Assembly (NCBI GenBank): GCA_000308255.3
Contig: HG326663.1
Location: 331,690 to 395,689 of the forward strand
Length of the DNA: 64,000 nucleotides
Reading direction: 5' to 3'
DNA from: Anaerococcus pacaensis 9403502
Lineage (GTDB): Bacteria > Bacillota > Clostridia > Tissierellales > Peptoniphilaceae
Shown here: piece after piece, positions 1-64,000 of the stretch
How positions within the stretch are numbered: the first letter of the stretch is position 1
Layout: each line of letters begins with the position of its first letter
Notes under the pieces: generated by a model
What the model was told of the DNA's origin: nothing
Database searches by the model: none
What the model saw: the letters and a program-made list of their open reading frames with translations, nothing else
Translations under genes and position numbers: made by a program

Positions 1-5
1 TTTCT

Positions 6-1139
6 TTATAATTTATCTAATATCCCCTGCAAATAAGCAATGGTCACACCATAATTGGTCATTGGGACGCCTAGCTCTTTGCATTTTTCTACCCTATTCA
101 TCACACTAGTCCTATTAAACATACAGGACCCGCATTCGATGACTAGGTCGTATTTTTCTATGTCGGAAAATTCCTCACCTCTTGCAAAATCAATATTTAC
201 ATCTGGATATTTTTTCCTAAGCATAGCTGGGATTTTGACTGTGCCTATGTCTTCTTCTATTGGTGGGTGGGTGCACACTTCAGCTATCAGCACATTTTTG
301 ACCTCATTGTCCAAAACCCTTACCGATTCCATAAAATAATCTATATCGCCCTTGAAGGCTGAAAATAGGATTGAAAAGCTTGTTAGTCTCACACCTTCTG
401 GTTTGATTTTATAGACATCTTTAAAGACTTTTGAGTCTGTTATTATCAAATCTGGTGGATTTTTTAGGGCACTTAAAGTATTTTCAAAGTTTTCTAGGCT
501 TGTTGGCAGGCAGATTGCATCCATATCTATTAGTTCTCTGATGGTCATTACCTGTGGTTTTATTAGCCTATCTTTTGGTGCTGCTGCATCTTGTGGCATT
601 ACTAGGACTACTGTGTCGCCCTTTTTTACTAGACCATTTGTTATAGAGCGCTCTTCATGATTTTCTAATTGTCGCAATCTATCAAATAATAGATACCTAT
701 CATCAGTTGTAATATCGATTGGGATTGGATTTAAGGATTGAAATTTGATTGCTATATCCTTACCCTCAGCGATGTCTTGCTTTGGAGCTATATAGATAAT
801 CGGCTTATTTTTCTTCTTTAGTTCACCCACAAAGCTTAGGTCATCATCGAGACTTAGGACATACAAAAATACATCTGCCTTTTCGAGAACTCCCAGGCTC
901 TTTGCTATCCTCGCGTCAGCGAGGTCAGTAGTGTCGTTGATGCCGGCAGTATCGATAAAAAGCACCGGCCCAAAGCCGTGGATTTCCATGGCCTTGTTGA
1001 TGGGATCAGTGGTCGTGCCGTGGGTGGCCGAGACTATGGCTGTGTCTGTGCCTGTCAGATAATTGAGCAAAGTCGACTTGCCCGAATTGGTATTGCCAAA
1101 GATGGCGATGTGGGTTCTTTCACTATTGCTCGTTCTCAT
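6..1139 (-). CDS. hydF: [FeFe]-hydrogenase maturation GTPase HydF
   Basis: HydF is the scaffold GTPase on which the 2Fe subcluster made by HydE and HydG is assembled and then passed to HydA. The N-terminal GTPase domain has the P-loop GNTNSGKS (residues 15-22) and a DTAG switch motif. The C-terminal cluster domain has the HydF ligand set Cys289-x-His291 followed by Cys336-xx-Cys339. Its length of 377 aa is slightly short for the family but all domains are present. The start overlaps the end of hydG by 4 bp, so the two are translationally coupled. It implies an [FeFe] hydrogenase elsewhere in the genome; hydE and hydA are not in the window. Identification is secure. Confidence 0.95.
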   Translation of the reverse strand: MRTSNSERTHIAIFGNTNSGKSTLLNYLTGTDTAIVSATHGTTTDPINKAMEIHGFGPVLFIDTAGINDTTDLADARIAKSLGVLEKADVFLYVLSLDDDLSFVGELKKKNKPIIYIAPKQDIAEGKDIAIKFQSLNPIPIDITTDDRYLLFDRLRQLENHEERSITNGLVKKGDTVVLVMPQDAAAPKDRLIKPQVMTIRELIDMDAICLPTSLENFENTLSALKNPPDLIITDSKVFKDVYKIKPEGVRLTSFSILFSAFKGDIDYFMESVRVLDNEVKNVLIAEVCTHPPIEEDIGTVKIPAMLRKKYPDVNIDFARGEEFSDIEKYDLVIECGSCMFNRTSVMNRVEKCKELGVPMTNYGVTIAYLQGILDKL

Positions 1140-2557
1140 ATGTGTAGGTCACGAGCTCCATGTTCTACTGCTGCTAGGTTTTCGATGGTTGATTTTCTAA
1201 CAGCTTCATTTGGAATTGAGTTTATTTCACGTTTGATTAGGACTTCGATATCCTCTTTGGTTTGTGGGCTGGCGTAGTCTTCGGAGTATTCTTTTAGGGT
1301 TACTAAGGCATTTGGCTGGCAAATATTACCTATGCCTACATTTTTCACCATTTCCATAAAGACCTCACCAGTGCGGCCCTTGCGGTAGCAAGCTGTGCAG
1401 AAAGATGGGATGTGATCTTTTTTAAGTAGCCAATCCACCACTTCATCAAGTGTTCTATTGTCAGAAAGCTCGAATTGGTCAGAGCCTACTGTTTCATTTT
1501 CTGTATAACCACCTACTGATGTACGAGATCCACCAGAGATTTGGCTGATGCCAAGGTCAAGTAGTTTACCTCTCATCTCTTCAGACTCACGAGTAGATAC
1601 GATCATACCAGTATATGGAGCTGCTATGCGGATACAGGCTACGAGTTTTTCAAACATGTCGTCAGACAGTGAATTATCAAAGTCCTCTGGGTCTATACCA
1701 TCGCCTGCTGGTTGGATACGTGGGACAGAGATGGTGTGTGGTCCTACATTGTATTTGGCCTCTAGGTGCTCAGCATGCATCAATTGGCCGACAAATTCAT
1801 ATTCGTAGGAATCTAGTCCATAGAGCACGCCAAGGCCCACGTCATCGATGCCCCCATCCATAGCACGGTCGTGGGCTGTGGTGTGGTAGTCATAATCAGA
1901 TTTTGGTCCGTAAACGTGGAGCTTTTCGTAATTTTCTCTGTTGTATGTTTCTTGGAATAGGATGTATGTACCTATTTCTGCATCGTGAAGTTTTCTATAA
2001 TTTTCTGTGGTAGTTGCAGCAATATTAACATTCACACGGCGGATTGATCCATTTTTGTGCTTAATATTATAAATAGTGTCAATAGATTCGAGTATGTATT
2101 CGATAGGATTGTGAACTGGGTCTTCACCTGTTTCAAGGGCTAGACGCTTGTGGCCCATATCTTGTAGAGCTATTACTTGTTCTTTGATTTCCTCTTGGGT
2201 GAGCTTCTTACGAGGGATTTCCCTGTTGTGTCCATGGTATGGACAATACGTACAGCCATTTACGCAATAGTTTGATAGGTAAAGTGGAGCAAAGAGCACG
2301 ATTCTATTGGCATAAAACTTAAGCTTAAGCTCCTTTGCTATCTTAAATATTTCCTCAGTAAGGTCGTCTTCCTCACAAGATAAGAGCACAAAGGCCTCTC
2401 TGTGTGACAAACCTTTGGCCTGTCTAGCTTTTTCAAGTGTTTCTATAATAAGTGACCTATTGTGAGCATTGCGTCTCCCATAGTCAATCGTTTCCATAAT
2501 CTCTTCATGGTTGATAAACTCAGCTGGATCTGAGCTTTTTGGATTGTATGTAGTCAT
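1136..2557 (-). CDS. hydG: [FeFe]-hydrogenase H-cluster radical SAM maturase HydG
   Basis: HydG is a radical SAM tyrosine lyase that makes the CO and CN ligands of the H-cluster from tyrosine. Seen: the radical SAM cluster motif Cys98-x3-Cys102-x2-Cys105 (CVNGCTYC) in the N-terminal half, and at the C-terminus the HydG-specific CX2CX22C motif (CTACYRKGRTG followed by GNIC) that binds the auxiliary cluster. The length of 473 aa is normal. The start has an AAGGAG site 5-6 bases upstream. First gene of a two-gene hydG-hydF unit. Confidence 0.96.
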   Translation of the reverse strand: MTTYNPKSSDPAEFINHEEIMETIDYGRRNAHNRSLIIETLEKARQAKGLSHREAFVLLSCEEDDLTEEIFKIAKELKLKFYANRIVLFAPLYLSNYCVNGCTYCPYHGHNREIPRKKLTQEEIKEQVIALQDMGHKRLALETGEDPVHNPIEYILESIDTIYNIKHKNGSIRRVNVNIAATTTENYRKLHDAEIGTYILFQETYNRENYEKLHVYGPKSDYDYHTTAHDRAMDGGIDDVGLGVLYGLDSYEYEFVGQLMHAEHLEAKYNVGPHTISVPRIQPAGDGIDPEDFDNSLSDDMFEKLVACIRIAAPYTGMIVSTRESEEMRGKLLDLGISQISGGSRTSVGGYTENETVGSDQFELSDNRTLDEVVDWLLKKDHIPSFCTACYRKGRTGEVFMEMVKNVGIGNICQPNALVTLKEYSEDYASPQTKEDIEVLIKREINSIPNEAVRKSTIENLAAVEHGARDLHI

Positions 2558-2580
2558 TGTAATCTCCTTTCTTTATATAT

Positions 2581-2586
2581 ATTATA
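2581..2586 (-). promoter_or_regulatory. Candidate -10 box for hydG-hydF
   Basis: On the minus strand TATAAT lies about 25 bases upstream of the hydG start. No convincing -35 hexamer is present at the right spacing, so this is a weak assignment. Confidence 0.35.
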
Positions 2587-2652
2587 ATACTTATCTGATG
2601 GAAATGGTAGGTTTTTTGTAAAGATTGGAATCATGGTGGAGTGGTTTGCAGT

Positions 2653-2680
2653 AAAAAAAGACTCCACTTTCATGGAGTCC
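2653..2680 (-). terminator. Rho-independent terminator of the FCT-like pilus operon
   Basis: Read on the minus strand, a GACTCCA/TGGAGTC stem is followed by seven Ts, directly after the stop of the minor pilin gene. It separates the pilus operon from hydG. Confidence 0.85.
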
Positions 2681-2686
2681 TTTCAC

Positions 2687-4036
2687 TTAGGCTTTGTTTT
2701 TTGCTTTTGTGGTAAGTTTGTATAGTCCTAATGCTATGCATAGGATAAGAGCCCAAATTGCCACACTTTCGATACCAGTTTGGACATTGCCTTTGCCGTT
2801 TTTGGCTTTGCCTTTTTTACCATCTTTCTGATCATCTTTAGTGGCTTGGTTTACATCGTCGTCATCTGTTGGTTGGTTTGGATCGGTTGGGTCTTCGTTC
2901 TCTTTGCCACCTGTGCTATCGCCATTGTTGTTTTGATCAGTCTTATCCTTATCGTCACCATCTCTGATTGGGTCGGATGTTCCGTCGTCATCGTCTGTTG
3001 GTTTTGTTGGAACTTTTGGATTGTCTGGGTCAAATGGGGTGTCTGGGAATAGTTTGTCCCACCACCATGGCTTGTTGTAGCCGTTATCTGGTTTTGGTTC
3101 AACTGGCTTATCCGGATTTTCTGGGTCGTATGGGGTGTCTGGATATAGGATGTCCCACCACCATGGTTTGTTTGGTTTATACCTATCGACAGGCTTGGTA
3201 GGATCTTTTGGATCTGATGGGTCTACGATTGGGTTTGCTGGGTCAAATGGTTTGTCTGGGATTATGACATCCCACCACCAAGGCTCGCCCTTGCCTGTGT
3301 CTGATCTAGGCGGTCTAGTTGGATCAACAGGTCTCGTAGGGTCTGTCGGATTGTTTGGATCAGTTGGCAGATTTGGATTATCTGGGTTTACTGGTCTGTC
3401 TGGGTTGTCTGGGCCTATTGGCCAAGGGATTGGTTGCCATGGCCACCATGGGAATGGTATTACAATATGATTGTCATCACCTGGGCCTGGTGTTGGTCCT
3501 GGTGGGTTTGGTGTTGGCGGTGTAGGTGGGGTTGGGTCTTTTGGTTCGGTGTTGGTGAACTTAATATCACTTACTTTGCCCGTGCCACTTTTCTCATCTT
3601 CATATTTAGACTCGTCATAAGCATAGACGGTGGTGCTAGTGCCACCGCCTTGGTTATTTTGAACTAATACTATCACTCTATAGACAGTTTTATCGTACTT
3701 AACATCTCCATTTGCTGTCTTAAAGTCATCATTAGTTTGTTTTACCAAGTAAACGTATTTGCCAGGTTTATTAAATCCTGTCAAATCAAATTCAATTTTC
3801 TTATTCCCTATGACTTCATATTTAACATTTGAAAAATCTTCATTGTAGGAAGTATTTGTAAACTCAATATTTGACTTATGCTTGGCATTATTTGGCGCCT
3901 TGCCATCCTGAGTCCACTCTATAGTAATCGGTAGCTTGTCGTGGCTAGGAGTATCGGTCGCTTCTGCGCCTACAAATGGAATGACTACAAATAAAGCCAT
4001 AAGTATTAACTTTTTAATTATTTTTCTTATATTCAT
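2687..4036 (-). CDS. FctB-like minor (basal) pilin with proline-rich tail
   Basis: A 449-aa secreted, sortase-anchored protein, probably the cell-wall-linking basal subunit of the pilus. Seen: signal peptide (about 1-26); one pilin isopeptide-linkage domain (about 30-165), with the terminal strand ending FTN; a long Pro/Asp/Asn-rich stalk (about 168-400) containing three to four imperfect repeats around KPWWWD...PDTPFDPENP; then a sorting signal VQTGIES at 418, a hydrophobic segment and a Lys-rich tail. S. pyogenes FctB is likewise last in its operon and ends in a proline-rich tail. The Gln in place of Pro in the sorting motif (NVQTG) is unusual. It starts 3 bp after the class B sortase. The role is inferred from gene order and architecture. 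Confidence 0.75.
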   Translation of the reverse strand: MNIRKIIKKLILMALFVVIPFVGAEATDTPSHDKLPITIEWTQDGKAPNNAKHKSNIEFTNTSYNEDFSNVKYEVIGNKKIEFDLTGFNKPGKYVYLVKQTNDDFKTANGDVKYDKTVYRVIVLVQNNQGGGTSTTVYAYDESKYEDEKSGTGKVSDIKFTNTEPKDPTPPTPPTPNPPGPTPGPGDDNHIVIPFPWWPWQPIPWPIGPDNPDRPVNPDNPNLPTDPNNPTDPTRPVDPTRPPRSDTGKGEPWWWDVIIPDKPFDPANPIVDPSDPKDPTKPVDRYKPNKPWWWDILYPDTPYDPENPDKPVEPKPDNGYNKPWWWDKLFPDTPFDPDNPKVPTKPTDDDDGTSDPIRDGDDKDKTDQNNNGDSTGGKENEDPTDPNQPTDDDDVNQATKDDQKDGKKGKAKNGKGNVQTGIESVAIWALILCIALGLYKLTTKAKNKA

Positions 4037-4038
4037 CT

Positions 4039-4791
4039 CTAGTCTCCATTTAGTGGTCTCATTACTCCTAATAAGACAGTTCTGCCATTTGTAGTTGCCT
4101 TCTCACAAGTTGATAAGGCTATAATCCTATCGTTTCTGGTATCTATATTTCTTTCATGTAAGATATTTTTTCTAGCATAATCTATTAGATATGAGCGCTG
4201 GTCCATACTTGCAATCGTCGATGGATTGAAAATCACGTGATCATAAGCATCAATCTTTGCCACCATAAAAAACTCTATGCGGTAGGTCTTATCTGGCAAG
4301 AATAATGTGCCATACTTGTGGGAATCAAAATATGCTTTCTTCTCGAAATTTACCACATCCCCAAACATTCCCCCGCCCTCCATGTGGTGGCCGTAGAGGA
4401 GATTGTATGTGTCAGTGAAGTCTTTCTTATTGCGGTAGTCTAAGAAAATCGACCCAGATAGGGCAAAATTTTTATAAACGTCTTTGTTTATATACTCCAT
4501 ATTATCCTCGCTATATAGGACTGGATAATCGATATGGGTATCATCGACAGTTAGCCACGCCACCACATCTTCATTTATTTTCATTAGCTCCCATAGAGTG
4601 GGGTTGGTCCCATCTTCTGTAATCTGTGGTTTATATGCCATTATCTCGCTATCTGCAAAGGCTCCGCGATAGAGCATATAAGAATTCCACAGCGAATAGC
4701 CGGCAAATAATATGACAAGAATTAGAAATACTGCTACTATCCTATCCAATATTTTTTCTCCCGTACGGGAAATTTTTGCTGCTATTTCCAT
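4039..4791 (-). CDS. Class B sortase, pilin polymerase of the FCT-like locus
   Basis: A 250-aa membrane-tethered transpeptidase. Seen: N-terminal membrane anchor (about 17-35); catalytic His135 in YGHHM; catalytic Cys229 in ALSTC; catalytic Arg237 in NGRTVL. The YGHxM...STC...GRxxLxG pattern is class B, the class that polymerises FctA/Spy0128-type pilins in S. pyogenes. An upstream in-frame ATG at 4806 exists, but AAAGGAG lies just before the ATG at 4791, so that start is chosen. The gene sits between the major pilin (after a 560-bp gap) and the minor pilin (3 bp). Confidence 0.88.
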   Translation of the reverse strand: MEIAAKISRTGEKILDRIVAVFLILVILFAGYSLWNSYMLYRGAFADSEIMAYKPQITEDGTNPTLWELMKINEDVVAWLTVDDTHIDYPVLYSEDNMEYINKDVYKNFALSGSIFLDYRNKKDFTDTYNLLYGHHMEGGGMFGDVVNFEKKAYFDSHKYGTLFLPDKTYRIEFFMVAKIDAYDHVIFNPSTIASMDQRSYLIDYARKNILHERNIDTRNDRIIALSTCEKATTNGRTVLLGVMRPLNGD

Positions 4792-4811
4792 GGGGACTCC
4801 TTTCATGACCT

Positions 4812-5345
4812 AACCCCATTGCACGAAGTGGTATGGATGGTAGGTCAGATGTCGCAATATGCCAGTCCGGCTCATCTAGGACTTTTTAAGTGAGTGCAGC
4901 TCACTTTGTCAGCAAGCCGACTTTTCAGTATCATATTCAACCGGAAAATCTTTCTTTTAACTCCTTCTATGCCACTCAAAGCCATGCCCCCCTCATTACC
5001 CCGAGCTCAGCGAGGGGTCTTTTGGGAATGCACTACGTATGAAATAAATTTACTCTAACTAGGTCTCTCAATAACGGGAAATCTCCGACTATCCTTTACT
5101 CGAGTCAGTGATTTTTAACTTTTTTTTGATGTGTTGTCAAAAAAGGTTCCTCACATGCGTTCGGAACGTGGGGATGAGCGTTAGTAGTTTGTATTGTTGT
5201 TAAGGAAGATTCCTCACATGCGTTCGGAAGTGGTAGTCCCTTCCCGGGACTAGGGGTCGTTTTTAATCCGACATGATTTTCATTTTTTAAAATTTAGACC
5301 CATTCGGCAACGGATTTTCTATTGAAAATCCTGCTCAGGGTTAAA
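4812..5345. repeat. Intergenic cluster of small palindromic (REP-like) repeats
   Basis: About 540 bp without a gene between the major pilin and the sortase of the same operon. It holds several hairpins: AAGTGAG/CTCACTT near 4890, and two copies of a TTCCTCACATGCGTTCGGAA unit near 5147 and 5210, whose relatives occur at 27.2-27.7 and 49.7 kb. A TCCCGGGA-centred palindrome lies near 5236. The hairpins may reduce readthrough from pilin to sortase or protect the pilin mRNA 3' end; that is inference. Confidence 0.7.
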
Positions 5346-5352
5346 GTTTGGT

Positions 5353-6552
5353 TTATGCAAGTTCTTCTTCTTTATTTCTCTTGAAGTAGAAGTAAGCAAA
5401 TCCACCTGCTAATGCGATGATTAGGATAAATGGTGCAAGGTTTTCGATAAGACCTGTTGGTACATCTTCAGTACTATCGTTTGTCCATACAACATTTCCA
5501 AGTACAAACGTATTAACTGTTACACCATCTGCATCCAGGTCTTCCTTATTGGTTAATGTAAATGTTTCTGTAGTATCATCATCAGATTTATCTGTTACAG
5601 CTGTTACTTTATATTTAGCTCTTGTGGCATCATTTGCGGCAATTCTAGGGTCTTTTTCAGTTATAGTTATCGTATCTTCTGATCCCAGTCCTGTAATTTC
5701 TATTACTGCATTGTTGCCAACTCCAGTAATTGTAAATGGTGTACCACTTGTGATAGGTTGATCTTTTGTAGTGCCAAATGAATATCTAGCATTGCTATGA
5801 TTTTTAGTATTGACAGTTATAGTAAAATCGAATTTGTCATTTAAGTTAGCTTGGTTACCAGTAATTTTTTTAGTGATTGTAAAGTTTTCAGATACTAATC
5901 TGTTAGTAAATACTAAAGATCGTTTTGTGTTTCTACTTTCTTCATCAATTCCAGTTACATTTTCATCGTTAGAGTCAGACTTATCATAATTTCTAGTAAC
6001 TACATAGTTTTGAATTACTTTTCTATCTACTCCATTTGCATCAACTTCATTGGCTACAAATATATCAATATTATAGGCATTTTCATCATAGTCCATGCCT
6101 GATATTTGATCAGCATTAGCTGGAATAACTTCTTTTATTACATATCTATAAACACCCACTTGAGCACTTTGTAGTGCAGCATCATTGATAATGAAGTCTA
6201 ATTTACCCTCGTTTTGTCCAGCTGTAATTGTAAGACCATTACTTGGTAGGGATATAAGAGGATTAGCACTTGTTCTTGGTTGGTAACCTTTGTAAGTACT
6301 TGGAGCAGTAGTTTCTGCTAGTTCAAAGTTAAAAGTTCCTCCATTAAAGTAGCCGCCTTCAACTATCTTTGTTAGGGTTGGCGCTCCGGCATTATCAAAA
6401 CTAAAGTCTGTATCACTACTATCAGTAGTTGTTGGGTAGGTAGGTCTATCTTGTGGTGAGGTTGCACTTGCACTACCAGCAAATCCCGCAAATGCCAATG
6501 CACCTGCTAAAGCTAATCCTGTTGCTTTTTTGAATAAGTTTTTTAAATTCAT
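5353..6552 (-). CDS. FctA/Spy0128-like major pilin
   Basis: A 399-aa backbone pilin. Seen: signal peptide ending near ASA (about residue 30); two isopeptide-linkage domains, with Lys in TKIVEGG and TITKKITG, a YRYVIKEV strand carrying the catalytic Glu, and closing strands LVFTNR and FTLTNK; sorting signal VPTG at 364 followed by a hydrophobic helix and KRNKEEE. The tail VPTGLIENLAPF closely resembles the EVPTG-type signal of S. pyogenes Spy0128, which is polymerised by a class B sortase. The start has AGGAG 6 bp upstream. It lies between the SipA-like gene and the class B sortase. Confidence 0.87.
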   Translation of the reverse strand: MNLKNLFKKATGLALAGALAFAGFAGSASATSPQDRPTYPTTTDSSDTDFSFDNAGAPTLTKIVEGGYFNGGTFNFELAETTAPSTYKGYQPRTSANPLISLPSNGLTITAGQNEGKLDFIINDAALQSAQVGVYRYVIKEVIPANADQISGMDYDENAYNIDIFVANEVDANGVDRKVIQNYVVTRNYDKSDSNDENVTGIDEESRNTKRSLVFTNRLVSENFTITKKITGNQANLNDKFDFTITVNTKNHSNARYSFGTTKDQPITSGTPFTITGVGNNAVIEITGLGSEDTITITEKDPRIAANDATRAKYKVTAVTDKSDDDTTETFTLTNKEDLDADGVTVNTFVLGNVVWTNDSTEDVPTGLIENLAPFILIIALAGGFAYFYFKRNKEEELA

Positions 6553-6582
6553 ATTTTTCTCCTGTTATAAATTTTTTTATTT

Positions 6583-7185
6583 TTAAAATCCAGATCTTCT
6601 AAACAAGGAAAATACCTTGCCTTTTATTTCATCTTTTTCTACCGGGCCAAAGTATCTACTGTCCTTGGCGCCTCTTCTCATATCTCCTAGGGCGAATACT
6701 TCGTCATCTGCAAGTTTTACTGGATATTTGATATCTACTGCTGTTTCCTCGTATTCTCCTGTTGGGTAGAATATATTTGTCTCTGCCTGATATGAGCCGT
6801 TTACTATCATCTGTCCTTCTGGGGATATCTCTACTGTATCTCCCCCGCCTGCTACAATGCGCAAGGCATAGTCTGCATCATTCTTACCTACCACTACTAC
6901 ATCGCCCACATAGAAGTCTCTATCGAGCCTGTAGTATAGAACTAAGTCACTTGTAACCATTTTTGGAAACATATCGTCGTTATATACGATATAGAATCCA
7001 AATATATAGCTAAACATCAACCATAATACCAATGCTATTATAATAATTTTTCTTATAAAACTAATAATGGCATTTGTATCGGCGATTTTCTTGCGCCTAG
7101 CTTTGATAATCTGGTTGATATTTGTGAAATCAACTTTGTATATATCACGCTCTGGCGTTATTGTGATTTTAACCTTCTCACTCAT
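6583..7185 (-). CDS. SipA-like pilus chaperone (inactive signal peptidase I homologue)
   Basis: A 200-aa type I signal peptidase fold with an N-terminal membrane helix (about 45-66). The SMxP box that carries the catalytic Ser reads Asp71-Met-Phe-Pro, and the Lys-Arg pair of the general-base box reads Leu108-Arg109 before GGGDTVE. Both catalytic residues are therefore missing. The C-terminal box GDMRRGAKDSRYFGPV is well kept. S. pyogenes SipA is known to lack the same dyad and is needed for pilus assembly, so a chaperone role is likely. The start ATG overlaps the end of the 72-aa gene by 8 bp. Confidence 0.82.
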   Translation of the reverse strand: MSEKVKITITPERDIYKVDFTNINQIIKARRKKIADTNAIISFIRKIIIIALVLWLMFSYIFGFYIVYNDDMFPKMVTSDLVLYYRLDRDFYVGDVVVVGKNDADYALRIVAGGGDTVEISPEGQMIVNGSYQAETNIFYPTGEYEETAVDIKYPVKLADDEVFALGDMRRGAKDSRYFGPVEKDEIKGKVFSLFRRSGF

Positions 7186-7396
7186 CGGATAAGCCTCTGA
7201 GCTTTTGTAACTGGCTGTCCCTATCTTCTAAGAGCGACTCATAAATGAGTGCCTGCCTGTCAAAAGCCTCTTGGTAGAGGGCTGAGAGCTTTTGTATCTT
7301 TGCGAATACATCTGCCTCATCCACTCCACCTATTGCTTTTTTCTTAAACTTTACATTTTTAAGGTACTCTTCGATTTCATTTAATTCATCAGTCAA
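7178..7396 (-). CDS. Small coiled-coil protein of the pilus operon, unknown function
   Basis: A 72-aa protein with no signal peptide or membrane segment, rich in Glu, Leu, Lys and Gln, with probable coiled coil over most of its length. It overlaps both neighbours by 8 bp, so it is translationally coupled between the adhesin and the SipA-like gene. I recognise no family. The S. pyogenes FCT locus as I know it has no counterpart at this position. It could be a cytoplasmic partner of the SipA-like protein; this is only positional inference. Confidence 0.7.
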   Translation of the reverse strand: MTDELNEIEEYLKNVKFKKKAIGGVDEADVFAKIQKLSALYQEAFDRQALIYESLLEDRDSQLQKLRGLSDE

Positions 7397-10300
7397 TAGT
7401 ACCTCCTAGTTTCTTTTTCTTATATATTACAAAGCCCGCTAAGGCTGTAATAGCGATAATAATTAATGTTACCATTGGAATTATATTTTCTATTATTCCT
7501 GTAGGTGGCGGTAGAGGTTGACTTTCAAATATCACTTTTATATCCTCTTCTATACTTTCAAGACTTAATGTATTACTATTATAAGTATCACCCTTGTACG
7601 TATACTTCACATATCGATTAGACTTTGCTTCTATCTTTATATTTGTACTTCCATAAGGTATTTCGACATCAATAGAATTACCATTATCTACTTCGTATTC
7701 TTTAGAATAGTTAGTATCTTCCAATGTGTAAGATACAATGAATTTCTTATCATTATCTGTGATATCATCACCTGTGAGATTATTTATTATAGTAACTTTA
7801 AATTTATTTCTCTCCCATATACCATAGAGAATGTTTGGCATGTTTTCGTAGGTTATCATAACCTCTTGGCCAGGCTCGAAAATCTCCCCTTTAGTTGGAT
7901 CTTCTGTTGTAGACCAGCCTATGAAATGAAAACCTGTAGTGTTTGTAGCACTTGGCTGTGGTAGCGTAATAGTATCGTTATTTCTCAAATCTTCAGTTGG
8001 TCTATTATCATTTATACCATTTGGTAAATCTGATGGTTTATTTCTAGTTTCATATACTATATCGTCTAATGGGCTACCACCTGGGGCGATTTCTTTAAGA
8101 GTGAGTGTTGTAACCCTGTATTCGTTAAAGACTGGCTTAAACATAATATTACCTATTACATTTACTATATCTCCTGGCTGGTAGATTTTATTAAGCATAG
8201 TTTGATCTGTTACACTAGTAAATTCTGAATCTTTATCTATAACCCATCCCTCAAAAACCTTGTCTTTTGGAACTGACAATTTCTTGCCACTTGGATTATC
8301 TTTATCAGGTGGGAATCTATAGTCATTATTTATATATGGTGGTATAACTATAGCCTCAGCATTGTTTACGTAGTCGTTTGGATCTGTGTATACATAATCA
8401 GTCCCGTCTTCTTGAGGAGCCTTGTATTTGACTCTGTAAATTTGTGATAGAGGTCTAAATTCATCTCCCACTGGTGCTAACCAAACAGGATATAGGAATA
8501 AGTCGCTATAGACAGGATCACTGAAGTTGTATTCTGTCAGTGTTCCGTTGATAAATGCATACCATCTAAGCTCTGATCCTGGGGTTTGTTGGGCAACGGG
8601 TGGTTTGTCAGCACTAAGCTTAGTACTATCTACCGTATCCCCCCTTTTTACTTTAAGTTCAATTACACCTGCTTCGGGATTATTTCTTTGTCTATAAGCT
8701 CTAACAGTATATACTGGCTCTTCCCATTTGGCGTATAGTTTTAAGTTATTATCAGGCATGGTCATTGATTTTAGGTCTAATGGATTGCCTGCACCATTGG
8801 GATTATCAAACCATCCAGCAAATATTTTGCCATCACTATTTTTTGTTTGTCCTATTATATAATTTTCTGGAGCATACTTTGCTAAGGATGATTGATATAA
8901 AACACCTTTTCTTACTATGTCTGGCCCATTACCATTAGTAGAGAAAGTTAAATCATGACTATTTCTAGAGTAATAAACCCACACTTCATTTATATCTGAA
9001 GTTTTACCATTATCATGGTTGGTGCTGGGCCTTGCAAAGTTATTTCCTGGTCTCTCTACATATCTATAAGTATAACCAGTTATATCTTCTCCACCAGTGT
9101 AACCTTGGAAGGATGAGGGTAATTGAGATGTTTTTTGGTCTAATCTTATTAACTCGTTCGTATCAATATCTATTATTCTAACGTTCCATGCATTATTGCC
9201 CTCTCTCCATGCCATTAAAGTATAGTCTTTCTTTGGCATTCTAGGAGGGGTAGTAACGGTTTGACCAGCTAGTCCATTCTCCTTAAAAGTATATCCTGAA
9301 CCTAATTTAGCTAGAGCTTGGTCAAAATACGGTTTTGTATCTGCTCCCCATTTTACATCTGCTACTACCACATTATATTGAGTTAAAAATGGTTGCTCAT
9401 ATATCCTAAGTTTGAAAGTATCTCTATCATAGTATAGATTTATTTCGGTAGTGCCATCACCTCTAATAATTTTGGATGTATCAGCACCTACGTAGTGGAT
9501 TTTTTCATTTTTCATAGTGGAACTTGGTAGCTTATAAGAGCTTGAATCCGCATTGGTATATGTTCCTGCATTAGCAGTTCTTGTTTCAGAACTATATAGG
9601 GAGTAACCATTATCATCAGCATTTTCCATAAAATGGTTGATAGTATATTTAACTACCTGAGGAGTCCACACAGCATAAAGGGTCATGTCCTTGGTGATAG
9701 GAGTGTTGGCATTGAATTTGCTTCCATTTGGTTTAGTCGACCAGTACTTAAAGTCATAGCCTGGCCTTACTGGTTTTGTCAGATCATTTAAGCTCAATCT
9801 GTCTCCACTATATACCACTTGCTTATTTACATGGGTTCCACCCTGGGAATCAAAGGTAACTGTCAGTGCTTTTTTAAATACTGCATATAGGTCAAGTCTC
9901 ACGTAATTGTCTGCGCCCTGTACACGTTGTATATACTCTTTCGTGATTGGGGTGTTGAAGTCAAAAGCCTCAGTGCTATCTGGCTTAAGAGCCCAGTGAG
10001 AGAATACAGTTCCACTTTCTCCTGGGATTACTGGTACATCTTCTGTCGTAACCATTCCACCTAGAGGTATTTCCTTAGTAGATAAGACTTCATCCACATA
10101 GCTTATAGATCCATTGCTATTTTCAACTTCTTTTCTATCTATGAAGTTGATATATGCTACATCAGGATACTTACCTTTGAGATAGATTGTTTTAGGAGAT
10201 GAATCTGTAACAGTCACCGGCTTATCAAAGTCAAATTCCTCTCCAAAAGTATCAGTTTCGATATCATAATAATGCCAACCTTCAAACTTACCCTTATAAC

Positions 10301-11972
10301 TAAAGATAGGTAGTTCAGGTTGTATAAGCTTTTCACCATTTCTAACAGTTTGGGTATCCCAAACTTCTCTTTCGTTATTTTCATTTCTATTTAAAAATAC
10401 AAATGTTATAGCGCGAGCATCGGGATCTGTTACTGCATATATGGAGAAGCTATCTGCCTTGAAGGTTACAGTGTCGTTAGTTTTATCTTGAATTTCTATC
10501 TTCTCTTCAGGAGCAAATTCATTTTCTTTGTGGTATATCTCAACCTTGTCTGCTTCACTAATTTTTTGATTTGTAATCTCTACTCTAATATCGTTAGCAG
10601 CTGATACTTCATACTCTTTATTATCTTTATCAAATATTTTTATATCATAAGCTGCAAGTACTTTTTGATTTTCAATTTCGATATCTACCGGGTAGGCTTT
10701 TATTTTTGTATAGCCTGGCAGCTTTCCTGATAATTTTATCCTAGTTGGGTCATATGACCTCATAGTGTAGCTACTATCTGTATAGATGTCTGCTAATACT
10801 TGTTGATAGCTTAGCTTGTTTTCACCTTCTTCAACTGATTGGTCTTCTAAATCTTCTAATTCATTGGTTTTGTCAGTTAGATTTATATCTTTAGCGGAAT
10901 CCACTTCTTCTGGACTAAGGTCGGTGTCTTCTGTGCTTTCATTTTCTGATTCTTTTAAATCATTTGCTTCATCTGTTATATTTTCACCATGAGCTTCCTC
11001 TACTTCTGATTTTTCTTTGCTGTCTATATTTTCCGCACCATCTTTCTCATCAGTAGGGTTTAATAGATCTGCTCTCCAATCTAGCTCATCTGTTTCTGTG
11101 GTATCCACTTCTGATGGGTCGGTGTCAGTTTCATCCTTTTCTGGAGTTTCGATTAGATTTGTGATGATGTCAGTTGGGCTTATTATTAGATTATTTTCTG
11201 GAGTGGCTGAGGTATTTTCTTCATCTATTGAGTCAGATAGAGTTTCATCTTCACTCTCTCTTGGGAGGTCTGTGGCTATGATAAATTCGCTTAGGCCAGC
11301 TTCAAATTCTACTGAGTCGGTGTATCTATCGAAGTCTCTTCGTTCGAAATACCTTGTTGTATTTGCTGGCCTTTCGTATAGGTAGACATTTTCTTTATCA
11401 ACTAGGTCTCTGTGGCTGATTGATATTTGGTAATAGCCTGGCATTTCACTTTGCCATAGCTTATCCTCTTTGTCAAAGATTTCAAAAGTGAAGGCAAACA
11501 TTGTCTCTTTTCCTTCTATTTCATCATTGGTTTTGTATGCTTTGACTGTGGCATGAGCTGGCATGAGGCCAGTGATTGCTATAATGGTGTTTTCTAGAGC
11601 TATATCTTCGTAGCTAGTATCTTCATATAAGCTAGCATATATAGTTTGTTCTACTATCTCTTCATTGGCTTCAGCTAGTAGCGGATTGACTATTGGTGTT
11701 TGGTCCATTTTATCCAGAGGGCTGCTTATATCCTCTGGAGTGGTTGTCTCTGGCTCATTAATATCAGTATCTTCAACTGGGAGAGTTTCGTTACTAGTAT
11801 CTATCTCAGGATCATCAGCTGTATCTGATGTCATAATTGATTCATATTCAGTAACCTCCTCCCCATTAGTATCTAGCGCATATACCATGCTAGTCTTAAG
11901 TGGGATGACGGTTGAACTGAATGTTAGCATAAATGCTAATAAAAATGCTATAAATTTGTGTATTCGTTTCAT
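7389..11972 (-). CDS. Large sortase-anchored tip adhesin with InlB-type repeats
   Basis: A 1527-aa surface protein, first gene of the FCT-like pilus operon, in the position of the tip adhesin Cpa. Seen: signal peptide (1-32); an acidic Thr/Glu/Asp-rich region with two copies of a domain beginning YEDTSYEDIALENTI and YTDSSYTMRSYDPTRI; then from about 520 several Listeria-Bacteroides (InlB B-type) repeats with the pattern FxGWxxxxxxG...FDFxxPVT...LYAVW; a C-terminal Pro segment and sorting signal PPTGIIEN near 1489, a hydrophobic helix and KKKK. The sorting tail resembles that of the major pilin (PTGxIEN), suggesting the same class B sortase handles both. It shows no obvious Cpa thioester motif. 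The ligand is unknown. Confidence 0.8.
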   Translation of the reverse strand: MKRIHKFIAFLLAFMLTFSSTVIPLKTSMVYALDTNGEEVTEYESIMTSDTADDPEIDTSNETLPVEDTDINEPETTTPEDISSPLDKMDQTPIVNPLLAEANEEIVEQTIYASLYEDTSYEDIALENTIIAITGLMPAHATVKAYKTNDEIEGKETMFAFTFEIFDKEDKLWQSEMPGYYQISISHRDLVDKENVYLYERPANTTRYFERRDFDRYTDSVEFEAGLSEFIIATDLPRESEDETLSDSIDEENTSATPENNLIISPTDIITNLIETPEKDETDTDPSEVDTTETDELDWRADLLNPTDEKDGAENIDSKEKSEVEEAHGENITDEANDLKESENESTEDTDLSPEEVDSAKDINLTDKTNELEDLEDQSVEEGENKLSYQQVLADIYTDSSYTMRSYDPTRIKLSGKLPGYTKIKAYPVDIEIENQKVLAAYDIKIFDKDNKEYEVSAANDIRVEITNQKISEADKVEIYHKENEFAPEEKIEIQDKTNDTVTFKADSFSIYAVTDPDARAITFVFLNRNENNEREVWDTQTVRNGEKLIQPELPIFSYKGKFEGWHYYDIETDTFGEEFDFDKPVTVTDSSPKTIYLKGKYPDVAYINFIDRKEVENSNGSISYVDEVLSTKEIPLGGMVTTEDVPVIPGESGTVFSHWALKPDSTEAFDFNTPITKEYIQRVQGADNYVRLDLYAVFKKALTVTFDSQGGTHVNKQVVYSGDRLSLNDLTKPVRPGYDFKYWSTKPNGSKFNANTPITKDMTLYAVWTPQVVKYTINHFMENADDNGYSLYSSETRTANAGTYTNADSSSYKLPSSTMKNEKIHYVGADTSKIIRGDGTTEINLYYDRDTFKLRIYEQPFLTQYNVVVADVKWGADTKPYFDQALAKLGSGYTFKENGLAGQTVTTPPRMPKKDYTLMAWREGNNAWNVRIIDIDTNELIRLDQKTSQLPSSFQGYTGGEDITGYTYRYVERPGNNFARPSTNHDNGKTSDINEVWVYYSRNSHDLTFSTNGNGPDIVRKGVLYQSSLAKYAPENYIIGQTKNSDGKIFAGWFDNPNGAGNPLDLKSMTMPDNNLKLYAKWEEPVYTVRAYRQRNNPEAGVIELKVKRGDTVDSTKLSADKPPVAQQTPGSELRWYAFINGTLTEYNFSDPVYSDLFLYPVWLAPVGDEFRPLSQIYRVKYKAPQEDGTDYVYTDPNDYVNNAEAIVIPPYINNDYRFPPDKDNPSGKKLSVPKDKVFEGWVIDKDSEFTSVTDQTMLNKIYQPGDIVNVIGNIMFKPVFNEYRVTTLTLKEIAPGGSPLDDIVYETRNKPSDLPNGINDNRPTEDLRNNDTITLPQPSATNTTGFHFIGWSTTEDPTKGEIFEPGQEVMITYENMPNILYGIWERNKFKVTIINNLTGDDITDNDKKFIVSYTLEDTNYSKEYEVDNGNSIDVEIPYGSTNIKIEAKSNRYVKYTYKGDTYNSNTLSLESIEEDIKVIFESQPLPPPTGIIENIIPMVTLIIIAITALAGFVIYKKKKLGGTID

Positions 11973-12102
11973 ATCGTCACCTTTTCTTTTATATATTAAA
12001 AGCCTAAATAGGCTCAGTATTGCTTATACTCAATATACCGAACTTTTCACGAATTTCCATATTTTTTCACAGCTTATTGCGATATTATCAATATATATAA
12101 AA

Positions 12103-12130
12103 TATAAAAACAATGCCCCTGAAAGCATTG
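12103..12130 (-). terminator. Terminator after the class C sortase operon
   Basis: On the minus strand a CAATGC/GCATTG stem with an 8-nt loop is followed by TTTTTATATTTT. A second weaker hairpin (CTCCAGC/GCTGGGG) overlaps the sortase stop at 12278-12301. Confidence 0.75.
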
Positions 12131-12286
12131 TATTCGAGCCATCCCTAAAGAAAGATTTTTAGATATATTGTGAAGAAAATGTGGGGATTATTAATCGTAT
12201 TCTAATTTAAGAAATACTGATAAGTATAGTCAATCCTCTATATTTTATATTTAACTAAGTTAAAATCAATCAATTAAAGCCCCAGC

Positions 12287-13222
12287 CTAGAGAGCTGGAG
12301 CATTGTTTGTTTTGTCATATTTTATTGTGTTTGTAAGCCTTTTGATAAATCTAATGAGAGTCATTAAAAATAGCAGGCTGCCTATTATGGATAGGACAAG
12401 TGTTGCTATTCTTGTTACTTTTACCATATTATCAGCTGGCTGGCTTTCGTTCGTTTCTTCATCTGCTTGGCTCATTGGGTAATCTTTGCCTGGCAAAGCG
12501 AATTCTTCTGCTATGGCTGATTCTGATGTGTCGCGGTAGCAGTTTACCAATAGTCTATTTGGCCTAGGTGGTAAGAATGGGCTACAAGTCATGAGTGTGA
12601 CTATGTCAGCGTCCCCTCTAGGAGCTAGCTTGTCCCACTCGTATGGGTCGATGACTTCTTTGTCATTTACTATATAGCGTAGGGTTTCTTCTGCGCGCTC
12701 GATGTAGATATAGTCACCAGCATTTAGCTGGTCGAGGTATAGGAACATGGTGTCTCCCCACCAGCCCCTGTGGCCAGCTATTACTGATCTAGTGCCTGCT
12801 CCACCGATTGGGATGGATGAGCCGTCTACTTGGGCAACTCCTAGCGAGATGTGCTCGAGTGTTGCATCCAAATATAAAGGCAGGTGCTTGTCTAGTTTTG
12901 GAATTACCAAATAAGCAAATGGTGTGTTTGTTTTGGTAAATTTCTCATATCTAGTCTGATAGTCTTCAGCAGTGAATGGGTCTACTACTGTGATGTCTGA
13001 GTTTCTGACTATTTCGTTGTATTCCTCGGCATTGGCACGTTCTTCGGCTATTTCTACTTCAGACCTTGCTTGTTGAGTTTGTTCGAAGTTTCTTCTGCTG
13101 GCCCTGGCCGAGTAGTCGTTGTAGGTGCGGCGGAGTAGTGGAATTGTGACAAATAAGAGTCCCAGCATGATGAGGATGTATCCAATTGTACTACTTTTTG
13201 AGAGTCTTAATCGTTTCTTCAA
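12287..13222 (-). CDS. Class C (pilin) sortase, third of three
   Basis: A 311-aa class C sortase. Seen: N-terminal membrane helix (about 13-31); lid motif Asp81-Pro-Phe83; catalytic His151 in AGHRG; Cys213 in TLMTC; Arg223 in NRLLV; a C-terminal membrane helix (about 270-295). The start overlaps the previous sortase by 32 bp. It diverges from the other two around the active site (HRGWWGD, CSPFLPPRPN), so its substrate may differ, for example the ancillary pilin. Confidence 0.92.
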   Translation of the reverse strand: MKKRLRLSKSSTIGYILIMLGLLFVTIPLLRRTYNDYSARASRRNFEQTQQARSEVEIAEERANAEEYNEIVRNSDITVVDPFTAEDYQTRYEKFTKTNTPFAYLVIPKLDKHLPLYLDATLEHISLGVAQVDGSSIPIGGAGTRSVIAGHRGWWGDTMFLYLDQLNAGDYIYIERAEETLRYIVNDKEVIDPYEWDKLAPRGDADIVTLMTCSPFLPPRPNRLLVNCYRDTSESAIAEEFALPGKDYPMSQADEETNESQPADNMVKVTRIATLVLSIIGSLLFLMTLIRFIKRLTNTIKYDKTNNAPAL

Positions 13223-14072
13223 TTGTGCCTACCTCCGTTCTTAGTCTCTTTCTTCTGGCAGTTTCCCTTATAACTACTACTAGGAGTAGCACTATGATTG
13301 GGAGCATGATTAAAAATAGTTGCATGAAGTCTGGCGCTAGCCTCTTGGTATTGGCTACCCCATCATCAATTGCCGCTTGGTATGGAATACGGTGGCCACG
13401 GACTAGGAGCCTGTGGGAGTTGATCATGTATGGAGTACATGTCAGTAGTGTGGCATAGTCTTTGCCATCTTCTACTAGGACTGGTTCGAAGTCTGATGGG
13501 TCTACTACTAGGATTTGGTCTACTTGATAGGCCAAGGTGTCGCCTAAGTTGTGGATGTAGAAGACATCGCCTTCTACAAGCTGGTCTAGGTTTCGAAAGA
13601 GCTTGGCATTTGGTAGGCCCCTGTGGCCGGTGATTACGGTGTGGGTTGATTCACCACCTACCGGCAGCGATGTACCCTCCAAGTGTCCGGTACCCTTTTC
13701 TAGGACTTCATCAGATGTACCCGCATATATGGGCAAATCTTGTCCGATGCGTGGGATCTCGATGTGACCCATCATTTCGTGGACCTCTAGCATCCTCGCG
13801 TATTCGGCACGGCCTGCCTGTTCTTCTTCTGTGAAGGGATCGGCTAATCTTGATGGGTCGAGGGTATTGTTGTAGGCGCGGGCTAGATCTAGACGCCTTT
13901 GCACTTCTTCTTTGTCGATATTTTCTGTTTGCTTGCGGAATTCTACTACTTCATTGCCAGATTCTATTTCATAATATTTCTGGCTGATGAGCGGGTAGGC
14001 AAAGATTAGCATACCCACCAAGAAGATAAAGATGAATGGCAGATTTCTTTTAAGAACTCCTCGCCTATTCAT
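13191..14072 (-). CDS. Class C (pilin) sortase, second of three
   Basis: A 293-aa class C sortase. Seen: N-terminal membrane helix (about 11-29); DPF lid (78-80); His150 in TGHRG; Cys212 in TLLTC; Arg221 in HRLLVRGHR; C-terminal membrane helix (about 248-268). It is closely similar to the first sortase of the trio (PRIxQDLPIYAGTxE, GTGHLEGTSLPVGG). It overlaps the upstream sortase by 8 bp and the downstream one by 32 bp, so all three are one translational unit. Confidence 0.93.
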   Translation of the reverse strand: MNRRGVLKRNLPFIFIFLVGMLIFAYPLISQKYYEIESGNEVVEFRKQTENIDKEEVQRRLDLARAYNNTLDPSRLADPFTEEEQAGRAEYARMLEVHEMMGHIEIPRIGQDLPIYAGTSDEVLEKGTGHLEGTSLPVGGESTHTVITGHRGLPNAKLFRNLDQLVEGDVFYIHNLGDTLAYQVDQILVVDPSDFEPVLVEDGKDYATLLTCTPYMINSHRLLVRGHRIPYQAAIDDGVANTKRLAPDFMQLFLIMLPIIVLLLVVVIRETARRKRLRTEVGTIEETIKTLKK

Positions 14073-15228
14073 TTATATCTCCATTTTTATTTTGAGGATT
14101 GATCGGCTCACCTGTCATAGGGTCAAAGTTATACTGAGGCGGTGGACTTGATCCGTTGTTTGGATTGCCATTTCTCATTTGTTCAAACATATCAGCTCCG
14201 CCTTGGTATGGGCTAAAGCCTGCCCCTCGAGTCAGTAAATTCCTCAAGTCTTCTTGTTCTTTGCGGACTTCTTCAAGGCGCTTGTAGTAGTCCTTGTTTT
14301 GACGGCGCAATCTCCAAAGCCTGATGATTAGCACTATTATGAGGAATAGGGCCACAAAGAATAATATTCTAAATATCCAGTTTGCTCTATTTGTCCTAAT
14401 CAATTCTTCATCTACCGCTGGTACGTATGGTACGCGGTGCCCCCTTACTATAAGTCTGTGTGTGTTGATCATGATTGGTGTACATGTCAAAAGTGTCACA
14501 TAATCATGGCCTGGTGCTACCATCAAATCGGAAAAGTCGCTTGGGTCGATGACCTTTATTTGGTCTACTTGATAAGCCATTACCCCCTCGATATTGTGGA
14601 CATAGAACTTATCCCCGATTTCGAGTTGGTTAAGATGGGTAAAGAGCGTTGCCTCAGGCAGACCTGAGTGGGCGGTGAGTACTGCATGTGTGTTGTTGCC
14701 ACCAACAGGAAGAGAAGTCCCCTCCAAGTGGCCAACCCCTTTTTGGAGTATGTCTTCACCCGTACCTGCATATATCGGCAAGTCTTGATTGATACGTGGG
14801 ATATCCACGTGGCCAATCATTTCGCTTACCTCTAGCATACGAGCGTATTCCTTACGACCTGCCTCCTGCTCCTCACGAGTATAAGGGTCATTCTCAATGT
14901 CTCCAGAGAGCGAATCATTGTAGGCATGGGCAAGTTCGATACGTCTTTTGATTTCATCAGTTGTAAGATCTGCTGTACCAGACTTGAATGTGTCTACCTG
15001 GCTGGTGGAATCTATACGGTAATATAGTCTATTAATCACCGGATATAGCATCACAAGTATCCCAATAAGGAATATTAACCTCCAAGCCCACTTAGAAGCT
15101 TTCGATTGAGGTTTCTTTTTCTTCTTTGGCTTGGCATTAGGATTGCTATTTGTAGATGCAGTTACTTGACTAGTAGCCCCCTGTTGTGTATTTGATTTTG
15201 CTTTTCGTTTCTTCTTTTTAAAAGCCAT
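14065..15228 (-). CDS. Class C (pilin) sortase, first of three, with long cytosolic tails
   Basis: A 387-aa class C sortase, longer than usual because of a Lys-rich, Ser/Thr/Asn-rich N-terminal tail (1-47) and a Pro/Asn/Gln-rich tail after the C-terminal membrane helix (about 290-310). Core motifs: DPY lid (114-116), His187 in TAHSG, Cys249 in TLLTC, Arg258 in HRLIV. First gene of the sortase trio. Upstream lie an apparently promoter-bearing AT-rich stretch and the GC-rich element at 15394-15788, which separates it from the ancillary pilin gene. Confidence 0.93.
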   Translation of the reverse strand: MAFKKKKRKAKSNTQQGATSQVTASTNSNPNAKPKKKKKPQSKASKWAWRLIFLIGILVMLYPVINRLYYRIDSTSQVDTFKSGTADLTTDEIKRRIELAHAYNDSLSGDIENDPYTREEQEAGRKEYARMLEVSEMIGHVDIPRINQDLPIYAGTGEDILQKGVGHLEGTSLPVGGNNTHAVLTAHSGLPEATLFTHLNQLEIGDKFYVHNIEGVMAYQVDQIKVIDPSDFSDLMVAPGHDYVTLLTCTPIMINTHRLIVRGHRVPYVPAVDEELIRTNRANWIFRILFFVALFLIIVLIIRLWRLRRQNKDYYKRLEEVRKEQEDLRNLLTRGAGFSPYQGGADMFEQMRNGNPNNGSSPPPQYNFDPMTGEPINPQNKNGDINE

Positions 15229-15393
15229 TAAAACTTCTTTCGTTTAAGGGATTAACTTCCCTTTAAGGAACCCTAATGTTCATTATATTTACTGTTATAC
15301 TAATCCTATACAGTTCTTTAGTCCTTACATATACATTAATTAAAGGTAATATTTATCTTGTATGTAATACTGATATATAATTAATACTTAGCT

Positions 15394-15788
15394 TCCGGGG
15401 GATAGGGCACAGGGGTTGCAGAGACCCCTCTCGCCCTTTCCCCCGGTCCCCCTATACCCACTCCACCCCCGCTGCCACTGCGTGGGGCATTATTTAGAAG
15501 GATTCACTCCGCGAATCCTGCCTTTTCAGGGAGGCTCGGGTCACCGAGCCAGCCCCATAGGGTAGACTCGCTATGCGAGTCTTTGGATTGTTAGAATTAT
15601 TATATGCTCAAAACAAAAAAAGCTCACGCAGTGAGCTTACCGCTTGGTGATCAAACGGGAATCGCGAAGCGATCCTTCCCAAACTGCCCCCGGCAGGGTC
15701 GTTTGTAGGGGGTTGCGGAAAAAGGGGGTTTAAGGGGGGAAAACCGGTGGGGAGAATCGAAACTCCCCTGGGTTTTCCCCCTTGGACG
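15394..15788 (+). repeat. GC-rich hairpin-studded element, copy A
   Basis: A non-coding stretch far richer in G+C than its surroundings. It contains, in order, a C-rich block of about 90 bp, hairpins GGATTC/GAATCC (15500-15518), GCTCGG/CCGAGC, AGACTCGC/GCGAGTCT (15563-15581), AGCTCAC/GTGAGCT (15622-15638), ATCGC/GCGAT, then G-rich blocks ending near CTTGGACG. The reverse complement of 49008-49592 contains the same blocks in the same order. I see no ORF. It could be a structured RNA, a palindromic repeat cluster or a remnant mobile element. The flanks 15229-15393 and 15789-15857 are AT-rich and hold nothing else I can name. Confidence 0.8.
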
Positions 15789-15857
15789 AAGAATTATCTT
15801 TATAGCTAAGTAATCACCAGCTATAATATTCTATAAATAGAAATATTTTGATTACTT

Positions 15858-18137
15858 TTAAGCTAAAAGTAATCCCTGATCTTTTTCCCCTTTTCTCACT
15901 AGTACTGATCCGCCTATTATCATTAGGATACCTACTGCTACGAGTATTACTATTCTAATGTCACCTGTTTTTACCAGCGGGCCTCTTGGGATGCCTGGAG
16001 TGTCACTTGGGACGTAATAGGTTGTGCCTGGAGGGCTTACTACTGGTGGTACTGATTGTCTAGGTGGTGTAGTGCTTGGTGGGTTTACCACTGGTGGCAC
16101 TGTCTGTCTAGGTGGAGTGGTGGTTGGAGGAGTCACAGTTGGTGGTGTGGTTCCTGGTGGGCTTACTACTGGTGGAACAGTAGGTCTGCCTGGTGTTCTC
16201 TTATTTACTATCATTCTAGCTTCGTTTTGGTAGCTAGTAGCTGTGATTTCAAATTCGATTGGGTTTACATCTAGGACGTGACCTGCTGGTGCAGTGGTTT
16301 CACGTAGGATATATTTGCCATATGGGAGATTGGTTAGCTCAAATTCACCATTTTCGCCTGATCTTATGGTCAGTCTTCTGCCATTTGCTTCATATGGGCT
16401 TGGTCTACCATTTTCATCTAATCTATATACGGCAAATAGGGCACCTGCTAGCCTCTTTTGCTCTTCACTGTCGTCTACTTTTATGAATCTGTAGCCACCA
16501 TTTGGTTCATCTGGAGTAGGTGGATTGACTGTTGGAGGAGTGACTGGTCTGTTTGTAAGTGTGGTTGAATTTTTAGTACGATTTAGTCTTTCTGATTCTT
16601 TGCCTCTATTTTCAGCTAGATTGTAACCATTAGCTGGCTCATTTTCTCTGAAATAGTATTGGCCATCAGCTAGGCCTGTTACAACGATTTGACCATTTGT
16701 GTCTGTGTATAGTTGGTATACTTGGTCAGCTTGATTGATATTTTCTCTAAATTCGTATTTGCCATTTTTACCAGCTAGGGCTACTCTTTCAGTAGTGGTG
16801 CTTAGTGTGATGTTTTCGGCATTTTCTGTTGGTCTTACTCTGTATAGCTCAAAGCCCACTCTATCGATTGGGTTTTTAGTGATACCGTCTGTTTTTGTTA
16901 GAGTGAGATTGATAGGTGTTGGGTTGGTGAAGTTTAATACGTCTACCACGCCATTTCTTTTGGCTTCATAGAAGGTGTCTGTGTTTGATACATATCCAGC
17001 TGGAGCTTTTACTTCTCTAAATACATATTTAGATTCCTCTGGAAGCTCTGGTAGGCCATCGATTTCGATTTTACCTTGGGCGTCAGTTTTGAAAATGTGG
17101 TCTGCTCCATTTTCGATAATGAAGTCGCCATCAGCATCGTAGCCTACTGGTACGTAAGATGTGCCAGTTTTTACATATAATCTGAATTCTGCACCTGCTA
17201 GGCGTTTGTTTCTGTCATTGCCGTCGTACTTGTGTAGGGTGATTTTAAATCCAGTACCCTTGTCTTTTGGCTCAGAGTTTACTACATCTGGTAGGGTGTA
17301 GCCTTGGGCTGGGATAAAGTCAAAGCTGTATTTATTGTCCTCTGCTCTGTCATATAGGACATAAGGAGCGATTGTTTTAGTTTCAACAAAGGTATACTTG
17401 CCTGCTGGGAGGCCATTTACTACAATATTACCAGTTGGATTTGTCACTAGATCTGTAGTAGTATCAACTTCATTAGCATTTGCATCATAGATATATTGAC
17501 CCTTAGCAGTACTGCGAAGTCTTACTTTTTCTCCCTTTTCGTTTAATAGGTCGAAGTGTACGCCTTCTAGGTCGATAGTCTTTTCTTCTTTTGAAGCCTT
17601 GTCATATGCTATTTTGTGTAGTATAAGTGGTTTTTCTGGTCTCTTGGTCTTTGCATTTGCAGTGCTTGTAGCACCAGACTCAGCATTCCAAGCTATAGCT
17701 ATGATTTTAAATTCGTGGCTATCTGCTGACTCTTTAGTTTCTTTGAAAATATAAGCACCTGGAGCCACTCCACGCACAGCCATCACATCATGAGTAGGTG
17801 CATTTGCTGGCTCTGCCTTAGATGCTTCTGTCAGTGTGCCTTCTTGGCCAAGTTCTTTTACGATATCTTCGATAGACATAGCATCGTACTTTAGAGATGC
17901 TGCTTGCAATTGTTCGTTAGTCAGCTCCGTATCAGATATCTTGAAATATCTCATCTGACGAGCTTTGCCATTTACATCTGATCCATTTCTAGGTATGCGG
18001 ATATCAAGACTTCCGCTAGCATTGATAGGAGTAGTCTCAGCTGCACTAGCCCCTGCAAATGGCGACACTAAAACACTTAGCATCATCATAATGCTAAGCA
18101 AACCCGCCATAATCTTGGATTTGTATTTATGTAACAT
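15858..18137 (-). CDS. SpaA/Cna-B-type ancillary pilin or surface protein, LVKTG-anchored
   Basis: A 759-aa sortase substrate. Seen: signal peptide (1-33); an N-terminal domain with KYDAMSIEDIVKEL and a VAPGAYIFKET strand; four Cna-B/SpaA prealbumin-like domains starting near LILHKIAYD (about 172), FKITLHKYDG (about 297), LTLTKTDGI (about 412) and YRFIKVDDS (about 550), with E-box-like strands (YTFVETKT, YVFREVKAP, YYFRENEP, YILRETTAP); a Pro-rich repeat tail (about 652-715) built from PPVVSPPGTT and PPxxTPPR units; sorting signal LVKTG at 721, hydrophobic helix and positive tail. Val in place of Pro in the sorting motif is unusual. The Pro-rich tail suggests a basal, wall-linked subunit. AGAGGAG precedes the start. 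Confidence 0.85.
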   Translation of the reverse strand: MLHKYKSKIMAGLLSIMMMLSVLVSPFAGASAAETTPINASGSLDIRIPRNGSDVNGKARQMRYFKISDTELTNEQLQAASLKYDAMSIEDIVKELGQEGTLTEASKAEPANAPTHDVMAVRGVAPGAYIFKETKESADSHEFKIIAIAWNAESGATSTANAKTKRPEKPLILHKIAYDKASKEEKTIDLEGVHFDLLNEKGEKVRLRSTAKGQYIYDANANEVDTTTDLVTNPTGNIVVNGLPAGKYTFVETKTIAPYVLYDRAEDNKYSFDFIPAQGYTLPDVVNSEPKDKGTGFKITLHKYDGNDRNKRLAGAEFRLYVKTGTSYVPVGYDADGDFIIENGADHIFKTDAQGKIEIDGLPELPEESKYVFREVKAPAGYVSNTDTFYEAKRNGVVDVLNFTNPTPINLTLTKTDGITKNPIDRVGFELYRVRPTENAENITLSTTTERVALAGKNGKYEFRENINQADQVYQLYTDTNGQIVVTGLADGQYYFRENEPANGYNLAENRGKESERLNRTKNSTTLTNRPVTPPTVNPPTPDEPNGGYRFIKVDDSEEQKRLAGALFAVYRLDENGRPSPYEANGRRLTIRSGENGEFELTNLPYGKYILRETTAPAGHVLDVNPIEFEITATSYQNEARMIVNKRTPGRPTVPPVVSPPGTTPPTVTPPTTTPPRQTVPPVVNPPSTTPPRQSVPPVVSPPGTTYYVPSDTPGIPRGPLVKTGDIRIVILVAVGILMIIGGSVLVRKGEKDQGLLLA

Positions 18138-18301
18138 AATCTCTCCTCTAAGAATTTCTAATAAATATGTATATTCCCCGTTTTATTTATCTAATTTTAA
18201 ATAGATTTAGTCGCTTATATTATATCGTAATTATAACTAATATACAATCAATTTAGTAGGGTATTTTAGAGATGTTAGGAGAAAATTACTATATATAAAA
18301 A

Positions 18302-18324
18302 GAAAAAACAAGGCATCGCCTTGT
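18302..18324 (-). terminator. Terminator of the toxin-antitoxin operon
   Basis: Minus-strand CAAGGC/GCCTTG hairpin followed by a T tract, directly after the stop of the toxin-like gene. Confidence 0.85.
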
Positions 18325-18334
18325 TGGTAAATAT

Positions 18335-18715
18335 CTATAAAACATCTGCATAATAATCTGCTACTTTCGATGATATTTCACTATAAAGAAGAGGATATTC
18401 ATCTCTCATATCATCACAAATTTTATCAATTAAATCAGTTTCATTTATTGTTTGAACTTTATTAGCCCTGATATAAGAGACCTCCCTCGACAAATTTAAC
18501 TTTGGATATTTATTTCTATCCACCTTCACATCATAAATCGAATTTATCCTACTACTATCAGTAATACTCGATACTGGAAGGGCAGATAAATCAATTGGAG
18601 GTCTCCTCTGCTCTTCTTTATTGATCAAAAATGGTCTTTTCTTCGCCCTAACTTTATTTGACTTGATATCATAGTTTCGAAAAGCGACTGTAAATATACA
18701 ACCGACCTTACTCAT
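18335..18715 (-). CDS. Putative MazF/PemK-like toxin paired with a Panacea antitoxin
   Basis: A 126-aa protein lacking signal or membrane segments. The N-terminal part has KVRAKKRPFLI, like the K-x-RPVLVI strand of MazF/PemK endoribonucleases, followed by LPVSSITDSSR and later SYIRANKVQTINETDLIDKI, which resembles the MazF strand ending and final helix. The match is by motif only and is moderate. It begins 8 bp inside the 3' end of the Panacea-domain gene, as expected for a toxin coupled to its antitoxin. If a toxin, it would cleave RNA; other toxin folds also pair with Panacea antitoxins. Confidence 0.6.
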   Translation of the reverse strand: MSKVGCIFTVAFRNYDIKSNKVRAKKRPFLINKEEQRRPPIDLSALPVSSITDSSRINSIYDVKVDRNKYPKLNLSREVSYIRANKVQTINETDLIDKICDDMRDEYPLLYSEISSKVADYYADVL

Positions 18716-19223
18716 TTATTAGATCCCCATCAAAATCTTCAAATTCATCGACATACATATCGAAAATATAATCATAAGGACGCAAATTTGCTGCATCTTC
18801 TCTTATATCTTCAATATTTAGCTTTCTACTTCCATCCTCTCCATCACCTAATCCTTCTCGACTCTTTTTCCAGGATTCCTCATCATGGGTAAGATTGGCT
18901 AAATACCATGCCTCATACATACCGTATTGGGCAACTACATTATTAACCACATACATTTCGACATCTGTCAAATTCAAATCATTTGAATTGGCAATTGGTA
19001 CATAATTTTCATCAAAAAAATGTCTTAGCTCAGGGAGAACAGGCCCGTGTTTCCATCCCTCAAATTGATTATCAAATAAAGGCTCACCGGTCAAAAGCAA
19101 AGCTTCTCTTTGGCAGAGGTACATCAATTTTTGAAGTTTTAATTCACTATTATCGTATCTGCTGCCTGTCTGATTTTCGTATGCTAATATTAGATATCTA
19201 GCAACATCATAAACTTTATTCAT
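18708..19223 (-). CDS. Panacea-domain (SocA-like, DUF4065) antitoxin
   Basis: A 171-aa protein. Seen: VYDVARYLILAY at the N-terminus, then LKLQKLMYLCQREALLLTG and FEGWKHGPVLPELRHFF, the hallmark strands of the Panacea/SocA domain. The open frame extends upstream to 19277, but AAGGAGG lies just before the ATG at 19223, so that start is used. Panacea proteins are antitoxins that neutralise many unrelated toxins encoded next door. The gene is upstream of and overlaps the MazF-like gene. Confidence 0.85.
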   Translation of the reverse strand: MNKVYDVARYLILAYENQTGSRYDNSELKLQKLMYLCQREALLLTGEPLFDNQFEGWKHGPVLPELRHFFDENYVPIANSNDLNLTDVEMYVVNNVVAQYGMYEAWYLANLTHDEESWKKSREGLGDGEDGSRKLNIEDIREDAANLRPYDYIFDMYVDEFEDFDGDLINE

Positions 19224-19316
19224 AACATACCTCCTTAAAATATATATAATTATACCCCAAATAAATACGTATATCATAAGTGAATATGGGCATAATTATT
19301 AATATAGGAGCTTATA

Positions 19317-19946
19317 ATGAAACATACTTTTGATTATATAAAAACAGGTGATAAACCCACCATCGAAAAATACATACTACTCAGCGGTTCGCCTCGTAGG
19401 GCTAGTTTGCTGAACTTTTTGGAGCCTGAAATACGAAAAACTAATATAGACGAAAGAGCTATCCAGGAATTTTTTATGAACAAATACAAAAACGACCCTT
19501 TCATTCACAGAGTCGGAAAAACTTGTTGTGAAATCTCCCGTGCCAAGGCCGATACAGAATTGGAAGATTGCGCCATGTACATAGCAGCCGACACTATGGT
19601 GGTAATGGATGGTCAAATCTACAACAAACCCACCGACATGGACCAAGCGCGAGAAATGTTTCTCTCATATTTTGGCAAAACCCACCACGTAATCACCAGC
19701 GTATGTCTTAAAATGAAAGACTACGAAGACAGCTTCTACACCATAGCGGAAGTAGAATTCGTGCCATATTATAGTGAACTATCTCTAATCATCAATGAAT
19801 ATCTTACAGAAGAAAATGTGATGGACAAGGCTGGAGCTTATGGTATACAGGATTTGGATCCTAGGTTGGTTAGGAGGATAAGTGGAGATATCAACACCAT
19901 CATAGGCCTGCCTGTGGCGGAAGTGGCTTATAGGATATATCAATGA
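19317..19946 (+). CDS. maf: Maf-family nucleoside triphosphate pyrophosphatase
   Basis: A 209-aa Maf protein that hydrolyses non-canonical or excess NTPs to NMPs. Seen: the phosphate-binding motif SGSPRRASLL (23-32), the CEISRAKA segment, AADTMVV with the catalytic Asp, and the closing KAGAYGIQD and GLPV motifs. Its length is typical. It is transcribed divergently from the antitoxin gene; an AGGAG site precedes the ATG. A 48-bp repeat begins at the last base of its stop codon. Confidence 0.93.
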   Translation: MKHTFDYIKTGDKPTIEKYILLSGSPRRASLLNFLEPEIRKTNIDERAIQEFFMNKYKNDPFIHRVGKTCCEISRAKADTELEDCAMYIAADTMVVMDGQIYNKPTDMDQAREMFLSYFGKTHHVITSVCLKMKDYEDSFYTIAEVEFVPYYSELSLIINEYLTEENVMDKAGAYGIQDLDPRLVRRISGDINTIIGLPVAEVAYRIYQ

Positions 19947-19993
19947 TGCAACGATAAATTTATCGTATCATTTATCGTATCATATTTGATACG
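19946..19993 (+). repeat. 48-bp direct repeat, left copy
   Basis: Matches 21324-21371 at 46 of 48 positions in the same orientation. It contains the perfect 14-bp palindrome CGATAAATTTATCG and repeated TATCGTATCA units; more TGATACG motifs follow to about 20008. The two copies bracket the AlbA_2-type gene. Confidence 0.85.
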
Positions 19994-20026
19994 TATAATG
20001 ATACGATAGGTTTAAGTTACTACTAT

Positions 20027-21283
20027 TCACTTTATTGAGTATTTGGTAGATCTCCCTTTGCCTTCAACTTTAATTAAGTCATTTTCTTTTAACTGATTGA
20101 GCAATCTAATCACCTTTGATCTTTCGAAAGATGTAAGCGTTTCGATTTCACTTCTCGATAATTGTCGGCTGTTTTTTAATTCGTTGTATACTTTTTCGAG
20201 ATCAGCACTTAAACCCAATTCCGCCTGTTTATTAAAGATTGGAAGTATGATTGTAACAAATTCATCATTTACTTCAAACTCTGGCTTAGACATACTCATC
20301 TTATACTCTTCATTTATTCTGAATATACCTGTCCCTAGTTTATCAATATAATTAAATCTCTGGAATACATTCGATATTATAGGATTGCGTGGAGATGATA
20401 CTCTTCTATTAAGATAAATATCCAAGCTTAAGTTGTTAGGAAGTCCACCTGGCGAAGTAATTTCAATACTATCATTGTAAAAACTTATACTAATGTATTG
20501 TTTAAGATCCCAACGTCTATGAACTATTGCATTAGCCAATGCTTCCCTGAATGCAATCTTAGGAATTGTGTAATATCTATTTCTACTCTTCCCCTCTATT
20601 ATTTCATAACTATAATACTGATCAAACAAATCCATCACAGTATTAAAAGCCTCAAGTATAGAAATATACTCAAAATTCTTTCTATAATCTATAACATTTA
20701 CAGAATCACCGAACCTAACCAAATCTATTATATGATAATCATTTGTATCAGCCATTAAAACTGCAGCAATATTATAACCTAATTTTTCATTATACAGATC
20801 AAAAGATTTTAATAAATCTAAGTCTGGGTCTGAAATTCCCATTCTACTTTTCGCTTGATTAAAGAAATAATTAAAAGTCAAATTTTGTAAAGGAGATTTC
20901 AGCTGTTCAAAATCAAGGTTCTTACCCCTGAGAATTAGATTGTTTAATTCTGTCCTATCTACCTCAACATCTGATGAATCAGACCTTTTATACGCTTTTT
21001 TCTTATAATAATATGGCTTTTCTTCACCCTCGTATACGGTCAATATTACAAGCATTTTGTCAAAATCCAAATTAATACTAAACTCTGGCCTAGGTTTGAT
21101 AGAATCATTAATTTTATTCTCTATTTTAAGCTTAACTTCATCCAAATCATTTATGCCAATTTCATGGCCAGAGTTATCTAATCCAAATATAATCCTACCG
21201 TCGTTATAATTTGCAAAAGATGAAACTGTTTTTAAAAAATTATCAGATAATTTTTCCTTTAACTCATAATTGTAGACTTCCAT
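20027..21283 (-). CDS. AlbA_2 (Schlafen-like) / HATPase_4 DNA-binding regulator
   Basis: A 418-aa protein of the family often labelled RecG-like or divergent AAA-4. Seen: N-terminal AlbA_2 domain (about 1-120; ASFANYNDGRIIFGLDNSG); middle region; HATPase_c_4-like part with REALANAIVHRRWD, ITSPGGLP and the signature SSPRNPIISNVF...IDKLGTGI (about 240-320); a C-terminal winged helix (about 360-418; LSRSEIETLTSFERSKVIRLLNQL). The first residues are shorter than in many homologues (no E-x-K-xx box ahead of the LSDNFLKT segment), so the N-terminus may be trimmed. An AAGGAG site precedes the ATG. Probably a DNA-binding regulator; the flanking repeats may be its operators. Confidence 0.8.
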   Translation of the reverse strand: MEVYNYELKEKLSDNFLKTVSSFANYNDGRIIFGLDNSGHEIGINDLDEVKLKIENKINDSIKPRPEFSINLDFDKMLVILTVYEGEEKPYYYKKKAYKRSDSSDVEVDRTELNNLILRGKNLDFEQLKSPLQNLTFNYFFNQAKSRMGISDPDLDLLKSFDLYNEKLGYNIAAVLMADTNDYHIIDLVRFGDSVNVIDYRKNFEYISILEAFNTVMDLFDQYYSYEIIEGKSRNRYYTIPKIAFREALANAIVHRRWDLKQYISISFYNDSIEITSPGGLPNNLSLDIYLNRRVSSPRNPIISNVFQRFNYIDKLGTGIFRINEEYKMSMSKPEFEVNDEFVTIILPIFNKQAELGLSADLEKVYNELKNSRQLSRSEIETLTSFERSKVIRLLNQLKENDLIKVEGKGRSTKYSIK

Positions 21284-21323
21284 ATAATACTCCTTAGTTA
21301 TATTTTAGCTTTGAGATTATATT

Positions 21324-21371
21324 ATGCAACGATAAATTTATCGTATCATTTATCGTCTCATCTTTGATACG
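21324..21371 (+). repeat. 48-bp direct repeat, right copy
   Basis: Second copy of the repeat at 19946-19993, ending 40-88 bp upstream of the AlbA_2 gene start, in its promoter region. It differs at two positions (A to C in each). Additional GATACG and CGATAAGATACG motifs follow to about 21394. Confidence 0.85.
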
Positions 21372-21410
21372 AAAAAAGGACGATAAGATACGAATAAAAT
21401 AATTGAATAT

Positions 21411-22253
21411 TTATTTATTTTTATTCTTTCTCATATTCAAATCTTCCATAAGCCCTCTAAGGAACCTATCCAGCACATCATATATCCTATACACCAAGCC
21501 CTTTTCAAGCAAGAAATACATCAAGACCCCGCTAATAATCAGCATCAGTCCACCATCCCACAGTGAGCTGTCTATGGTGTGGAGGATGAGGGATTCCTCC
21601 CTTTCAAATTCGACGAAAATGTTGGAAATCCCTGTCGCTTTCACCAGGATATATGATAGGAAAATGATCGCTAGCAAGAAATCCACATCCACAAAGCCGT
21701 ACTCATCCGCCATACTAAGCCCATAGTCCGACTTAAACTTCTTCCCACGCTGGGTTTGGAAAAAGCCAGTTGCAAAAGCATATACCAATACAACCGCCGT
21801 GGTCATATAGTCAAAGCCAACTGACGCGAGGAAGCCAAATATGATATAAAAAGCAAATATAATCAAAATATTCTTCACACGAAGCCCAGAAATCAGCCTC
21901 ACAATCTCAATCATAATCCACCAAGCAATCACAACCCTATTGATTACAAGGACAATATTCTCAACCAAGTCAATATCAGCCGTACTCATCCTCGCAATAT
22001 CTAATATATAATTATTGATCCCAAACACACAAAAAGCCAGGCACATAGTATTAAGCACACGCGCCCACTTATACTCCACACCGACCGAGTCATTAGACTT
22101 CATAGCCTTCGAAACCCTACGTCTCATATATAAGACCAGTCCAGTAATAAAGATAAAAGTAGTGATACCAACATAAGGGCTAAGCGCCACCCATTTCGGC
22201 AACATTATAATAGCAATCAACATCAATATCTCAATCAATACAAATCTACGCAT
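21411..22253 (-). CDS. Multi-pass membrane protein, unknown
   Basis: A 280-aa integral membrane protein with about seven or eight hydrophobic segments spread over its length and a Lys/Asn-rich C-terminal tail. No catalytic motif or transporter signature is recognised. Strong AGGAG upstream. It stands alone between the AlbA_2 regulator and another membrane protein, both on the same strand. Confidence 0.75.
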   Translation of the reverse strand: MRRFVLIEILMLIAIIMLPKWVALSPYVGITTFIFITGLVLYMRRRVSKAMKSNDSVGVEYKWARVLNTMCLAFCVFGINNYILDIARMSTADIDLVENIVLVINRVVIAWWIMIEIVRLISGLRVKNILIIFAFYIIFGFLASVGFDYMTTAVVLVYAFATGFFQTQRGKKFKSDYGLSMADEYGFVDVDFLLAIIFLSYILVKATGISNIFVEFEREESLILHTIDSSLWDGGLMLIISGVLMYFLLEKGLVYRIYDVLDRFLRGLMEDLNMRKNKNK

Positions 22254-22343
22254 TACATTCTCCTGTGGGTGATTTTGCTTATATTATATATGGATTTGGG
22301 GGAGAAGGAAAGATAATTCAGATCTTACGAGACAATAATTCTT

Positions 22344-23084
22344 CTATATATTTTCATGGTTATCATCATGATTATTACAATGCAGATATTTAATATCTGA
22401 TAATGCTGACAATTCATTCAAATCATTTATAAGATAATCCAAATCATAGTAAAGTCTATTAGATTTATACTCTATCAATCTATAAAAATAGAATACTACA
22501 ACTAGAATAACAATCATAGTCATTATTGTGTTACCGTCAAAATTGAATTCTATAAAGAATTTTTTAACATCATTGGATTCAAATTTATTAATTTTTATGA
22601 ATATCCCTAATATTGATGAAACTGTAGTTATCATTGCAAAAAACCTAGCTATAATATTGTTTTTTCTAATAATACGCTGTTGTTTCATTGAAAATAAATT
22701 TATCAGAGATTGAAGTCTTGCTGTAGTATTGATGCTATATTCATCTAAAATATTTATTAACTTTTTCATGTTATAATTATTAATAATATTTTTATCGTGA
22801 TTTTCGCTATAAGCATTTATTGTTAAGATAACACTTAGAACTAAAAAACCAATAAAAGTGGGAACAAAAAAATTGGTCAATAACCAACTTGTGGCATAAC
22901 CTAAGAACATCGACAATATTACGCATATAATTCCTAATAAAATTAATTTAATTGTGGACATATTTTCATCTTCTATAGCTTCATCCAACTTTTTTGAAGT
23001 TCGATATTTCTGAAAGATAGTTTTAGTTAATTTCAAGTCCTCTTCTGTTAGATTTTTCCATAATATTTTTTCATTATTAGTCAT
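22344..23084 (-). CDS. Membrane protein with two hairpin transmembrane pairs, unknown
   Basis: A 246-aa protein with a cytosolic N-terminal stretch, two transmembrane helices (about 48-88), a basic and polar middle region, two more helices (about 145-205) and a polar C-terminus ending in a His/Asn/Asp-rich tail. The open frame reaches 23123, but GGAGAAATC precedes the ATG at 23084 and the extension overlaps the pilin terminator, so 23084 is preferred. Family unknown; the topology recalls SLATT-type 2TM effectors but no motif supports that. Confidence 0.7.
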   Translation of the reverse strand: MTNNEKILWKNLTEEDLKLTKTIFQKYRTSKKLDEAIEDENMSTIKLILLGIICVILSMFLGYATSWLLTNFFVPTFIGFLVLSVILTINAYSENHDKNIINNYNMKKLINILDEYSINTTARLQSLINLFSMKQQRIIRKNNIIARFFAMITTVSSILGIFIKINKFESNDVKKFFIEFNFDGNTIMTMIVILVVVFYFYRLIEYKSNRLYYDLDYLINDLNELSALSDIKYLHCNNHDDNHENI

Positions 23085-23102
23085 TTTGATTTCTCCAAAT
23101 AA

Positions 23103-23130
23103 ATTTAAAAGACCCAGGACCAAGTCCTGA
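23103..23130 (-). terminator. Terminator of the major pilin gene
   Basis: Minus-strand CAGGAC/GTCCTG stem, extendable by wobble pairs to ten, followed by TCTTTTAAATTT, 36 bp after the pilin stop. Confidence 0.75.
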
Positions 23131-23165
23131 GCCTTTAATTGCTTTTTCTATTATACTATCGAGGC

Positions 23166-25472
23166 TTACGCTTCAACAGAGTTTCTTCTTTTCATAGCTA
23201 CGATTGCAGCAACTACGATTGCAGCACCTGCTACGTAGAAGATTAGAGAACCAATACCACCTGTTTGTGGGATTGTAACTTTCTTGTTGATAACTTTCAT
23301 TGCATTATCTTCAAGAGATTCATCATCTAAAGCAAAATCTATATTTTTAACATCTTGACTTCCTGTAGCAGTAATTTCAAAATCAAACTCTGCTGTTTCT
23401 GGAAGTGCATAGTCTTTAGGTGCAACTACTTCGACTAAAGTATAATGTCCTGGCGCTAGACCAGCTACTTCAAATTGACCTAATTCGTTAGATTTTAATC
23501 TAATATTTTTAGAATCAGTTTTAGAAGTACCTTCCCAATTTGTCATGTTGCTTAGAGTAGAATTCCAAAGTACATCTCTTCTTTTTTCTAATCTTTTAAT
23601 TTCAGCTAATGCTGCATCTTTGCCAACAAAGTTATTTTGTCCAATTGTAACAGCGATTTCATTATCAGCTTGTCTTTCATCTTCAGTTTTCGCTTTATTT
23701 TCTTTTACTGCATTGTTCCAAGCTTGAATTGCATTAACATATTCTGTTTGAGCAGCTTCATATTTTGCGCGATCTGCTGATTGACCTGTCAAGAACTCAT
23801 TAGTTCCTTTTTTCTTAATAACAAATTCAGCATTTGGTAGTCTTTCAGTACCATCTTGATTGGTTTTAACGAATTTTGCACCATATGTTACTACTTTAGG
23901 TTCTTTTGGATTAATAGGTTCTGGATTGTTCCATTTTTTGTTAACAACAGTTAACTCACCATTCTCACCTTTACCATAAGTAGCAGTTTCTCTCATGTTA
24001 TTTTTTTCTTCAACTTTATATTCGATATCTTTATCTAATCCTGTCCATTTAAATGACCATTCAGTTCCTTGGGTGGTTATGGATTCATTTGGAAGTTGAA
24101 TATCTTTTTCATTACCACTTGGTTGGTAATTACCATCTGGTGTATATGTGGTAGTTGTTTCAAGGTTTCCATTATTATCTTTTGTTTCGAATCTTACGGT
24201 ACCAATTTTCTTACCAGTTTGAGCATTGTATAGTGCGAATTCAGCCCATTCTCCAGCAGCAGGAACACCATCTGCCCAAGTTTTCTTAACTGTCATTTCG
24301 CCATTATCTTTTGGTTTATTAGGTACTGGAGTGTTTCCATGATTTTCATTATTACCATAGTGGAAAGTAACGTCGTTTGATTCAGGAATAGCTACTACTG
24401 CTTTTTCATTAACTACAGCACTATAGTCTAGTTGAATTGTTTTTACTTCAGTAGCTTTCCCTACTTCTTCTAAACCTTTTTTAGTTAGTTGTAAAGTAAA
24501 TCCATCTGCTTTTTCGTCGAGAGTATACCAATCAGCAGCCATTTCTTTATCATCATATTTAACAGATATTCCTTTGTTTTCTAAATCTGTACCTTGAGTC
24601 GCTTCTTTTCTTTGAACGAATGTAAGACCTTCAGTCATTTTATCGTCCCAGAATGCTGTTCCCCATTTTGATTTAGCAGGTACTTTTGTAGTAACTGTAT
24701 AGTCAACTACATCACCTACATTATGAGGTTCTGCAGGAGCTTCATCTTTTTGAGTATCTGTTCTTCCGTTTGGTTGTTCAGTTGTAAATTCTTTAGAAAA
24801 ATCTTTGTAAGTTTCAGGTTTTTCTTGTGTGTTTTTTGGATAAACGTGTGCGTGTTTAACTACACCTGTAGCGTTAATAAGTGGTAGTGTAATATCAACA
24901 GGAACTGCTTTCATATCAGTAAGAGTTTCTTTATCAGATCCAACATAGGATGATTTTGAATGAATCTCTTCTATTAGGAATTTACCACTAAGACCTTTAG
25001 TATTAAATACAATACCTTCTTCTTCAGTTTGGCCTGCTAGAAGCTTAAATCCTGAATCAAGATTTGCGTCTAAAGAATCAGCAGCTCCAAAAGTTGGATC
25101 TTGGTTTATTTCTTCCTTAATTGTAACGTATTTTCCTGCGTTTTCACCATCATTGTATTTAACAGCGAAGTAAACGCCAGGAATTTCCTTAGCTACGAAT
25201 CCTTCTTTACGTCCTTCTGCTGGCGCTTTTCCACCAAAGAAGTCTTCAGGATTATCAATTTTATTACCAATGTATTGAGTTCCATCTCTTCCAGTTTCAC
25301 CTGCAGTAAAAGCATCGAATGTTGTTTTGTCCATTAAGATTTTATGGAGGGTAACAGTTTCAGTAGTTTCACTTTCATCCGCACTAGCTGTAGCAAATGG
25401 AGCTACTAAAACACCGATAACCATAGCAAAAGCTGTTAAGAAAGATAAAATCTTATTTGTTGCTTTTTTCAT
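23166..25472 (-). CDS. SpaA-type major pilin, IPQTG-anchored
   Basis: A 768-aa backbone pilin polymerised by a class C sortase. Seen: signal peptide (1-31); N-terminal domain; pilin motif HVYPKN at 209-214 with the polymerising Lys213; a D2-type isopeptide domain (about 225-390; VVDYTVTTKVP); Cna-B domain (about 394-520; TVKKTWADG); a C-terminal SpaA domain (about 535-730) carrying an E-box-like strand GHYTLVEVVAPKDY and an unusual Glu/Ala/Lys-rich insertion (about 565-640); sorting signal IPQTG at 734, hydrophobic helix and KRRNS tail. AAGGAG precedes the ATG. The three class C sortases at 12-15 kb are the likely partners though several genes away. Confidence 0.92.
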   Translation of the reverse strand: MKKATNKILSFLTAFAMVIGVLVAPFATASADESETTETVTLHKILMDKTTFDAFTAGETGRDGTQYIGNKIDNPEDFFGGKAPAEGRKEGFVAKEIPGVYFAVKYNDGENAGKYVTIKEEINQDPTFGAADSLDANLDSGFKLLAGQTEEEGIVFNTKGLSGKFLIEEIHSKSSYVGSDKETLTDMKAVPVDITLPLINATGVVKHAHVYPKNTQEKPETYKDFSKEFTTEQPNGRTDTQKDEAPAEPHNVGDVVDYTVTTKVPAKSKWGTAFWDDKMTEGLTFVQRKEATQGTDLENKGISVKYDDKEMAADWYTLDEKADGFTLQLTKKGLEEVGKATEVKTIQLDYSAVVNEKAVVAIPESNDVTFHYGNNENHGNTPVPNKPKDNGEMTVKKTWADGVPAAGEWAEFALYNAQTGKKIGTVRFETKDNNGNLETTTTYTPDGNYQPSGNEKDIQLPNESITTQGTEWSFKWTGLDKDIEYKVEEKNNMRETATYGKGENGELTVVNKKWNNPEPINPKEPKVVTYGAKFVKTNQDGTERLPNAEFVIKKKGTNEFLTGQSADRAKYEAAQTEYVNAIQAWNNAVKENKAKTEDERQADNEIAVTIGQNNFVGKDAALAEIKRLEKRRDVLWNSTLSNMTNWEGTSKTDSKNIRLKSNELGQFEVAGLAPGHYTLVEVVAPKDYALPETAEFDFEITATGSQDVKNIDFALDDESLEDNAMKVINKKVTIPQTGGIGSLIFYVAGAAIVVAAIVAMKRRNSVEA

Positions 25473-25838
25473 ATATGTTTTTTTTCTCCTTTATTTAATT
25501 TTTTGCGAAAAAGCAATTTTGACAGTTGGGTTAATTTTCTAGAATTCCCCGATTAATGAAAGGTTCGTTATGTAGTCTTTCATTAATTTTAGAGTAACCC
25601 GTCTGCCTATGTGTGTGATTTCTTTTGTAAAACTCCTAAAATACTAAATGAAATCTATGAGTATTTTTTCTAGGCTTCCACCCGAAGGTGCTCCTAGCGT
25701 GCTAGTTTGACTAGCTTAAGTGTTTCTACTTATTGAAGAAATATTAGTTGCGTTTGGTCTATTATTCATTGATTTAAATCAATTACTAGTTGCGTTTTTA
25801 CATTCTTTAATTAGTTCCCATTAATATTTGATTTTATT
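25473..25838 (-). promoter_or_regulatory. Long structured 5' leader of the major pilin
   Basis: About 365 nt between the promoter and the pilin start. On the minus strand it has two copies of AAACGCAACTA 42 nt apart just after the start of transcription (25745-25755 and 25787-25797), then adjoining hairpins GCTAGT/ACTAGC (25701-25715) and CTAGG...CCTAG with an inner CACC-TTCG-GGTG (25670-25697). No known riboswitch consensus was recognised. It may control pilin expression. Confidence 0.55.
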
Positions 25839-25844
25839 GTCTAT

Positions 25845-25873
25845 ATTATACAGTTAATCAAAAAAACATACAA
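25845..25873 (-). promoter_or_regulatory. Sigma-A type promoter for the major pilin
   Basis: Minus strand: TTGTAT (25868-25873), 17-bp spacer, TATAAT (25845-25850). Perfect -10, four of six at -35. Confidence 0.7.
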
Positions 25874-26411
25874 GACCATAATAGTAGGAAACGAAAGCAT
25901 TATGATATATTTCCCAATATTGTTAAATTTAGTCATATTGGATAATATTCAAAATTACTGACATTCTATATATTTACTTGCATATCTCATCGCCTTATTA
26001 AATATACTGGCTCAGATTAATAATTCAATATGTTTAATAGGTAATATTTTAAGATATATTGATTTTTTGATAACTTTATTTACAATATATTTAAAACTTC
26101 AACGATTATTAACAGGTGATGTGTTTCTTCCTTGCATATATAGGATAATATTGGGTATGTGAGCTAGATTTTTTATAGATTTCAAATTTATATAAAGTAT
26201 TTTGAGATTTAGTGTAGCAGCATATAAAACTAAAATTCACCTCCCCATTTCGACTGGAATACGCCGCAGGCGGATGGAGGGAGAAATCTTGCTGGGAGTT
26301 ATTATGGATTGATATAATTCTTTGATTAGCTAGGTCTCTCTGTGCGCTCATTGCATTCGCTTAGTCGAGACGGGTGTTGCTGGTGTTTTTATATACTAAA
26401 AAATGGACTGA
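25874..26411. other. Gene-poor AT-rich interval with a REP-like hairpin
   Basis: No credible gene is seen between the pilin promoter and the amidase. An 80-aa open frame at 26109-26351 lacks a ribosome site and family features. A GC-rich imperfect palindrome with GCCGCAGGC at its core lies near 26248-26282, followed by GAGAAATCTTGCTGGGAG, the pattern of dispersed repeats in such genomes. Confidence 0.5.
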
Positions 26412-27089
26412 CTAGATGTCAATCCATTGATCTTTGTAGTCGCTGTAGGCTACATAGCGCCTTTTGCCGCTTTGATGGGCGATGTATGAGAGCCATTTGT
26501 AGCCGTTTGCTTCTAATAGACGATCGTAGTGGATAAGTTGGTCTGGTTGGTAGACGGAGATGATTTTGGCGGTGGTGGATGGGGCTGTGCGGACGTTTGT
26601 GGTCTCTTTTACTGTGGCGAGGCCTTGCTTGTGCTGGGTGCTTTGTACTGGGGTGGTTGGTCTAAAATAACGTTCTTTGTGGCTGCGTTCGCAGTCTAGG
26701 AAGTAGCGGAGGAAGCTTTTTTCATTATTGATGGTGACTGTGCCATTTAAGGCATTGCAGTGAATGATTTCGCCCTTTCGGGTGAAGATACCAGTGTGGC
26801 CGGCCGCTCCACCGCTTGCCCCTTCGATGCCTCTGATGAAGATGTCGCCAGGGCGGATGGTATCGTAGGAGTATATTTCTGTGAGTACTGTATCTTTTAG
26901 TTTGTATAGGGTTTCGGTGTTGCCGATGGCTGTGCCCTCTGGAAGGAAGCCTCCAGCTATGAGGGCGTAGTATACGAATGATGAACAGTCGAGGTGGCTA
27001 GGGCCTAGGCGGGCAGGGTATTTCATGGAGTATTTGACTGCGTGGTGTTTGCTATTAGCGTAGGCTAGCATGAGTTCGATTGATGGCAT
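26412..27089 (-). CDS. Phage-type peptidoglycan amidase (Amidase_5) with SH3 domain
   Basis: A 225-aa endolysin-like enzyme. The N-terminal domain (1-145) matches the Amidase_5/Pal family: KYSM, Asp34-Cys35-Ser-Ser with the nucleophile Cys35, RPGDIFIRGIEGASGGAAGHTGIF with His98, and IIHCN at 108-112. A bacterial SH3 domain (about 155-225; TTNVRTAPSTTAKI, YKWLSYI) would bind cell wall. There is no signal peptide, so release would need a holin or lysis. AAGGAGG precedes the ATG. Small YvrJ-like and acidic peptides lie upstream on the same strand, past a tandem-repeat block. Looks like a domesticated prophage lysis gene. Confidence 0.88.
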   Translation of the reverse strand: MPSIELMLAYANSKHHAVKYSMKYPARLGPSHLDCSSFVYYALIAGGFLPEGTAIGNTETLYKLKDTVLTEIYSYDTIRPGDIFIRGIEGASGGAAGHTGIFTRKGEIIHCNALNGTVTINNEKSFLRYFLDCERSHKERYFRPTTPVQSTQHKQGLATVKETTNVRTAPSTTAKIISVYQPDQLIHYDRLLEANGYKWLSYIAHQSGKRRYVAYSDYKDQWIDI

Positions 27090-27180
27090 ATGGCCTCCTT
27101 TTCTTTGTTGTTTAGGGGGGGTGGTCTTATTAGGTCTAAAAGTAGCGGGTGATTTGTGGTGTTTGATGTTAGGTTTTTTT

Positions 27181-27642
27181 TGATAGTGACGTTTCTGTTA
27201 TTATTAACTGCTAAAAGGTTCCTCACATACGTTCGGAACATGGGGACGTGTTCGCGTTATTACAAATAGTTATAAACCTAGGATGTGTGTGTAGGTCGAT
27301 CTGGCTGGGTGGTGGTTGATATTAAGTTTATTTATGATAGTGATGTTTCTGTTATTATTAGGTGCTAAAAGGTTCCTCACATACGTTCGAAACATGGGGA
27401 CGTGTTCGCGTTATTACAAATAGTTATAAACCTAGGATGTGTGTGTAGGTCGATCTGGCTGGGTGGTGGTTGATATTAAGTTTATTTATGATAGTGACGT
27501 TTCTGTTATTATTAGGTGGTAAAAGGTTCCTCACATACGTTCGGAACATGGGGCGTGTTCGCGTTATTGCAAATTAGTATAAGTCTAGGGTATGTGTATG
27601 GGTCGATCTGGCTGAGTAGTGTTTGATTTAAAGATTTTTTAC
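27181..27642 (+). repeat. Three tandem copies of a 154-bp unit
   Basis: Units start at 27181, 27335 and 27489. The first two are nearly identical; the third is more diverged and a decayed fourth piece follows to about 27710. Each unit holds a TTCCTCACATACGTTCGGAA-type palindrome seen also at 5.1-5.2 kb. No ORF runs through it. It fills the gap between the YvrJ-like gene and the amidase. Confidence 0.9.
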
Positions 27643-27836
27643 AGGCCTAAGGCTATTGGTGATATAAGTTTGTAAAGATTCCTCGCGTTCGCTCAGAACA
27701 TGGGGGCTGTGGTAGTTGGGTTAGGTGTGGAATTTAGCTTTAGTTTTTTATTTTTTTATAGGTCTTTTATGCCCTAAGTTTTTATCCTGCACGACCCCTA
27801 TCCCAACTTGCCCCCAAGATCCATTATTAACTTAAA

Positions 27837-27959
27837 TCAGTTTTTTAGTTCTCGGATTTCTTTTAGTATCTCATCTAGCTTTGCGTCTAGTTTGTATATT
27901 AGTATCAGCGATACGACTATCGGAAAGCCTAGGTCGCTGATAAGTGTTGCGATGTCCAT
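27837..27959 (-). CDS. YvrJ-family small membrane peptide
   Basis: A 40-aa peptide starting MDIATLISDLGFPIVVS and ending in a charged amphipathic helix (KLDAKLDEILKEIRELKN). One membrane segment (about 10-22). The GFPIVV start followed by a KLD..L..I.EL helix is the YvrJ pattern. GGAGGGAAA sits just before the ATG. Its position upstream of a lysin suggests a holin-like partner (inference). Confidence 0.75.
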   Translation of the reverse strand: MDIATLISDLGFPIVVSLILIYKLDAKLDEILKEIRELKN

Positions 27960-28069
27960 TTTCCCTCCTTTGTGCTTAGAGGGTGGCTTAATTTATAAAC
28001 ATCGAGTGCGTGAATATAAAAGTTTTCTAGCGAGAAAACTATCTGGCTAATGAAGGGCGCCACTCCTTT

Positions 28070-28141
28070 TTACTCCTCTTCTAATTCTTCGTCATCATCA
28101 GGCTTTTCATCTTCTTCTGTATAGATGCATATAATATCCAT
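28070..28141 (-). CDS. Very short acidic peptide, unknown
   Basis: A 23-codon frame with a near-perfect ribosome site AAAGGAGGTGAAG ahead of its ATG. The peptide begins MDIICIYTEEDE and ends in a Glu/Asp tail. It lies 110 bp upstream of the YvrJ-like gene on the same strand. It could be a true small protein or a leader peptide. Confidence 0.5.
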   Translation of the reverse strand: MDIICIYTEEDEKPDDDEELEEE

Positions 28142-28280
28142 TTCTTCACCTCCTTTTGATACGGACAATCATAATGCCCGTTTATATATAGAATAAATAA
28201 GCATATAATCCCGATATTTAAAATATTAGTAGTAATATATGTATAATGTCTGTATAGTATATATATAAAAGGAGGAGATT

Positions 28281-28535
28281 ATGACAAATACCAAATTCAC
28301 TTTTAATTTAGATAAGGACTTAAAAGATGAAGCTACTAGAGTTTTTAACTCAATGGAGATGGATCTAAGCACAGGGATTAGAATTTATTTAAGTCAAGTC
28401 GTAAGGGATCAAGAGTTACCATTTACACCAAGCCTTAATACAAGTAATCAGCAGGCACGCAAGGAAGCACTAAAAGGAGATACTATTAAATTCGAGAATT
28501 TTGAAAGTTTCAAAGATTACGTAGATAACATATAA
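28281..28535 (+). CDS. dinJ: RelB/DinJ-family antitoxin
   Basis: An 84-aa ribbon-helix-helix antitoxin: TKFTFNLDKDLKDEATRVFNSMEMDLSTGIRIYLSQV is the DinJ-type DNA-binding half, and the C-terminal half would wrap the toxin. GGAGGAG precedes the ATG. The toxin gene starts 1 bp after its stop. A TATAAT at 28242-28247 may be the -10; the divergent small-peptide genes start on the other side of the same intergenic region. Confidence 0.9.
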   Translation: MTNTKFTFNLDKDLKDEATRVFNSMEMDLSTGIRIYLSQVVRDQELPFTPSLNTSNQQARKEALKGDTIKFENFESFKDYVDNI

Positions 28536-28536
28536 T

Positions 28537-28817
28537 ATGAAGTACACAATTGAAATCACTAAGCGATTTGTAAGAGACCTAAAGAAATTCAAGAAAAAAC
28601 ACTATGATATGAACTTGCTATTACATGCAGTCCATCACTTAGAAAATGATAGCAGAGAAATACTTACAAATAATTATAAAGATCACAATCTATATGGAGA
28701 ATGGGAAGGATTTAGAGAATTGCACTTAGAAAGTGACTGGCTCTTAGTCTATAGAGTTGATAATAAAATTTGACTCTAACTCGAACAGGAACTCATGATG
28801 ACTTGGGCCTAAATTAA
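28537..28817 (+). pseudogene. yafQ: YafQ-family mRNA interferase, frameshifted near the 3' end
   Basis: The intact frame runs to a TGA at 28771, giving 78 aa with the YafQ core (FVRDLKKFKKKHYDM, YGEWEGFRELHLESDWLLVYRVD). The family's C-terminal strand is present but in another frame from 28773 to 28817: TLTRTGTHDDLGLN, then TAA. One T missing from the run at about 28769-28771 would explain it. The lost part carries the conserved THxDL motif whose His is catalytic in YafQ, so this copy is probably inactive unless frameshifted translation occurs or the deletion is a sequencing error. Confidence 0.85.
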
Positions 28818-28818
28818 C

Positions 28819-28850
28819 AGATGCTTACACAAATGTGAGCATCTTTTTAT
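28819..28850 (+). terminator. Terminator after dinJ-yafQ
   Basis: AGATGCT/AGCATCT stem extended by partially paired ACA/TGT around a CAAA loop, followed by TTTTATTTT. It starts 2 bp after the restored yafQ stop at 28817, which supports that stop being the ancestral end. Confidence 0.85.
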
Positions 28851-29006
28851 TTTGCTCATTTCTAATATATTGGACACTCCTCCCCCGTTATAACCGCATT
28901 TTACTCACATTTTTAGCACTTTATCCAATTAAACTTTTCAGTTTAAATCATTTATCATAATCATGTCGACAAATTTAATATAGCGGCCGCGATTGAAAGG
29001 TATATT

Positions 29007-29522
29007 ATGCAAATAAATTTAGAAAACATGGCAATGATAATGGAAGCCTACATGCCCCTCATCCGCGCCAACGCCCGCCAATTCTCCCGCTTTGACTTCA
29101 ATGAAACCATCGATGAATCAAAGATGATACTCATAGAAGCAATAGAAGAATATGATGAAAGTAAAGGTACTTTCGGGAATTTTTTGAAGAATAAACTCAG
29201 ATACTATTATCTAGACAAAGCCAAGAAAGCAAGCGAAAAGAGCCTAGACGAAACCGATGAAAGCGGCACTCCGCTGGTTGAAAGCTTAGTGGGAGATGAA
29301 AATGTGGAAGCAGATTTGATAATCAGAGAGGAATATAAAGAATTATACAAAGCTATTGCCCAGCTTCAAACAAACGACCAAGATATAATAAAAATGAAAT
29401 ATTGGGAAGAGATGACGAATAAAGAAATAGCTGAAGTACTAAATATAAGCCCAAAGACTGTGGCTAATAGGGCTAGTCTCGCACTCGTTGTTCTTAGAGA
29501 GGAATTAGAAAAAAAAGACTAG
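29007..29522 (+). CDS. Small sigma-70-family RNA polymerase sigma factor
   Basis: A 171-aa protein. Region 2-like segment near the N-terminus (about 1-75; FDFNETIDESKMILIEAIEEYDESKGTFGNFL) and a region 4 helix-turn-helix (about 110-168; LQTNDQDIIKMKYWEEMTNKEIAEVL followed by SPKTVANRASLAL). AAAGGT lies before the ATG. Such stand-alone factors in clostridia control prophage, bacteriocin or toxin-release genes; the amidase and YvrJ-like genes nearby are possible targets (inference). Confidence 0.85.
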   Translation: MQINLENMAMIMEAYMPLIRANARQFSRFDFNETIDESKMILIEAIEEYDESKGTFGNFLKNKLRYYYLDKAKKASEKSLDETDESGTPLVESLVGDENVEADLIIREEYKELYKAIAQLQTNDQDIIKMKYWEEMTNKEIAEVLNISPKTVANRASLALVVLREELEKKD

Positions 29523-29576
29523 CCGCCGATCTTTTGTGTAAATAAATCTATACAATAAAAATTCATATTTATCAGC

Positions 29577-29592
29577 AAAAAACCGCCTAGGA
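29577..29592 (+). terminator. Left arm of a terminator split by the IS element
   Basis: AAAACCGCCTAGGA here is the reverse complement of TCCTAGGCGGTTTT at 31165-31178. Together they would form a terminator 55 bp after the sigma factor stop, with the IS sitting in the loop. Confidence 0.75.
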
Positions 29593-29654
29593 TCAATATG
29601 TACTGACCCCCAAAAGTTGGACTTAAAAACCAACTAATGGAGGTCAGTTTTTTA

Positions 29655-30161
29655 ATGGCAAAATACAATACAGAATTTAAGATAAAAATAGTAAAAGAAT
29701 ATCTTGAAGGTCAAATAAGCTACAAAGAATTAGCGAAAAAATACAGTATCAGCGATAAGTCTACTATTAGAATGTGGGTTAATACTTACCAATCTCAAGG
29801 CTATGATGGACTAAAAGTATCAAGAAAGAATAATAGCTACTCTTTAGACTTTAAATTAAAAGTAGTAAACTTGTACTTAACAGGGGAAATGTCCTATCAA
29901 AGTCTTGCTAATGAAATGAAAATCAATAATCCAAGCATAATAGTTAGATGGGTAAAAGATTTTAGAGAAGAAGGAATTGAAGGACTAAAACCAAAAAGGA
30001 GAGGAAGGCCCTCAAAAATGGAAAACGACAGTAAGAAGAAATCTGTTAAAAAATCTAAAATCAAAGAAGATGTAAGTGAAATAGAAAAATTAAAAGAAGA
30101 AAATTACTACCTTCAAATGGAAGTAGAAATTCTAAAAAAAAGATTCAATTTTCTCAGATGA
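29655..30161 (+). CDS. IS3-family transposase OrfA
   Basis: A 168-aa protein with two helix-turn-helix modules (about 1-50 and 56-105) and a C-terminal leucine-zipper-like helix (KLKEENYYLQMEVEILKK). GGAGG 11 bp upstream supports the ATG at 29655. It ends in an A-rich run (eight As at 30134-30141), the place where IS3 elements shift frame to make OrfAB. Confidence 0.88.
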   Translation: MAKYNTEFKIKIVKEYLEGQISYKELAKKYSISDKSTIRMWVNTYQSQGYDGLKVSRKNNSYSLDFKLKVVNLYLTGEMSYQSLANEMKINNPSIIVRWVKDFREEGIEGLKPKRRGRPSKMENDSKKKSVKKSKIKEDVSEIEKLKEENYYLQMEVEILKKRFNFLR

Positions 30162-31062
30162 CAGAATCAGAAATAGACGAATATCTAAGATCATTAAATC
30201 ACTAAGAGATAAATTTAAACTAAAAGACTTGTTAGAATATTTCAAAATGCCGAAATCAACCTACATGTATTGACAACAACGTTTAGACAGGCCAAATAAA
30301 GATGAGCAATTGGAGAAGAAGATACAAGAAACTAGAAAAGACAATCCAAACTATGGATACAGAAGAATAACAGCAACACTAAGAAAACAAGGACTATTAA
30401 TAAACAAAAAGAAAGTTCAAAGACTAGTACAAAAACTAAAACTTCAAGTAACAAACTTCTCAAGGAAAACAAGAAAATATTCCTCATACAAAGGAACAAT
30501 AGGTAAAATTGCCGATAATGAAATAAATAGAAAATTCAAAATAGAAAGACCATATACACAAATAACAACAGACACAACAGAATTTAAATACTTAGAAAAA
30601 GACAAAAAAGGAAATTACCAAGTAAAAAAACTTTACCTAAACCCATATCTAGATATGTACAATAGTGAGATCATAAGCTATGAAATATCGAAGAAACCAA
30701 CGCTAGGAGCAATACTAAAAGCTTTAGATGAAGCAATAAAAGTAACAAGTGTAAACAAGAGTAAGAGAATATTTCATTCAGACCAAGGATGGGCCTATCA
30801 AGTAAAACAATACACATCAAGACTAGACGATGAAGGAATAAACCAATCTATGTCAAGAAAAGGAAACTGTCTAGATAACTCACCAATGGAAAACTTTTTT
30901 GGAATATTAAAACAAGAAATATACTATGGAAATAAATTCTATTCATATGAAGAATTAAAAGAAACATTAGAAGAATATATCGAATATTACAATAAAGATA
31001 GAATAAAAGAGAAATTAGGATATTTAAGTCCGGTGGAATATAGAGAAAAGAACGCAGCTTAA
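30160..31062 (+). pseudogene. IS3-family transposase OrfB (rve integrase), broken
   Basis: The reading frame runs from about 30160 with DDR-I-RNRRISKI...KMPKSTYMY, then an in-frame TGA at 30271-30273 where Trp is expected, then QQRLDRPNKDEQ onward. The remaining open part from 30310 (TTG) codes 250 aa with the HTH_21 region, and the DDE triad in QITTDTTEF, FHSDQGW and NSPMENFFGILKQE. The frame also stands at +1 relative to orfA, not the usual -1, so a further indel near the junction is likely. Probably unable to transpose by itself. Confidence 0.8.
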
Positions 31063-31164
31063 AAAATTCCACCCCTAGGGGTGGAAAGTAATAAACTAAT
31101 ACCAGAACTAGTAAAATATCAGTCCTGGTATTAGGTCCAACTTTATGGGGTCACCTTAATAAAG

Positions 31165-31178
31165 TCCTAGGCGGTTTT
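31165..31178 (+). terminator. Right arm of the IS-split terminator
   Basis: TCCTAGGCGGTTTT followed by AATTTTTATTTT; pairs with 29577-29592 on the other side of the IS. Confidence 0.75.
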
Positions 31179-31342
31179 AATTTTTATTTTATCGATTGAT
31201 AGCAAGGTGAAATCATAATCCTAGCTCCTATGTCCGCGTATTATCCACTGGATATTGTAAAAATAGTATTTTTAGCTTGTCCTAGGACTAGGTAAAGCCC
31301 CCCTATCAATCAAGCAATCGAGTCTGTGGTCAATAATTTATA

Positions 31343-31385
31343 AATAAAAAAAGCAACACCCACACAAATGTGCAGGTGCTGCCAA
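31343..31385 (-). terminator. Terminator of the giant adhesin gene
   Basis: Minus strand GGCAGCACC...GGTGTTGC stem, with an inner CACA/TGTG pairing, followed by seven Ts; 92 bp after the adhesin stop. The 290 bp from the IS to here hold no gene. Confidence 0.85.
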
Positions 31386-31476
31386 TAAAATCAAATAGCT
31401 CCAATATTTACCCCTAGAGGAGCCAAAGGGTGTCCTTCGAACAAATATTTAGTTTTTATTCAGTTATCAAATTCAA

Positions 31477-34400
31477 CTAACCCTTATATCGATTAGATCT
31501 GCGTCTGTTCTTATCATTGATATAGATACCATAATAAGCAATAGCTGTAAGCATCACGGTGGTACCGATTAGAGCAAAGGCAATGGTGACACCGTTTCCG
31601 CCTGTGGATGGGTAGGTAAATTCTGTTGGGGTAGTCTCATTGTCGATTCTTATCGCTTTCAAGGCAGAATCATTTAGACTAGTAGGAATCAATCCTATAG
31701 TTGCTTCTGTATTAGCATCTACCTTAGTTTTTCTCCAAGCCTTAACATCAGTAAATTTGCCGTCTTTAACAGTAAATGTTGCAACAACTCCATTTGCTGG
31801 TGCTGAATATCTCTTGCCATCTCTAGTAAAGATTGCTAGACCTTTTTCTACTGTAGCTCCATCAGGAATTTCTTCTAGGAGTTGGTAGCTACCGTCTTTT
31901 AGCTTCTCAAATGTAACCATGCCATTTTCATCAGACACTTTAGCTATAACATCATTACCGTTTTTCAGCTTAAAACTTATGCCATCTAGGGCCTTATCTT
32001 CAGTGTTTGACACTGAGAATTTTTGGAAGTTTATCTTATTAGGTGTGTTTACTATTACAGTTGTGTTATTTGTAAGCTTAGTAAATCCATCTAATTGGCT
32101 ACCAACACGTATCTCTTTATTTACTGCTGGTATATCTTTAATCACCTCAGATGAATAGTTAGTGACTACCTCTCCAGAATTTAAAGATGGGTTAAAGTCG
32201 CTTGGCCAGTTAGACGGTTTTTTAGCTTCAGTACCTTCGGTTTTGTAGGTGATGGTGTATCTAGTTATGGTTTCACCTCGGCTACCTTCTTTAACGACTA
32301 CTTCCTCTCCTGGAGCAAGATTTGGATCTTCTGTTTTGATTACTTGGTAGTCGGTAGTCTTTGTATAATCTTTAAAGTCAGTACGAGAAACAGGTTCTTT
32401 TTTCATGGTACCTACATATTTTCTAGTAGGAACCATGCTTTCTATAACTTCTTCGCTATCGAAAAATCTTTTTCCTGTACGAACCCCATTTATCAGCTCG
32501 TAGTTATAATAGGTTCTAAGAGTTCCTGGACTACCCTCTACAATCTTTTCTTCCCCTGCATACATAGTAGGGTCTTCTATAGGATTAGCTGTATCATCTT
32601 TGACAGGAATAACTGTATCTACGTAGTCTAACTCAGTAGTAGAACCATTCTTTATAACTTGAGGTGCTTTGATAGATTGTTCTGCTGCCTTAGCATCGTG
32701 CTTATATATTACATCGTTTATTAAACTATAAGTGCCAGCTCCCAGGTTATCCTTAGCTTTTACCTTAAATTTGATACCATAGGTTTGAGTTTTATTAATT
32801 TTTGGTTGATTATCATATAAATCTATGCTCTTAGTTGAAGGGTTGTATCCGATATGCCATCTAGTAGTGGTTGCGTTATTTTCTGAACCGTTCCAACTTA
32901 CTGTAGAACCAGCCACAAAATCAAAGTTATCGTTAAAACTTAGATTAAATTTAGCATTGTTATCAACAGTTTTTTCAGCAGTATTTTTTAATTCAAGTTT
33001 AATTTCAAACTCACCATTACCAAGATCATTCACAGTAGTCTTAACTTCAGTACCACCATATTGGGTAGTATCTTCACTCTTAGAAATAGTATATTCTGAA
33101 CCTGCACTTTGAGACGATGGAACGCTATAAGGAGCCATTTCAAGTATTGGTGCTCCGCTTTCTACTTCTATATCATCCATAGCTGGTATAGACCCTGCCT
33201 CTGTCAATGGATTTTCTTTGATATATACATCTCTATTATTAAAGAGTTTTACAGTCCAAGTTTTATTAGGTTTTTTATATCCATCTTTTGGCTTAGTTTC
33301 TTCTAGTTTATACTCGCCGAAAGGTAAATCTTTAAATTCTATAACACCACTGGCATTGGTAGTTTCCGTAATAGTTTTCGCTATGCCATCAAGACCAGTA
33401 AGTGTAAATTTAACTCCATCTAAAGCTAAAGGCTTTCCATTAGCATCTTTTTCTGTTTCAGATTGTTTTATAATCTTAAACGAGCCAGGGGTTTGCTTAA
33501 TATTTTCTATTTCATAAGTTTTTACATTTGCTCCATCAAAGTCCACATTTTCTGGTTTTAAAGATGATGCGTAAATTTTTTCATCTCCAACGGCTTGTTG
33601 TGAATTTTGACTAACTATAGTAGATGGATTTAATTCTAATGATGCTCCCTGTTCAGTATCAGAACTTTCATCTAGACTTGAAGCATATACAGTTTGATTG
33701 AATAATCCATCTAAATAATTAGATGAAATCTTCTTTGGTCCTACATCTATTAACTCTCTAACATTTTTATTGTAAATCTCAACTTCTGGTGAACTATCAA
33801 AGTTATAGAATCCTGTTCCAAGTCCAAAATTAGATAGTACTTTGTACTTACCTTCAGAAGTATTTTTTAATCTCACAACTGTATCATATGACATACTATC
33901 CCCATCATATAGAGTTGGTAAAGTCCAGTATCTTTCACCACTAACTATTTCAAAGTCATCTGATAAAGTGATATCTGCTGTAGTACCTTCTTTAACTGTA
34001 GGTTTTCTACCTTCTTCTGGCATTTTTGTTATAAAGTCTTTTAAATCAGCAAAATTGTTCCAAGGATTATTTTTATTTGATGAATAAACTCTTGTGTAAT
34101 CATCCGCAAATCCATTCTTAACAAAGACATTGCCTCTAGATGTGTTATAGTAGTCGGCTTGTGTATAAACAAATGATGCATTTGCATAATCTACCATATC
34201 TGTATTTAAAGAAGTTAAGTGTGCAGTATTTGAAGTAACTGTAACAATAATTAATCTTTCGTTTAGAGTATCTTTGATAGCTTTTTCTAATACAGGTTCT
34301 AGCTTTGTATAGCTTGGGTTTGCTGATTCTTTACTTTTAGTTACTTTAAACATAGCATCAGTGAAATTATTGTTACTAGCGTTTCTCCATCCCTGTAATG

Positions 34401-37400
34401 ATTTAGCTCCCTCTTCATCATATTGGATTACGTTTATCCTACCAGCATTTTGCCCTGGGAATGTATCTTTAATAGTTTTTCTTATAGCTGGGAAATTACT
34501 ATTAAAAGTTTCTACAGCATTGGTTTTATTGCTAGCATCTACTAGGAATAAAACATCCGCACCATCTACCCCTTTCTCGCTATTTCCATAGAAGGTAGTG
34601 TGTAGGTTATAATCAGTAGTTAATCCATTATCAGTTCCAGCGATAGGAGAAATTATAGTTTCTATAGTAAATACTCTAGGATCTCCAACATCATATGCTG
34701 ATCTGTATCTATTTATTTTTGATTGAGCTTTATTTTTATCTACATAATCTGTATAATCGACTCTTACATTTTCTCTAAGAGAATTCTCTCCATTTATAAA
34801 CTGAGCTACTGTAATATCTTTTGTTGAATTTACTACATCAGTATTGATTTTAAATTTATTTTCAACTTTGGCTGATTTTACATTGTTTGAAATTTTATTG
34901 AATGTATACGTAATCGTATTATCAGCTGGATTATATTCACCGTTAGCTAAAGTATTATTAAAATACGAGTCAGGATTTTTGATATCCCCAGGATTACCAT
35001 CCATTATTATATTGTTAGATAGCTTAAAGGTGATTTTATCTCCTTTTTTTACACCACTTGGTATATCAAAGGTATTTGTAATTGTTAACGAATCACCATC
35101 ATTAGGTTTTATAGTTGTACGATTATTATCTTTTCTATTAATAGATAACTCAGAGTCAAAATAGTGGCCATCAAATGCATTATATTCTAATTCACTTGTA
35201 GATACTTCTACTATATCTCCATCGATAACTTTAATGTAGGATATTACTTCATCCCCATCTTTTAAAGTATAAACACCATTTGACTTATCAGCAAAATTAA
35301 TCTTATTTGAGCTATCAGAGTTTGTAGAATCGCCATTAGCATCTATAAGGGTGACTTTATTTTTAGGTTTATTTACAGTAATCGATTTAGAATCATCGCT
35401 GAATGTAATGTCCGCGTTTAAAACTTTAGATTTACCATTAGACATCACTATAGTAGTCCATGGATTATCGTTTATAGCTTTGTATCCTTCTGGGACTTCT
35501 TCTTTTAGATAATATGTTCCATCTGGTACGTTCCAGAAGTATAATTCACCTTCTGAATTAGTTGAAACTGTCTCAGTTACTTTTTCTTTTTTATTCTCAT
35601 CATATAAAGTAAATCTTACATCAGATAAGTCTTTCTTTTCATCTCCGTCTTTATAGAATTTATGAATCTTAAATTTACCCTTAGGTGTAGCATCTGGCTC
35701 ATTAGTAATAGTTACAGATGAGTTAGAATTATTGATTAAGTGGCTTGCATTCGATGTAGTCTCGGCTTTAATTACGACTGAACCATCATCATTTACCGTT
35801 ACACTAAATCCATATCCTAAATCTTTTATCCCTTTGATTGGGCTCTCACTTAATGTGTACTCACCTGGATCTAGATTGCTAAATTCAGCAATTGCTATTA
35901 AACCTAATTCTGGGTCTCTCATCATCTTTGTAGTAGATGATTGTTCGAATCCCTCTTTTTTAAGAATAAATGTTACTCCTGGAAATGCCTGTACATTTCC
36001 ATCTAAATCTTTAAATTGTTTATAAATTTTTAATCTACCCTTATCTTTAATATTTTTAGCTTCTAAGGTTAGATTATTATCTTTAATATTTACTAGCGGA
36101 TTACCATCAGAATCTTTTTCTGTATTATTTTGGCTAGATAGTCTATATTCTAGTTTTCTGTTTACATTAGTTCCAGAAGTAGGCTCTTTTGATTGACTAT
36201 AATCAAGTGTTTCATACACTGTTCTTTTTTCGCGGGCATCTATCGTAAATAGAGTATCTTTTAGAGGAGTATATCCATTAGAATTTGATTCTCTTAAAAT
36301 ATAAGTGCCTGGCTCTAAGAAAATTTTCTCTGGTTCTTCAGTAGATGTCCATACTATAGGATTGTTAGTACCTACATAGTTAGCTTGTGTTCCATCAGCA
36401 TTTAGTATTCTAAATTCTATTCCCTTTAATGGTTTATTATCAGGACCTATTTTGCTAAATGAAACTGGATTAACTATACGAGCTGTGATTACGTTTTGTA
36501 CACCTTTTTTTGTATTTCCTGATGGCTTAAGAACTTTTGTTCTATATCCGTCTATTTGGACTATCTGTTCAAGCTCTTCATTAGTTAGCTTGAGATTGTT
36601 CATACTTTGCCATATCTTATCAGCTTCCGCTAACAATACCTGCTTTTGAGGATCTTGTTGAGATGAACGAAACTCATCAGCTAAATATGATTCTTCTTCA
36701 GTTTTATTATTTTTATAAGAGACAGAATGTTTATCGTTAATTCTGTAAATTAATAACTGAGTTACGTCATTTTTCAATTCATTTATTGAATATTCATCTG
36801 CTAAATGTGGAGCATTAGCTCTTGTATAAATCTTGTTCTCAAAGTTGTAATTTTCAACAACATAGAATAACTTTCTGATATCATTAAATAACGCTTCTGA
36901 GTCTTTAACTTGATTTGTTATTAATGAAGCATAATATTGATCATTGATATTTGTTTGTTTGCCGTTTGTAACATTTTGTGCTACTTCTTGTTGCATTGGC
37001 CCAAAGATGCCTGCATTAACGCAGAATGCTATATCCCCGTTACTAGCAATCATCATCCCGCCAATTTGCTCATTTTCTTTTGCCGCATCTAAAACTAATT
37101 TTTGGTCTTTATCGTATCTATAGACATTTTTAATCTTATCTTTTTCTCTAGTCATCCAAATGACTTTATATTGATCTTCTTCCGCAATTTGTTTATCTGA
37201 CTTTCTTCCTAGAGAAGCACTTTGGTTTCCGCCGTAATTGCCCACACCGTCATCGAATCTATTATTGAAATCAATACTGATCTTTGAATCACTATTTACA
37301 TCATTAGCATTTACCTTATAAGTGTAGTTAATAATAGTTCCTGGTATTAGACCATCTTTATTATAATCATTTGCCCAGGATCTAAAGGAAGTCGCTGCTT

Positions 37401-40400
37401 CTTTACCAGTATTATAAGTCGTATTATGAATTTGTTGGTATGAACCATCTGTATTTGGTTCTAGGACTTCAACTTGTAGTTGGCTTGGATTTGATTTAAC
37501 ATTATCAAAGCTAGCATCAAATATATCACTTGCTAAGCTATCTTGATCATCTTGTAGTCTTACTGTTTCAGTTATAACCCATGTTATGGCGTCACTATTT
37601 TTATCAGTTGGATTGTCAAATCTACCAATTACTGATCTAGATTTATCAGCATATACTTCTCTCACTATATCTCTACTGCCAATACCATTAATATTTGCTG
37701 GCAACCTAGTATCTATAACATTAAAACCATTTTCAAATCTTTTTGCAATTTCATCTCCTGATTTGAAAGGTAGTAGCCATGGGACTGCGGCTAATAATTT
37801 TTCCCATTCTCCGTTAAACTCAGCTAACAGATCAGAAATGTAGTTATTATCTGGGGTTAGTCTCATACCTAGGTCATACCAAGTATTTATAGGTTCATTA
37901 TCAGTTATATCAGCTTCAACGTGGACATAAAGAACATCTGGTAAGCCTTCTTTGGTAAAGGATCTAGCTGCTATTTGTAATTCATCTGATATATTATTAT
38001 TCCAAGTGTTAATAGTTTGGTAAGTTTCAGATGCCCCATTTGGTTCTCTTAATTTCAAACCTGCTCCACCTTGGAAATCAATAGGTTTATTTTTTAGGGT
38101 GACTTCATAATTTGATAAGCCTTGATTTTTTGGAACATATAAACTTAAAGCTGCATTTCCATAGTTTAAGTGGTCAAGTTTTATTTCTTTGGCAGCTATT
38201 TCTATATCCCAATTCACTTTTCCAGTTGATGGGTTGTAGTACTGGTGAGTGAAGTAGTTTATATCATATGGATATGACTTTCTAAAGGCATCTTGACTAG
38301 ATCCACTATTTTGAGGTATAAGAGAACCCACTTCTCCGTTGGAATTTGCTGGTACATTAATAGTAGGCATTTTCTGTAAAACAAAATTTTTTGGTTTTAT
38401 AGAAATATTAATCGGTACTTCTGATACATCATTTCCGAAGTCTCTTATAATGTTTTCTACATCAAAAGATAATTTCTCATCTATAGGTAAATTTTTGCTA
38501 AATTTTACACTGTTAGGAAAAGTGTATCTAATCCTGTGGGCTCTTGCATCATAAGCGCCTGTCGCTATTTCTTTGCCAGTTGCGTCAGTGAGAGGTTTAG
38601 GTCTTTGTCCATCTGACATCTTTAGGTAAGGTCCGAGGTTAACATCAAAGTACCACCCTGCTGGTATTTGCCAGTTTGGGAATGCTTTTACATTCATTTC
38701 AGTAACGAGGTGGAATTTTTTATTTGCATAGTTACTAGTTACATCAGCGAGTACTAAAGAATCAAGATTTTCATCCCTGTGTTTTTCTATTAGCGCCTCG
38801 ATAGCTTCACTATTGTCAGAGTAGATTCTATCTACTTCTTCATTAGATAAACCATATTTTTCATCCAACTCATACATAAAGTTTTGGAAGGCTTCTAGGG
38901 TTAGGTCTTCTTCGGCTAGTTTGTCTTTTACTAATTGGTCGATGTCTGATAGTTCTGCGCCTTCTTCTACTTCCATGTCAAAGACCATGATTTCTAGTAC
39001 TTCGTAGTCTAGGTTACTTCCTAGTTCTTTGAGCAGTGGGCTTACTTTTTCTTTGAATTCGTTGCGGTCTAAGTTATGTTCTTTTGCTATGGTTTGAAGG
39101 GTGTTATAGAAGTCTTTTTCTATGATTTGGCCGTCGGTGAATAAAGCTATAGTTTTTTCTATATCTTTATATGGGTCTTTTTGTTCAGTTTCTTCTTTGT
39201 TTTCTTCTGTAAGTTCAGTTTGATTTTCGCTTTCGGTGTCAGCTTCTTCTGCTTTTTCTAGATCAGCACCCTCTTCTACTTCTACTTCTTCCTCAAGAGT
39301 TTGAGTAGCAGGTGTTTGGCCTGTTGGGGTTGTGGCTGCTAGGTAGACTTTGTTTGCTAAGTCTTGAGGTTTGATTTCGTGTAGTTTTTTGTATTTGTCT
39401 TCGCTTAGGCCGTCTGTTAAGCCTTCTATTACTGTTTGGATTGTTTCTTGGTCTACTTTATAAAGGCCAGCATTGATTGCGAGGATGTCTACTAGTTGAT
39501 TTTCATTGATTAGGTCGACGTTGTAGTTTTCTAGAGATTTTATAGAAGCTTTGATGAAGTAGACTGTGTTGGTGTCTTTTTTGCCTCTTTCTTCTAGTTT
39601 TGCAAATAAGCTATCTTTGTTTAGTTCGATGCCTGATACTGATTTGAATTCTTCTGCTGTGTTGGTTGTGACTTCTGCAGATGCTTTATCAGTTTCTTCT
39701 TCATCTAATTCTTGTGTTTCAGATGTAGGGGTTGATGCAATTTTTTCTACGTCTGCTGATAGTTTCTTGTTGTCTAAGGCTGCAAGCTTTTCATACTTGT
39801 CGCCGCTTAGACCAGCTAATAGGTCGTGGAGTGTTTCTTCTAGTACGGCATTTTCTACTTTATATACGCCTACTGATATTGCAAGGGCATTTACTAGTTG
39901 GTCGTAGCTTGTGATGCCGTCGTTGTAGTTTTCTAGAGAAGTGATTGTGTTTTTGATGAAGTAGGCAGCGTTGTCGTCGTATTTGCCCATGTCTTTGAGG
40001 TCGGCAATTAGACCGTAGCTGTTTAGAACAATTCCTGATTCTGTGGCAGGGAGAGGGTCCTCTTCTTCTATTTCTTCATTATGGTTTTCCTGGCCGTCAG
40101 CCTGACCTACTAGGTCGATGTCGTAGGCTAAGTTTTGGATTTTTTTGTTGTTGAATCTATATGTTTTGATAGTAGGGTCTTTTTCTACAGTGGTGGTGAA
40201 TACTACTCTAGCAAATTGTCCTGCTGGGATTGCTATGTCTAGGTATTCTGTATAAGGAAGGGATTGGGTGTAGGAGTTGTTAATTACAAATCCATCTTCG
40301 CGTGCTTCGTAGAATTCTAGACGGACTTGGGTGTCGGTTGTGTCTTGCTTGTCGTCTAGCTCGAAGTAGTATCTGAAGTTTGAGTTACTTTCTGGGAAGA

Positions 40401-41274
40401 TGTAGTCTGACCATTTGATAGTAGCTGGCACGTAAGAGATGAGTGTGTTCATTTCTTCTAAGTATACACCGTTGATTAGGTGAGTTTTTTCCTTTTCAGT
40501 AAGTTCTATCAGGTCAGCTTGATCTTTGTTGTCTATGATATTGCCCGCATCATCTAGACTGATTTCATCAGTTTTTTCTTTATTTACTTTTAGAGCGTAT
40601 CTGTCTTCATAGATTGGATAACCATCGTGGTCGTTGATTACCATGTCCATAGCAAATACAAAGTCATCTGAGTAGATGTCATCTTTCGCTTCAACATCTA
40701 ATCTAGAGGTCAAGTAATAAACCACCGCGTATTGTGGTTTGACTGTTTTTATTCCAACTGTTTGGATGTGTTTAGCATTTTCAATGAAGTTTGGTCGAGA
40801 TACACCCTTGGCTACTCTGTATTCTTCACCATTCTCATCTATATGCATTACATCATCAACCTTAATATCTCTGTGTGCAGCATTTGAGTTTACGGCAAAT
40901 GCAGTTGTTAGATATGTTTGATTGACTGTTGGGTCTTGGGCGGTCGGGTTCTTGTCTCTGATCTCGATACGATATGATATCTCACCCTTGTTTCTGTCAA
41001 TAGTTGCTTTTTTCTCTATAATGTACTGATCTGTTTCATCGATTGATATGTCGCTAGTAAGCTCCTCTTTCTCGCTGGTCTGATCGATGGTGTCAGTCAC
41101 CACTTGTTCTGTCGATACTCCACTAGCTATCCCCATTATGCTAGTTGATGAATCGTATGTACTTTTCTTGTTTCTACTAGATCCTGCTGCAAATATCTGG
41201 CTTGGTATCGCAAGCACTATCACTAGGACTAGTGAGAAAAGCTTGATTAAAAACTGTCTTAGTTTCCCCTTCAT
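31477..41274 (-). CDS. Giant sortase-anchored adhesin with thioester, VWA-like and Cna-B/SpaA domains
   Basis: A 3265-aa wall-anchored protein. In order: signal peptide (1-30); an N-terminal beta-rich domain with WSDYIF at 288-293, shared with the protein at 41748; two about 105-aa repeats starting near 410 and 546 (SGIxLN...YFIKxxIxSLENYN...GLSxDKYxKL); a Glu-rich helical region (about 650-860); adhesive-type beta domains (about 860-1380); a thioester-type domain with Cys1418 in AFCVNAG and Gln1506 in VTQLLIYR; several SpaA/Cna-B domains (about 1580-2010); a VWA-like domain starting at DVLFLVDAS (Asp2246) with a degenerate MIDAS; more SpaA domains; G5-like repeats (about 2890-3060); sorting signal YPSTG near 3220, a hydrophobic helix and RRRSNRYKG. 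AGAGGGG precedes the ATG. Likely a host-binding adhesin; the ligand is unknown. Confidence 0.85.
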   Translation of the reverse strand: MKGKLRQFLIKLFSLVLVIVLAIPSQIFAAGSSRNKKSTYDSSTSIMGIASGVSTEQVVTDTIDQTSEKEELTSDISIDETDQYIIEKKATIDRNKGEISYRIEIRDKNPTAQDPTVNQTYLTTAFAVNSNAAHRDIKVDDVMHIDENGEEYRVAKGVSRPNFIENAKHIQTVGIKTVKPQYAVVYYLTSRLDVEAKDDIYSDDFVFAMDMVINDHDGYPIYEDRYALKVNKEKTDEISLDDAGNIIDNKDQADLIELTEKEKTHLINGVYLEEMNTLISYVPATIKWSDYIFPESNSNFRYYFELDDKQDTTDTQVRLEFYEAREDGFVINNSYTQSLPYTEYLDIAIPAGQFARVVFTTTVEKDPTIKTYRFNNKKIQNLAYDIDLVGQADGQENHNEEIEEEDPLPATESGIVLNSYGLIADLKDMGKYDDNAAYFIKNTITSLENYNDGITSYDQLVNALAISVGVYKVENAVLEETLHDLLAGLSGDKYEKLAALDNKKLSADVEKIASTPTSETQELDEEETDKASAEVTTNTAEEFKSVSGIELNKDSLFAKLEERGKKDTNTVYFIKASIKSLENYNVDLINENQLVDILAINAGLYKVDQETIQTVIEGLTDGLSEDKYKKLHEIKPQDLANKVYLAATTPTGQTPATQTLEEEVEVEEGADLEKAEEADTESENQTELTEENKEETEQKDPYKDIEKTIALFTDGQIIEKDFYNTLQTIAKEHNLDRNEFKEKVSPLLKELGSNLDYEVLEIMVFDMEVEEGAELSDIDQLVKDKLAEEDLTLEAFQNFMYELDEKYGLSNEEVDRIYSDNSEAIEALIEKHRDENLDSLVLADVTSNYANKKFHLVTEMNVKAFPNWQIPAGWYFDVNLGPYLKMSDGQRPKPLTDATGKEIATGAYDARAHRIRYTFPNSVKFSKNLPIDEKLSFDVENIIRDFGNDVSEVPINISIKPKNFVLQKMPTINVPANSNGEVGSLIPQNSGSSQDAFRKSYPYDINYFTHQYYNPSTGKVNWDIEIAAKEIKLDHLNYGNAALSLYVPKNQGLSNYEVTLKNKPIDFQGGAGLKLREPNGASETYQTINTWNNNISDELQIAARSFTKEGLPDVLYVHVEADITDNEPINTWYDLGMRLTPDNNYISDLLAEFNGEWEKLLAAVPWLLPFKSGDEIAKRFENGFNVIDTRLPANINGIGSRDIVREVYADKSRSVIGRFDNPTDKNSDAITWVITETVRLQDDQDSLASDIFDASFDNVKSNPSQLQVEVLEPNTDGSYQQIHNTTYNTGKEAATSFRSWANDYNKDGLIPGTIINYTYKVNANDVNSDSKISIDFNNRFDDGVGNYGGNQSASLGRKSDKQIAEEDQYKVIWMTREKDKIKNVYRYDKDQKLVLDAAKENEQIGGMMIASNGDIAFCVNAGIFGPMQQEVAQNVTNGKQTNINDQYYASLITNQVKDSEALFNDIRKLFYVVENYNFENKIYTRANAPHLADEYSINELKNDVTQLLIYRINDKHSVSYKNNKTEEESYLADEFRSSQQDPQKQVLLAEADKIWQSMNNLKLTNEELEQIVQIDGYRTKVLKPSGNTKKGVQNVITARIVNPVSFSKIGPDNKPLKGIEFRILNADGTQANYVGTNNPIVWTSTEEPEKIFLEPGTYILRESNSNGYTPLKDTLFTIDAREKRTVYETLDYSQSKEPTSGTNVNRKLEYRLSSQNNTEKDSDGNPLVNIKDNNLTLEAKNIKDKGRLKIYKQFKDLDGNVQAFPGVTFILKKEGFEQSSTTKMMRDPELGLIAIAEFSNLDPGEYTLSESPIKGIKDLGYGFSVTVNDDGSVVIKAETTSNASHLINNSNSSVTITNEPDATPKGKFKIHKFYKDGDEKKDLSDVRFTLYDENKKEKVTETVSTNSEGELYFWNVPDGTYYLKEEVPEGYKAINDNPWTTIVMSNGKSKVLNADITFSDDSKSITVNKPKNKVTLIDANGDSTNSDSSNKINFADKSNGVYTLKDGDEVISYIKVIDGDIVEVSTSELEYNAFDGHYFDSELSINRKDNNRTTIKPNDGDSLTITNTFDIPSGVKKGDKITFKLSNNIIMDGNPGDIKNPDSYFNNTLANGEYNPADNTITYTFNKISNNVKSAKVENKFKINTDVVNSTKDITVAQFINGENSLRENVRVDYTDYVDKNKAQSKINRYRSAYDVGDPRVFTIETIISPIAGTDNGLTTDYNLHTTFYGNSEKGVDGADVLFLVDASNKTNAVETFNSNFPAIRKTIKDTFPGQNAGRINVIQYDEEGAKSLQGWRNASNNNFTDAMFKVTKSKESANPSYTKLEPVLEKAIKDTLNERLIIVTVTSNTAHLTSLNTDMVDYANASFVYTQADYYNTSRGNVFVKNGFADDYTRVYSSNKNNPWNNFADLKDFITKMPEEGRKPTVKEGTTADITLSDDFEIVSGERYWTLPTLYDGDSMSYDTVVRLKNTSEGKYKVLSNFGLGTGFYNFDSSPEVEIYNKNVRELIDVGPKKISSNYLDGLFNQTVYASSLDESSDTEQGASLELNPSTIVSQNSQQAVGDEKIYASSLKPENVDFDGANVKTYEIENIKQTPGSFKIIKQSETEKDANGKPLALDGVKFTLTGLDGIAKTITETTNASGVIEFKDLPFGEYKLEETKPKDGYKKPNKTWTVKLFNNRDVYIKENPLTEAGSIPAMDDIEVESGAPILEMAPYSVPSSQSAGSEYTISKSEDTTQYGGTEVKTTVNDLGNGEFEIKLELKNTAEKTVDNNAKFNLSFNDNFDFVAGSTVSWNGSENNATTTRWHIGYNPSTKSIDLYDNQPKINKTQTYGIKFKVKAKDNLGAGTYSLINDVIYKHDAKAAEQSIKAPQVIKNGSTTELDYVDTVIPVKDDTANPIEDPTMYAGEEKIVEGSPGTLRTYYNYELINGVRTGKRFFDSEEVIESMVPTRKYVGTMKKEPVSRTDFKDYTKTTDYQVIKTEDPNLAPGEEVVVKEGSRGETITRYTITYKTEGTEAKKPSNWPSDFNPSLNSGEVVTNYSSEVIKDIPAVNKEIRVGSQLDGFTKLTNNTTVIVNTPNKINFQKFSVSNTEDKALDGISFKLKNGNDVIAKVSDENGMVTFEKLKDGSYQLLEEIPDGATVEKGLAIFTRDGKRYSAPANGVVATFTVKDGKFTDVKAWRKTKVDANTEATIGLIPTSLNDSALKAIRIDNETTPTEFTYPSTGGNGVTIAFALIGTTVMLTAIAYYGIYINDKNRRRSNRYKG

Positions 41275-41715
41275 ATTTTCCCCTCTCTTGAATATTTAAG
41301 TTTATTTTACCATTTAAATATGTTCTTAATTTTTTTATAAATCCTAATAAATGAGACAATAATAAAATTTTTTTATATCATTAGAATATGTATAAAAGAT
41401 AAAGAATTCTTACATAATTAATTTAATTTAGCTAAATTATACCATGCTTATAAAAAAAAATATAGTTCGTCAAGTACTTGTAATATCAACTTTAACTATA
41501 TTTCTACTAAAATGGTTGGAATTATGAGCTTGGTTAAAATCTCTAAAATTATTATTACTATATTTCCCAATATAATTATAAAAATCTTTTAAGGAAAATA
41601 AGTAAAATATTAGCTACCTACTATATTTTAGTACTATATATAATATAACCTAGTTTTTTAGTATTATATCACTTTTCTTATGTATTTAAAGTATAGATTG
41701 ATTTATCGCAATTTA
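41275..41715. other. AT-rich intergenic region upstream of the giant adhesin
   Basis: About 440 bp without a credible gene, presumably holding the adhesin promoter. Several TAAAAT-like boxes occur near 41310 on the minus strand, none with a good -35. Confidence 0.5.
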
Positions 41716-41743
41716 TTAAAGACCCGGGGTTGCCGGGTCTTTG
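41716..41743 (-). terminator. Terminator after the secreted adhesin-like gene
   Basis: AAGACCCGG/CCGGGTCTT stem just after the stop of the gene at 41748; A/T runs on both sides make it potentially bidirectional. Confidence 0.8.
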
Positions 41744-41747
41744 ATTT

Positions 41748-43910
41748 TTACTTGCTAGGGTTTAGCGCTTTGTTTCTTTCGTCTAATCTCTTTAGGTATT
41801 CGTTGATTTTTGGATACTTTTTAGCTGTATCTGTAGCATTTACTTCTGGTTTTTTGAGTGGGTCGAGTGTTACAGTTACTACCTTATCTAGTACTTTATC
41901 AAGGTCTTTGTAAACATCTTGTGAGTATCCTTCTACAGCTATTGGAAAGCTTGGGTTTATGAAGTCTTGTGGCTTCTTGTTGTTAGTTGCTTCCTCAGCC
42001 ACTGCTAGAGCTTTCTTAGAGTCTTTGTCTAAGTTTTCTAGAGTTGCTACAATTGCTGCTATTTTTTCAATTTCAGCTTCATTTTCATTTACTTGTTTAA
42101 GTTCTAGAGCAAGGTCCACTTGGCTGATTACTTCCATTAATTCAGCATTGATTTCCTTTACTTCTGCTATCACTTCTTTATCCTTAGAGTCTTTGTTTTC
42201 TTGTGCTTTTGGAGCTAGACTAATAATTTTTGTGTAGACTCTTTCGTCGTTGTTTAGCGATTCGATAAGAAGTTGTCTGATTTGAGCTGATGTTTCTCTG
42301 ATTTGCTTGGTAAGTCTAATTGCTTTTTCTTCATCAGTTTCATTTGGCTTGATAGCAACGATTGAGCTAGCTTTGATTGCTTCAGGACCTAGATTGTCTT
42401 CTTTATTTATTCTAACAACCGATCCTGGTAGCTTTGCTTCATTATCTAGAAGTGTTTGTTTGATTTCCTTACTGATGTTGTTTAGGTTGTTTGTTAGAAG
42501 CACCATTTGTTCGTTTTCACTTAGAGCTTTGCCAAAGTAAGCGTTGCTTGATGCATTTTCTCTATAAGTAAGTACTGTTGTTTGAACTTTTTTAATCTCA
42601 GGAAGAGCTGGCTTGCTAGCTTCAGGTCCCTTGTTGTCTTCTAGGGTTTCAGTTTTTACTGGTGCTGGTGTTTGAGGTGTTTGATTGTTTGCTGCTTTAT
42701 CAGTTGTGTTTTGAGTATTAGCTTCTGGTTTGTTTGCCTCATTTTTAGCTGTTTGATTCTCAGTATTTGCAGCTTGGACTTGTGCTCCACTTTCAACTTC
42801 GATGTTCGCTTCGTTTTGTTTTAATGTATTTTCGATATTCTCTACAGAGTCATTTAATTTTTCAGTTAATTCATTAGCTTTTGCTTGATTTTCTGGGCTT
42901 ACTAATGGGTCTAAGTTTGTTATAGTTGGAGTTTCTAGAGTTGTTGGTTCAGGAATTGTTAATTCTGCTTCGTCTTTAACAACTTCTGTTGAAGCTTCGT
43001 TTGCAAGAGCTGGGCCTTCGTTGTCTTCAGATTTTTGAACTTTAACTCCATTGATAGCTACATCTTCACCATCAGGTAGAACTTTAGTTGTAAAGCTGAT
43101 TTTTACTAGGCTATTAGCAGCTAATTGTAGTTTATATGTATCAGCAACTTCTGCAAGAGTAATGCCATGTGATTTGAAGCCTTCATCTTCTAAGAAGAAA
43201 GTTTCAAGGCTGATGTTCTCGCTTGATATTTCTTGATTTTGGCTTAAAACTAATGGATGAACTACTAGCAATGATTCGTCAGAGTCATTGAAGATATAGT
43301 CTGTCCATTCGATAGTCTCATCATCAATAAACTTACCATTTAGCACTGATGATAGACCAGCTGATTGAACTTTTTCTAGTATTGGGTCTTCACCGTCGCT
43401 TACAAGCGCCGATAAAACACGTTCTGATTCAATATAATTATTCACATCATCAACTAATCCAAGATCGAAGAAAAGTCTGTCGATTTTGCCTTCTTTGATG
43501 TCTGCAGTGATTGTATATGTACCTGATTCATTGATGTCAAATGTTAGAATTTCGCCATTTGCATCTTTTGTGCTCTTCACATCTCCCTCTACCAATCTGA
43601 TATTACTGAGATTTGAAGCGTCAGTTAAGTAGACATAGGCTTTGAGTTCACCTACTTCTGTTGTATTTTTTGTTATGTTTAACTTGTAATTTGCACTTTT
43701 GCCATCTTCTGATAGGCTCATTTCAATATTGTAATTGTAAGCTTTTTCAATAGTTTCTGCTGGAGTTAGTTCTACTAGTGGAGTGCTTTCTGTGATTGTT
43801 GGTATGGTAGGAGCAGTTTTATTTTCTACCTCTGATGCGAAGGCACTTACTGGAGTTGCTAGAGCTAAAGCCAGAGCAAACGATGTATAAATTTTATTAG
43901 TCTTTCTCAT
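41748..43910 (-). CDS. Secreted surface protein related to the giant adhesin N-terminus
   Basis: A 720-aa secreted protein. The open frame goes back to 43985, but TGGAGGAATC precedes the ATG at 43910, which also begins a proper signal peptide (MRKTNKIYTSFALALALATP, cleavage near AFA). Residues about 35-290 resemble the N-terminal region of the giant adhesin, with WTDYIF at 202-207 and LAANSLVKISFTTKV. The rest is Glu/Asn/Lys/Pro-rich and helical with three loose repeats (LTNNLNNISKEIKQTLLDNE; LTKQIRETSAQIRQLLIESL). There is no sorting signal, so it would be released or held non-covalently. It lies 474 bp upstream of the adhesin on the same strand. Confidence 0.8.
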   Translation of the reverse strand: MRKTNKIYTSFALALALATPVSAFASEVENKTAPTIPTITESTPLVELTPAETIEKAYNYNIEMSLSEDGKSANYKLNITKNTTEVGELKAYVYLTDASNLSNIRLVEGDVKSTKDANGEILTFDINESGTYTITADIKEGKIDRLFFDLGLVDDVNNYIESERVLSALVSDGEDPILEKVQSAGLSSVLNGKFIDDETIEWTDYIFNDSDESLLVVHPLVLSQNQEISSENISLETFFLEDEGFKSHGITLAEVADTYKLQLAANSLVKISFTTKVLPDGEDVAINGVKVQKSEDNEGPALANEASTEVVKDEAELTIPEPTTLETPTITNLDPLVSPENQAKANELTEKLNDSVENIENTLKQNEANIEVESGAQVQAANTENQTAKNEANKPEANTQNTTDKAANNQTPQTPAPVKTETLEDNKGPEASKPALPEIKKVQTTVLTYRENASSNAYFGKALSENEQMVLLTNNLNNISKEIKQTLLDNEAKLPGSVVRINKEDNLGPEAIKASSIVAIKPNETDEEKAIRLTKQIRETSAQIRQLLIESLNNDERVYTKIISLAPKAQENKDSKDKEVIAEVKEINAELMEVISQVDLALELKQVNENEAEIEKIAAIVATLENLDKDSKKALAVAEEATNNKKPQDFINPSFPIAVEGYSQDVYKDLDKVLDKVVTVTLDPLKKPEVNATDTAKKYPKINEYLKRLDERNKALNPSK

Positions 43911-43983
43911 GATTCCTCCAAAATTATGTACCATTGTATCAAATTTTATGGAATATTTCAATAGGATTTTAGTAGGATATAGC

Positions 43984-44010
43984 AAAAAAAAGTAGCATTT
44001 CTGCTACTCC
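43984..44010 (-). terminator. Terminator of the telA operon
   Basis: Minus strand AGTAGCA/TGCTACT hairpin followed by eight or nine Ts. A second inverted repeat TCGGAATG/CATTCCGA (44113-44148) lies between it and the telA stop. Confidence 0.85.
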
Positions 44011-44173
44011 CCGCTAGTTGATAACCTGAATTTATAGATAATATTAATTATCATTAAATTAAGTATATATAATTTTATAAGATTCCTCTTCGAAGCCTAA
44101 GACTTCTCTGTCGGAATGATTTATGCACGTATCCTTCTCTACATTCCGATAGGAGCATTTCTGCTAATCCTTA

Positions 44174-45346
44174 TTAATTATTTGGCAACATATCTTGATT
44201 TACGCCACGAGTGCTTGGAGCTAGTGTTTTTGCAAGTTCATCGCGAAGTTCGTTTTGTACTTGGATGATTTCTTTTTCTGCCTCAGCACGAGCTCTTTTT
44301 GCATCTTCTTGGATTTCCATTGATTCTTTGATTGTTGCAATAAGGTTGTCGTTGACTTCCTTTATGGTTTCAACATCTATGGTTGATCTTTGGGCTTCTC
44401 TTTGGATATCCACTGTAGAATTCCTTAGGTTTTCTGAGTTGCGTCTTAAGAGTTCGTTGGTTGTGTCAGACACCTGTTTTTGCATGTTTACAATTTCTTG
44501 TTGGCGGTTTAGCCCCATAGCGATGATGACTTGGGATTTCCATAGTGGGATGGTGTTGTTGATAGAGTCTGTGATTTTATCAACTAGGAGCATGTCATTG
44601 TTTTGGATAAGCTTGATTTGTGGAGCTGTTTGCATAGCCACTGCTTTTGATGTCTTTAGGTCAAAGATACGCTTTTCAAAACGATTGACATTTTCTTCGA
44701 AGTCTCGAACTACCTGCATAGCCATTGGCTCTGACGATTCTTCTGCTTGCTTATATAGGCCTGGTAGGGTTTCAGTACGCATTTCTTCGATTGCTTCCTC
44801 ACCTGCTATGATGTATTTTTCAAGTTCCTTAAAGTATTGGATATTTTGCTCATAAAGCTTATCAAATACACCAATGTCCTTTAATAGTTCCATACGAGCT
44901 GTTTCTAGCTGAGCAGAAATCTTATCGATTTGGGTTTCCATATTCTGGAAACGAGCCATGAATTTTTCTGCCTGACGTTTTGGATTACCAAAAAGCTTAT
45001 CAGCAAGAGATTTTTGTCCGTAGTTTACTACATCGATATCATTTACTTTTACAAGTAAATCGCTCATCAGCTCCCCTACTTCCCCCACGTCCTTGCTGCG
45101 GACTTCTGATAGGATTTGATCAGAGAATTGGGCAATGCCTTTTTGGGCATTGGTCCCATAAACTGATGCCATTTGAGAGTTTCTAAGGTCGATTTGATTT
45201 TTGATTTGGTCGATTTTTTCGCGGTCTTCTGGGCTAATTTTTTCTACTTGCTTTTCTGTTACAGCTACAAGTTCGTTTTTATCTAGGGTGATGTCTTGGG
45301 CCTTGCCTGCATCATCCATGAGGTTGTCTAGTGAATAATCTGCCAT
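44174..45346 (-). CDS. TelA-family (toxic anion resistance) protein
   Basis: A 390-aa, mostly helical cytosolic protein of the TelA/KlaA/YaaN family, with extended coiled coils and the core AMQTAPQIKLIQNNDMLLVDKI...TIPLWKSQVIIAMGLNRQ. Despite the name, members function in envelope stress and are often next to XpaC-like and VWA proteins. Last gene of a four-gene operon, 10 bp after the substrate-binding-like gene. Confidence 0.9.
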   Translation of the reverse strand: MADYSLDNLMDDAGKAQDITLDKNELVAVTEKQVEKISPEDREKIDQIKNQIDLRNSQMASVYGTNAQKGIAQFSDQILSEVRSKDVGEVGELMSDLLVKVNDIDVVNYGQKSLADKLFGNPKRQAEKFMARFQNMETQIDKISAQLETARMELLKDIGVFDKLYEQNIQYFKELEKYIIAGEEAIEEMRTETLPGLYKQAEESSEPMAMQVVRDFEENVNRFEKRIFDLKTSKAVAMQTAPQIKLIQNNDMLLVDKITDSINNTIPLWKSQVIIAMGLNRQQEIVNMQKQVSDTTNELLRRNSENLRNSTVDIQREAQRSTIDVETIKEVNDNLIATIKESMEIQEDAKRARAEAEKEIIQVQNELRDELAKTLAPSTRGVNQDMLPNN

Positions 45347-45356
45347 ATTAAGCTCC

Positions 45357-46415
45357 TTATCTGATGGTTTCCATTAGCTCTTGCATCACATCTATACTTG
45401 GCATTTGCATGATTTTGGTTACTTGGTTTGCCATGCCTTCTACATCGAATTCGTCTGGGTTTTCTGTACCTGCTACTATAGTTCTATAGCCATGTTCTTT
45501 CCAAGCGAGCGCTTGGACTTCCTTGTCCATGAGGGCGTTAAGTCCCACTTTACCATTTTCTGTAAGGGCAATGTATACGTGAGATGACCACACAGTTGGC
45601 TCTGGATAGAGGATGACTACATCAGACCTAATCTGATTGTACATGTCTGGTTCTTGTTTACTAAATTCTAAGAGTTGGGATTCATATCCAGCGATAATTG
45701 GAAATGATCCTACGCCCTGGCGGAGGAATTGGTTAAACATATCTATAGAAGATGTTTGCATGTAGCCTATTTGAGTGTATATGCGGTCGATATCCTCTTT
45801 GACATTGCCAATAGTTGCCTTGGTGACTGGTTGGTTGTTGTTTAGGGCATTGGCTAATAGTCCTAGGAACATATTACCTGAGTTTGACTGATTTGGGTCT
45901 GTGGTGTCGACTAAGATCGGCCCGTAAAGTTGTGATAGGCCAATATCTGCCCAAGTCTTTTCTTCTGCCATAAGGCCAGCTAGTTTTACCATATCGATAT
46001 AGTAGACGCCATTGTCATCTCTTACGATGCCCTCATCCATGAGAGCATCTACTACTATTCTTCTCGAATAAAGGACTATTGGTGTATTGAAGATGATTTC
46101 ATTTTGTAGGTCTTTGCCTCCATTTTTTCTAAAGAGCTCGAGGGCTAATTGGCTGGATGGCCATAAATAGTCGCGGCCTTCGGTGTCGGCTTCTGCCATG
46201 GCCAGTGATCCTGCTTTTCTGTAATCCATAGTCAGCCCATAGGATTTTTTCACTTTTTCTTTGAACTTTTGATTTTCAACTAGTGGAATTTTCTCACCGC
46301 CTATAAAGCCTGTGATTTCCACATCATTTGGTGTACGTTGCTGGTAGAACATGTAGCCACCAGCTAGAGCTATTACTAAAAGAAGTATTGCAAGTCCCCA
46401 TTTTTTCTCTTTCAT
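45357..46415 (-). CDS. Membrane-anchored substrate-binding-like protein of the telA operon
   Basis: A 352-aa protein with one N-terminal membrane helix (about 6-24) and an extracellular periplasmic-binding-protein fold. DYLWPSSQLALEL, FNTPIVLYSRR and SNSGNMFLGLLAN align with DAVWPASSIWL, SQSPVVFGIRK and SNSGASAYLGFLQA in the VWA lipoprotein of the same operon, so the two share a duplicated binding domain. It overlaps the XpaC-like gene by 4 bp. The ligand is unknown. Confidence 0.8.
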   Translation of the reverse strand: MKEKKWGLAILLLVIALAGGYMFYQQRTPNDVEITGFIGGEKIPLVENQKFKEKVKKSYGLTMDYRKAGSLAMAEADTEGRDYLWPSSQLALELFRKNGGKDLQNEIIFNTPIVLYSRRIVVDALMDEGIVRDDNGVYYIDMVKLAGLMAEEKTWADIGLSQLYGPILVDTTDPNQSNSGNMFLGLLANALNNNQPVTKATIGNVKEDIDRIYTQIGYMQTSSIDMFNQFLRQGVGSFPIIAGYESQLLEFSKQEPDMYNQIRSDVVILYPEPTVWSSHVYIALTENGKVGLNALMDKEVQALAWKEHGYRTIVAGTENPDEFDVEGMANQVTKIMQMPSIDVMQELMETIR

Positions 46416-47026
46416 TTGACATCTCCTCCTAGTTTGATGGTTTGCTCTAGTAAGTCTGATTCGACTTCTAATTGGTTAATCTTGTCTTGGTGATAAGAAT
46501 CTCTTTGTTTGGCAAATATTTTGTTGAGCAAGTCTAGTGATTGGTTGGTTTTTTCTTTGATTTCGTAGAATTTATCTGAACTGACATTGGCTCTTTTTAG
46601 GTCATTGTAATTATTTACAATGGTCTTCGCTGTAGATACATAATAGTCCAGGAAATGTCTAGATTTGGATATTTCTCGTGGATTGTTCTCTAGATAAAAT
46701 TCTATGTCGTTAGTTATTTGTGCAAGTTCTAAGGCCTTGGCCTTTATCTCCTTATCTTCGATAGTAGAAGCTGATTTTTCCAACTGTTTTTTATCCTCAG
46801 TAAGCTTGAGGTAGATTTGCTGGATTTCTTCGGCATTTTCTAGGGCTTCGATTTCAGTATTACCTATCATAAGCTTAGGCTTGCTGACAAGATATATTCC
46901 CCCGTAGACCCCTACAGAGAGCAGGGCTGCTACGAAGAAATTCCACTTGGCCCCAAGTGCTAAGCCAAAGAAGGTAACAAGGGCTGCAATAAGACCTTTC
47001 ATATTGCGCTTCAAATTTTCATTCAT
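46412..47026 (-). CDS. XpaC-like (5-bromo-4-chloroindolyl phosphate hydrolysis family) membrane protein
   Basis: A 204-aa protein with two short N-terminal membrane helices (about 12-48) and a long helical, coiled-coil domain. This matches XpaC, the usual partner of TelA (xpaC-yaaN in Bacillus). It shares one base with the upstream gene and overlaps the next by 4 bp. The enzymatic name of the family is historical; function is unknown. Confidence 0.75.
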   Translation of the reverse strand: MNENLKRNMKGLIAALVTFFGLALGAKWNFFVAALLSVGVYGGIYLVSKPKLMIGNTEIEALENAEEIQQIYLKLTEDKKQLEKSASTIEDKEIKAKALELAQITNDIEFYLENNPREISKSRHFLDYYVSTAKTIVNNYNDLKRANVSSDKFYEIKEKTNQSLDLLNKIFAKQRDSYHQDKINQLEVESDLLEQTIKLGGDVK

Positions 47027-48651
47027 TAATTGTATCCTTTTACATTTTGGAAGGCCTTGATCATATCGTCTCTGCCATCAAAGACTCTGGCACGTGATAG
47101 GCCAGCCATTTGCTCAAGCTGTTCTTTCTTGGCATCTCCAAAGAGAATACCAAAGATTGGCACGTCGTAGCCGAGCTTCGCATATTCTTCTTCTAGGTCG
47201 GAAAAGCTTAGCTTACCATTGGCCATACCATCAGATAGGACCACGATAGCTGGGCTGTAGTCATCTAGAATTGTCTTGTTATCTTCTAATATACCCACAG
47301 CTTCGATAACTGCTTCATACATATAGGTTGAACTGCGAGCTTCGTAATTATTCATTAGGTCTTGATACATAGCTTCCATCTGATCACTATTGCCAGAAGC
47401 TTCTAGAACTCCTTGGACACCCTTATTAAATGGAATTACATAGGTCTTGTCTGCGGAGGTGCCTAGTAGAAGGTTTCTCTTAGCATTGTCTGGGACTAGG
47501 ACTTGATTCATAGCTTCTCTGACTTGTTCATAACCATTGTTGTCATTCATCGATCCTGAGTAATCTAGGACATAGATGGTAAAGCCAGGCTTTTTGAACT
47601 CAACTTGGTACATATTTAAAGCTTCCATAATTACATCTGCTTTTGGGAAACGGATTGGACTAAGGGTCTTGTCGATATTTATGCCCCATTCTGGTTTATA
47701 TACTTCCCTATTGGCCTCACGCACTGTACCAAAGGCTGAGCGTTTGCCTGTTTGCTCAATCTTAGCCTGGGCATCGTCTGATAATATATAGTCCTGGAAA
47801 GCCCTAAAGGCTTCTTCTTTTTTATCATCACCCTTATCAACATAGGCTAGAGGGCTGTCTGAAATTGAAAGTCCGTCGACTGGATAAACTGCATATAGAG
47901 GCTCACGGCCAGCTTGTTCTAGCTGTTGGTTGGCAGAAATTATTAGCTGTTCGTAGTTTACCATAGCATCATAGTCGCCTTGCATGAATAGGTCGACTAA
48001 CCAGTTTGATGAACCTGAAGATCTTTCCACCCCACCAAGGAGTGAGGTGATATCTTCACGGAGCTTAGGGTCTTGTAAATCTTCGCTAGTAAGGCCTTCC
48101 GCCCCATTTGAAAGGGCTTGGAGGAAACCTAAATAGGCACTAGCACCAGAATTTGATTGGGTAGCACTAGTCATAGTGAATTTTAGTTTGCCACTGCGAA
48201 TTGCATCGATAATCTCAGCTGTCTTTACATCTCGATCTATAAATCCAAGTTCTTCAGCAAGAGACTTTCTAATACCGAAGACAACCGGCGATTGGCTAGT
48301 CACTTCGCTATACTTTAGGCTGTGGTTGGTATCACCAAGATTTAGCCATATAGAAGACGCCGGCCACACTGCATCGTAGGTGATATCAGATGAGCTAAGT
48401 AGTCTCATGATATCTAGCGAACCTAGATAATCGATAGTAATAGGCGCCTTGTTGGCCTTAGAATATTCATCAATAATAGGCTCAAGCTCCTTCATCTCAG
48501 ACCCCGCCACAATCCTAAGCGGCTCACCCTTGTCATAGGCTGAAACAAAATGATTGCCAGAGCTTTGTTCCTTATTAGTTTGTGTATTAGTCTCCCCTCC
48601 GCATGATGTGAGGAGGATGATGGATAAGAAAAGTGATAAAAGCTTTTTCAT
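47026..48651 (-). CDS. Lipoprotein with substrate-binding and VWA domains
   Basis: A 541-aa lipoprotein: lipobox LLTSC with lipid Cys17; an extracellular solute-binding domain (about 45-335); a VWA domain (about 350-541) with the MIDAS motif DYSGSM, an internal Thr in the STYMYE segment and VVLSDGMANG. The MIDAS looks intact, so metal-dependent protein binding is expected. First gene of the operon with xpaC-like, SBP-like and telA genes. AGGAGAG precedes the ATG. The operon looks like a surface sensor wired to TelA/XpaC through the membrane (inference). Confidence 0.87.
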   Translation of the reverse strand: MKKLLSLFLSIILLTSCGGETNTQTNKEQSSGNHFVSAYDKGEPLRIVAGSEMKELEPIIDEYSKANKAPITIDYLGSLDIMRLLSSSDITYDAVWPASSIWLNLGDTNHSLKYSEVTSQSPVVFGIRKSLAEELGFIDRDVKTAEIIDAIRSGKLKFTMTSATQSNSGASAYLGFLQALSNGAEGLTSEDLQDPKLREDITSLLGGVERSSGSSNWLVDLFMQGDYDAMVNYEQLIISANQQLEQAGREPLYAVYPVDGLSISDSPLAYVDKGDDKKEEAFRAFQDYILSDDAQAKIEQTGKRSAFGTVREANREVYKPEWGINIDKTLSPIRFPKADVIMEALNMYQVEFKKPGFTIYVLDYSGSMNDNNGYEQVREAMNQVLVPDNAKRNLLLGTSADKTYVIPFNKGVQGVLEASGNSDQMEAMYQDLMNNYEARSSTYMYEAVIEAVGILEDNKTILDDYSPAIVVLSDGMANGKLSFSDLEEEYAKLGYDVPIFGILFGDAKKEQLEQMAGLSRARVFDGRDDMIKAFQNVKGYN

Positions 48652-49007
48652 AAGACTCTCCTTTTTATGTATTCTTATTATATTTATACCATAAAACGAG
48701 GGAAATATTCTTTTTAAAAAGAATATTAAGAAAATTTTACATATTTAATGTACTGATTAATATTATTGAATTTTATTAATAGCTATGTTGTTATATATAC
48801 GAAATATATTTAGATAATTTAGGGTGTTATTATTGTGTCATTTTTTAATTGAAAATTGTTTGTTTGATTTATTATTTTATGGGAATATGGGGTTGATTAT
48901 TTAGGTTGAAAGTAATTATTAAGCCGGACGGTGTCTCGGGCAGGGGCTCTGCAACCTTTCGACATGAATGATTGTGATCTTATATATAATATAAATATGT
49001 AGCTAAT
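48652..49007. other. AT-rich intergenic region with a partial repeat
   Basis: No gene. The promoter of the VWA operon should lie at the left end (TATAAT-like boxes near 48680 on the minus strand). At 48925-48958, GGGGCTCTGCAACC on the plus strand resembles part of the GC-rich element, a truncated extra copy in the same orientation as copy B. Confidence 0.5.
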
Positions 49008-49592
49008 ACTCCGTCCAAGGGGGAAAACCCAGGGGAGTTGACCAGCCCGTCTGGCTCTTAGAGGACTTCTCCCCATCGGTTACGAAAACTCGCTTCTACG
49101 AAGCTCCCCTGTGCTACCGCACTAAGTTTTCGGGGTAAATGCCCAAAATCACTGGGCATTTATCTCCCCCTTAAACTCCCTTTTCCGTAACCAGTTCTAA
49201 GGACTCACTACGTTCGTCTCTTAGATGTCAGATGCAAGCATCTGACACCCAACTGCAGGGACTCAAACGACCCCGCCGGGGGCAGTTTGGGAGGGATCGC
49301 TTCGCGATGCCCGTTTGACCACCAAGCAGTAAGCTCACTGCGTGAGCTTTTGTTGAAAATTTACCTAGGTAATAAAATCCTAACAATCCAAAGGCTCACG
49401 AAGTGAGTCTACTTCTTGGGTAGCTCGGTGACCCGAGCGTTCCTTCTACAGAATAAAAGAATTCGCGGAGCGAACTTCTTCTGCTTATCGCCCCACGCGT
49501 AGTGGCAGCGGGGGTGGAGTGGGTGTAGGGGGACCGGGGGAAAGGGCGAGAGGGGTCTCTGCAACCCCTGTGCCCTATCCCCCGGAGGCGAA
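49008..49592 (-). repeat. GC-rich hairpin-studded element, copy B (inverted)
   Basis: The reverse complement carries the same ordered blocks as 15394-15788: C-rich block (about 49490-49590, nearly identical over 90 bp), GCTCGG/CCGAGC, AGACTCAC/GTGAGCCT (49393-49411), AGCTCAC/GTGAGCT (49331-49347), ATCGC/GCGAT, the G-rich end. It is about 190 bp longer owing to extra hairpins such as GTCAGATGC/GCATCTGAC (49227-49247) and GCCCA/TGGGC (49141-49159). No ORF. Confidence 0.8.
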
Positions 49593-49771
49593 GTATTAAA
49601 TCAATATAAGAATTACATATAAGAGGGAAATTACGATTGATTTATGAGGGGTGGTATAGTCCATGCCCTTCCATCACGGTATGGATTTACAGATTAGTCT
49701 GACATAAGATCCTTCGCATGCGCTCAGGATAAGAGGGGTGTGTGGTAGCTCATAGGATAAAAAAGGAGAAT
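49593..49771. other. Intergenic region with a REP-like palindrome
   Basis: No gene. GATCCTTCGCATGCGCTCAGGAT near 49690-49725 belongs to the same class of small palindromes as those at 5.1 and 27.2 kb. Confidence 0.5.
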
Positions 49772-49773
49772 TT

Positions 49774-49798
49774 AAAAGGAGGTGTGTACCTCCTTTTA
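49774..49798 (-). terminator. Terminator overlapping the stop of the retropepsin-like gene
   Basis: AAAAGGAGGT/ACCTCCTTTT hairpin followed on the minus strand by AAATT and a CTCCTTTTTT tract. Confidence 0.7.
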
Positions 49799-50569
49799 TT
49801 GCTTAGCTCTAATATATCTCTGCGGACTATACATCGCCCATGTAGTGTTTTGTAGTAAATCAGCTCCAAATAAAATATCTATATCTTTTTCATCCAAACT
49901 AGGATTTAATTGTGCGCTAGGTAGGGTGATTTCGTCTTCGTCTATCTTAAATGTAAGGGCAGTTTCGTATGTTAGGTTTTCATCTCCTAGGCCTAGCATT
50001 TCAAGGTTTTTCTTGCCGCTGCCTTTTTCTTCTATGATTTTTTCGAATACTTTTTGGCTGACGCTTGTGATAGGTGCTGAGGAGTCTATGGCCGCTAGTA
50101 TTCTTTCACCTCTAAATTCGATGTAGAGGATAGGGGCATTTGGTTTGTCTTTGGCTGTTGGTTCTTTGAAGTCATCTACTTGGACTTCAAATGTGCCTAC
50201 TCTGAGATCTCCTCTAAAGCTTAGTTGGCTAATTATGTTCCAGCCTAGGATCATGTCTGCTGGAAAGTCGCTACCTGTTGGGTCTTTCATTAGTTCAAAT
50301 GATTCGTCTTTTGCTATTACTACTGGCGCTGATCCTATTTCTAGGCCTCCGATTGTTAGATTTACCCTAGCTCTTCTCCAGCCGCGCTTTTCATCAATTG
50401 GTGTCTCGTCTATATAGCTTACGTCAATTTGATCTGCTATAGATTGTTTGATAAGTGAATTGCCTCTAGTATCAAACATAGCAGTGACAGGCTTTCCGCC
50501 TACTTTTGCTTCAAAAAAAATATAGTTCAGATATTTCTTATCCGAAAGTTCAATGCTTGTAAATTTCAT
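49796..50569 (-). CDS. Bilobal retropepsin-like protein, active site altered
   Basis: A 257-aa protein without signal peptide. It consists of two similar halves. Lobe 1 has TAMFDTRGNSLI (Asp33) and later ADMILGWNIIS (104-113). Lobe 2 has LAAIDSSAPITS (Asp162) and IDILFGADLLQ (230-240). This D-T/S-x-G plus hydrophobic ILG pattern is that of retropepsin-like aspartic proteases, here duplicated in one chain. The strict DTG/DSG is broken in both lobes (DTRG, DSSA), so activity is uncertain. It overlaps the lipoprotein gene by one base. Confidence 0.65.
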   Translation of the reverse strand: MKFTSIELSDKKYLNYIFFEAKVGGKPVTAMFDTRGNSLIKQSIADQIDVSYIDETPIDEKRGWRRARVNLTIGGLEIGSAPVVIAKDESFELMKDPTGSDFPADMILGWNIISQLSFRGDLRVGTFEVQVDDFKEPTAKDKPNAPILYIEFRGERILAAIDSSAPITSVSQKVFEKIIEEKGSGKKNLEMLGLGDENLTYETALTFKIDEDEITLPSAQLNPSLDEKDIDILFGADLLQNTTWAMYSPQRYIRAKQ

Positions 50570-51645
50570 TATTGCTCCTTATTTATTACTTCTATTTCTG
50601 TGATTAGCTGGCTGTTGGATTTAAAAAGGTAGGATGTAGTATTTTCTGCATCGAAACTAAATATTACCTCACCTTCATCATCTTTGCCCAAAATCGTCAG
50701 TCTCTTTGGATCCTTGTTTTTCCTGTCCATCTTTTTTAGTTCATCTATTGATGCTCCTATATAGATATTACCCACAGATAGGTCTGTGGAATTTTCTGTA
50801 CTTATTTTTCTAATGTCAGAGTCCTTGAGGTAGGCATTGTGGGCTGTGTTGTTGGTGATGGTAAAGATTAGGCCGCCCAGGCCGTCTGAGCTTTGTGACC
50901 CTTCAAACATGGGCGAATATAATTTGAGTTCTACTTCATCACCCGGCTCTAGGACTTCATCTTCTTCTGCTAGTTCAAATTCTGTTAATAATAGGTCCTC
51001 AAGATTTGCTATGGTCAGCGGAAACTTGACGGTTTGGCCAAATACCACAAATTCTCCAGCCACATAGTTTTGATCGCGCATGAATGTCTTTGAGAATATT
51101 GCTGCACTTGTTAGCTTATCATCAGCAAAATATAGCGAAACGTAGTTATTGTCTGTGTAATAATTTAAAGTTCGCTCAGAATTCATGATGGCTACTTCGG
51201 AGTGGATACCCTTTAGCCTCTGGCTAGCCTTGGCAAAGCTATCGCCCCATTTAAGGCCGCTGATTGAAAAATCAGGATTTTTTTCATTTTCTGAATTAAG
51301 ATATACTTCTATTATAGTCCCCTCATCAGTATTTATAGGCTCATTGCTAGTGTTTTTAAAGGTAGCGCCCAGGTCGTAGTCACCACCGTCAAGCTTAGTC
51401 ATAATTTGTTGATTTTTTATGATGACATCGTGGAAGAATTCATTTTTATGGATACTAATGCCATTGTCCTGAAAGTCTTGGTAACTTGCTGGCAATTTGT
51501 AAGTCTTGCCCTTTAGGGTAAATGAATCGTAGTCCTTGGTCGCTATTTCTATAGGTGCGAGGGGCTTAGTTGGTTTAACTTCTTCTACTTCGCCCGAACA
51601 AGCTGTAAGAATTATAAATGTTAAGGCTAATAAAATTTTTCTCAT
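50569..51645 (-). CDS. Lipoprotein of unknown function
   Basis: A 358-aa lipoprotein: lipobox LTACS with lipid Cys16. After a linker it appears to hold two related beta domains (about 40-200 and 215-358), each with a GxxxGxSxxEL/KAS.RLKG-like helix followed by FxFDxxxLxxxxx strands (SGLKWGDSFAKASQRLKG; NIYIGASIDELKKM). Family not recognised. Co-transcribed with the retropepsin-like gene. Confidence 0.75.
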   Translation of the reverse strand: MRKILLALTFIILTACSGEVEEVKPTKPLAPIEIATKDYDSFTLKGKTYKLPASYQDFQDNGISIHKNEFFHDVIIKNQQIMTKLDGGDYDLGATFKNTSNEPINTDEGTIIEVYLNSENEKNPDFSISGLKWGDSFAKASQRLKGIHSEVAIMNSERTLNYYTDNNYVSLYFADDKLTSAAIFSKTFMRDQNYVAGEFVVFGQTVKFPLTIANLEDLLLTEFELAEEDEVLEPGDEVELKLYSPMFEGSQSSDGLGGLIFTITNNTAHNAYLKDSDIRKISTENSTDLSVGNIYIGASIDELKKMDRKNKDPKRLTILGKDDEGEVIFSFDAENTTSYLFKSNSQLITEIEVINKEQ

Positions 51646-51721
51646 GTCCCCTCCTTCTTAGAATATATTACCACAAAAATTAGATATAGGCATTATATAA
51701 CAAAAGGCTATTTTTAGCCAG

Positions 51722-51739
51722 TGCAACCATTAGTTGACA
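51722..51739. promoter_or_regulatory. Dyad upstream of the first XRE membrane regulator
   Basis: TGCAAC-N5-GTTG inverted repeat, within a segment whose sequence (AGCCAGTGCAACC...) recurs upstream of the second XRE gene at 52741-52764. Candidate autoregulatory operator. Confidence 0.5.
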
Positions 51740-51814
51740 AATTTCCAAGACAGCTTGGTGGAATATTTGCCCTAAGTTTTATAAAATAAAGTTAACAATA
51801 TATGGGAGGTTCTA

Positions 51815-52675
51815 ATGAAACTTGCTGATAAGATTACATATCTAAGAAAAGAAAATAATATGACCCAAGAAGAGCTCGCACATAAAGTTGGTGTTAGTCG
51901 CCAGTCCGTTTCCAAGTGGGAGGCTGGTGGAGCCCTGCCAGATCTTGATAAACTCTTAAAAATATCAAAATTATTCGGAGTATCTACCGATTATCTGATA
52001 GATGAAGAGATAGATACTTTTGAAAAGACAAATGAAAAAAAGACAGACATATTTACTGATGACTTTGTTTACCAATTCATAAGGCGCGCAGAAGATAGGT
52101 CGGTTTTTATGAGTGTGGGAACATTTCTGATGATACTTTCCGCCATAGGATCTATATCCGGATCTAAGATTGGGTGGGCGCTTGGCATAATTGCCTTCAT
52201 AGCTGGTCTTGGGATGTTTATCTATTCAATTATAAACAGGGATAGGGTCTATAGCATCGATGATGGGGCTTATTTTAACTTTGCCAACAATATTACAAAC
52301 TTTAAGCCAGCCTTCAAGCGTAATGTAATCATCGCTGTGTGTTTTTATTTGCTTGCCTATATCTTTTATAATCGTAGCTTTGACTTAGACTGGGTGCAAA
52401 GCACCACTATTTGTCTCTTACCCGTTGCAATTGGGACATCCATAATTATTTACTCAATAATTAGAAGAAACGCCTACAATAATATCTTAAGCTATATAGA
52501 TGATGCTAGTAGTATTGCCCGTGGCTGGACCTCGACTGCCAGCAGCAATTATTGGATGGCCGTGACTGCCTTTTACTTGGTCTATAGTTATTTTAGTGGG
52601 AATTGGTATATAAGTTGGATCATCTGGATTATAGCTCCGATAGGAGAAAATATACTAAGATCAATATTTAAATAG
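51815..52675 (+). CDS. XRE-family regulator with membrane domain, copy 1
   Basis: A 286-aa protein. N-terminal Cro/C1 helix-turn-helix (about 5-62; MTQEELAHKVGVSRQSVSKWEAG) fused through a charged linker to a domain with about six membrane segments (about 105-286). GGGAGG precedes the ATG. It is paralogous to the next gene and both have the same upstream dyad. Probably a membrane-tethered repressor that senses an envelope signal (inference). Confidence 0.85.
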   Translation: MKLADKITYLRKENNMTQEELAHKVGVSRQSVSKWEAGGALPDLDKLLKISKLFGVSTDYLIDEEIDTFEKTNEKKTDIFTDDFVYQFIRRAEDRSVFMSVGTFLMILSAIGSISGSKIGWALGIIAFIAGLGMFIYSIINRDRVYSIDDGAYFNFANNITNFKPAFKRNVIIAVCFYLLAYIFYNRSFDLDWVQSTTICLLPVAIGTSIIIYSIIRRNAYNNILSYIDDASSIARGWTSTASSNYWMAVTAFYLVYSYFSGNWYISWIIWIIAPIGENILRSIFK

Positions 52676-52700
52676 TAGGTGATTATTTCACCTATTTTTT
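52676..52700 (+). terminator. Terminator after XRE regulator 1
   Basis: TAGGTGA/TCACCTA hairpin followed by six Ts, directly after the stop codon. Confidence 0.88.
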
Positions 52701-52745
52701 GTTAGTAAATAAATAATTGGGCTATAAATCTATAAAATCAGCCAA

Positions 52746-52764
52746 TGCAACCGATAGTTGCGCA
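52746..52764. promoter_or_regulatory. Dyad upstream of the second XRE membrane regulator
   Basis: TGCAAC-N5-GTTGCGCA inverted repeat, the counterpart of 51722-51739; followed in both cases by a TTGGTGG segment and a conserved ATATGGGAGG ribosome-site region. Confidence 0.5.
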
Positions 52765-52842
52765 AAATTAAAATCTAGTTGGTGGGATGCTCGCCCCCTT
52801 CATCATAAAATATAATCAACAAAATCATATGGGAGGTAAATT

Positions 52843-53757
52843 ATGATTCTTGCTGATAAAATTATAAATTTAAGAAAAAAAGCAAACATGACCCAAGAGG
52901 ACCTAGCAAGTGAGATTGGAGTTAGTCGCCAATCCATATCTAAATGGGAGAGTCAAATGGCCATGCCAGATCTCGATAAGATAATGAAACTATCAAAAAT
53001 ATTTGGTGTGTCTACCGATTTTCTATTAAACGATGATATGGGCATCGAGCAGATTGTAGTCGATGAAGTACATGAAGATGTGACAAAAGTGATAGATGTG
53101 CCAATGCTAAATGATTATTTTGCCACGTATGAAAAAATAGCTAAAAAAGTAGCCATGGCTGTCCCACTTTTTATCCTAAGCCCAATTCCTACTATTGCCT
53201 TAGAAAATGCAAATGAGAAGGCTGGAATTATGCTTACTATCATGATAATTGCCATCGCAGTAGCTATGCTGATTGCAGCCGGATTTGAATCATCCAAATT
53301 TGAATTCATAGAAAAAGAACCCTACAATTTCTCTTATGGGGTAGAGGGGATAATTCAAAAAAATATTAACGAATATACTCCAACAGTTAAAAGAAACATG
53401 ATTATTTCTATTGCGATATTTATCCTATCTCCAATGATGTTCCTATTAGTGGAGGGCTCGGATTTTCCTGAAGCTTATATACTAATACTATTTTTATTCA
53501 TGACTGCCATAGCAGTTGCCATCATTGGCTACACTATGACCAAATACACAACTATGAAAGAGATTATGGAATACCGAGACCCTAGAAAACAACAAAAGGA
53601 CAATAATATGGGCAAGGCATCAGGTATCCTATGGATACTAACACTTGCAGTATTTTTAGCTTATAGTTTTGTAACTGGAAACTGGCATAACAGCTGGATA
53701 ATCTTTGTGATAGCTGGCTTTATCCAACTAGCACTTGCGGTTTATTTTGACAAATAG
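52843..53757 (+). CDS. XRE-family regulator with membrane domain, copy 2
   Basis: A 304-aa paralogue of the preceding gene: HTH (about 5-62; MTQEDLASEIGVSRQSISKWESQ), linker, and about six membrane segments (about 105-300). It ends with VTGNWHNSWIIFVIAG, like the SGNWYISWIIWIIA of copy 1. GGGAGG precedes the ATG. Converges with the ABC transporter genes. Confidence 0.87.
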   Translation: MILADKIINLRKKANMTQEDLASEIGVSRQSISKWESQMAMPDLDKIMKLSKIFGVSTDFLLNDDMGIEQIVVDEVHEDVTKVIDVPMLNDYFATYEKIAKKVAMAVPLFILSPIPTIALENANEKAGIMLTIMIIAIAVAMLIAAGFESSKFEFIEKEPYNFSYGVEGIIQKNINEYTPTVKRNMIISIAIFILSPMMFLLVEGSDFPEAYILILFLFMTAIAVAIIGYTMTKYTTMKEIMEYRDPRKQQKDNNMGKASGILWILTLAVFLAYSFVTGNWHNSWIIFVIAGFIQLALAVYFDK

Positions 53758-53763
53758 CTAAAT

Positions 53764-53795
53764 AGAGGCGAATTATAGAATTCGCCTCTTTTTTA
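53764..53795 (+). terminator. Terminator after XRE regulator 2
   Basis: AGAGGCGAATT/AATTCGCCTCT hairpin followed by TTTTTT. On the other strand it could also serve the ABC permease gene ending at 53826. Confidence 0.88.
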
Positions 53796-53825
53796 CTAAA
53801 GCTTGCTAAAGTTTAACAAATTGTC

Positions 53826-55001
53826 TTATTTTTTCTTTTTAAACCAGCTTTCTGCCGAATAGTTGAGAATATTTTTCTTATAGGTCTTTTCAGAAAGTCG
53901 ATACACCAATAGGATAGCTATGACTAGTATGGCTATAGCGATCAATCCCTCTAGCATACTTGCATAGCCATTGATAAGTCTTAGTGGCATAAAGAAGGTT
54001 GAGGTGAAAGGTAGATATGATAGGATTTTGGTTGCCATTATATCACCCTTGTTCATGAGGGCATTGGCTACAAAAAATATGGCAACAATAATAAAAATAA
54101 GTGGTGATCCATATTTACCAGCATCTTCTACCTTGTTGGCATAGGAGCCAAGCATAGCTGCAAATATAAGTGAGATTAGGATGCCTAGTAGGAATAATAC
54201 TACTATTTGAATAATCATAGCTATAATTTGAGGGTTTAGGTTGAAAGTTATATCTAAACCATCAAAAATCCCGCGGCTTTGAGCAAACATAAAGCCTATT
54301 AAACCAAAAATGGTATAAGCTAGTATTTCTACCATAGCGGCTAGGAAATTACCAAATATTTTGCCCCTAAAATATTCACCTGGCCTTACAGATGAGAAGA
54401 TAAATTCTATCATCTTCGTACCTTTTTCTGTAGCGGTTTCGGTGATTATTATTTGAATGAAGCTAATTAGAACCATATACATCAAAAACAATAGGACGTA
54501 GTAGATGCCCATGGCAATATTCTTATTGTCTGTTTGATCATCTGTTAGCTCATTTATTTGTGGACTTATCGATAAAATTTCCGCTTGATTAGGATCAAGC
54601 TTTGCATTAGCCCTATTTAATTCTAGCTGGCTAGTTTCAAGGATACTTTGAAAAATCATCTTATCCTGTATGCCTACATCGCTAGTATAGAAATCAGCTA
54701 TAATTTTTCCGTCTTTCTCCCACACTTTTGCGTATGGTGCTTTGTCATCTTCATCTGCTAATATGTCATCAAGCTCATCTTCGCTGATTAGCTTAAAGCC
54801 CTGACTTTCAAAAGCTTCGTCTATGTTTAGTTTTGGGTCAGCTACCACATACATATCTTTATCTGCATTCTGTCCTGCAAAATAGCCAATTGCTAGACTT
54901 ACTATCATAATCACGATAGGTAGTAAAAGCATCACCCAGAAACTAGGACTTTTCATTTGATTTTTGAAGGTTTCTCTGCTAACGATTCTAGTTCTATTCA
55001 T
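53826..55001 (-). CDS. ABC-2 type permease (NatB-like)
   Basis: A 391-aa membrane component of an exporter: an N-terminal membrane helix (about 20-40), a large extracellular domain (about 45-165), then five membrane helices with ETATEKGTKMIEFIFSSVRPGEYFRGKIFGN, the NatB signature. The open frame starts at 55067, but GGAGGTGG just before the ATG at 55001 and the overlap of only 8 bp with the ATPase gene favour 55001. Export substrate unknown; NatAB relatives export Na+ or other ions and peptides. Confidence 0.87.
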   Translation of the reverse strand: MNRTRIVSRETFKNQMKSPSFWVMLLLPIVIMIVSLAIGYFAGQNADKDMYVVADPKLNIDEAFESQGFKLISEDELDDILADEDDKAPYAKVWEKDGKIIADFYTSDVGIQDKMIFQSILETSQLELNRANAKLDPNQAEILSISPQINELTDDQTDNKNIAMGIYYVLLFLMYMVLISFIQIIITETATEKGTKMIEFIFSSVRPGEYFRGKIFGNFLAAMVEILAYTIFGLIGFMFAQSRGIFDGLDITFNLNPQIIAMIIQIVVLFLLGILISLIFAAMLGSYANKVEDAGKYGSPLIFIIVAIFFVANALMNKGDIMATKILSYLPFTSTFFMPLRLINGYASMLEGLIAIAILVIAILLVYRLSEKTYKKNILNYSAESWFKKKK

Positions 55002-55884
55002 CTTTTGCCACCTCCGCTCTAAAGATTTCGTTAAGGCTTGGAGCTGCTTGGCTAAATTGGGCAACATAGCCGATATTTTTTGTTATAAGGTCATAGAGCA
55101 TTGGCCCATCAGCTGCATTATGTAAGTTGATTTTCCAAATATTGCCAGCCCTAGTATATGATTTTACCTTTGTATCGATAAGGCCAGCTAAGTCATGGTC
55201 TGTTTCAATAATTACCACATCCCTAGGATATGAATCTCTAATCTCAGATGGTGTTCCGTTTAGGATTATTTTTCCATTTTTTATCATGGCGAGCTTGTTG
55301 CAAAGACTCTCTACATTTTCCATGTTATGAGATGAGAAAAGTATTGTCATGCCATTGGCATTTAGCTCTTTTATTATATCTTCAAGTAGGGCAATATTGT
55401 ATGGGTCTAACCCTGATAGAGGCTCATCAAGGATGACAAATTCTGGCTTATATATCACTGATGCAAGGAGTTGAACCTTTTGCTGGTTCCCCTTGGATAG
55501 GGATTTGATTTTATCAGTTAGTTCTCCTTTGACCTCGAAGCGGTCAAACCATTTTTGAAGCTCCTCATTTGTTATGTCTGGGCGTTGGTTTAGCCTTGAA
55601 AAATAGCGAATTTCATCAGCTATGGTCTTTTTTGGTGAAAGCGACCTCTCTTCTGGTAAAAATCCAATTTTTTCAAGGGGTACATCCTTCATAGGCCTTC
55701 CATCATATCTAATATCACCTGTATAGTCATCGAAGAAGTTCATCATTGAGCGAAATAGGGTTGATTTGCCAGCTCCATTTTGGCCTATGATCCCAAAAAT
55801 ATCGCCTTTATCGACCGTAAAACTAACATCATCTAGGGCCTGGACCTTGCCAAATGATTTTGAAACATTTTTAATCTCAATCAT
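54994..55884 (-). CDS. ABC transporter ATPase (NatA-like)
   Basis: A 296-aa ATPase: Walker A GQNGAGKST (34-42), signature LSKGNQQKV, Walker B EFVILDEP with LSGLDP, H-loop SSHNM, then a C-terminal extension (about 215-296) typical of NatA/YhaQ-type exporters. Partner of the overlapping permease gene. Confidence 0.92.
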   Translation of the reverse strand: MIEIKNVSKSFGKVQALDDVSFTVDKGDIFGIIGQNGAGKSTLFRSMMNFFDDYTGDIRYDGRPMKDVPLEKIGFLPEERSLSPKKTIADEIRYFSRLNQRPDITNEELQKWFDRFEVKGELTDKIKSLSKGNQQKVQLLASVIYKPEFVILDEPLSGLDPYNIALLEDIIKELNANGMTILFSSHNMENVESLCNKLAMIKNGKIILNGTPSEIRDSYPRDVVIIETDHDLAGLIDTKVKSYTRAGNIWKINLHNAADGPMLYDLITKNIGYVAQFSQAAPSLNEIFRAEVAKDE

Positions 55885-55970
55885 ATTTATCCTTTCCTTT
55901 TATAAATTATTCATTATATATTATAACATAGAGTTTATATTTACCCATTATATTTATAAAGCTACAGTTT

Positions 55971-56177
55971 CTAAAAATAAAATAAATCTTCAAATTTTTT
56001 ATCTAATGCTATGCACAGTATCAATGCTAGTTTGGCTGTTGGGTTAAATTGACCTGTTTCTATAGAACTAATAGTGTTTCTAGAAACCCCTACCATGTCG
56101 GCCAAGTTTTGCTGTGAGTAGCCTTTTTCTTTGCGGACTTCTTTGAGTCTATTTTTTAATACTAGTTCTTCATCCAT
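55971..56177 (-). CDS. Small XRE-family regulator
   Basis: A 68-aa stand-alone Cro/C1 helix-turn-helix protein (RLKEVRKEKGYSQQNLADMVGVSRNTISSIETG), of the size of YgzD/YkzF-type regulators. It starts 9 bp after the upstream membrane protein gene; GGGGGAGG precedes its ATG. Likely binds the two operators at 56526-56572 and represses its own operon. Confidence 0.9.
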   Translation of the reverse strand: MDEELVLKNRLKEVRKEKGYSQQNLADMVGVSRNTISSIETGQFNPTAKLALILCIALDKKFEDLFYF

Positions 56178-56186
56178 ACCTCCCCC

Positions 56187-56504
56187 TTAGTTTAAACTCA
56201 TAAAGTGAGCTATGAGACATAAAACTGTTCCTATGGCAAGAATTGTCCCTAAGACTAAATTCTTCTTCTCTTTAATGTATTTATATTTCACCAAAACCAT
56301 AGCTGCAACAATCCCAAAATATATAGCCTGAGCTCCATAATTATAGGTATTGTAGAAAAATTGATCTCCGGCAACAATTATGGCTGTAATAAGCAAGCCA
56401 ACTTCTCCAGCCCTCTTACTAGACTTACTTAGTACATCTACCATTAGCTCATCATTGTTTTTATAATCTCTCCTACTTTTTGCCAAAATTTCTTCTTTGT
56501 TCAT
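56187..56504 (-). CDS. DUF6442-like small membrane protein
   Basis: A 105-aa protein with a cytosolic N-terminal part (EEILAKSRRDYKNNDELMVDVLSKSSKR) and three membrane helices. This start and topology match the DUF6442-type proteins usually encoded beside a small XRE regulator. GGAGG precedes the ATG. Function unknown. Confidence 0.75.
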   Translation of the reverse strand: MNKEEILAKSRRDYKNNDELMVDVLSKSSKRAGEVGLLITAIIVAGDQFFYNTYNYGAQAIYFGIVAAMVLVKYKYIKEKKNLVLGTILAIGTVLCLIAHFMSLN

Positions 56505-56525
56505 AATTTTTCCTCCAGTATTATG

Positions 56526-56575
56526 CCAAGTACACTTGGTAAATTAATTATATACTCGCCAAGTATACTTGTCAA
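56526..56575 (-). promoter_or_regulatory. Consensus promoter with two operator dyads
   Basis: On the minus strand TTGACA (56570-56575), 17-bp spacer, TATAAT (56547-56552). Two inverted repeats overlap it: CCAAGTACACTTGG (56526-56539, after the -10) and CCAAGTATACTTGT (56559-56572, between the boxes). This is a classical repressor layout for the XRE protein two genes on. Confidence 0.85.
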
Positions 56576-56585
56576 TAGTTGATAT

Positions 56586-56612
56586 AAAAAAAGATAAGCC
56601 CTAAAACTTATC
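56586..56612 (-). terminator. Terminator of the uvrBA operon
   Basis: Minus strand GATAAG/CTTATC hairpin followed by seven Ts, 15 bp after the 89-aa gene. Confidence 0.85.
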
Positions 56613-56626
56613 TCCTTTAAAAACAA

Positions 56627-56896
56627 CTAATTATCAAATTGTGACATATCAAAATTATCTAGGTCAACTCCAGCTTCTTTTAGGAGGGCCTCAATTTGTG
56701 CTGTATTTTCTGTGATTGATGCTAGTAGCCTTTGAGCTTCTTCTTCGTTCATATTATCAAGGTCAATCCCTTGAATGCCTGGGACAGCGTGTGGTAGGTC
56801 TATGGTTAGGTCTTCGCCATCACCTAGGCTAAAGCTCATAGGTCTGCCGTTTCTGCTGGTATCTACTTTATTATCTTTTTTATCTTCCATTGCCAT
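56627..56896 (-). CDS. Small acidic protein downstream of uvrA, unknown
   Basis: An 89-aa acidic protein (LTIDLPHAVPGIQGIDLDNMNEEEAQRLL) with no signal or membrane segment, starting 12 bp after uvrA behind an AGGAGAG site and before the operon terminator. Co-transcription with uvrBA is clear from spacing; whether it takes part in repair is unknown. Confidence 0.75.
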   Translation of the reverse strand: MAMEDKKDNKVDTSRNGRPMSFSLGDGEDLTIDLPHAVPGIQGIDLDNMNEEEAQRLLASITENTAQIEALLKEAGVDLDNFDMSQFDN

Positions 56897-56908
56897 AATT
56901 TTTCTCTC

Positions 56909-59725
56909 CTATTTTAGTATTTTCTTTAAATATTTACCCGTATATGACTTTTTGTTTTTAGCTAGCTCTTCTGGAGTTCCGCAGCCGACGATTGTGCCGC
57001 CCCCATCTCCGCCTTCTGGTCCAAGGTCGATTAGGTAATCGGAGACCTTTATCACATCAAGATTGTGCTCGATGACTACTACTGTGTTGTTTTGCTCAAC
57101 TAGGCGGTTAAGCACATCTATTAGCTTGTGAACATCTGCCATGTGAAGGCCTGTGGTTGGCTCATCTAAGATGTAGAGGGTTTGGCCTGTGCCTACTTTT
57201 GCAAGTTCTGTGGCTAGCTTTACCCTTTGAGCTTCACCACCAGATAGCTCTGTGGATGGTTGGCCGATTTTTATATAGCCGAGACCTACATCGTATAGGG
57301 TCTGCAGCTTACGTACAATTGGTGGATGGTTTTCGAAAAACTCGATCCCTTCTTCTACAGTCATATCAAGGACTTCAGATATGTCCTTGCCCTTGTATTT
57401 AACCTCGAGTGTCTCGCGGTTGTAGCGCTTGCCGTGGCATACTTCACATGGGACATATACATCTGGTAAGAACATCATGTCTACTTTGATTGTACCATCT
57501 CCCTTGCAGGCTTCACAACGGCCGCCCTTTACATTAAAGGAAAATCTGCCCTTGTCATAGCCGCGCATCTTGGCTTCATTAGTCATGGCAAATACATCAC
57601 GAATGCCATCAAACACCTTAGTATATGTCGCTGGATTAGAACGAGGAGTACGGCCAATTGGTGATTGGTCGATGGCTATGACCTTGTCAATATTTTCAAG
57701 GCCTAGGATTTCTTCGTGTTTTCCTGGACGAACTTTGGTTTTGTTGAGTTTTTTGGTGACTGATTTGTAAAGTATTTCATTGATTAGCGATGATTTGCCA
57801 GATCCTGAGACACCTGTGACAGAGGTGAGGACGCCAATTGGGATTTTGACGTCGACATTTTTGAGGTTGTTTTCTGCTGCACCTTTGATTTCTATATAGG
57901 TGTCAGATGTTCTGCGTTCAGCTGGTATTGGGATTACACTTCTGCCTGAGAGATAGTCGCCTGTAATGGATTCCTTGGTGTTCATGATATCATCAACTGA
58001 TCCTTGAGCTACTACTTCGCCCCCGTGTACACCTGCTCTAGGTCCAATGTCTACTATAAAGTCAGCTTCACGGATGGTGTCTTCGTCGTGTTCTACTATG
58101 ATTAGGGTGTTTCCAATGTCTGTGAGATTTCTGAGGGATGCTATTAGCTTGTCATTGTCTCTTTGGTGGAGGCCAATAGATGGCTCATCTAGGACATAGC
58201 AGACTCCCACAAGGCCTGATCCGATTTGGGTGGCAAGTCTAATACGTTGGCTTTCGCCACCAGAGAGGGTGGCAGCTGACCTATTTAAAGTCAAATAGCC
58301 AAGGCCCACATCATTTAAAAACCTTAGCCTTGATTCGATTTCACGGATGATAAGCTCTGCTATATTCTCTTTCATTTCTGAAAGCTCGAGCTCATCGAAA
58401 AACTTAACTGACTTTTCGACTGATAACTTGGTGAGGTCTGAGATATTGGTATCCCCAACTTTGATAGCGAGAACTTCTGGTTTTAATCTGTCGCCGTGGC
58501 AGGTCTTACATTCTTCCTCTCCAAGGAATTCCCTAAATCTTTTTCGCTGATTGTCAGTAGAAGCTCGCTCATAGCGGTCGCCTATATTTGCTATAGCCCC
58601 TTCAAAAGGACCTTTATAGCGCTTGCGGCCTGAAAATCTAGAATCAAATACGAAAGATAAATCATATTTTGTTCCATATAGGATATCATCTATCATTTCC
58701 TTTGGGGCTTCTATAAGTGGAGCATCTGCTGAGAAATCATAATGGTCTGCTATGGCATGGATGGTTTCATAATAATAGCCGCCCTTGCTTGAGCCTGAAT
58801 AAGCATCTATAGCCCCTTCATTTATCGATAAATTCATATTTGGTATCACAAGCTCTGGGTCAACTTGCAGGTGGAAACCAAGGCCGTTGCAGTCCGGACA
58901 CATGCCTATTGGGGCATTGAATGAAAACATATTTGGGGTAATCTCAGGCAGGCTGATATGGCCATCTGGGCAAGCAAGCTTGCTTGATAGGATGTATTCT
59001 TCGCCATCAATCACATCGATAGTCACAGTCCCATCAGCGAGCCTTAGCGCTGTTTCTAAGGAATCGGCAAGGCGGGTATTTATACCTTCTTTGATGACAA
59101 TCCTATCTACAATAATTGAGATGTCGTGCTTTTTAGTTTTTGATAGTTCTATCTCATCTTCTAAGTCAAAGCGCTCTCCATCTATCATAACCCTTACAAA
59201 ACCTTCTTTTTGGATGTTGTCGAGGGCCTTTTTGTGTTGACCTTTTTTGCCCTTGATCACTGGTGCGAGGATTTGGATGCGGGTCTTTTCTGGCAGGGTC
59301 AGAATATTATCTACCATTTGGTCGATAGATTGGGCCTTGATTGGCTTGCCGCACACTGGGCAGTATGGGTCGCCAATTCTCGCATATAAAAGCCTATAAT
59401 AATCGTATATTTCTGTAACTGTTGCTACAGTAGAACGTGGGTTTCTGTTGGTTGTCTTTTGGTCAATTGATATCGAAGGGGAGAGCCCCTCGATAGAGTC
59501 TACATCTGGCTTGTCCACATTGCCCAAGAATTGGCGGGCATAGGATGAGAGGCTTTCTACATATCGCCTTTGGCCCTCGGCATAAATAGTGTCAAAGGCT
59601 AAAGTGGACTTTCCTGATCCGGAAAGTCCTGTAAATACAATCATCTCATCACGTGGCAGGGTCAGATTGACATTTTTGAGGTTGTTGGTGCGGGCACCTT
59701 TTATTACTATGTCGTGTTCGCTCAA
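56909..59725 (-). CDS. uvrA: Excinuclease ABC subunit A
   Basis: A 938-aa DNA damage recognition ATPase of nucleotide excision repair. Two ABC modules (Walker A GLSGSGKS and GVSGSGKSS; signatures LSGGE twice; Walker B CYVLDEPSIGLH and LYILDEPTTGLH). The C-terminal zinc finger is complete (CEAC...CEVC). In the first zinc module CPDGH replaces the CxxC seen in E. coli, with CPDC kept; a His or Cys variant of this site occurs in other Firmicutes. Starts 1 bp after the uvrB stop. Confidence 0.97.
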   Translation of the reverse strand: MSEHDIVIKGARTNNLKNVNLTLPRDEMIVFTGLSGSGKSTLAFDTIYAEGQRRYVESLSSYARQFLGNVDKPDVDSIEGLSPSISIDQKTTNRNPRSTVATVTEIYDYYRLLYARIGDPYCPVCGKPIKAQSIDQMVDNILTLPEKTRIQILAPVIKGKKGQHKKALDNIQKEGFVRVMIDGERFDLEDEIELSKTKKHDISIIVDRIVIKEGINTRLADSLETALRLADGTVTIDVIDGEEYILSSKLACPDGHISLPEITPNMFSFNAPIGMCPDCNGLGFHLQVDPELVIPNMNLSINEGAIDAYSGSSKGGYYYETIHAIADHYDFSADAPLIEAPKEMIDDILYGTKYDLSFVFDSRFSGRKRYKGPFEGAIANIGDRYERASTDNQRKRFREFLGEEECKTCHGDRLKPEVLAIKVGDTNISDLTKLSVEKSVKFFDELELSEMKENIAELIIREIESRLRFLNDVGLGYLTLNRSAATLSGGESQRIRLATQIGSGLVGVCYVLDEPSIGLHQRDNDKLIASLRNLTDIGNTLIIVEHDEDTIREADFIVDIGPRAGVHGGEVVAQGSVDDIMNTKESITGDYLSGRSVIPIPAERRTSDTYIEIKGAAENNLKNVDVKIPIGVLTSVTGVSGSGKSSLINEILYKSVTKKLNKTKVRPGKHEEILGLENIDKVIAIDQSPIGRTPRSNPATYTKVFDGIRDVFAMTNEAKMRGYDKGRFSFNVKGGRCEACKGDGTIKVDMMFLPDVYVPCEVCHGKRYNRETLEVKYKGKDISEVLDMTVEEGIEFFENHPPIVRKLQTLYDVGLGYIKIGQPSTELSGGEAQRVKLATELAKVGTGQTLYILDEPTTGLHMADVHKLIDVLNRLVEQNNTVVVIEHNLDVIKVSDYLIDLGPEGGDGGGTIVGCGTPEELAKNKKSYTGKYLKKILK

Positions 59726-59726
59726 T

Positions 59727-61700
59727 TTATGCTCCTACGAAGTTTGCCTTCATGGCTGCTATTTGGTCGCGGATGTTGGCAGCGCGTTCGAAGTCTAGTT
59801 CTTCGGCGGCCTTATACATTTGTGCTTCCAGGTTGATTAGTATTGCGTCTATATCTTCACGGCTGAATTCTTCAATTTCCTCTTCCTCAGCGGCCTTGGT
59901 TACTTGAATCATTTCGCCGATATTTTTTCTAATGGTGGTTGGTGTGATGCCATTTTCTCTGTTGAATTCTTCTTGGATTTCGCGGCGACGGGCTGTCTCA
60001 TCGATAGCTTTTTGCATTGATTTGGTGATTTGGTCGCCGTACATGATTACCTTGCCCTCAGAGTTACGAGCGGCACGGCCTATGGTTTGGATGAGGGAAG
60101 TTTCACTTCTGAGGAAGCCTTCCTTGTCTGCATCTAGTATTGCAATGAGCGATACTTCTGGGATATCTAGACCTTCACGAAGGAGGTTGATACCTACGAG
60201 TACATCAAATTCACCCAGACGAAGCTCACGGATAATTTCCGAACGCTCTATGGTTTTGATATCAGAGTGGAGGTATTTTACCTTGATACCATTGCTGGTC
60301 AAATAGGTGGTTAGGTCCTCGGCCATTTTTTTAGTAAGGGTAGTAACTAAAGTCCTATCGCCCTTTTCTATTGTTTGATTAATCTCAGCTATGAGGTCGT
60401 CAATTTGATTTTCTGTAGGGCGGACTTCTACTATCGGATCTAGTAGGCCTGTTGGGCGGATGATTTGGTCAACCATTTCACCATTTGTCTTCTCTTTTTC
60501 ATATGGGCCAGGGGTGGCTGATACATAGACAGCCTGGCCAATTAAGTCTTCAAATTCATTGAACTTTAGAGGTCTATTATCAAGGGCTGATGGCAATCTA
60601 AAGCCATAGTCCACTAGGTTTTGTTTTCTACTCCTGTCCCCTTCATACATACCACCTACTTGTGGGATGGATACGTGGGACTCATCGACCATGAGGATGA
60701 AATCATCTGGGAAATAGTCGATTAGGGTGTATGGCCTAGAGCCTGCTGGCCTATTTGATAAGTGGCGTGAATAGTTTTCGATACCTGAACAAAAGCCAAT
60801 TTCTCTTAGCATCTCAAGGTCATATCTGGTACGTTGTTCGAGTCTTTGAGCTTCTAGAAGTTTGTTCTCGCGGTTTAGCTCTTCTAAGCGTTCTTCAAGC
60901 TCTTGTTCGATTGAAATAATAGCTCGGTCTGTCTTCTCGCTGGTTGTCGCATAGTGGCTGGCTGGATAAATATATCCATGGGTTAACTTTGCAGTTACCT
61001 TGCCTGTGAGCGAATCAAATTCTGATATGTCTTCGATTTCATCTCCAAAAAACTCTATACGGATAGCCTTTTGGTCAAAGCCAGCTGGGAAAATATCTAG
61101 TATATCGCCGCGGCGCCTAAAGGTACCACGGTCAAAATCTATGTCATTTCTCACATATTGGACATCGATAAGTCTCCTCATGACCTCTTCTGGAGCTATC
61201 TCTTGGCCAGGCCTTAGAGAAACTACTAGTTCCTTATAGTCAATCGGATCCCCTAGGCCATAGATACAAGAAACAGATGCCACAATGATTACATCTCGGC
61301 GCTCAAATAAGGCCATAGTAGCACTATGGCGCATCTTATCTATTTCATCATTTATCGAACTATCCTTGGCTATGTAGGTATCAGTTGCCGCTACATAGGC
61401 CTCAGGTTGGTAATAATCGTAGTAGCTTACGAAGTATTCTACAGCATTGTCCGGGAAAAATTCCTTAAATTCTGTAAAAAGCTGGTAAGCGAGTGTCTTG
61501 TTGTGGGCAAGGACCAGTGTTGGCCTTTGCACACGTTCTATAATATTGGCCATGGTAAAGGTCTTACCAGAGCCAGTCACCCCGCGGAGGATCTGGTCGG
61601 TCTTGCCAGATTCTAGGCCAGCTACCAATTTATCGATAGCTGCTGGCTGGTCCCCCTTGGGTTTATAATTAGAATTTATCTCAAATTTATTCATAAACAC
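59727..61700 (-). CDS. uvrB: Excinuclease ABC subunit B
   Basis: A 657-aa helicase-like subunit that loads on damaged DNA with UvrA and recruits UvrC. Walker A GVTGSGKT, the beta-hairpin region [20 protein letters not shown], the helicase motif QTIGRAARN, and the C-terminal UVR domain ([26 protein letters not shown]) that contacts UvrC. Length is standard. First gene of the uvrB-uvrA-89-aa operon. Confidence 0.97.
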
Positions 61701-61795
61701 TTCCTTTATTACAAGTGTAAATTATCATTGGGTCCATATATAAATATACACGTATTTGTTTAAATTTCAATTATTATGAGGTCTATGCAGGGCAT

Positions 61796-61818
61796 AAAAA
61801 AAAGCCCCGCTTGGGGCT
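61796..61818 (-). terminator. Terminator of the small membrane protein cluster
   Basis: Minus strand AGCCCC/GGGGCT hairpin followed by eight Ts; it begins just past the stop of the 60-aa gene. Confidence 0.88.
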
Positions 61819-61822
61819 AATA

Positions 61823-62005
61823 TTAGTTCTGATTCTTTGATTTATCGGCTATGGCGAGTAATAGATTTGCTCCACCAAATAGCCATAATAGTGACTGGAA
61901 CAATCTTAGATTATCAAAAGCTGGTACGAATTTTAAAATCAAGGCTATGACTATACAAACTAAGCCAGTGATAATCCTTATTCTTCTTTTTTCTTCATTA
62001 TTCAT
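61823..62005 (-). CDS. Small two-helix membrane protein
   Basis: A 60-aa protein beginning MNNEEKRRIRIITGLVCIVIAL with two membrane helices and a short Lys/Asn tail. One of four similar tiny proteins in a row. Function unknown. Confidence 0.7.
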   Translation of the reverse strand: MNNEEKRRIRIITGLVCIVIALILKFVPAFDNLRLFQSLLWLFGGANLLLAIADKSKNQN

Positions 62006-62021
62006 ACGACCACCTCTACGC

Positions 62022-62180
62022 TCATTTTATAAAAGGCAAATCGTATTTGGCCCCATAGGCCACAAGCCCACCTAGGACTGTAAATATTGCCCCTAATAAG
62101 TAGTCGCCAGTAGTAAGCCCATAATAAGCAGCCATCACTATTAGCATCAATCCAATTATCATAAATCTTTTTTCCATCAT
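62022..62180 (-). CDS. Small two-helix membrane protein
   Basis: A 52-aa frame beginning MMEKRFMIIGLMLIVMAAYYG with two membrane helices and ending in LPFIK. Two adjacent ATGs; GGGAG lies close to the first, so the second (62177) may be used. It begins immediately after the stop of the 65-aa gene. Function unknown. Confidence 0.65.
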   Translation of the reverse strand: MMEKRFMIIGLMLIVMAAYYGLTTGDYLLGAIFTVLGGLVAYGAKYDLPFIK

Positions 62181-62378
62181 TTATCTCCCAAATTTAAAAT
62201 CATCTTCCATAAAATTATCATCACCAGAAAGGCCTGTTGCCTTATCTGCTATAAAAAATGTAACCACTCCTCCAAAGACCATGACCAAGGCAAAGATGGT
62301 TTCTCCTATGAGATATAGCATAATCCCAAGGAGTAAAAAGCAAACTGCCATGATGCGTATCTTTTGTTTTTGACTCAT
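62181..62378 (-). CDS. Small two-helix membrane protein
   Basis: A 65-aa protein beginning MSQKQKIRIMAVCFLLLGIML with two membrane helices and an acidic C-terminal tail ending FKFGR. AGAGGG precedes the ATG. Function unknown. Confidence 0.7.
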   Translation of the reverse strand: MSQKQKIRIMAVCFLLLGIMLYLIGETIFALVMVFGGVVTFFIADKATGLSGDDNFMEDDFKFGR

Positions 62379-62411
62379 ATCTACCCTCTATTCCTTTTAC
62401 TATGATTTTAC

Positions 62412-62445
62412 CGCATTTTAAAAGACCTCCCAAGAGGGAAGCCTC
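62412..62445 (-). terminator. Possible terminator between small membrane protein genes
   Basis: Minus strand TTCCC-TCTT-GGGAG hairpin followed by TCTTTTAAAAT, after the 54-aa gene. Confidence 0.5.
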
Positions 62446-62452
62446 GTTTTAC

Positions 62453-62617
62453 TTATCTAGAGGTTTGATTTTGGCTTTTGAAGGCAGCTACTAAGAATAG
62501 TATAGCTACAATTAGTGAGATAATTGCCCACATGGTATCTTGTCTTTGAAAACTTAAGAGGGCTACTACTAGAAAAATTATTCCTACGATGATTCTAATT
62601 ACTTTACTACTTTCCAT
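62453..62617 (-). CDS. Small two-helix membrane protein
   Basis: A 54-aa protein beginning MESSKVIRIIVGIIFLVVAL with two membrane helices and a polar tail ending NQTSR. AAGGAAA precedes the ATG. It shares the [K/R]-x-IRII-x-G start with the 60-aa protein. First of the four-gene cluster. Confidence 0.65.
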   Translation of the reverse strand: MESSKVIRIIVGIIFLVVALLSFQRQDTMWAIISLIVAILFLVAAFKSQNQTSR

Positions 62618-62718
62618 AAAATTTCCTTAATCTAATATAATCTTTATACTCAAAATTATAGTACCAATTAGAATGATTTTATAGCTAATCGTATGGTCTA
62701 AGTTTTTAATTTAGCCTA

Positions 62719-62769
62719 TTGACAGATAAATGTCATATGATATAATGAACATATGAACACATATTCATT
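62719..62769 (+). promoter_or_regulatory. Promoter and SmtB/ArsR-type operator of the metal efflux operon
   Basis: TTGACA (62719-62724), 16-bp spacer, TATAAT (62741-62746). Downstream of the -10 lies an imperfect dyad of ATGAA half-sites (62745, 62753) and TTCAT (62764-62768), the usual pattern for SmtB/CzrA repressors. Metal binding to the repressor would release it. Confidence 0.8.
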
Positions 62770-62786
62770 TATTTAAAGGAGGTTAA

Positions 62787-63089
62787 ATGTATGAATCGAT
62801 AAAAAATGCTAGACTTTAAGATATAATGGAGATTTCAGACCTATTTAAGGTTTTTGCAGATTCTACTAGACTTAGAATCCTCCATAAGCTTTTTAATAGG
62901 CCTATAAGTGTAGGAGTCATAGCAGAGGCTCTTTATATGAGCCAATCAGCTATTTGCCACCAGCTTAAATATCTAAAGGATAGCAACCTAGTAAAATCAG
63001 AAAGAAATGGCAAGTCTATATATTATTCACTTGCTGATAATCATATAAAGACAATTTTTAAGACAGGATTAGAACATATTAAAGAATAG
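62787..63089 (+). pseudogene. SmtB/CzrA-type ArsR-family repressor with in-frame stop at codon 11
   Basis: The good ribosome site AAAGGAGG precedes an ATG at 62787 that reads MYESIKNARL, then TAA (62817-62819), then continues in the same frame as DIMEISDLFKVFADSTRLRIL. The part from ATG 62826 gives 87 aa with the complete winged helix (VGVIAEALYMSQSAICHQLKYL). The alpha5 metal site is present as Asp-x-His...His-xx-Glu in ADNHIKTIFKTGLEHIKE, the SmtB zinc set. A shortened protein might be made by re-initiation at 62826, which lacks a good ribosome site of its own. Hence a possibly weakened or lost repressor. Confidence 0.75.
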
Positions 63090-63098
63090 GAGAATATA

Positions 63099-63323
63099 AT
63101 GAAAGTAAAATACAAAGTAGAAAGTGATGACCTATGTCCAAATTGTGCAGCAAAGATTGAAGAGGCTGTTAAGAAAATTGATGGAGTAAATGATGCCAAC
63201 CTATCATTCCTAACTTTGAAGCTAAAGATGGAATTAGCTGATGGTGCTGATGAAGATGCTATCTTTGATGAGGCTAATAGACTTGCTGATAAACTTGAGC
63301 CAGGGACTGTCTTAGTGAGGTAG
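63099..63323 (+). CDS. Free heavy-metal-associated (HMA) domain protein
   Basis: A 74-aa HMA-fold protein (CopZ-like size). The metal loop is DDLCPNCAAKIEE with CxxC, followed by the usual beta-alpha-beta pattern (VNDANLSFLTLKLKMEL). AGGAG precedes the ATG, 9 bp after the repressor gene. Likely delivers Zn/Cd to the ATPase downstream. Confidence 0.88.
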   Translation: MKVKYKVESDDLCPNCAAKIEEAVKKIDGVNDANLSFLTLKLKMELADGADEDAIFDEANRLADKLEPGTVLVR

Positions 63324-63326
63324 GAT

Positions 63327-64000
63327 ATGTTTGAGTCTATGACAGATGCTCACAAAAAGGAGCTTAGTAAACTTATAGCTATAGGTATTTTTACTGCTAT
63401 ATTAGCAGTATTAAGGAATAATATAGGTGAAAGTATATGGATTGTGGGTGGGTTTTTATTAGCCTACTTGCTATCCGCATGGAATGTTTTGATAAAAGGG
63501 TTTAAGGGAATCATCCGTGGCCAGGCCATGGATGAAAACTTCCTTTTGTCTATAGCATCAATTGCAGCCTTCATCCTAGGCCAATATATAGAAGCAATTG
63601 CTGTAATACTTTTTTATAATTTTGGTGATTTATTTGAAAATATAGCAAGCCATAAGTCCCGCCAAAACATAGAAGGACTCCTAGACTTAGTGCCTGATGT
63701 GGCCAATAAGGTAAACCCAGATGGTTCTACTACAGAAATCGACCTAGATGATGTAGAAGTAGGAGATATCCTCCTGGTTCGTGATGGTGAGAAAATTGGC
63801 GTGGATGGTGTCGTTATAGAAGGCCATGGTCTACTTGATACATCTTCTGTTACTGGAGAATCCATGCCAGTAGAAGCCGAAGTAGGGTCTGAGATTATAT
63901 CTTCATCTCTTCTTACTGAAGGGATTATCAAAATGGAAGCTAAGAAAGAATTTGATGATTCCGTTGCTGCAAAGATTATGGAGATTATAGAAGATTCCGC
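63327..64000 (+). CDS. Heavy-metal-translocating P1B-type ATPase, 5' part
   Basis: The first about 224 residues of a ZntA/CadA-like pump; the gene runs past the window. Seen: about four membrane helices (about 15-105), the QAMDENFLLSIASIAAFILGQYIEA segment typical of Zn/Cd/Pb pumps, and the actuator domain with TGES at about 174-177. No N-terminal HMA domain is fused: that domain is the separate gene upstream. It starts 3 bp after the HMA gene. The CPC transmembrane motif and catalytic DKTGT are beyond the edge, so metal specificity rests on similarity and operon context. Confidence 0.9.
   Translation, partial: MFESMTDAHKKELSKLIAIGIFTAILAVLRNNIGESIWIVGGFLLAYLLSAWNVLIKGFKGIIRGQAMDENFLLSIASIAAFILGQYIEAIAVILFYNFGDLFENIASHKSRQNIEGLLDLVPDVANKVNPDGSTTEIDLDDVEVGDILLVRDGEKIGVDGVVIEGHGLLDTSSVTGESMPVEAEVGSEIISSSLLTEGIIKMEAKKEFDDSVAAKIMEIIEDS

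What the first reader, a model, noticed from the sequence alone, without database searches (positions are those of the whole stretch)
2687..11972. A streptococcal FCT-type (class B sortase) pilus operon in an anaerobic coccus
Gene order adhesin, SipA-like, FctA-like pilin, class B sortase, FctB-like proline-rich pilin equals that of the S. pyogenes FCT locus. The pilin tail VPTG resembles Spy0128, and the SipA-like protein lacks the catalytic dyad just as in S. pyogenes. This implies transfer or deep ancestry of the class B pilus system outside streptococci.
Basis: partly seen in the sequence, partly recalled or inferred. Interest (0 to 1): 0.65.

Follow-up and report, generated by a model that had tools for sequence, protein, structure and literature searches.

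The report
Clostridial class-B pilus with DivIVA-like helper
This anaerobic coccus carries a complete gene set for building hair-like surface fibres of the kind best known from strep bacteria, and within it lies a small unnoticed protein that resembles a cell-division positioning factor and appears to partner the still unexplained assembly protein SipA.

Summary
Window 2687-11972 (minus strand) encodes adhesin, SipA-like protein without the catalytic dyad, FctA-type pilin ending in DVPTG, class B sortase and proline-rich basal pilin; best solved relatives are S. pyogenes pilus proteins. The host is Anaerococcus. 'Streptococcal' misleads: the cassette is spread through Clostridia and beyond, and one is known in C. 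perfringens. The Anaerococcus sortase sits among clostridial relatives; a clade with the pneumococcal type is rejected (p 5e-5), one with S. pyogenes is not (p 0.47).

Its profile resembles the DivIVA/GpsB N-domain (local hhalign 83%; 0 of 200 shuffled controls). SipA's cytosolic tail carries a hydrophobic-I-x-x-basic-basic motif in 48 of 48 counted x72-bearing loci against 3 of 36 without; the pattern was read from this sample, and a second sample agreed more weakly (5 of 9 against 1 of 24). One genome fuses x72 and SipA into one protein. Best reading: x72 is a GpsB-like cytosolic adaptor that docks on SipA and organises the pilus assembly site. Binding is inferred.

The parts
7389..11972 (-). 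Tip-adhesin-like protein, 1527 aa, InlB/Listeria-Bacteroides repeats, C-terminal PPPTG sorting signal
   Evidence: similar proteins in L037-L042
7178..7396 (-). x72: small DivIVA/GpsB-like cytosolic protein, 72 aa, TTG start behind AGGAGG, overlaps adhesin and sipA genes by 8 bases each
6583..7185 (-). SipA-like signal-peptidase homologue, 200 aa, dyad Ser->Asp71 and Lys->Leu108; cytosolic tail motif IIKARR
5353..6552 (-). FctA-type major pilin, 399 aa; predicted isopeptide sets K62-E141-N217 and K228-E299-N358; tail DVPTG
4807..5352 (-). Long spacer between fctA and the sortase gene, with two perfect copies of TTCCGAACGCATGTGAGGAA
4039..4806 (-). Class B pilus sortase, 255 aa
2687..4036 (-). 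FctB-type basal pilin, 449 aa: N-terminal pilin domain (below cut-off), long proline-rich tail, C-terminal NVQTG

Best explanation
The segment is a complete class B sortase pilus operon of Anaerococcus, of a lineage centred on Clostridia. The sortase links FctA subunits through their (E/D)VPTG tails into a shaft, with the PPTG adhesin at the tip and the FctB-like protein as base; inactive SipA is a non-proteolytic cofactor. These steps are transferred from the S. pyogenes system; the gene set is shown here. The sixth gene, x72, encodes a small cytosolic protein with a DivIVA/GpsB-like helix-loop-long-helix domain. It most likely dimerises at the membrane and grips the basic motif that lies at a fixed distance from the membrane in SipA's cytosolic tail, much as GpsB grips arginine motifs in penicillin-binding proteins. 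That would gather SipA, sortase and pilins at one site, perhaps the division site or a curved membrane. Shown: co-occurrence, adjacency, motif association, one natural fusion, profile similarity, predicted fold. Inferred: binding, dimerisation, localisation.
For: Pilus. x72 is found in 45 of 80 loci. In 59 of 63 x72 genes SipA is the next gene downstream or fused, also where gene order is rearranged (L285; L125). Fusion x72-SipA in one 235-aa frame inside a full operon (L284/L223). SipA tail motif: loose pattern 48 of 48 x72+ against 3 of 36 x72-, strict 43 of 48 against 1 of 36; shuffled x72+ tails reach on average 6.7 (loose) and 2.3 (strict) of 48. Leave-cluster-out motif models, AUC 0.89, cluster-level p 9e-6. 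Motif end 15 residues before the tail end from the 10th to the 90th percentile. On the SrtB+SipA tree x72 changes 10 times; 6 independent pairs, same direction in 5.6 on average, never opposite, median p 0.031, range 0.031-0.125. Second sample: strict 4 of 9 against 0 of 24, loose 5 of 9 against 1 of 24, p 0.003 each; tail HMM p 0.0008. DivIVA likeness: local hhalign probability 82.9, E 9.2e-6, 0 of 200 column shuffles as high; the x72 HMM finds 3 of 30 DivIVA loci, best L205 at 1.3e-6; AlphaFold pLDDT 92, helix 2-14, loop, helix 27-70. GpsB binds membrane-proximal SRxxR(R/K)-type motifs (PMC6335420, passages).
Against: x72 is absent from many intact-looking loci and from the pneumococcal-type locus L177, so it is not needed for class B pili in general. 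Foldseek gives no PDB match at E <= 0.001 (GpsB/Wag31 chains fill 9 of the 50 listed rows); VIA Z 5.5 for GpsB is tied with unrelated helical proteins. In global mode hhalign falls to probability 12.7. HMM searches of the PDB find no DivIVA, and Pfam and NCBIfam scans find no DivIVA family. The published DivIVA-like pattern GY[DN]xx[QE]V[DN] is not met. The regex was read from the first sample; in the second it held in only 4-5 of 9 x72+ loci. On the SipA-only tree just 3 independent pairs were usable (p 0.25). Two proteins with the catalytic Lys also had an x72 hit nearby (18.0 bits; 41.1 bits beside a broken frame). No binding or localisation data exist.
Confidence: 0.62

Rival explanations
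1. Ordinary class B pilus operon; x72 is an accessory of unrelated function (regulator, or a translational coupling leader) and its neighbourhood to sipA is operon inertia.
For: x72 overlaps both neighbours and is missing in many loci.
Against: x72 is a conserved protein with invariant F17, G23, G24, Y41 in 44 sequences; it stays with sipA when order changes, is fused to SipA in L284 and tracks a SipA tail motif.
Confidence: 0.2
2. x72 is a SipA-specific cytosolic chaperone or stabiliser that binds the tail but has nothing to do with placing the machinery in the cell.
For: Same adjacency, motif and fusion evidence. In the fusion the x72 part matched ends near residue 52, so a long coil is not strictly needed.
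Against: The DivIVA/GpsB-like profile suggests a membrane-associated organiser, as those proteins are.
Confidence: 0.25
3. The cluster is a recent acquisition by Anaerococcus from streptococci.
For: Same core order and best PDB hits to S. pyogenes, but the PDB holds few other class B pilus proteins. A clade with S. pyogenes is not rejected.
Against: Shared synteny in six sister genomes (L037-L042), nearest outside relatives in Lachnospiraceae and Oscillospiraceae (51-52%), pneumococcal clade rejected, x72 present here and absent in the pneumococcal-type locus.
Confidence: 0.07
4. The x72-SipA tail association is a by-product of shared ancestry: some clades have both, others neither.
For: Closely related loci dominate; the SipA-only tree leaves 3 usable independent pairs (p 0.25).
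Against: The better resolved SrtB+SipA tree gives 6 pairs, never in the opposite direction (median p 0.031, range 0.031-0.125); 15 x72+ and 18 x72- clusters separate, p 9e-6.
Confidence: 0.15

Closest known systems
S. pyogenes FCT-3/FCT-2 pilus operon (Cpa, SipA, FctA, SrtC, FctB)
   Same: Core gene order, class B sortase, inactive SipA, two-domain FctA with VPTG-type tail, proline-rich basal pilin
   Different: Different adhesin (InlB-type repeats, no thioester-domain hit), extra x72 gene, SipA tail motif; neighbours are hydG and a class C pilus locus instead of the FCT flanking genes (the latter recalled)
S. pneumoniae PI-2 (PitA, SipA, PitB, SrtG1, SrtG2; names recalled)
   Same: Class B sortase, SipA, FctA-type pilin
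   Different: Two sortases and no FctB hit in L177; no x72; separate clade of sortase
C. perfringens VR-10B pilus (CnaA, FimA, FimB, signal peptidase, class B sortase)
   Same: Non-streptococcal class B pilus with immunogold-labelled fibres (PMC8088525, passages)
   Different: Not compared by sequence here; the passages read mention no x72-like gene
GpsB / DivIVA N-terminal domain
   Same: Short helix, loop, long helix; profile similarity over 35 columns; presumed grip on basic motifs of membrane-protein tails
   Different: GGVDExDVW instead of RGYDxxEVD; very short; tied to a pilus operon instead of division genes

Membership tests
Class B sortase pilus operon (FCT-2/3/4, PI-2 type) | Sortase of the pilus branch of class B | tested here: met
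   TIGR03064 190.9 bits; inside the pilus clade with S. pyogenes and S. pneumoniae sortases, 97/98
Class B sortase pilus operon (FCT-2/3/4, PI-2 type) | SipA-like protein without Ser/Lys dyad | tested here: met
   D71 and L108; best PDB hit SipA 4n31
Class B sortase pilus operon (FCT-2/3/4, PI-2 type) | FctA/Spy0128-type pilin with two isopeptide domains | tested here: met
   Foldseek top hit 3b2m, E 1.3e-14, on a model of mean pLDDT 66.7; Lys, Glu, Asn of both domains conserved. The bond itself was not tested
Class B sortase pilus operon (FCT-2/3/4, PI-2 type) | QVPTG-type sorting signal | tested here: inconclusive
   DVPTG by eye; TIGR03065 16.4 bits, cut-off 21.35
Class B sortase pilus operon (FCT-2/3/4, PI-2 type) | Basal pilin with Ig-like domain and proline-rich tail | tested here: inconclusive
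   Proline-rich tail plain; pilin domain TIGR03786 25.1 bits, cut-off 31.85
Class B sortase pilus operon (FCT-2/3/4, PI-2 type) | A covalent pilus fibre is made | not testable with these tools
   Needs immuno-EM or immunoblot ladders
S. pyogenes FCT locus proper | Cpa adhesin with thioester domain | tested here: inconclusive
   Pfam and NCBIfam scans give only InlB-type repeats above cut-off and no thioester domain; a diverged domain could be missed
DivIVA/GpsB family | Motif GY[DN]xx[QE]V[DN] (pattern of PMC9858780) | tested here: not met
   x72 reads GGV[DS]ExDVW; so it is not filed as a DivIVA or GpsB
DivIVA/GpsB family | Profile similarity of the N-domain | tested here: met
   Local hhalign 82.9%, E 9.2e-6, 0 of 200 shuffles; global mode only 12.7%
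DivIVA/GpsB family | Helix, loop, long helix fold | tested here: inconclusive
   AlphaFold topology fits, but Foldseek has no significant match and VIA Z 5.5 is tied with unrelated helices
DivIVA/GpsB family | Pfam PF05103 match | tested here: not met
   No DivIVA hit for the 7 members scanned at E <= 10; the only own-genome PF05103 hit is a 781-aa frame elsewhere
DivIVA/GpsB family | Dimer, membrane association | not testable with these tools
   Needs purified protein and imaging

The most novel reading that the evidence does not exclude
Class B pili outside streptococci ancestrally carried their own cell-division-type positioning protein: a mini DivIVA/GpsB-like adaptor that holds the inactive signal peptidase SipA by its cytosolic tail and so decides where on the cell pili are built. 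Streptococci lost it or use another factor, and SipA is the membrane receptor of that scaffold.
Probability: 0.4. Interest if true: 0.85.

Novelty: new variant of a known kind. Interest (0 to 1): 0.7.

Why it matters
SipA is needed for pilus polymerisation but its role is unknown; the 2021 review says that its interactions remain unclear (PMC7900414, passages). A conserved cytosolic partner with a matching tail motif, and a natural fusion, turns that question into a direct binding and deletion test. It would also be a dedicated division-type organiser for a surface fibre, and it recasts the S. pyogenes class B pilus as one branch of a largely clostridial family that occurs in gut genera such as Blautia, Anaerobutyricum and Gemmiger.

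Tried and rejected
Whether the operon is streptococcal in origin: not favoured. Whether the dyad loss is a streptococcal peculiarity: rejected. Whether x72-negative loci merely hide x72: 31 loci plus 7 more examined in the three same-strand frames over about 1.6 kb upstream of sipA, best E 0.12. Whether the motif is just basic charge or tail length: shuffles and length cuts at 20, 25 and 30 residues do not remove it, though x72+ tails are also more basic (median net charge 7 against 4.5). The motif models were noisy and often settled on neighbouring stretches. x72 in Pfam, NCBIfam and PDB by sequence: no relevant hit. Foldseek and VIA with the x72 model: inconclusive. Phylum-wide x72 search: 8 of 398 genomes, two of them beside SipA (window and L213), the others long DivIVA-like frames or weak hits. 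Viral contigs: no match for the sortase. Rfam over 2000-18500 at gathering thresholds: none. Promoter-like sites no more than chance (49 against 47.4), terminator-like sites above the shuffle mean (23 against 12.9).

Rows dropped before counts: the rows 4n31, L046, L109, L117 (cut short), L115 (x72+, start unresolved) and L055-L057 (x72+, copies of L039, L040, L042). In one search rows already seen, rows with Lys and rows without an FctA neighbour were not counted; L263 (x72+) and L233, L242 and L243 (x72-) have empty tails owing to start calls or broken frames and stayed in as misses. In one search L055, L056, L057, L212, L223 and L247 were left out as copies or broken.
Full report
What is there. 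The sortase matches the class B model far above its cut-off. Its best solved relatives are S. pyogenes Spy0129 (3psq) and 4y4q; 4y4q is 89% identical to the first of two sortases in L177, a locus that by gene order looks like pneumococcal PI-2 (the PI-2 label is recalled). The SipA-like protein hits SipA 4n31 best. The pilin hits T-antigens, and its model (mean pLDDT 66.7) has the S. pyogenes major pilin as top Foldseek match; the first 25 rows are S. pyogenes major pilins or PitB. Support for the FctB-like protein and for the VPTG tail stays below curated cut-offs. The Lys, Glu and Asn of two isopeptide domains are conserved among relatives: K62, E141, N217 and K228, E299, N358 (compare K36-N168 and K179-N303 of Spy0128 in PMC7900414, passage).

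Host and spread. A search of 130 genomes of the same family found six same-genus sortases at 74-76% plus a 70% remnant. All six loci show the same order; in five a class C pilus locus (SpaA-type pilin and three class C sortases) lies next to it, in the sixth (L040) one class C sortase. In L037 the fctA frame is short. HMMs find SipA in 71 of these 80 loci, FctA-type in 78, FctB-type in 75 and x72 in 45. Hosts are mostly Lachnospiraceae, Oscillospiraceae and uncultured Clostridia, plus Coriobacteriia, an Allobaculum bin, an Actinomyces bin and Globicatella sanguinis.

Inactive SipA is the rule. Over 92 aligned SipA rows (89 distinct loci or entries; three rows cut short at the Ser column) none has Lys at the general-base column and 11 keep Ser. 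In the second sample 16 rows keep Lys, as ordinary signal peptidases do; one of them has an FctA-type neighbour and two have an x72 HMM hit nearby, of 18.0 bits and, beside a broken frame, 41.1 bits.

Ancestry. In a careful tree of 35 sortases the pilus branch separates from general class B sortases at 97/98. The Anaerococcus lineage sits in a 23-row, mainly clostridial clade (96/100) that also holds S. pyogenes, while the pneumococcal type lies outside it with unnamed Lactobacillales loci, Coriobacteriia and a second lineage from the window's own family. Holding Anaerococcus with the pneumococcal rows is rejected (p 4.7e-5); holding it with S. pyogenes is not (p 0.47); one streptococcal clade is not rejected at 0.05 (p 0.078). 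S. pyogenes is represented by one 178-residue fragment, so its exact place is open; in the larger quick tree it fell at the base of the pilus branch. The concatenated SrtB+SipA tree of 84 loci agrees on the window: with Anaerococcus 97/98, with L044 99/97.

The sixth gene. Between adhesin and sipA lies a 72-codon frame with a good ribosome-binding site and a TTG start. It is present in all eight Anaerococcus loci of this lineage that have sipA: window, L037-L042 and L044. Over 44 sequences F17, G23, G24 and Y41 are invariant. It has no relevant match in Pfam, NCBIfam or PDB sequences. A profile of x72 against 21 clostridial DivIVA N-domains gives local hhalign probability 82.9 and E 9.2e-6 over 35 columns; the global mode gives 12.7. 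None of 200 column-shuffled controls comes near the local score (30.2 against at most 17.7), nor do four unrelated alignments. The x72 HMM picks out 3 of 30 DivIVA loci, best L205, which has PF05103 at 125.7 bits; the reverse HMM finds 10 of 45 x72 sequences at up to 18 bits. AlphaFold gives helix 2-14, loop, helix 27-70 at mean pLDDT 92. Foldseek has no significant PDB match, yet 9 of the 50 listed rows are GpsB or Wag31 chains; VIA puts GpsB at Z 5.5, tied with unrelated helical proteins. It fails the published DivIVA-like pattern (PMC9858780, passages), so I call it DivIVA/GpsB-like, not a DivIVA.

The partner. Of 63 x72 genes, 59 are followed directly by sipA or fused to it (57 within 60 bases, the fusion included; two at 66 and 108 bases; for four no SipA was paired). 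In L284 one 235-aa frame holds x72 and SipA within a full operon. In x72+ loci the cytosolic tail of SipA has a motif of hydrophobic-I-x-x-basic-basic, 15 residues before the tail end. The patterns were read from this first sample: loose 48 of 48 against 3 of 36, strict 43 of 48 against 1 of 36. Leave-one-cluster-out motif models, not chosen by eye but noisy, give AUC 0.89 and p 9e-6 at cluster level. A second sample from two orders gave strict 4 of 9 against 0 of 24 and loose 5 of 9 against 1 of 24; misses such as IVREKR and TIRRIR look like variants, but that is hindsight. An HMM of first-sample tails separates the second sample: six of nine x72+ tails score above 13 bits, none of 25 x72- above 4.1 (p 0.0008). 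Phylogeny: 3 usable independent pairs on the SipA tree (p 0.25); 6 on the better tree, same way in 5.6 on average and never opposite (median p 0.031, range 0.031-0.125).

Mechanism. GpsB is a cytosolic adaptor that binds membrane-proximal basic motifs in cytosolic tails of cell-wall enzymes (PMC6335420, passages). By analogy x72 would hold SipA, and through it the sortase and pilins, at one membrane site. No PF05103 match over the cut-off was found in 13 Anaerococcus genomes, so x72 may be the only such protein there, though a diverged one could be missed; Globicatella has DivIVA-family proteins and x72 as well.

What was known. SipA's inactivity and need for pilus assembly (PMC4049620, passages; PMC7900414, passages), the class B pilus sortase (PMC3019223, passages) and a class B pilus in C. 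perfringens (PMC8088525, passages). Searches for a DivIVA- or GpsB-like protein with pili or sortase (4 listed of 4, 12 listed of 123), for Anaerococcus with pilus and sortase (3 of 3, 12 of 12) and for class B pili in Clostridia or across Firmicutes (1 of 1, 12 of 20, 1 of 1) listed no paper that I recognised, from titles and abstract starts, as describing x72 or this distribution. The library holds open-licence papers only, and unlisted hits were not seen.

Noticed in passing
window 12287-18137 (-): A second, class C pilus locus directly upstream: SpaA-type pilin and three class C sortases in a row, found whole beside the class B operon in five of six sister loci.
   Followed up: partly
window 4807-5352: Two perfect copies of TTCCGAACGCATGTGAGGAA in the gap between fctA and the sortase; 7 copies with up to 2 mismatches in the genome, all on one contig, in three groups. 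Function unknown.
   Followed up: partly
L050 (G034) 6276-7201: A sister genome keeps only the end of the sortase and a short FctB beside the class C sortases: adhesin to fctA look deleted.
   Followed up: no
L043 (G027) 11345-13869: Another Anaerococcus has only a short fctA end, sortase and fctB, preceded by a resolvase-like frame.
   Followed up: no
L047, L048, L051: Other genomes of the genus carry a different class B pilus lineage (sortase with C-terminal membrane helix, no x72) whose member L048 groups with Lactobacillales locus L176 and L052 at 100/99: a candidate transfer.
   Followed up: partly
L215, L216, L217, L218: Long proteins of about 420-550 aa with an x72-like or DivIVA-like start in one other family, with no pilus-gene hit in the stretch held.
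   Followed up: no
L003 (own contig C8): A further sortase next to a protein with an LPKTG tail in the same genome.
   Followed up: no
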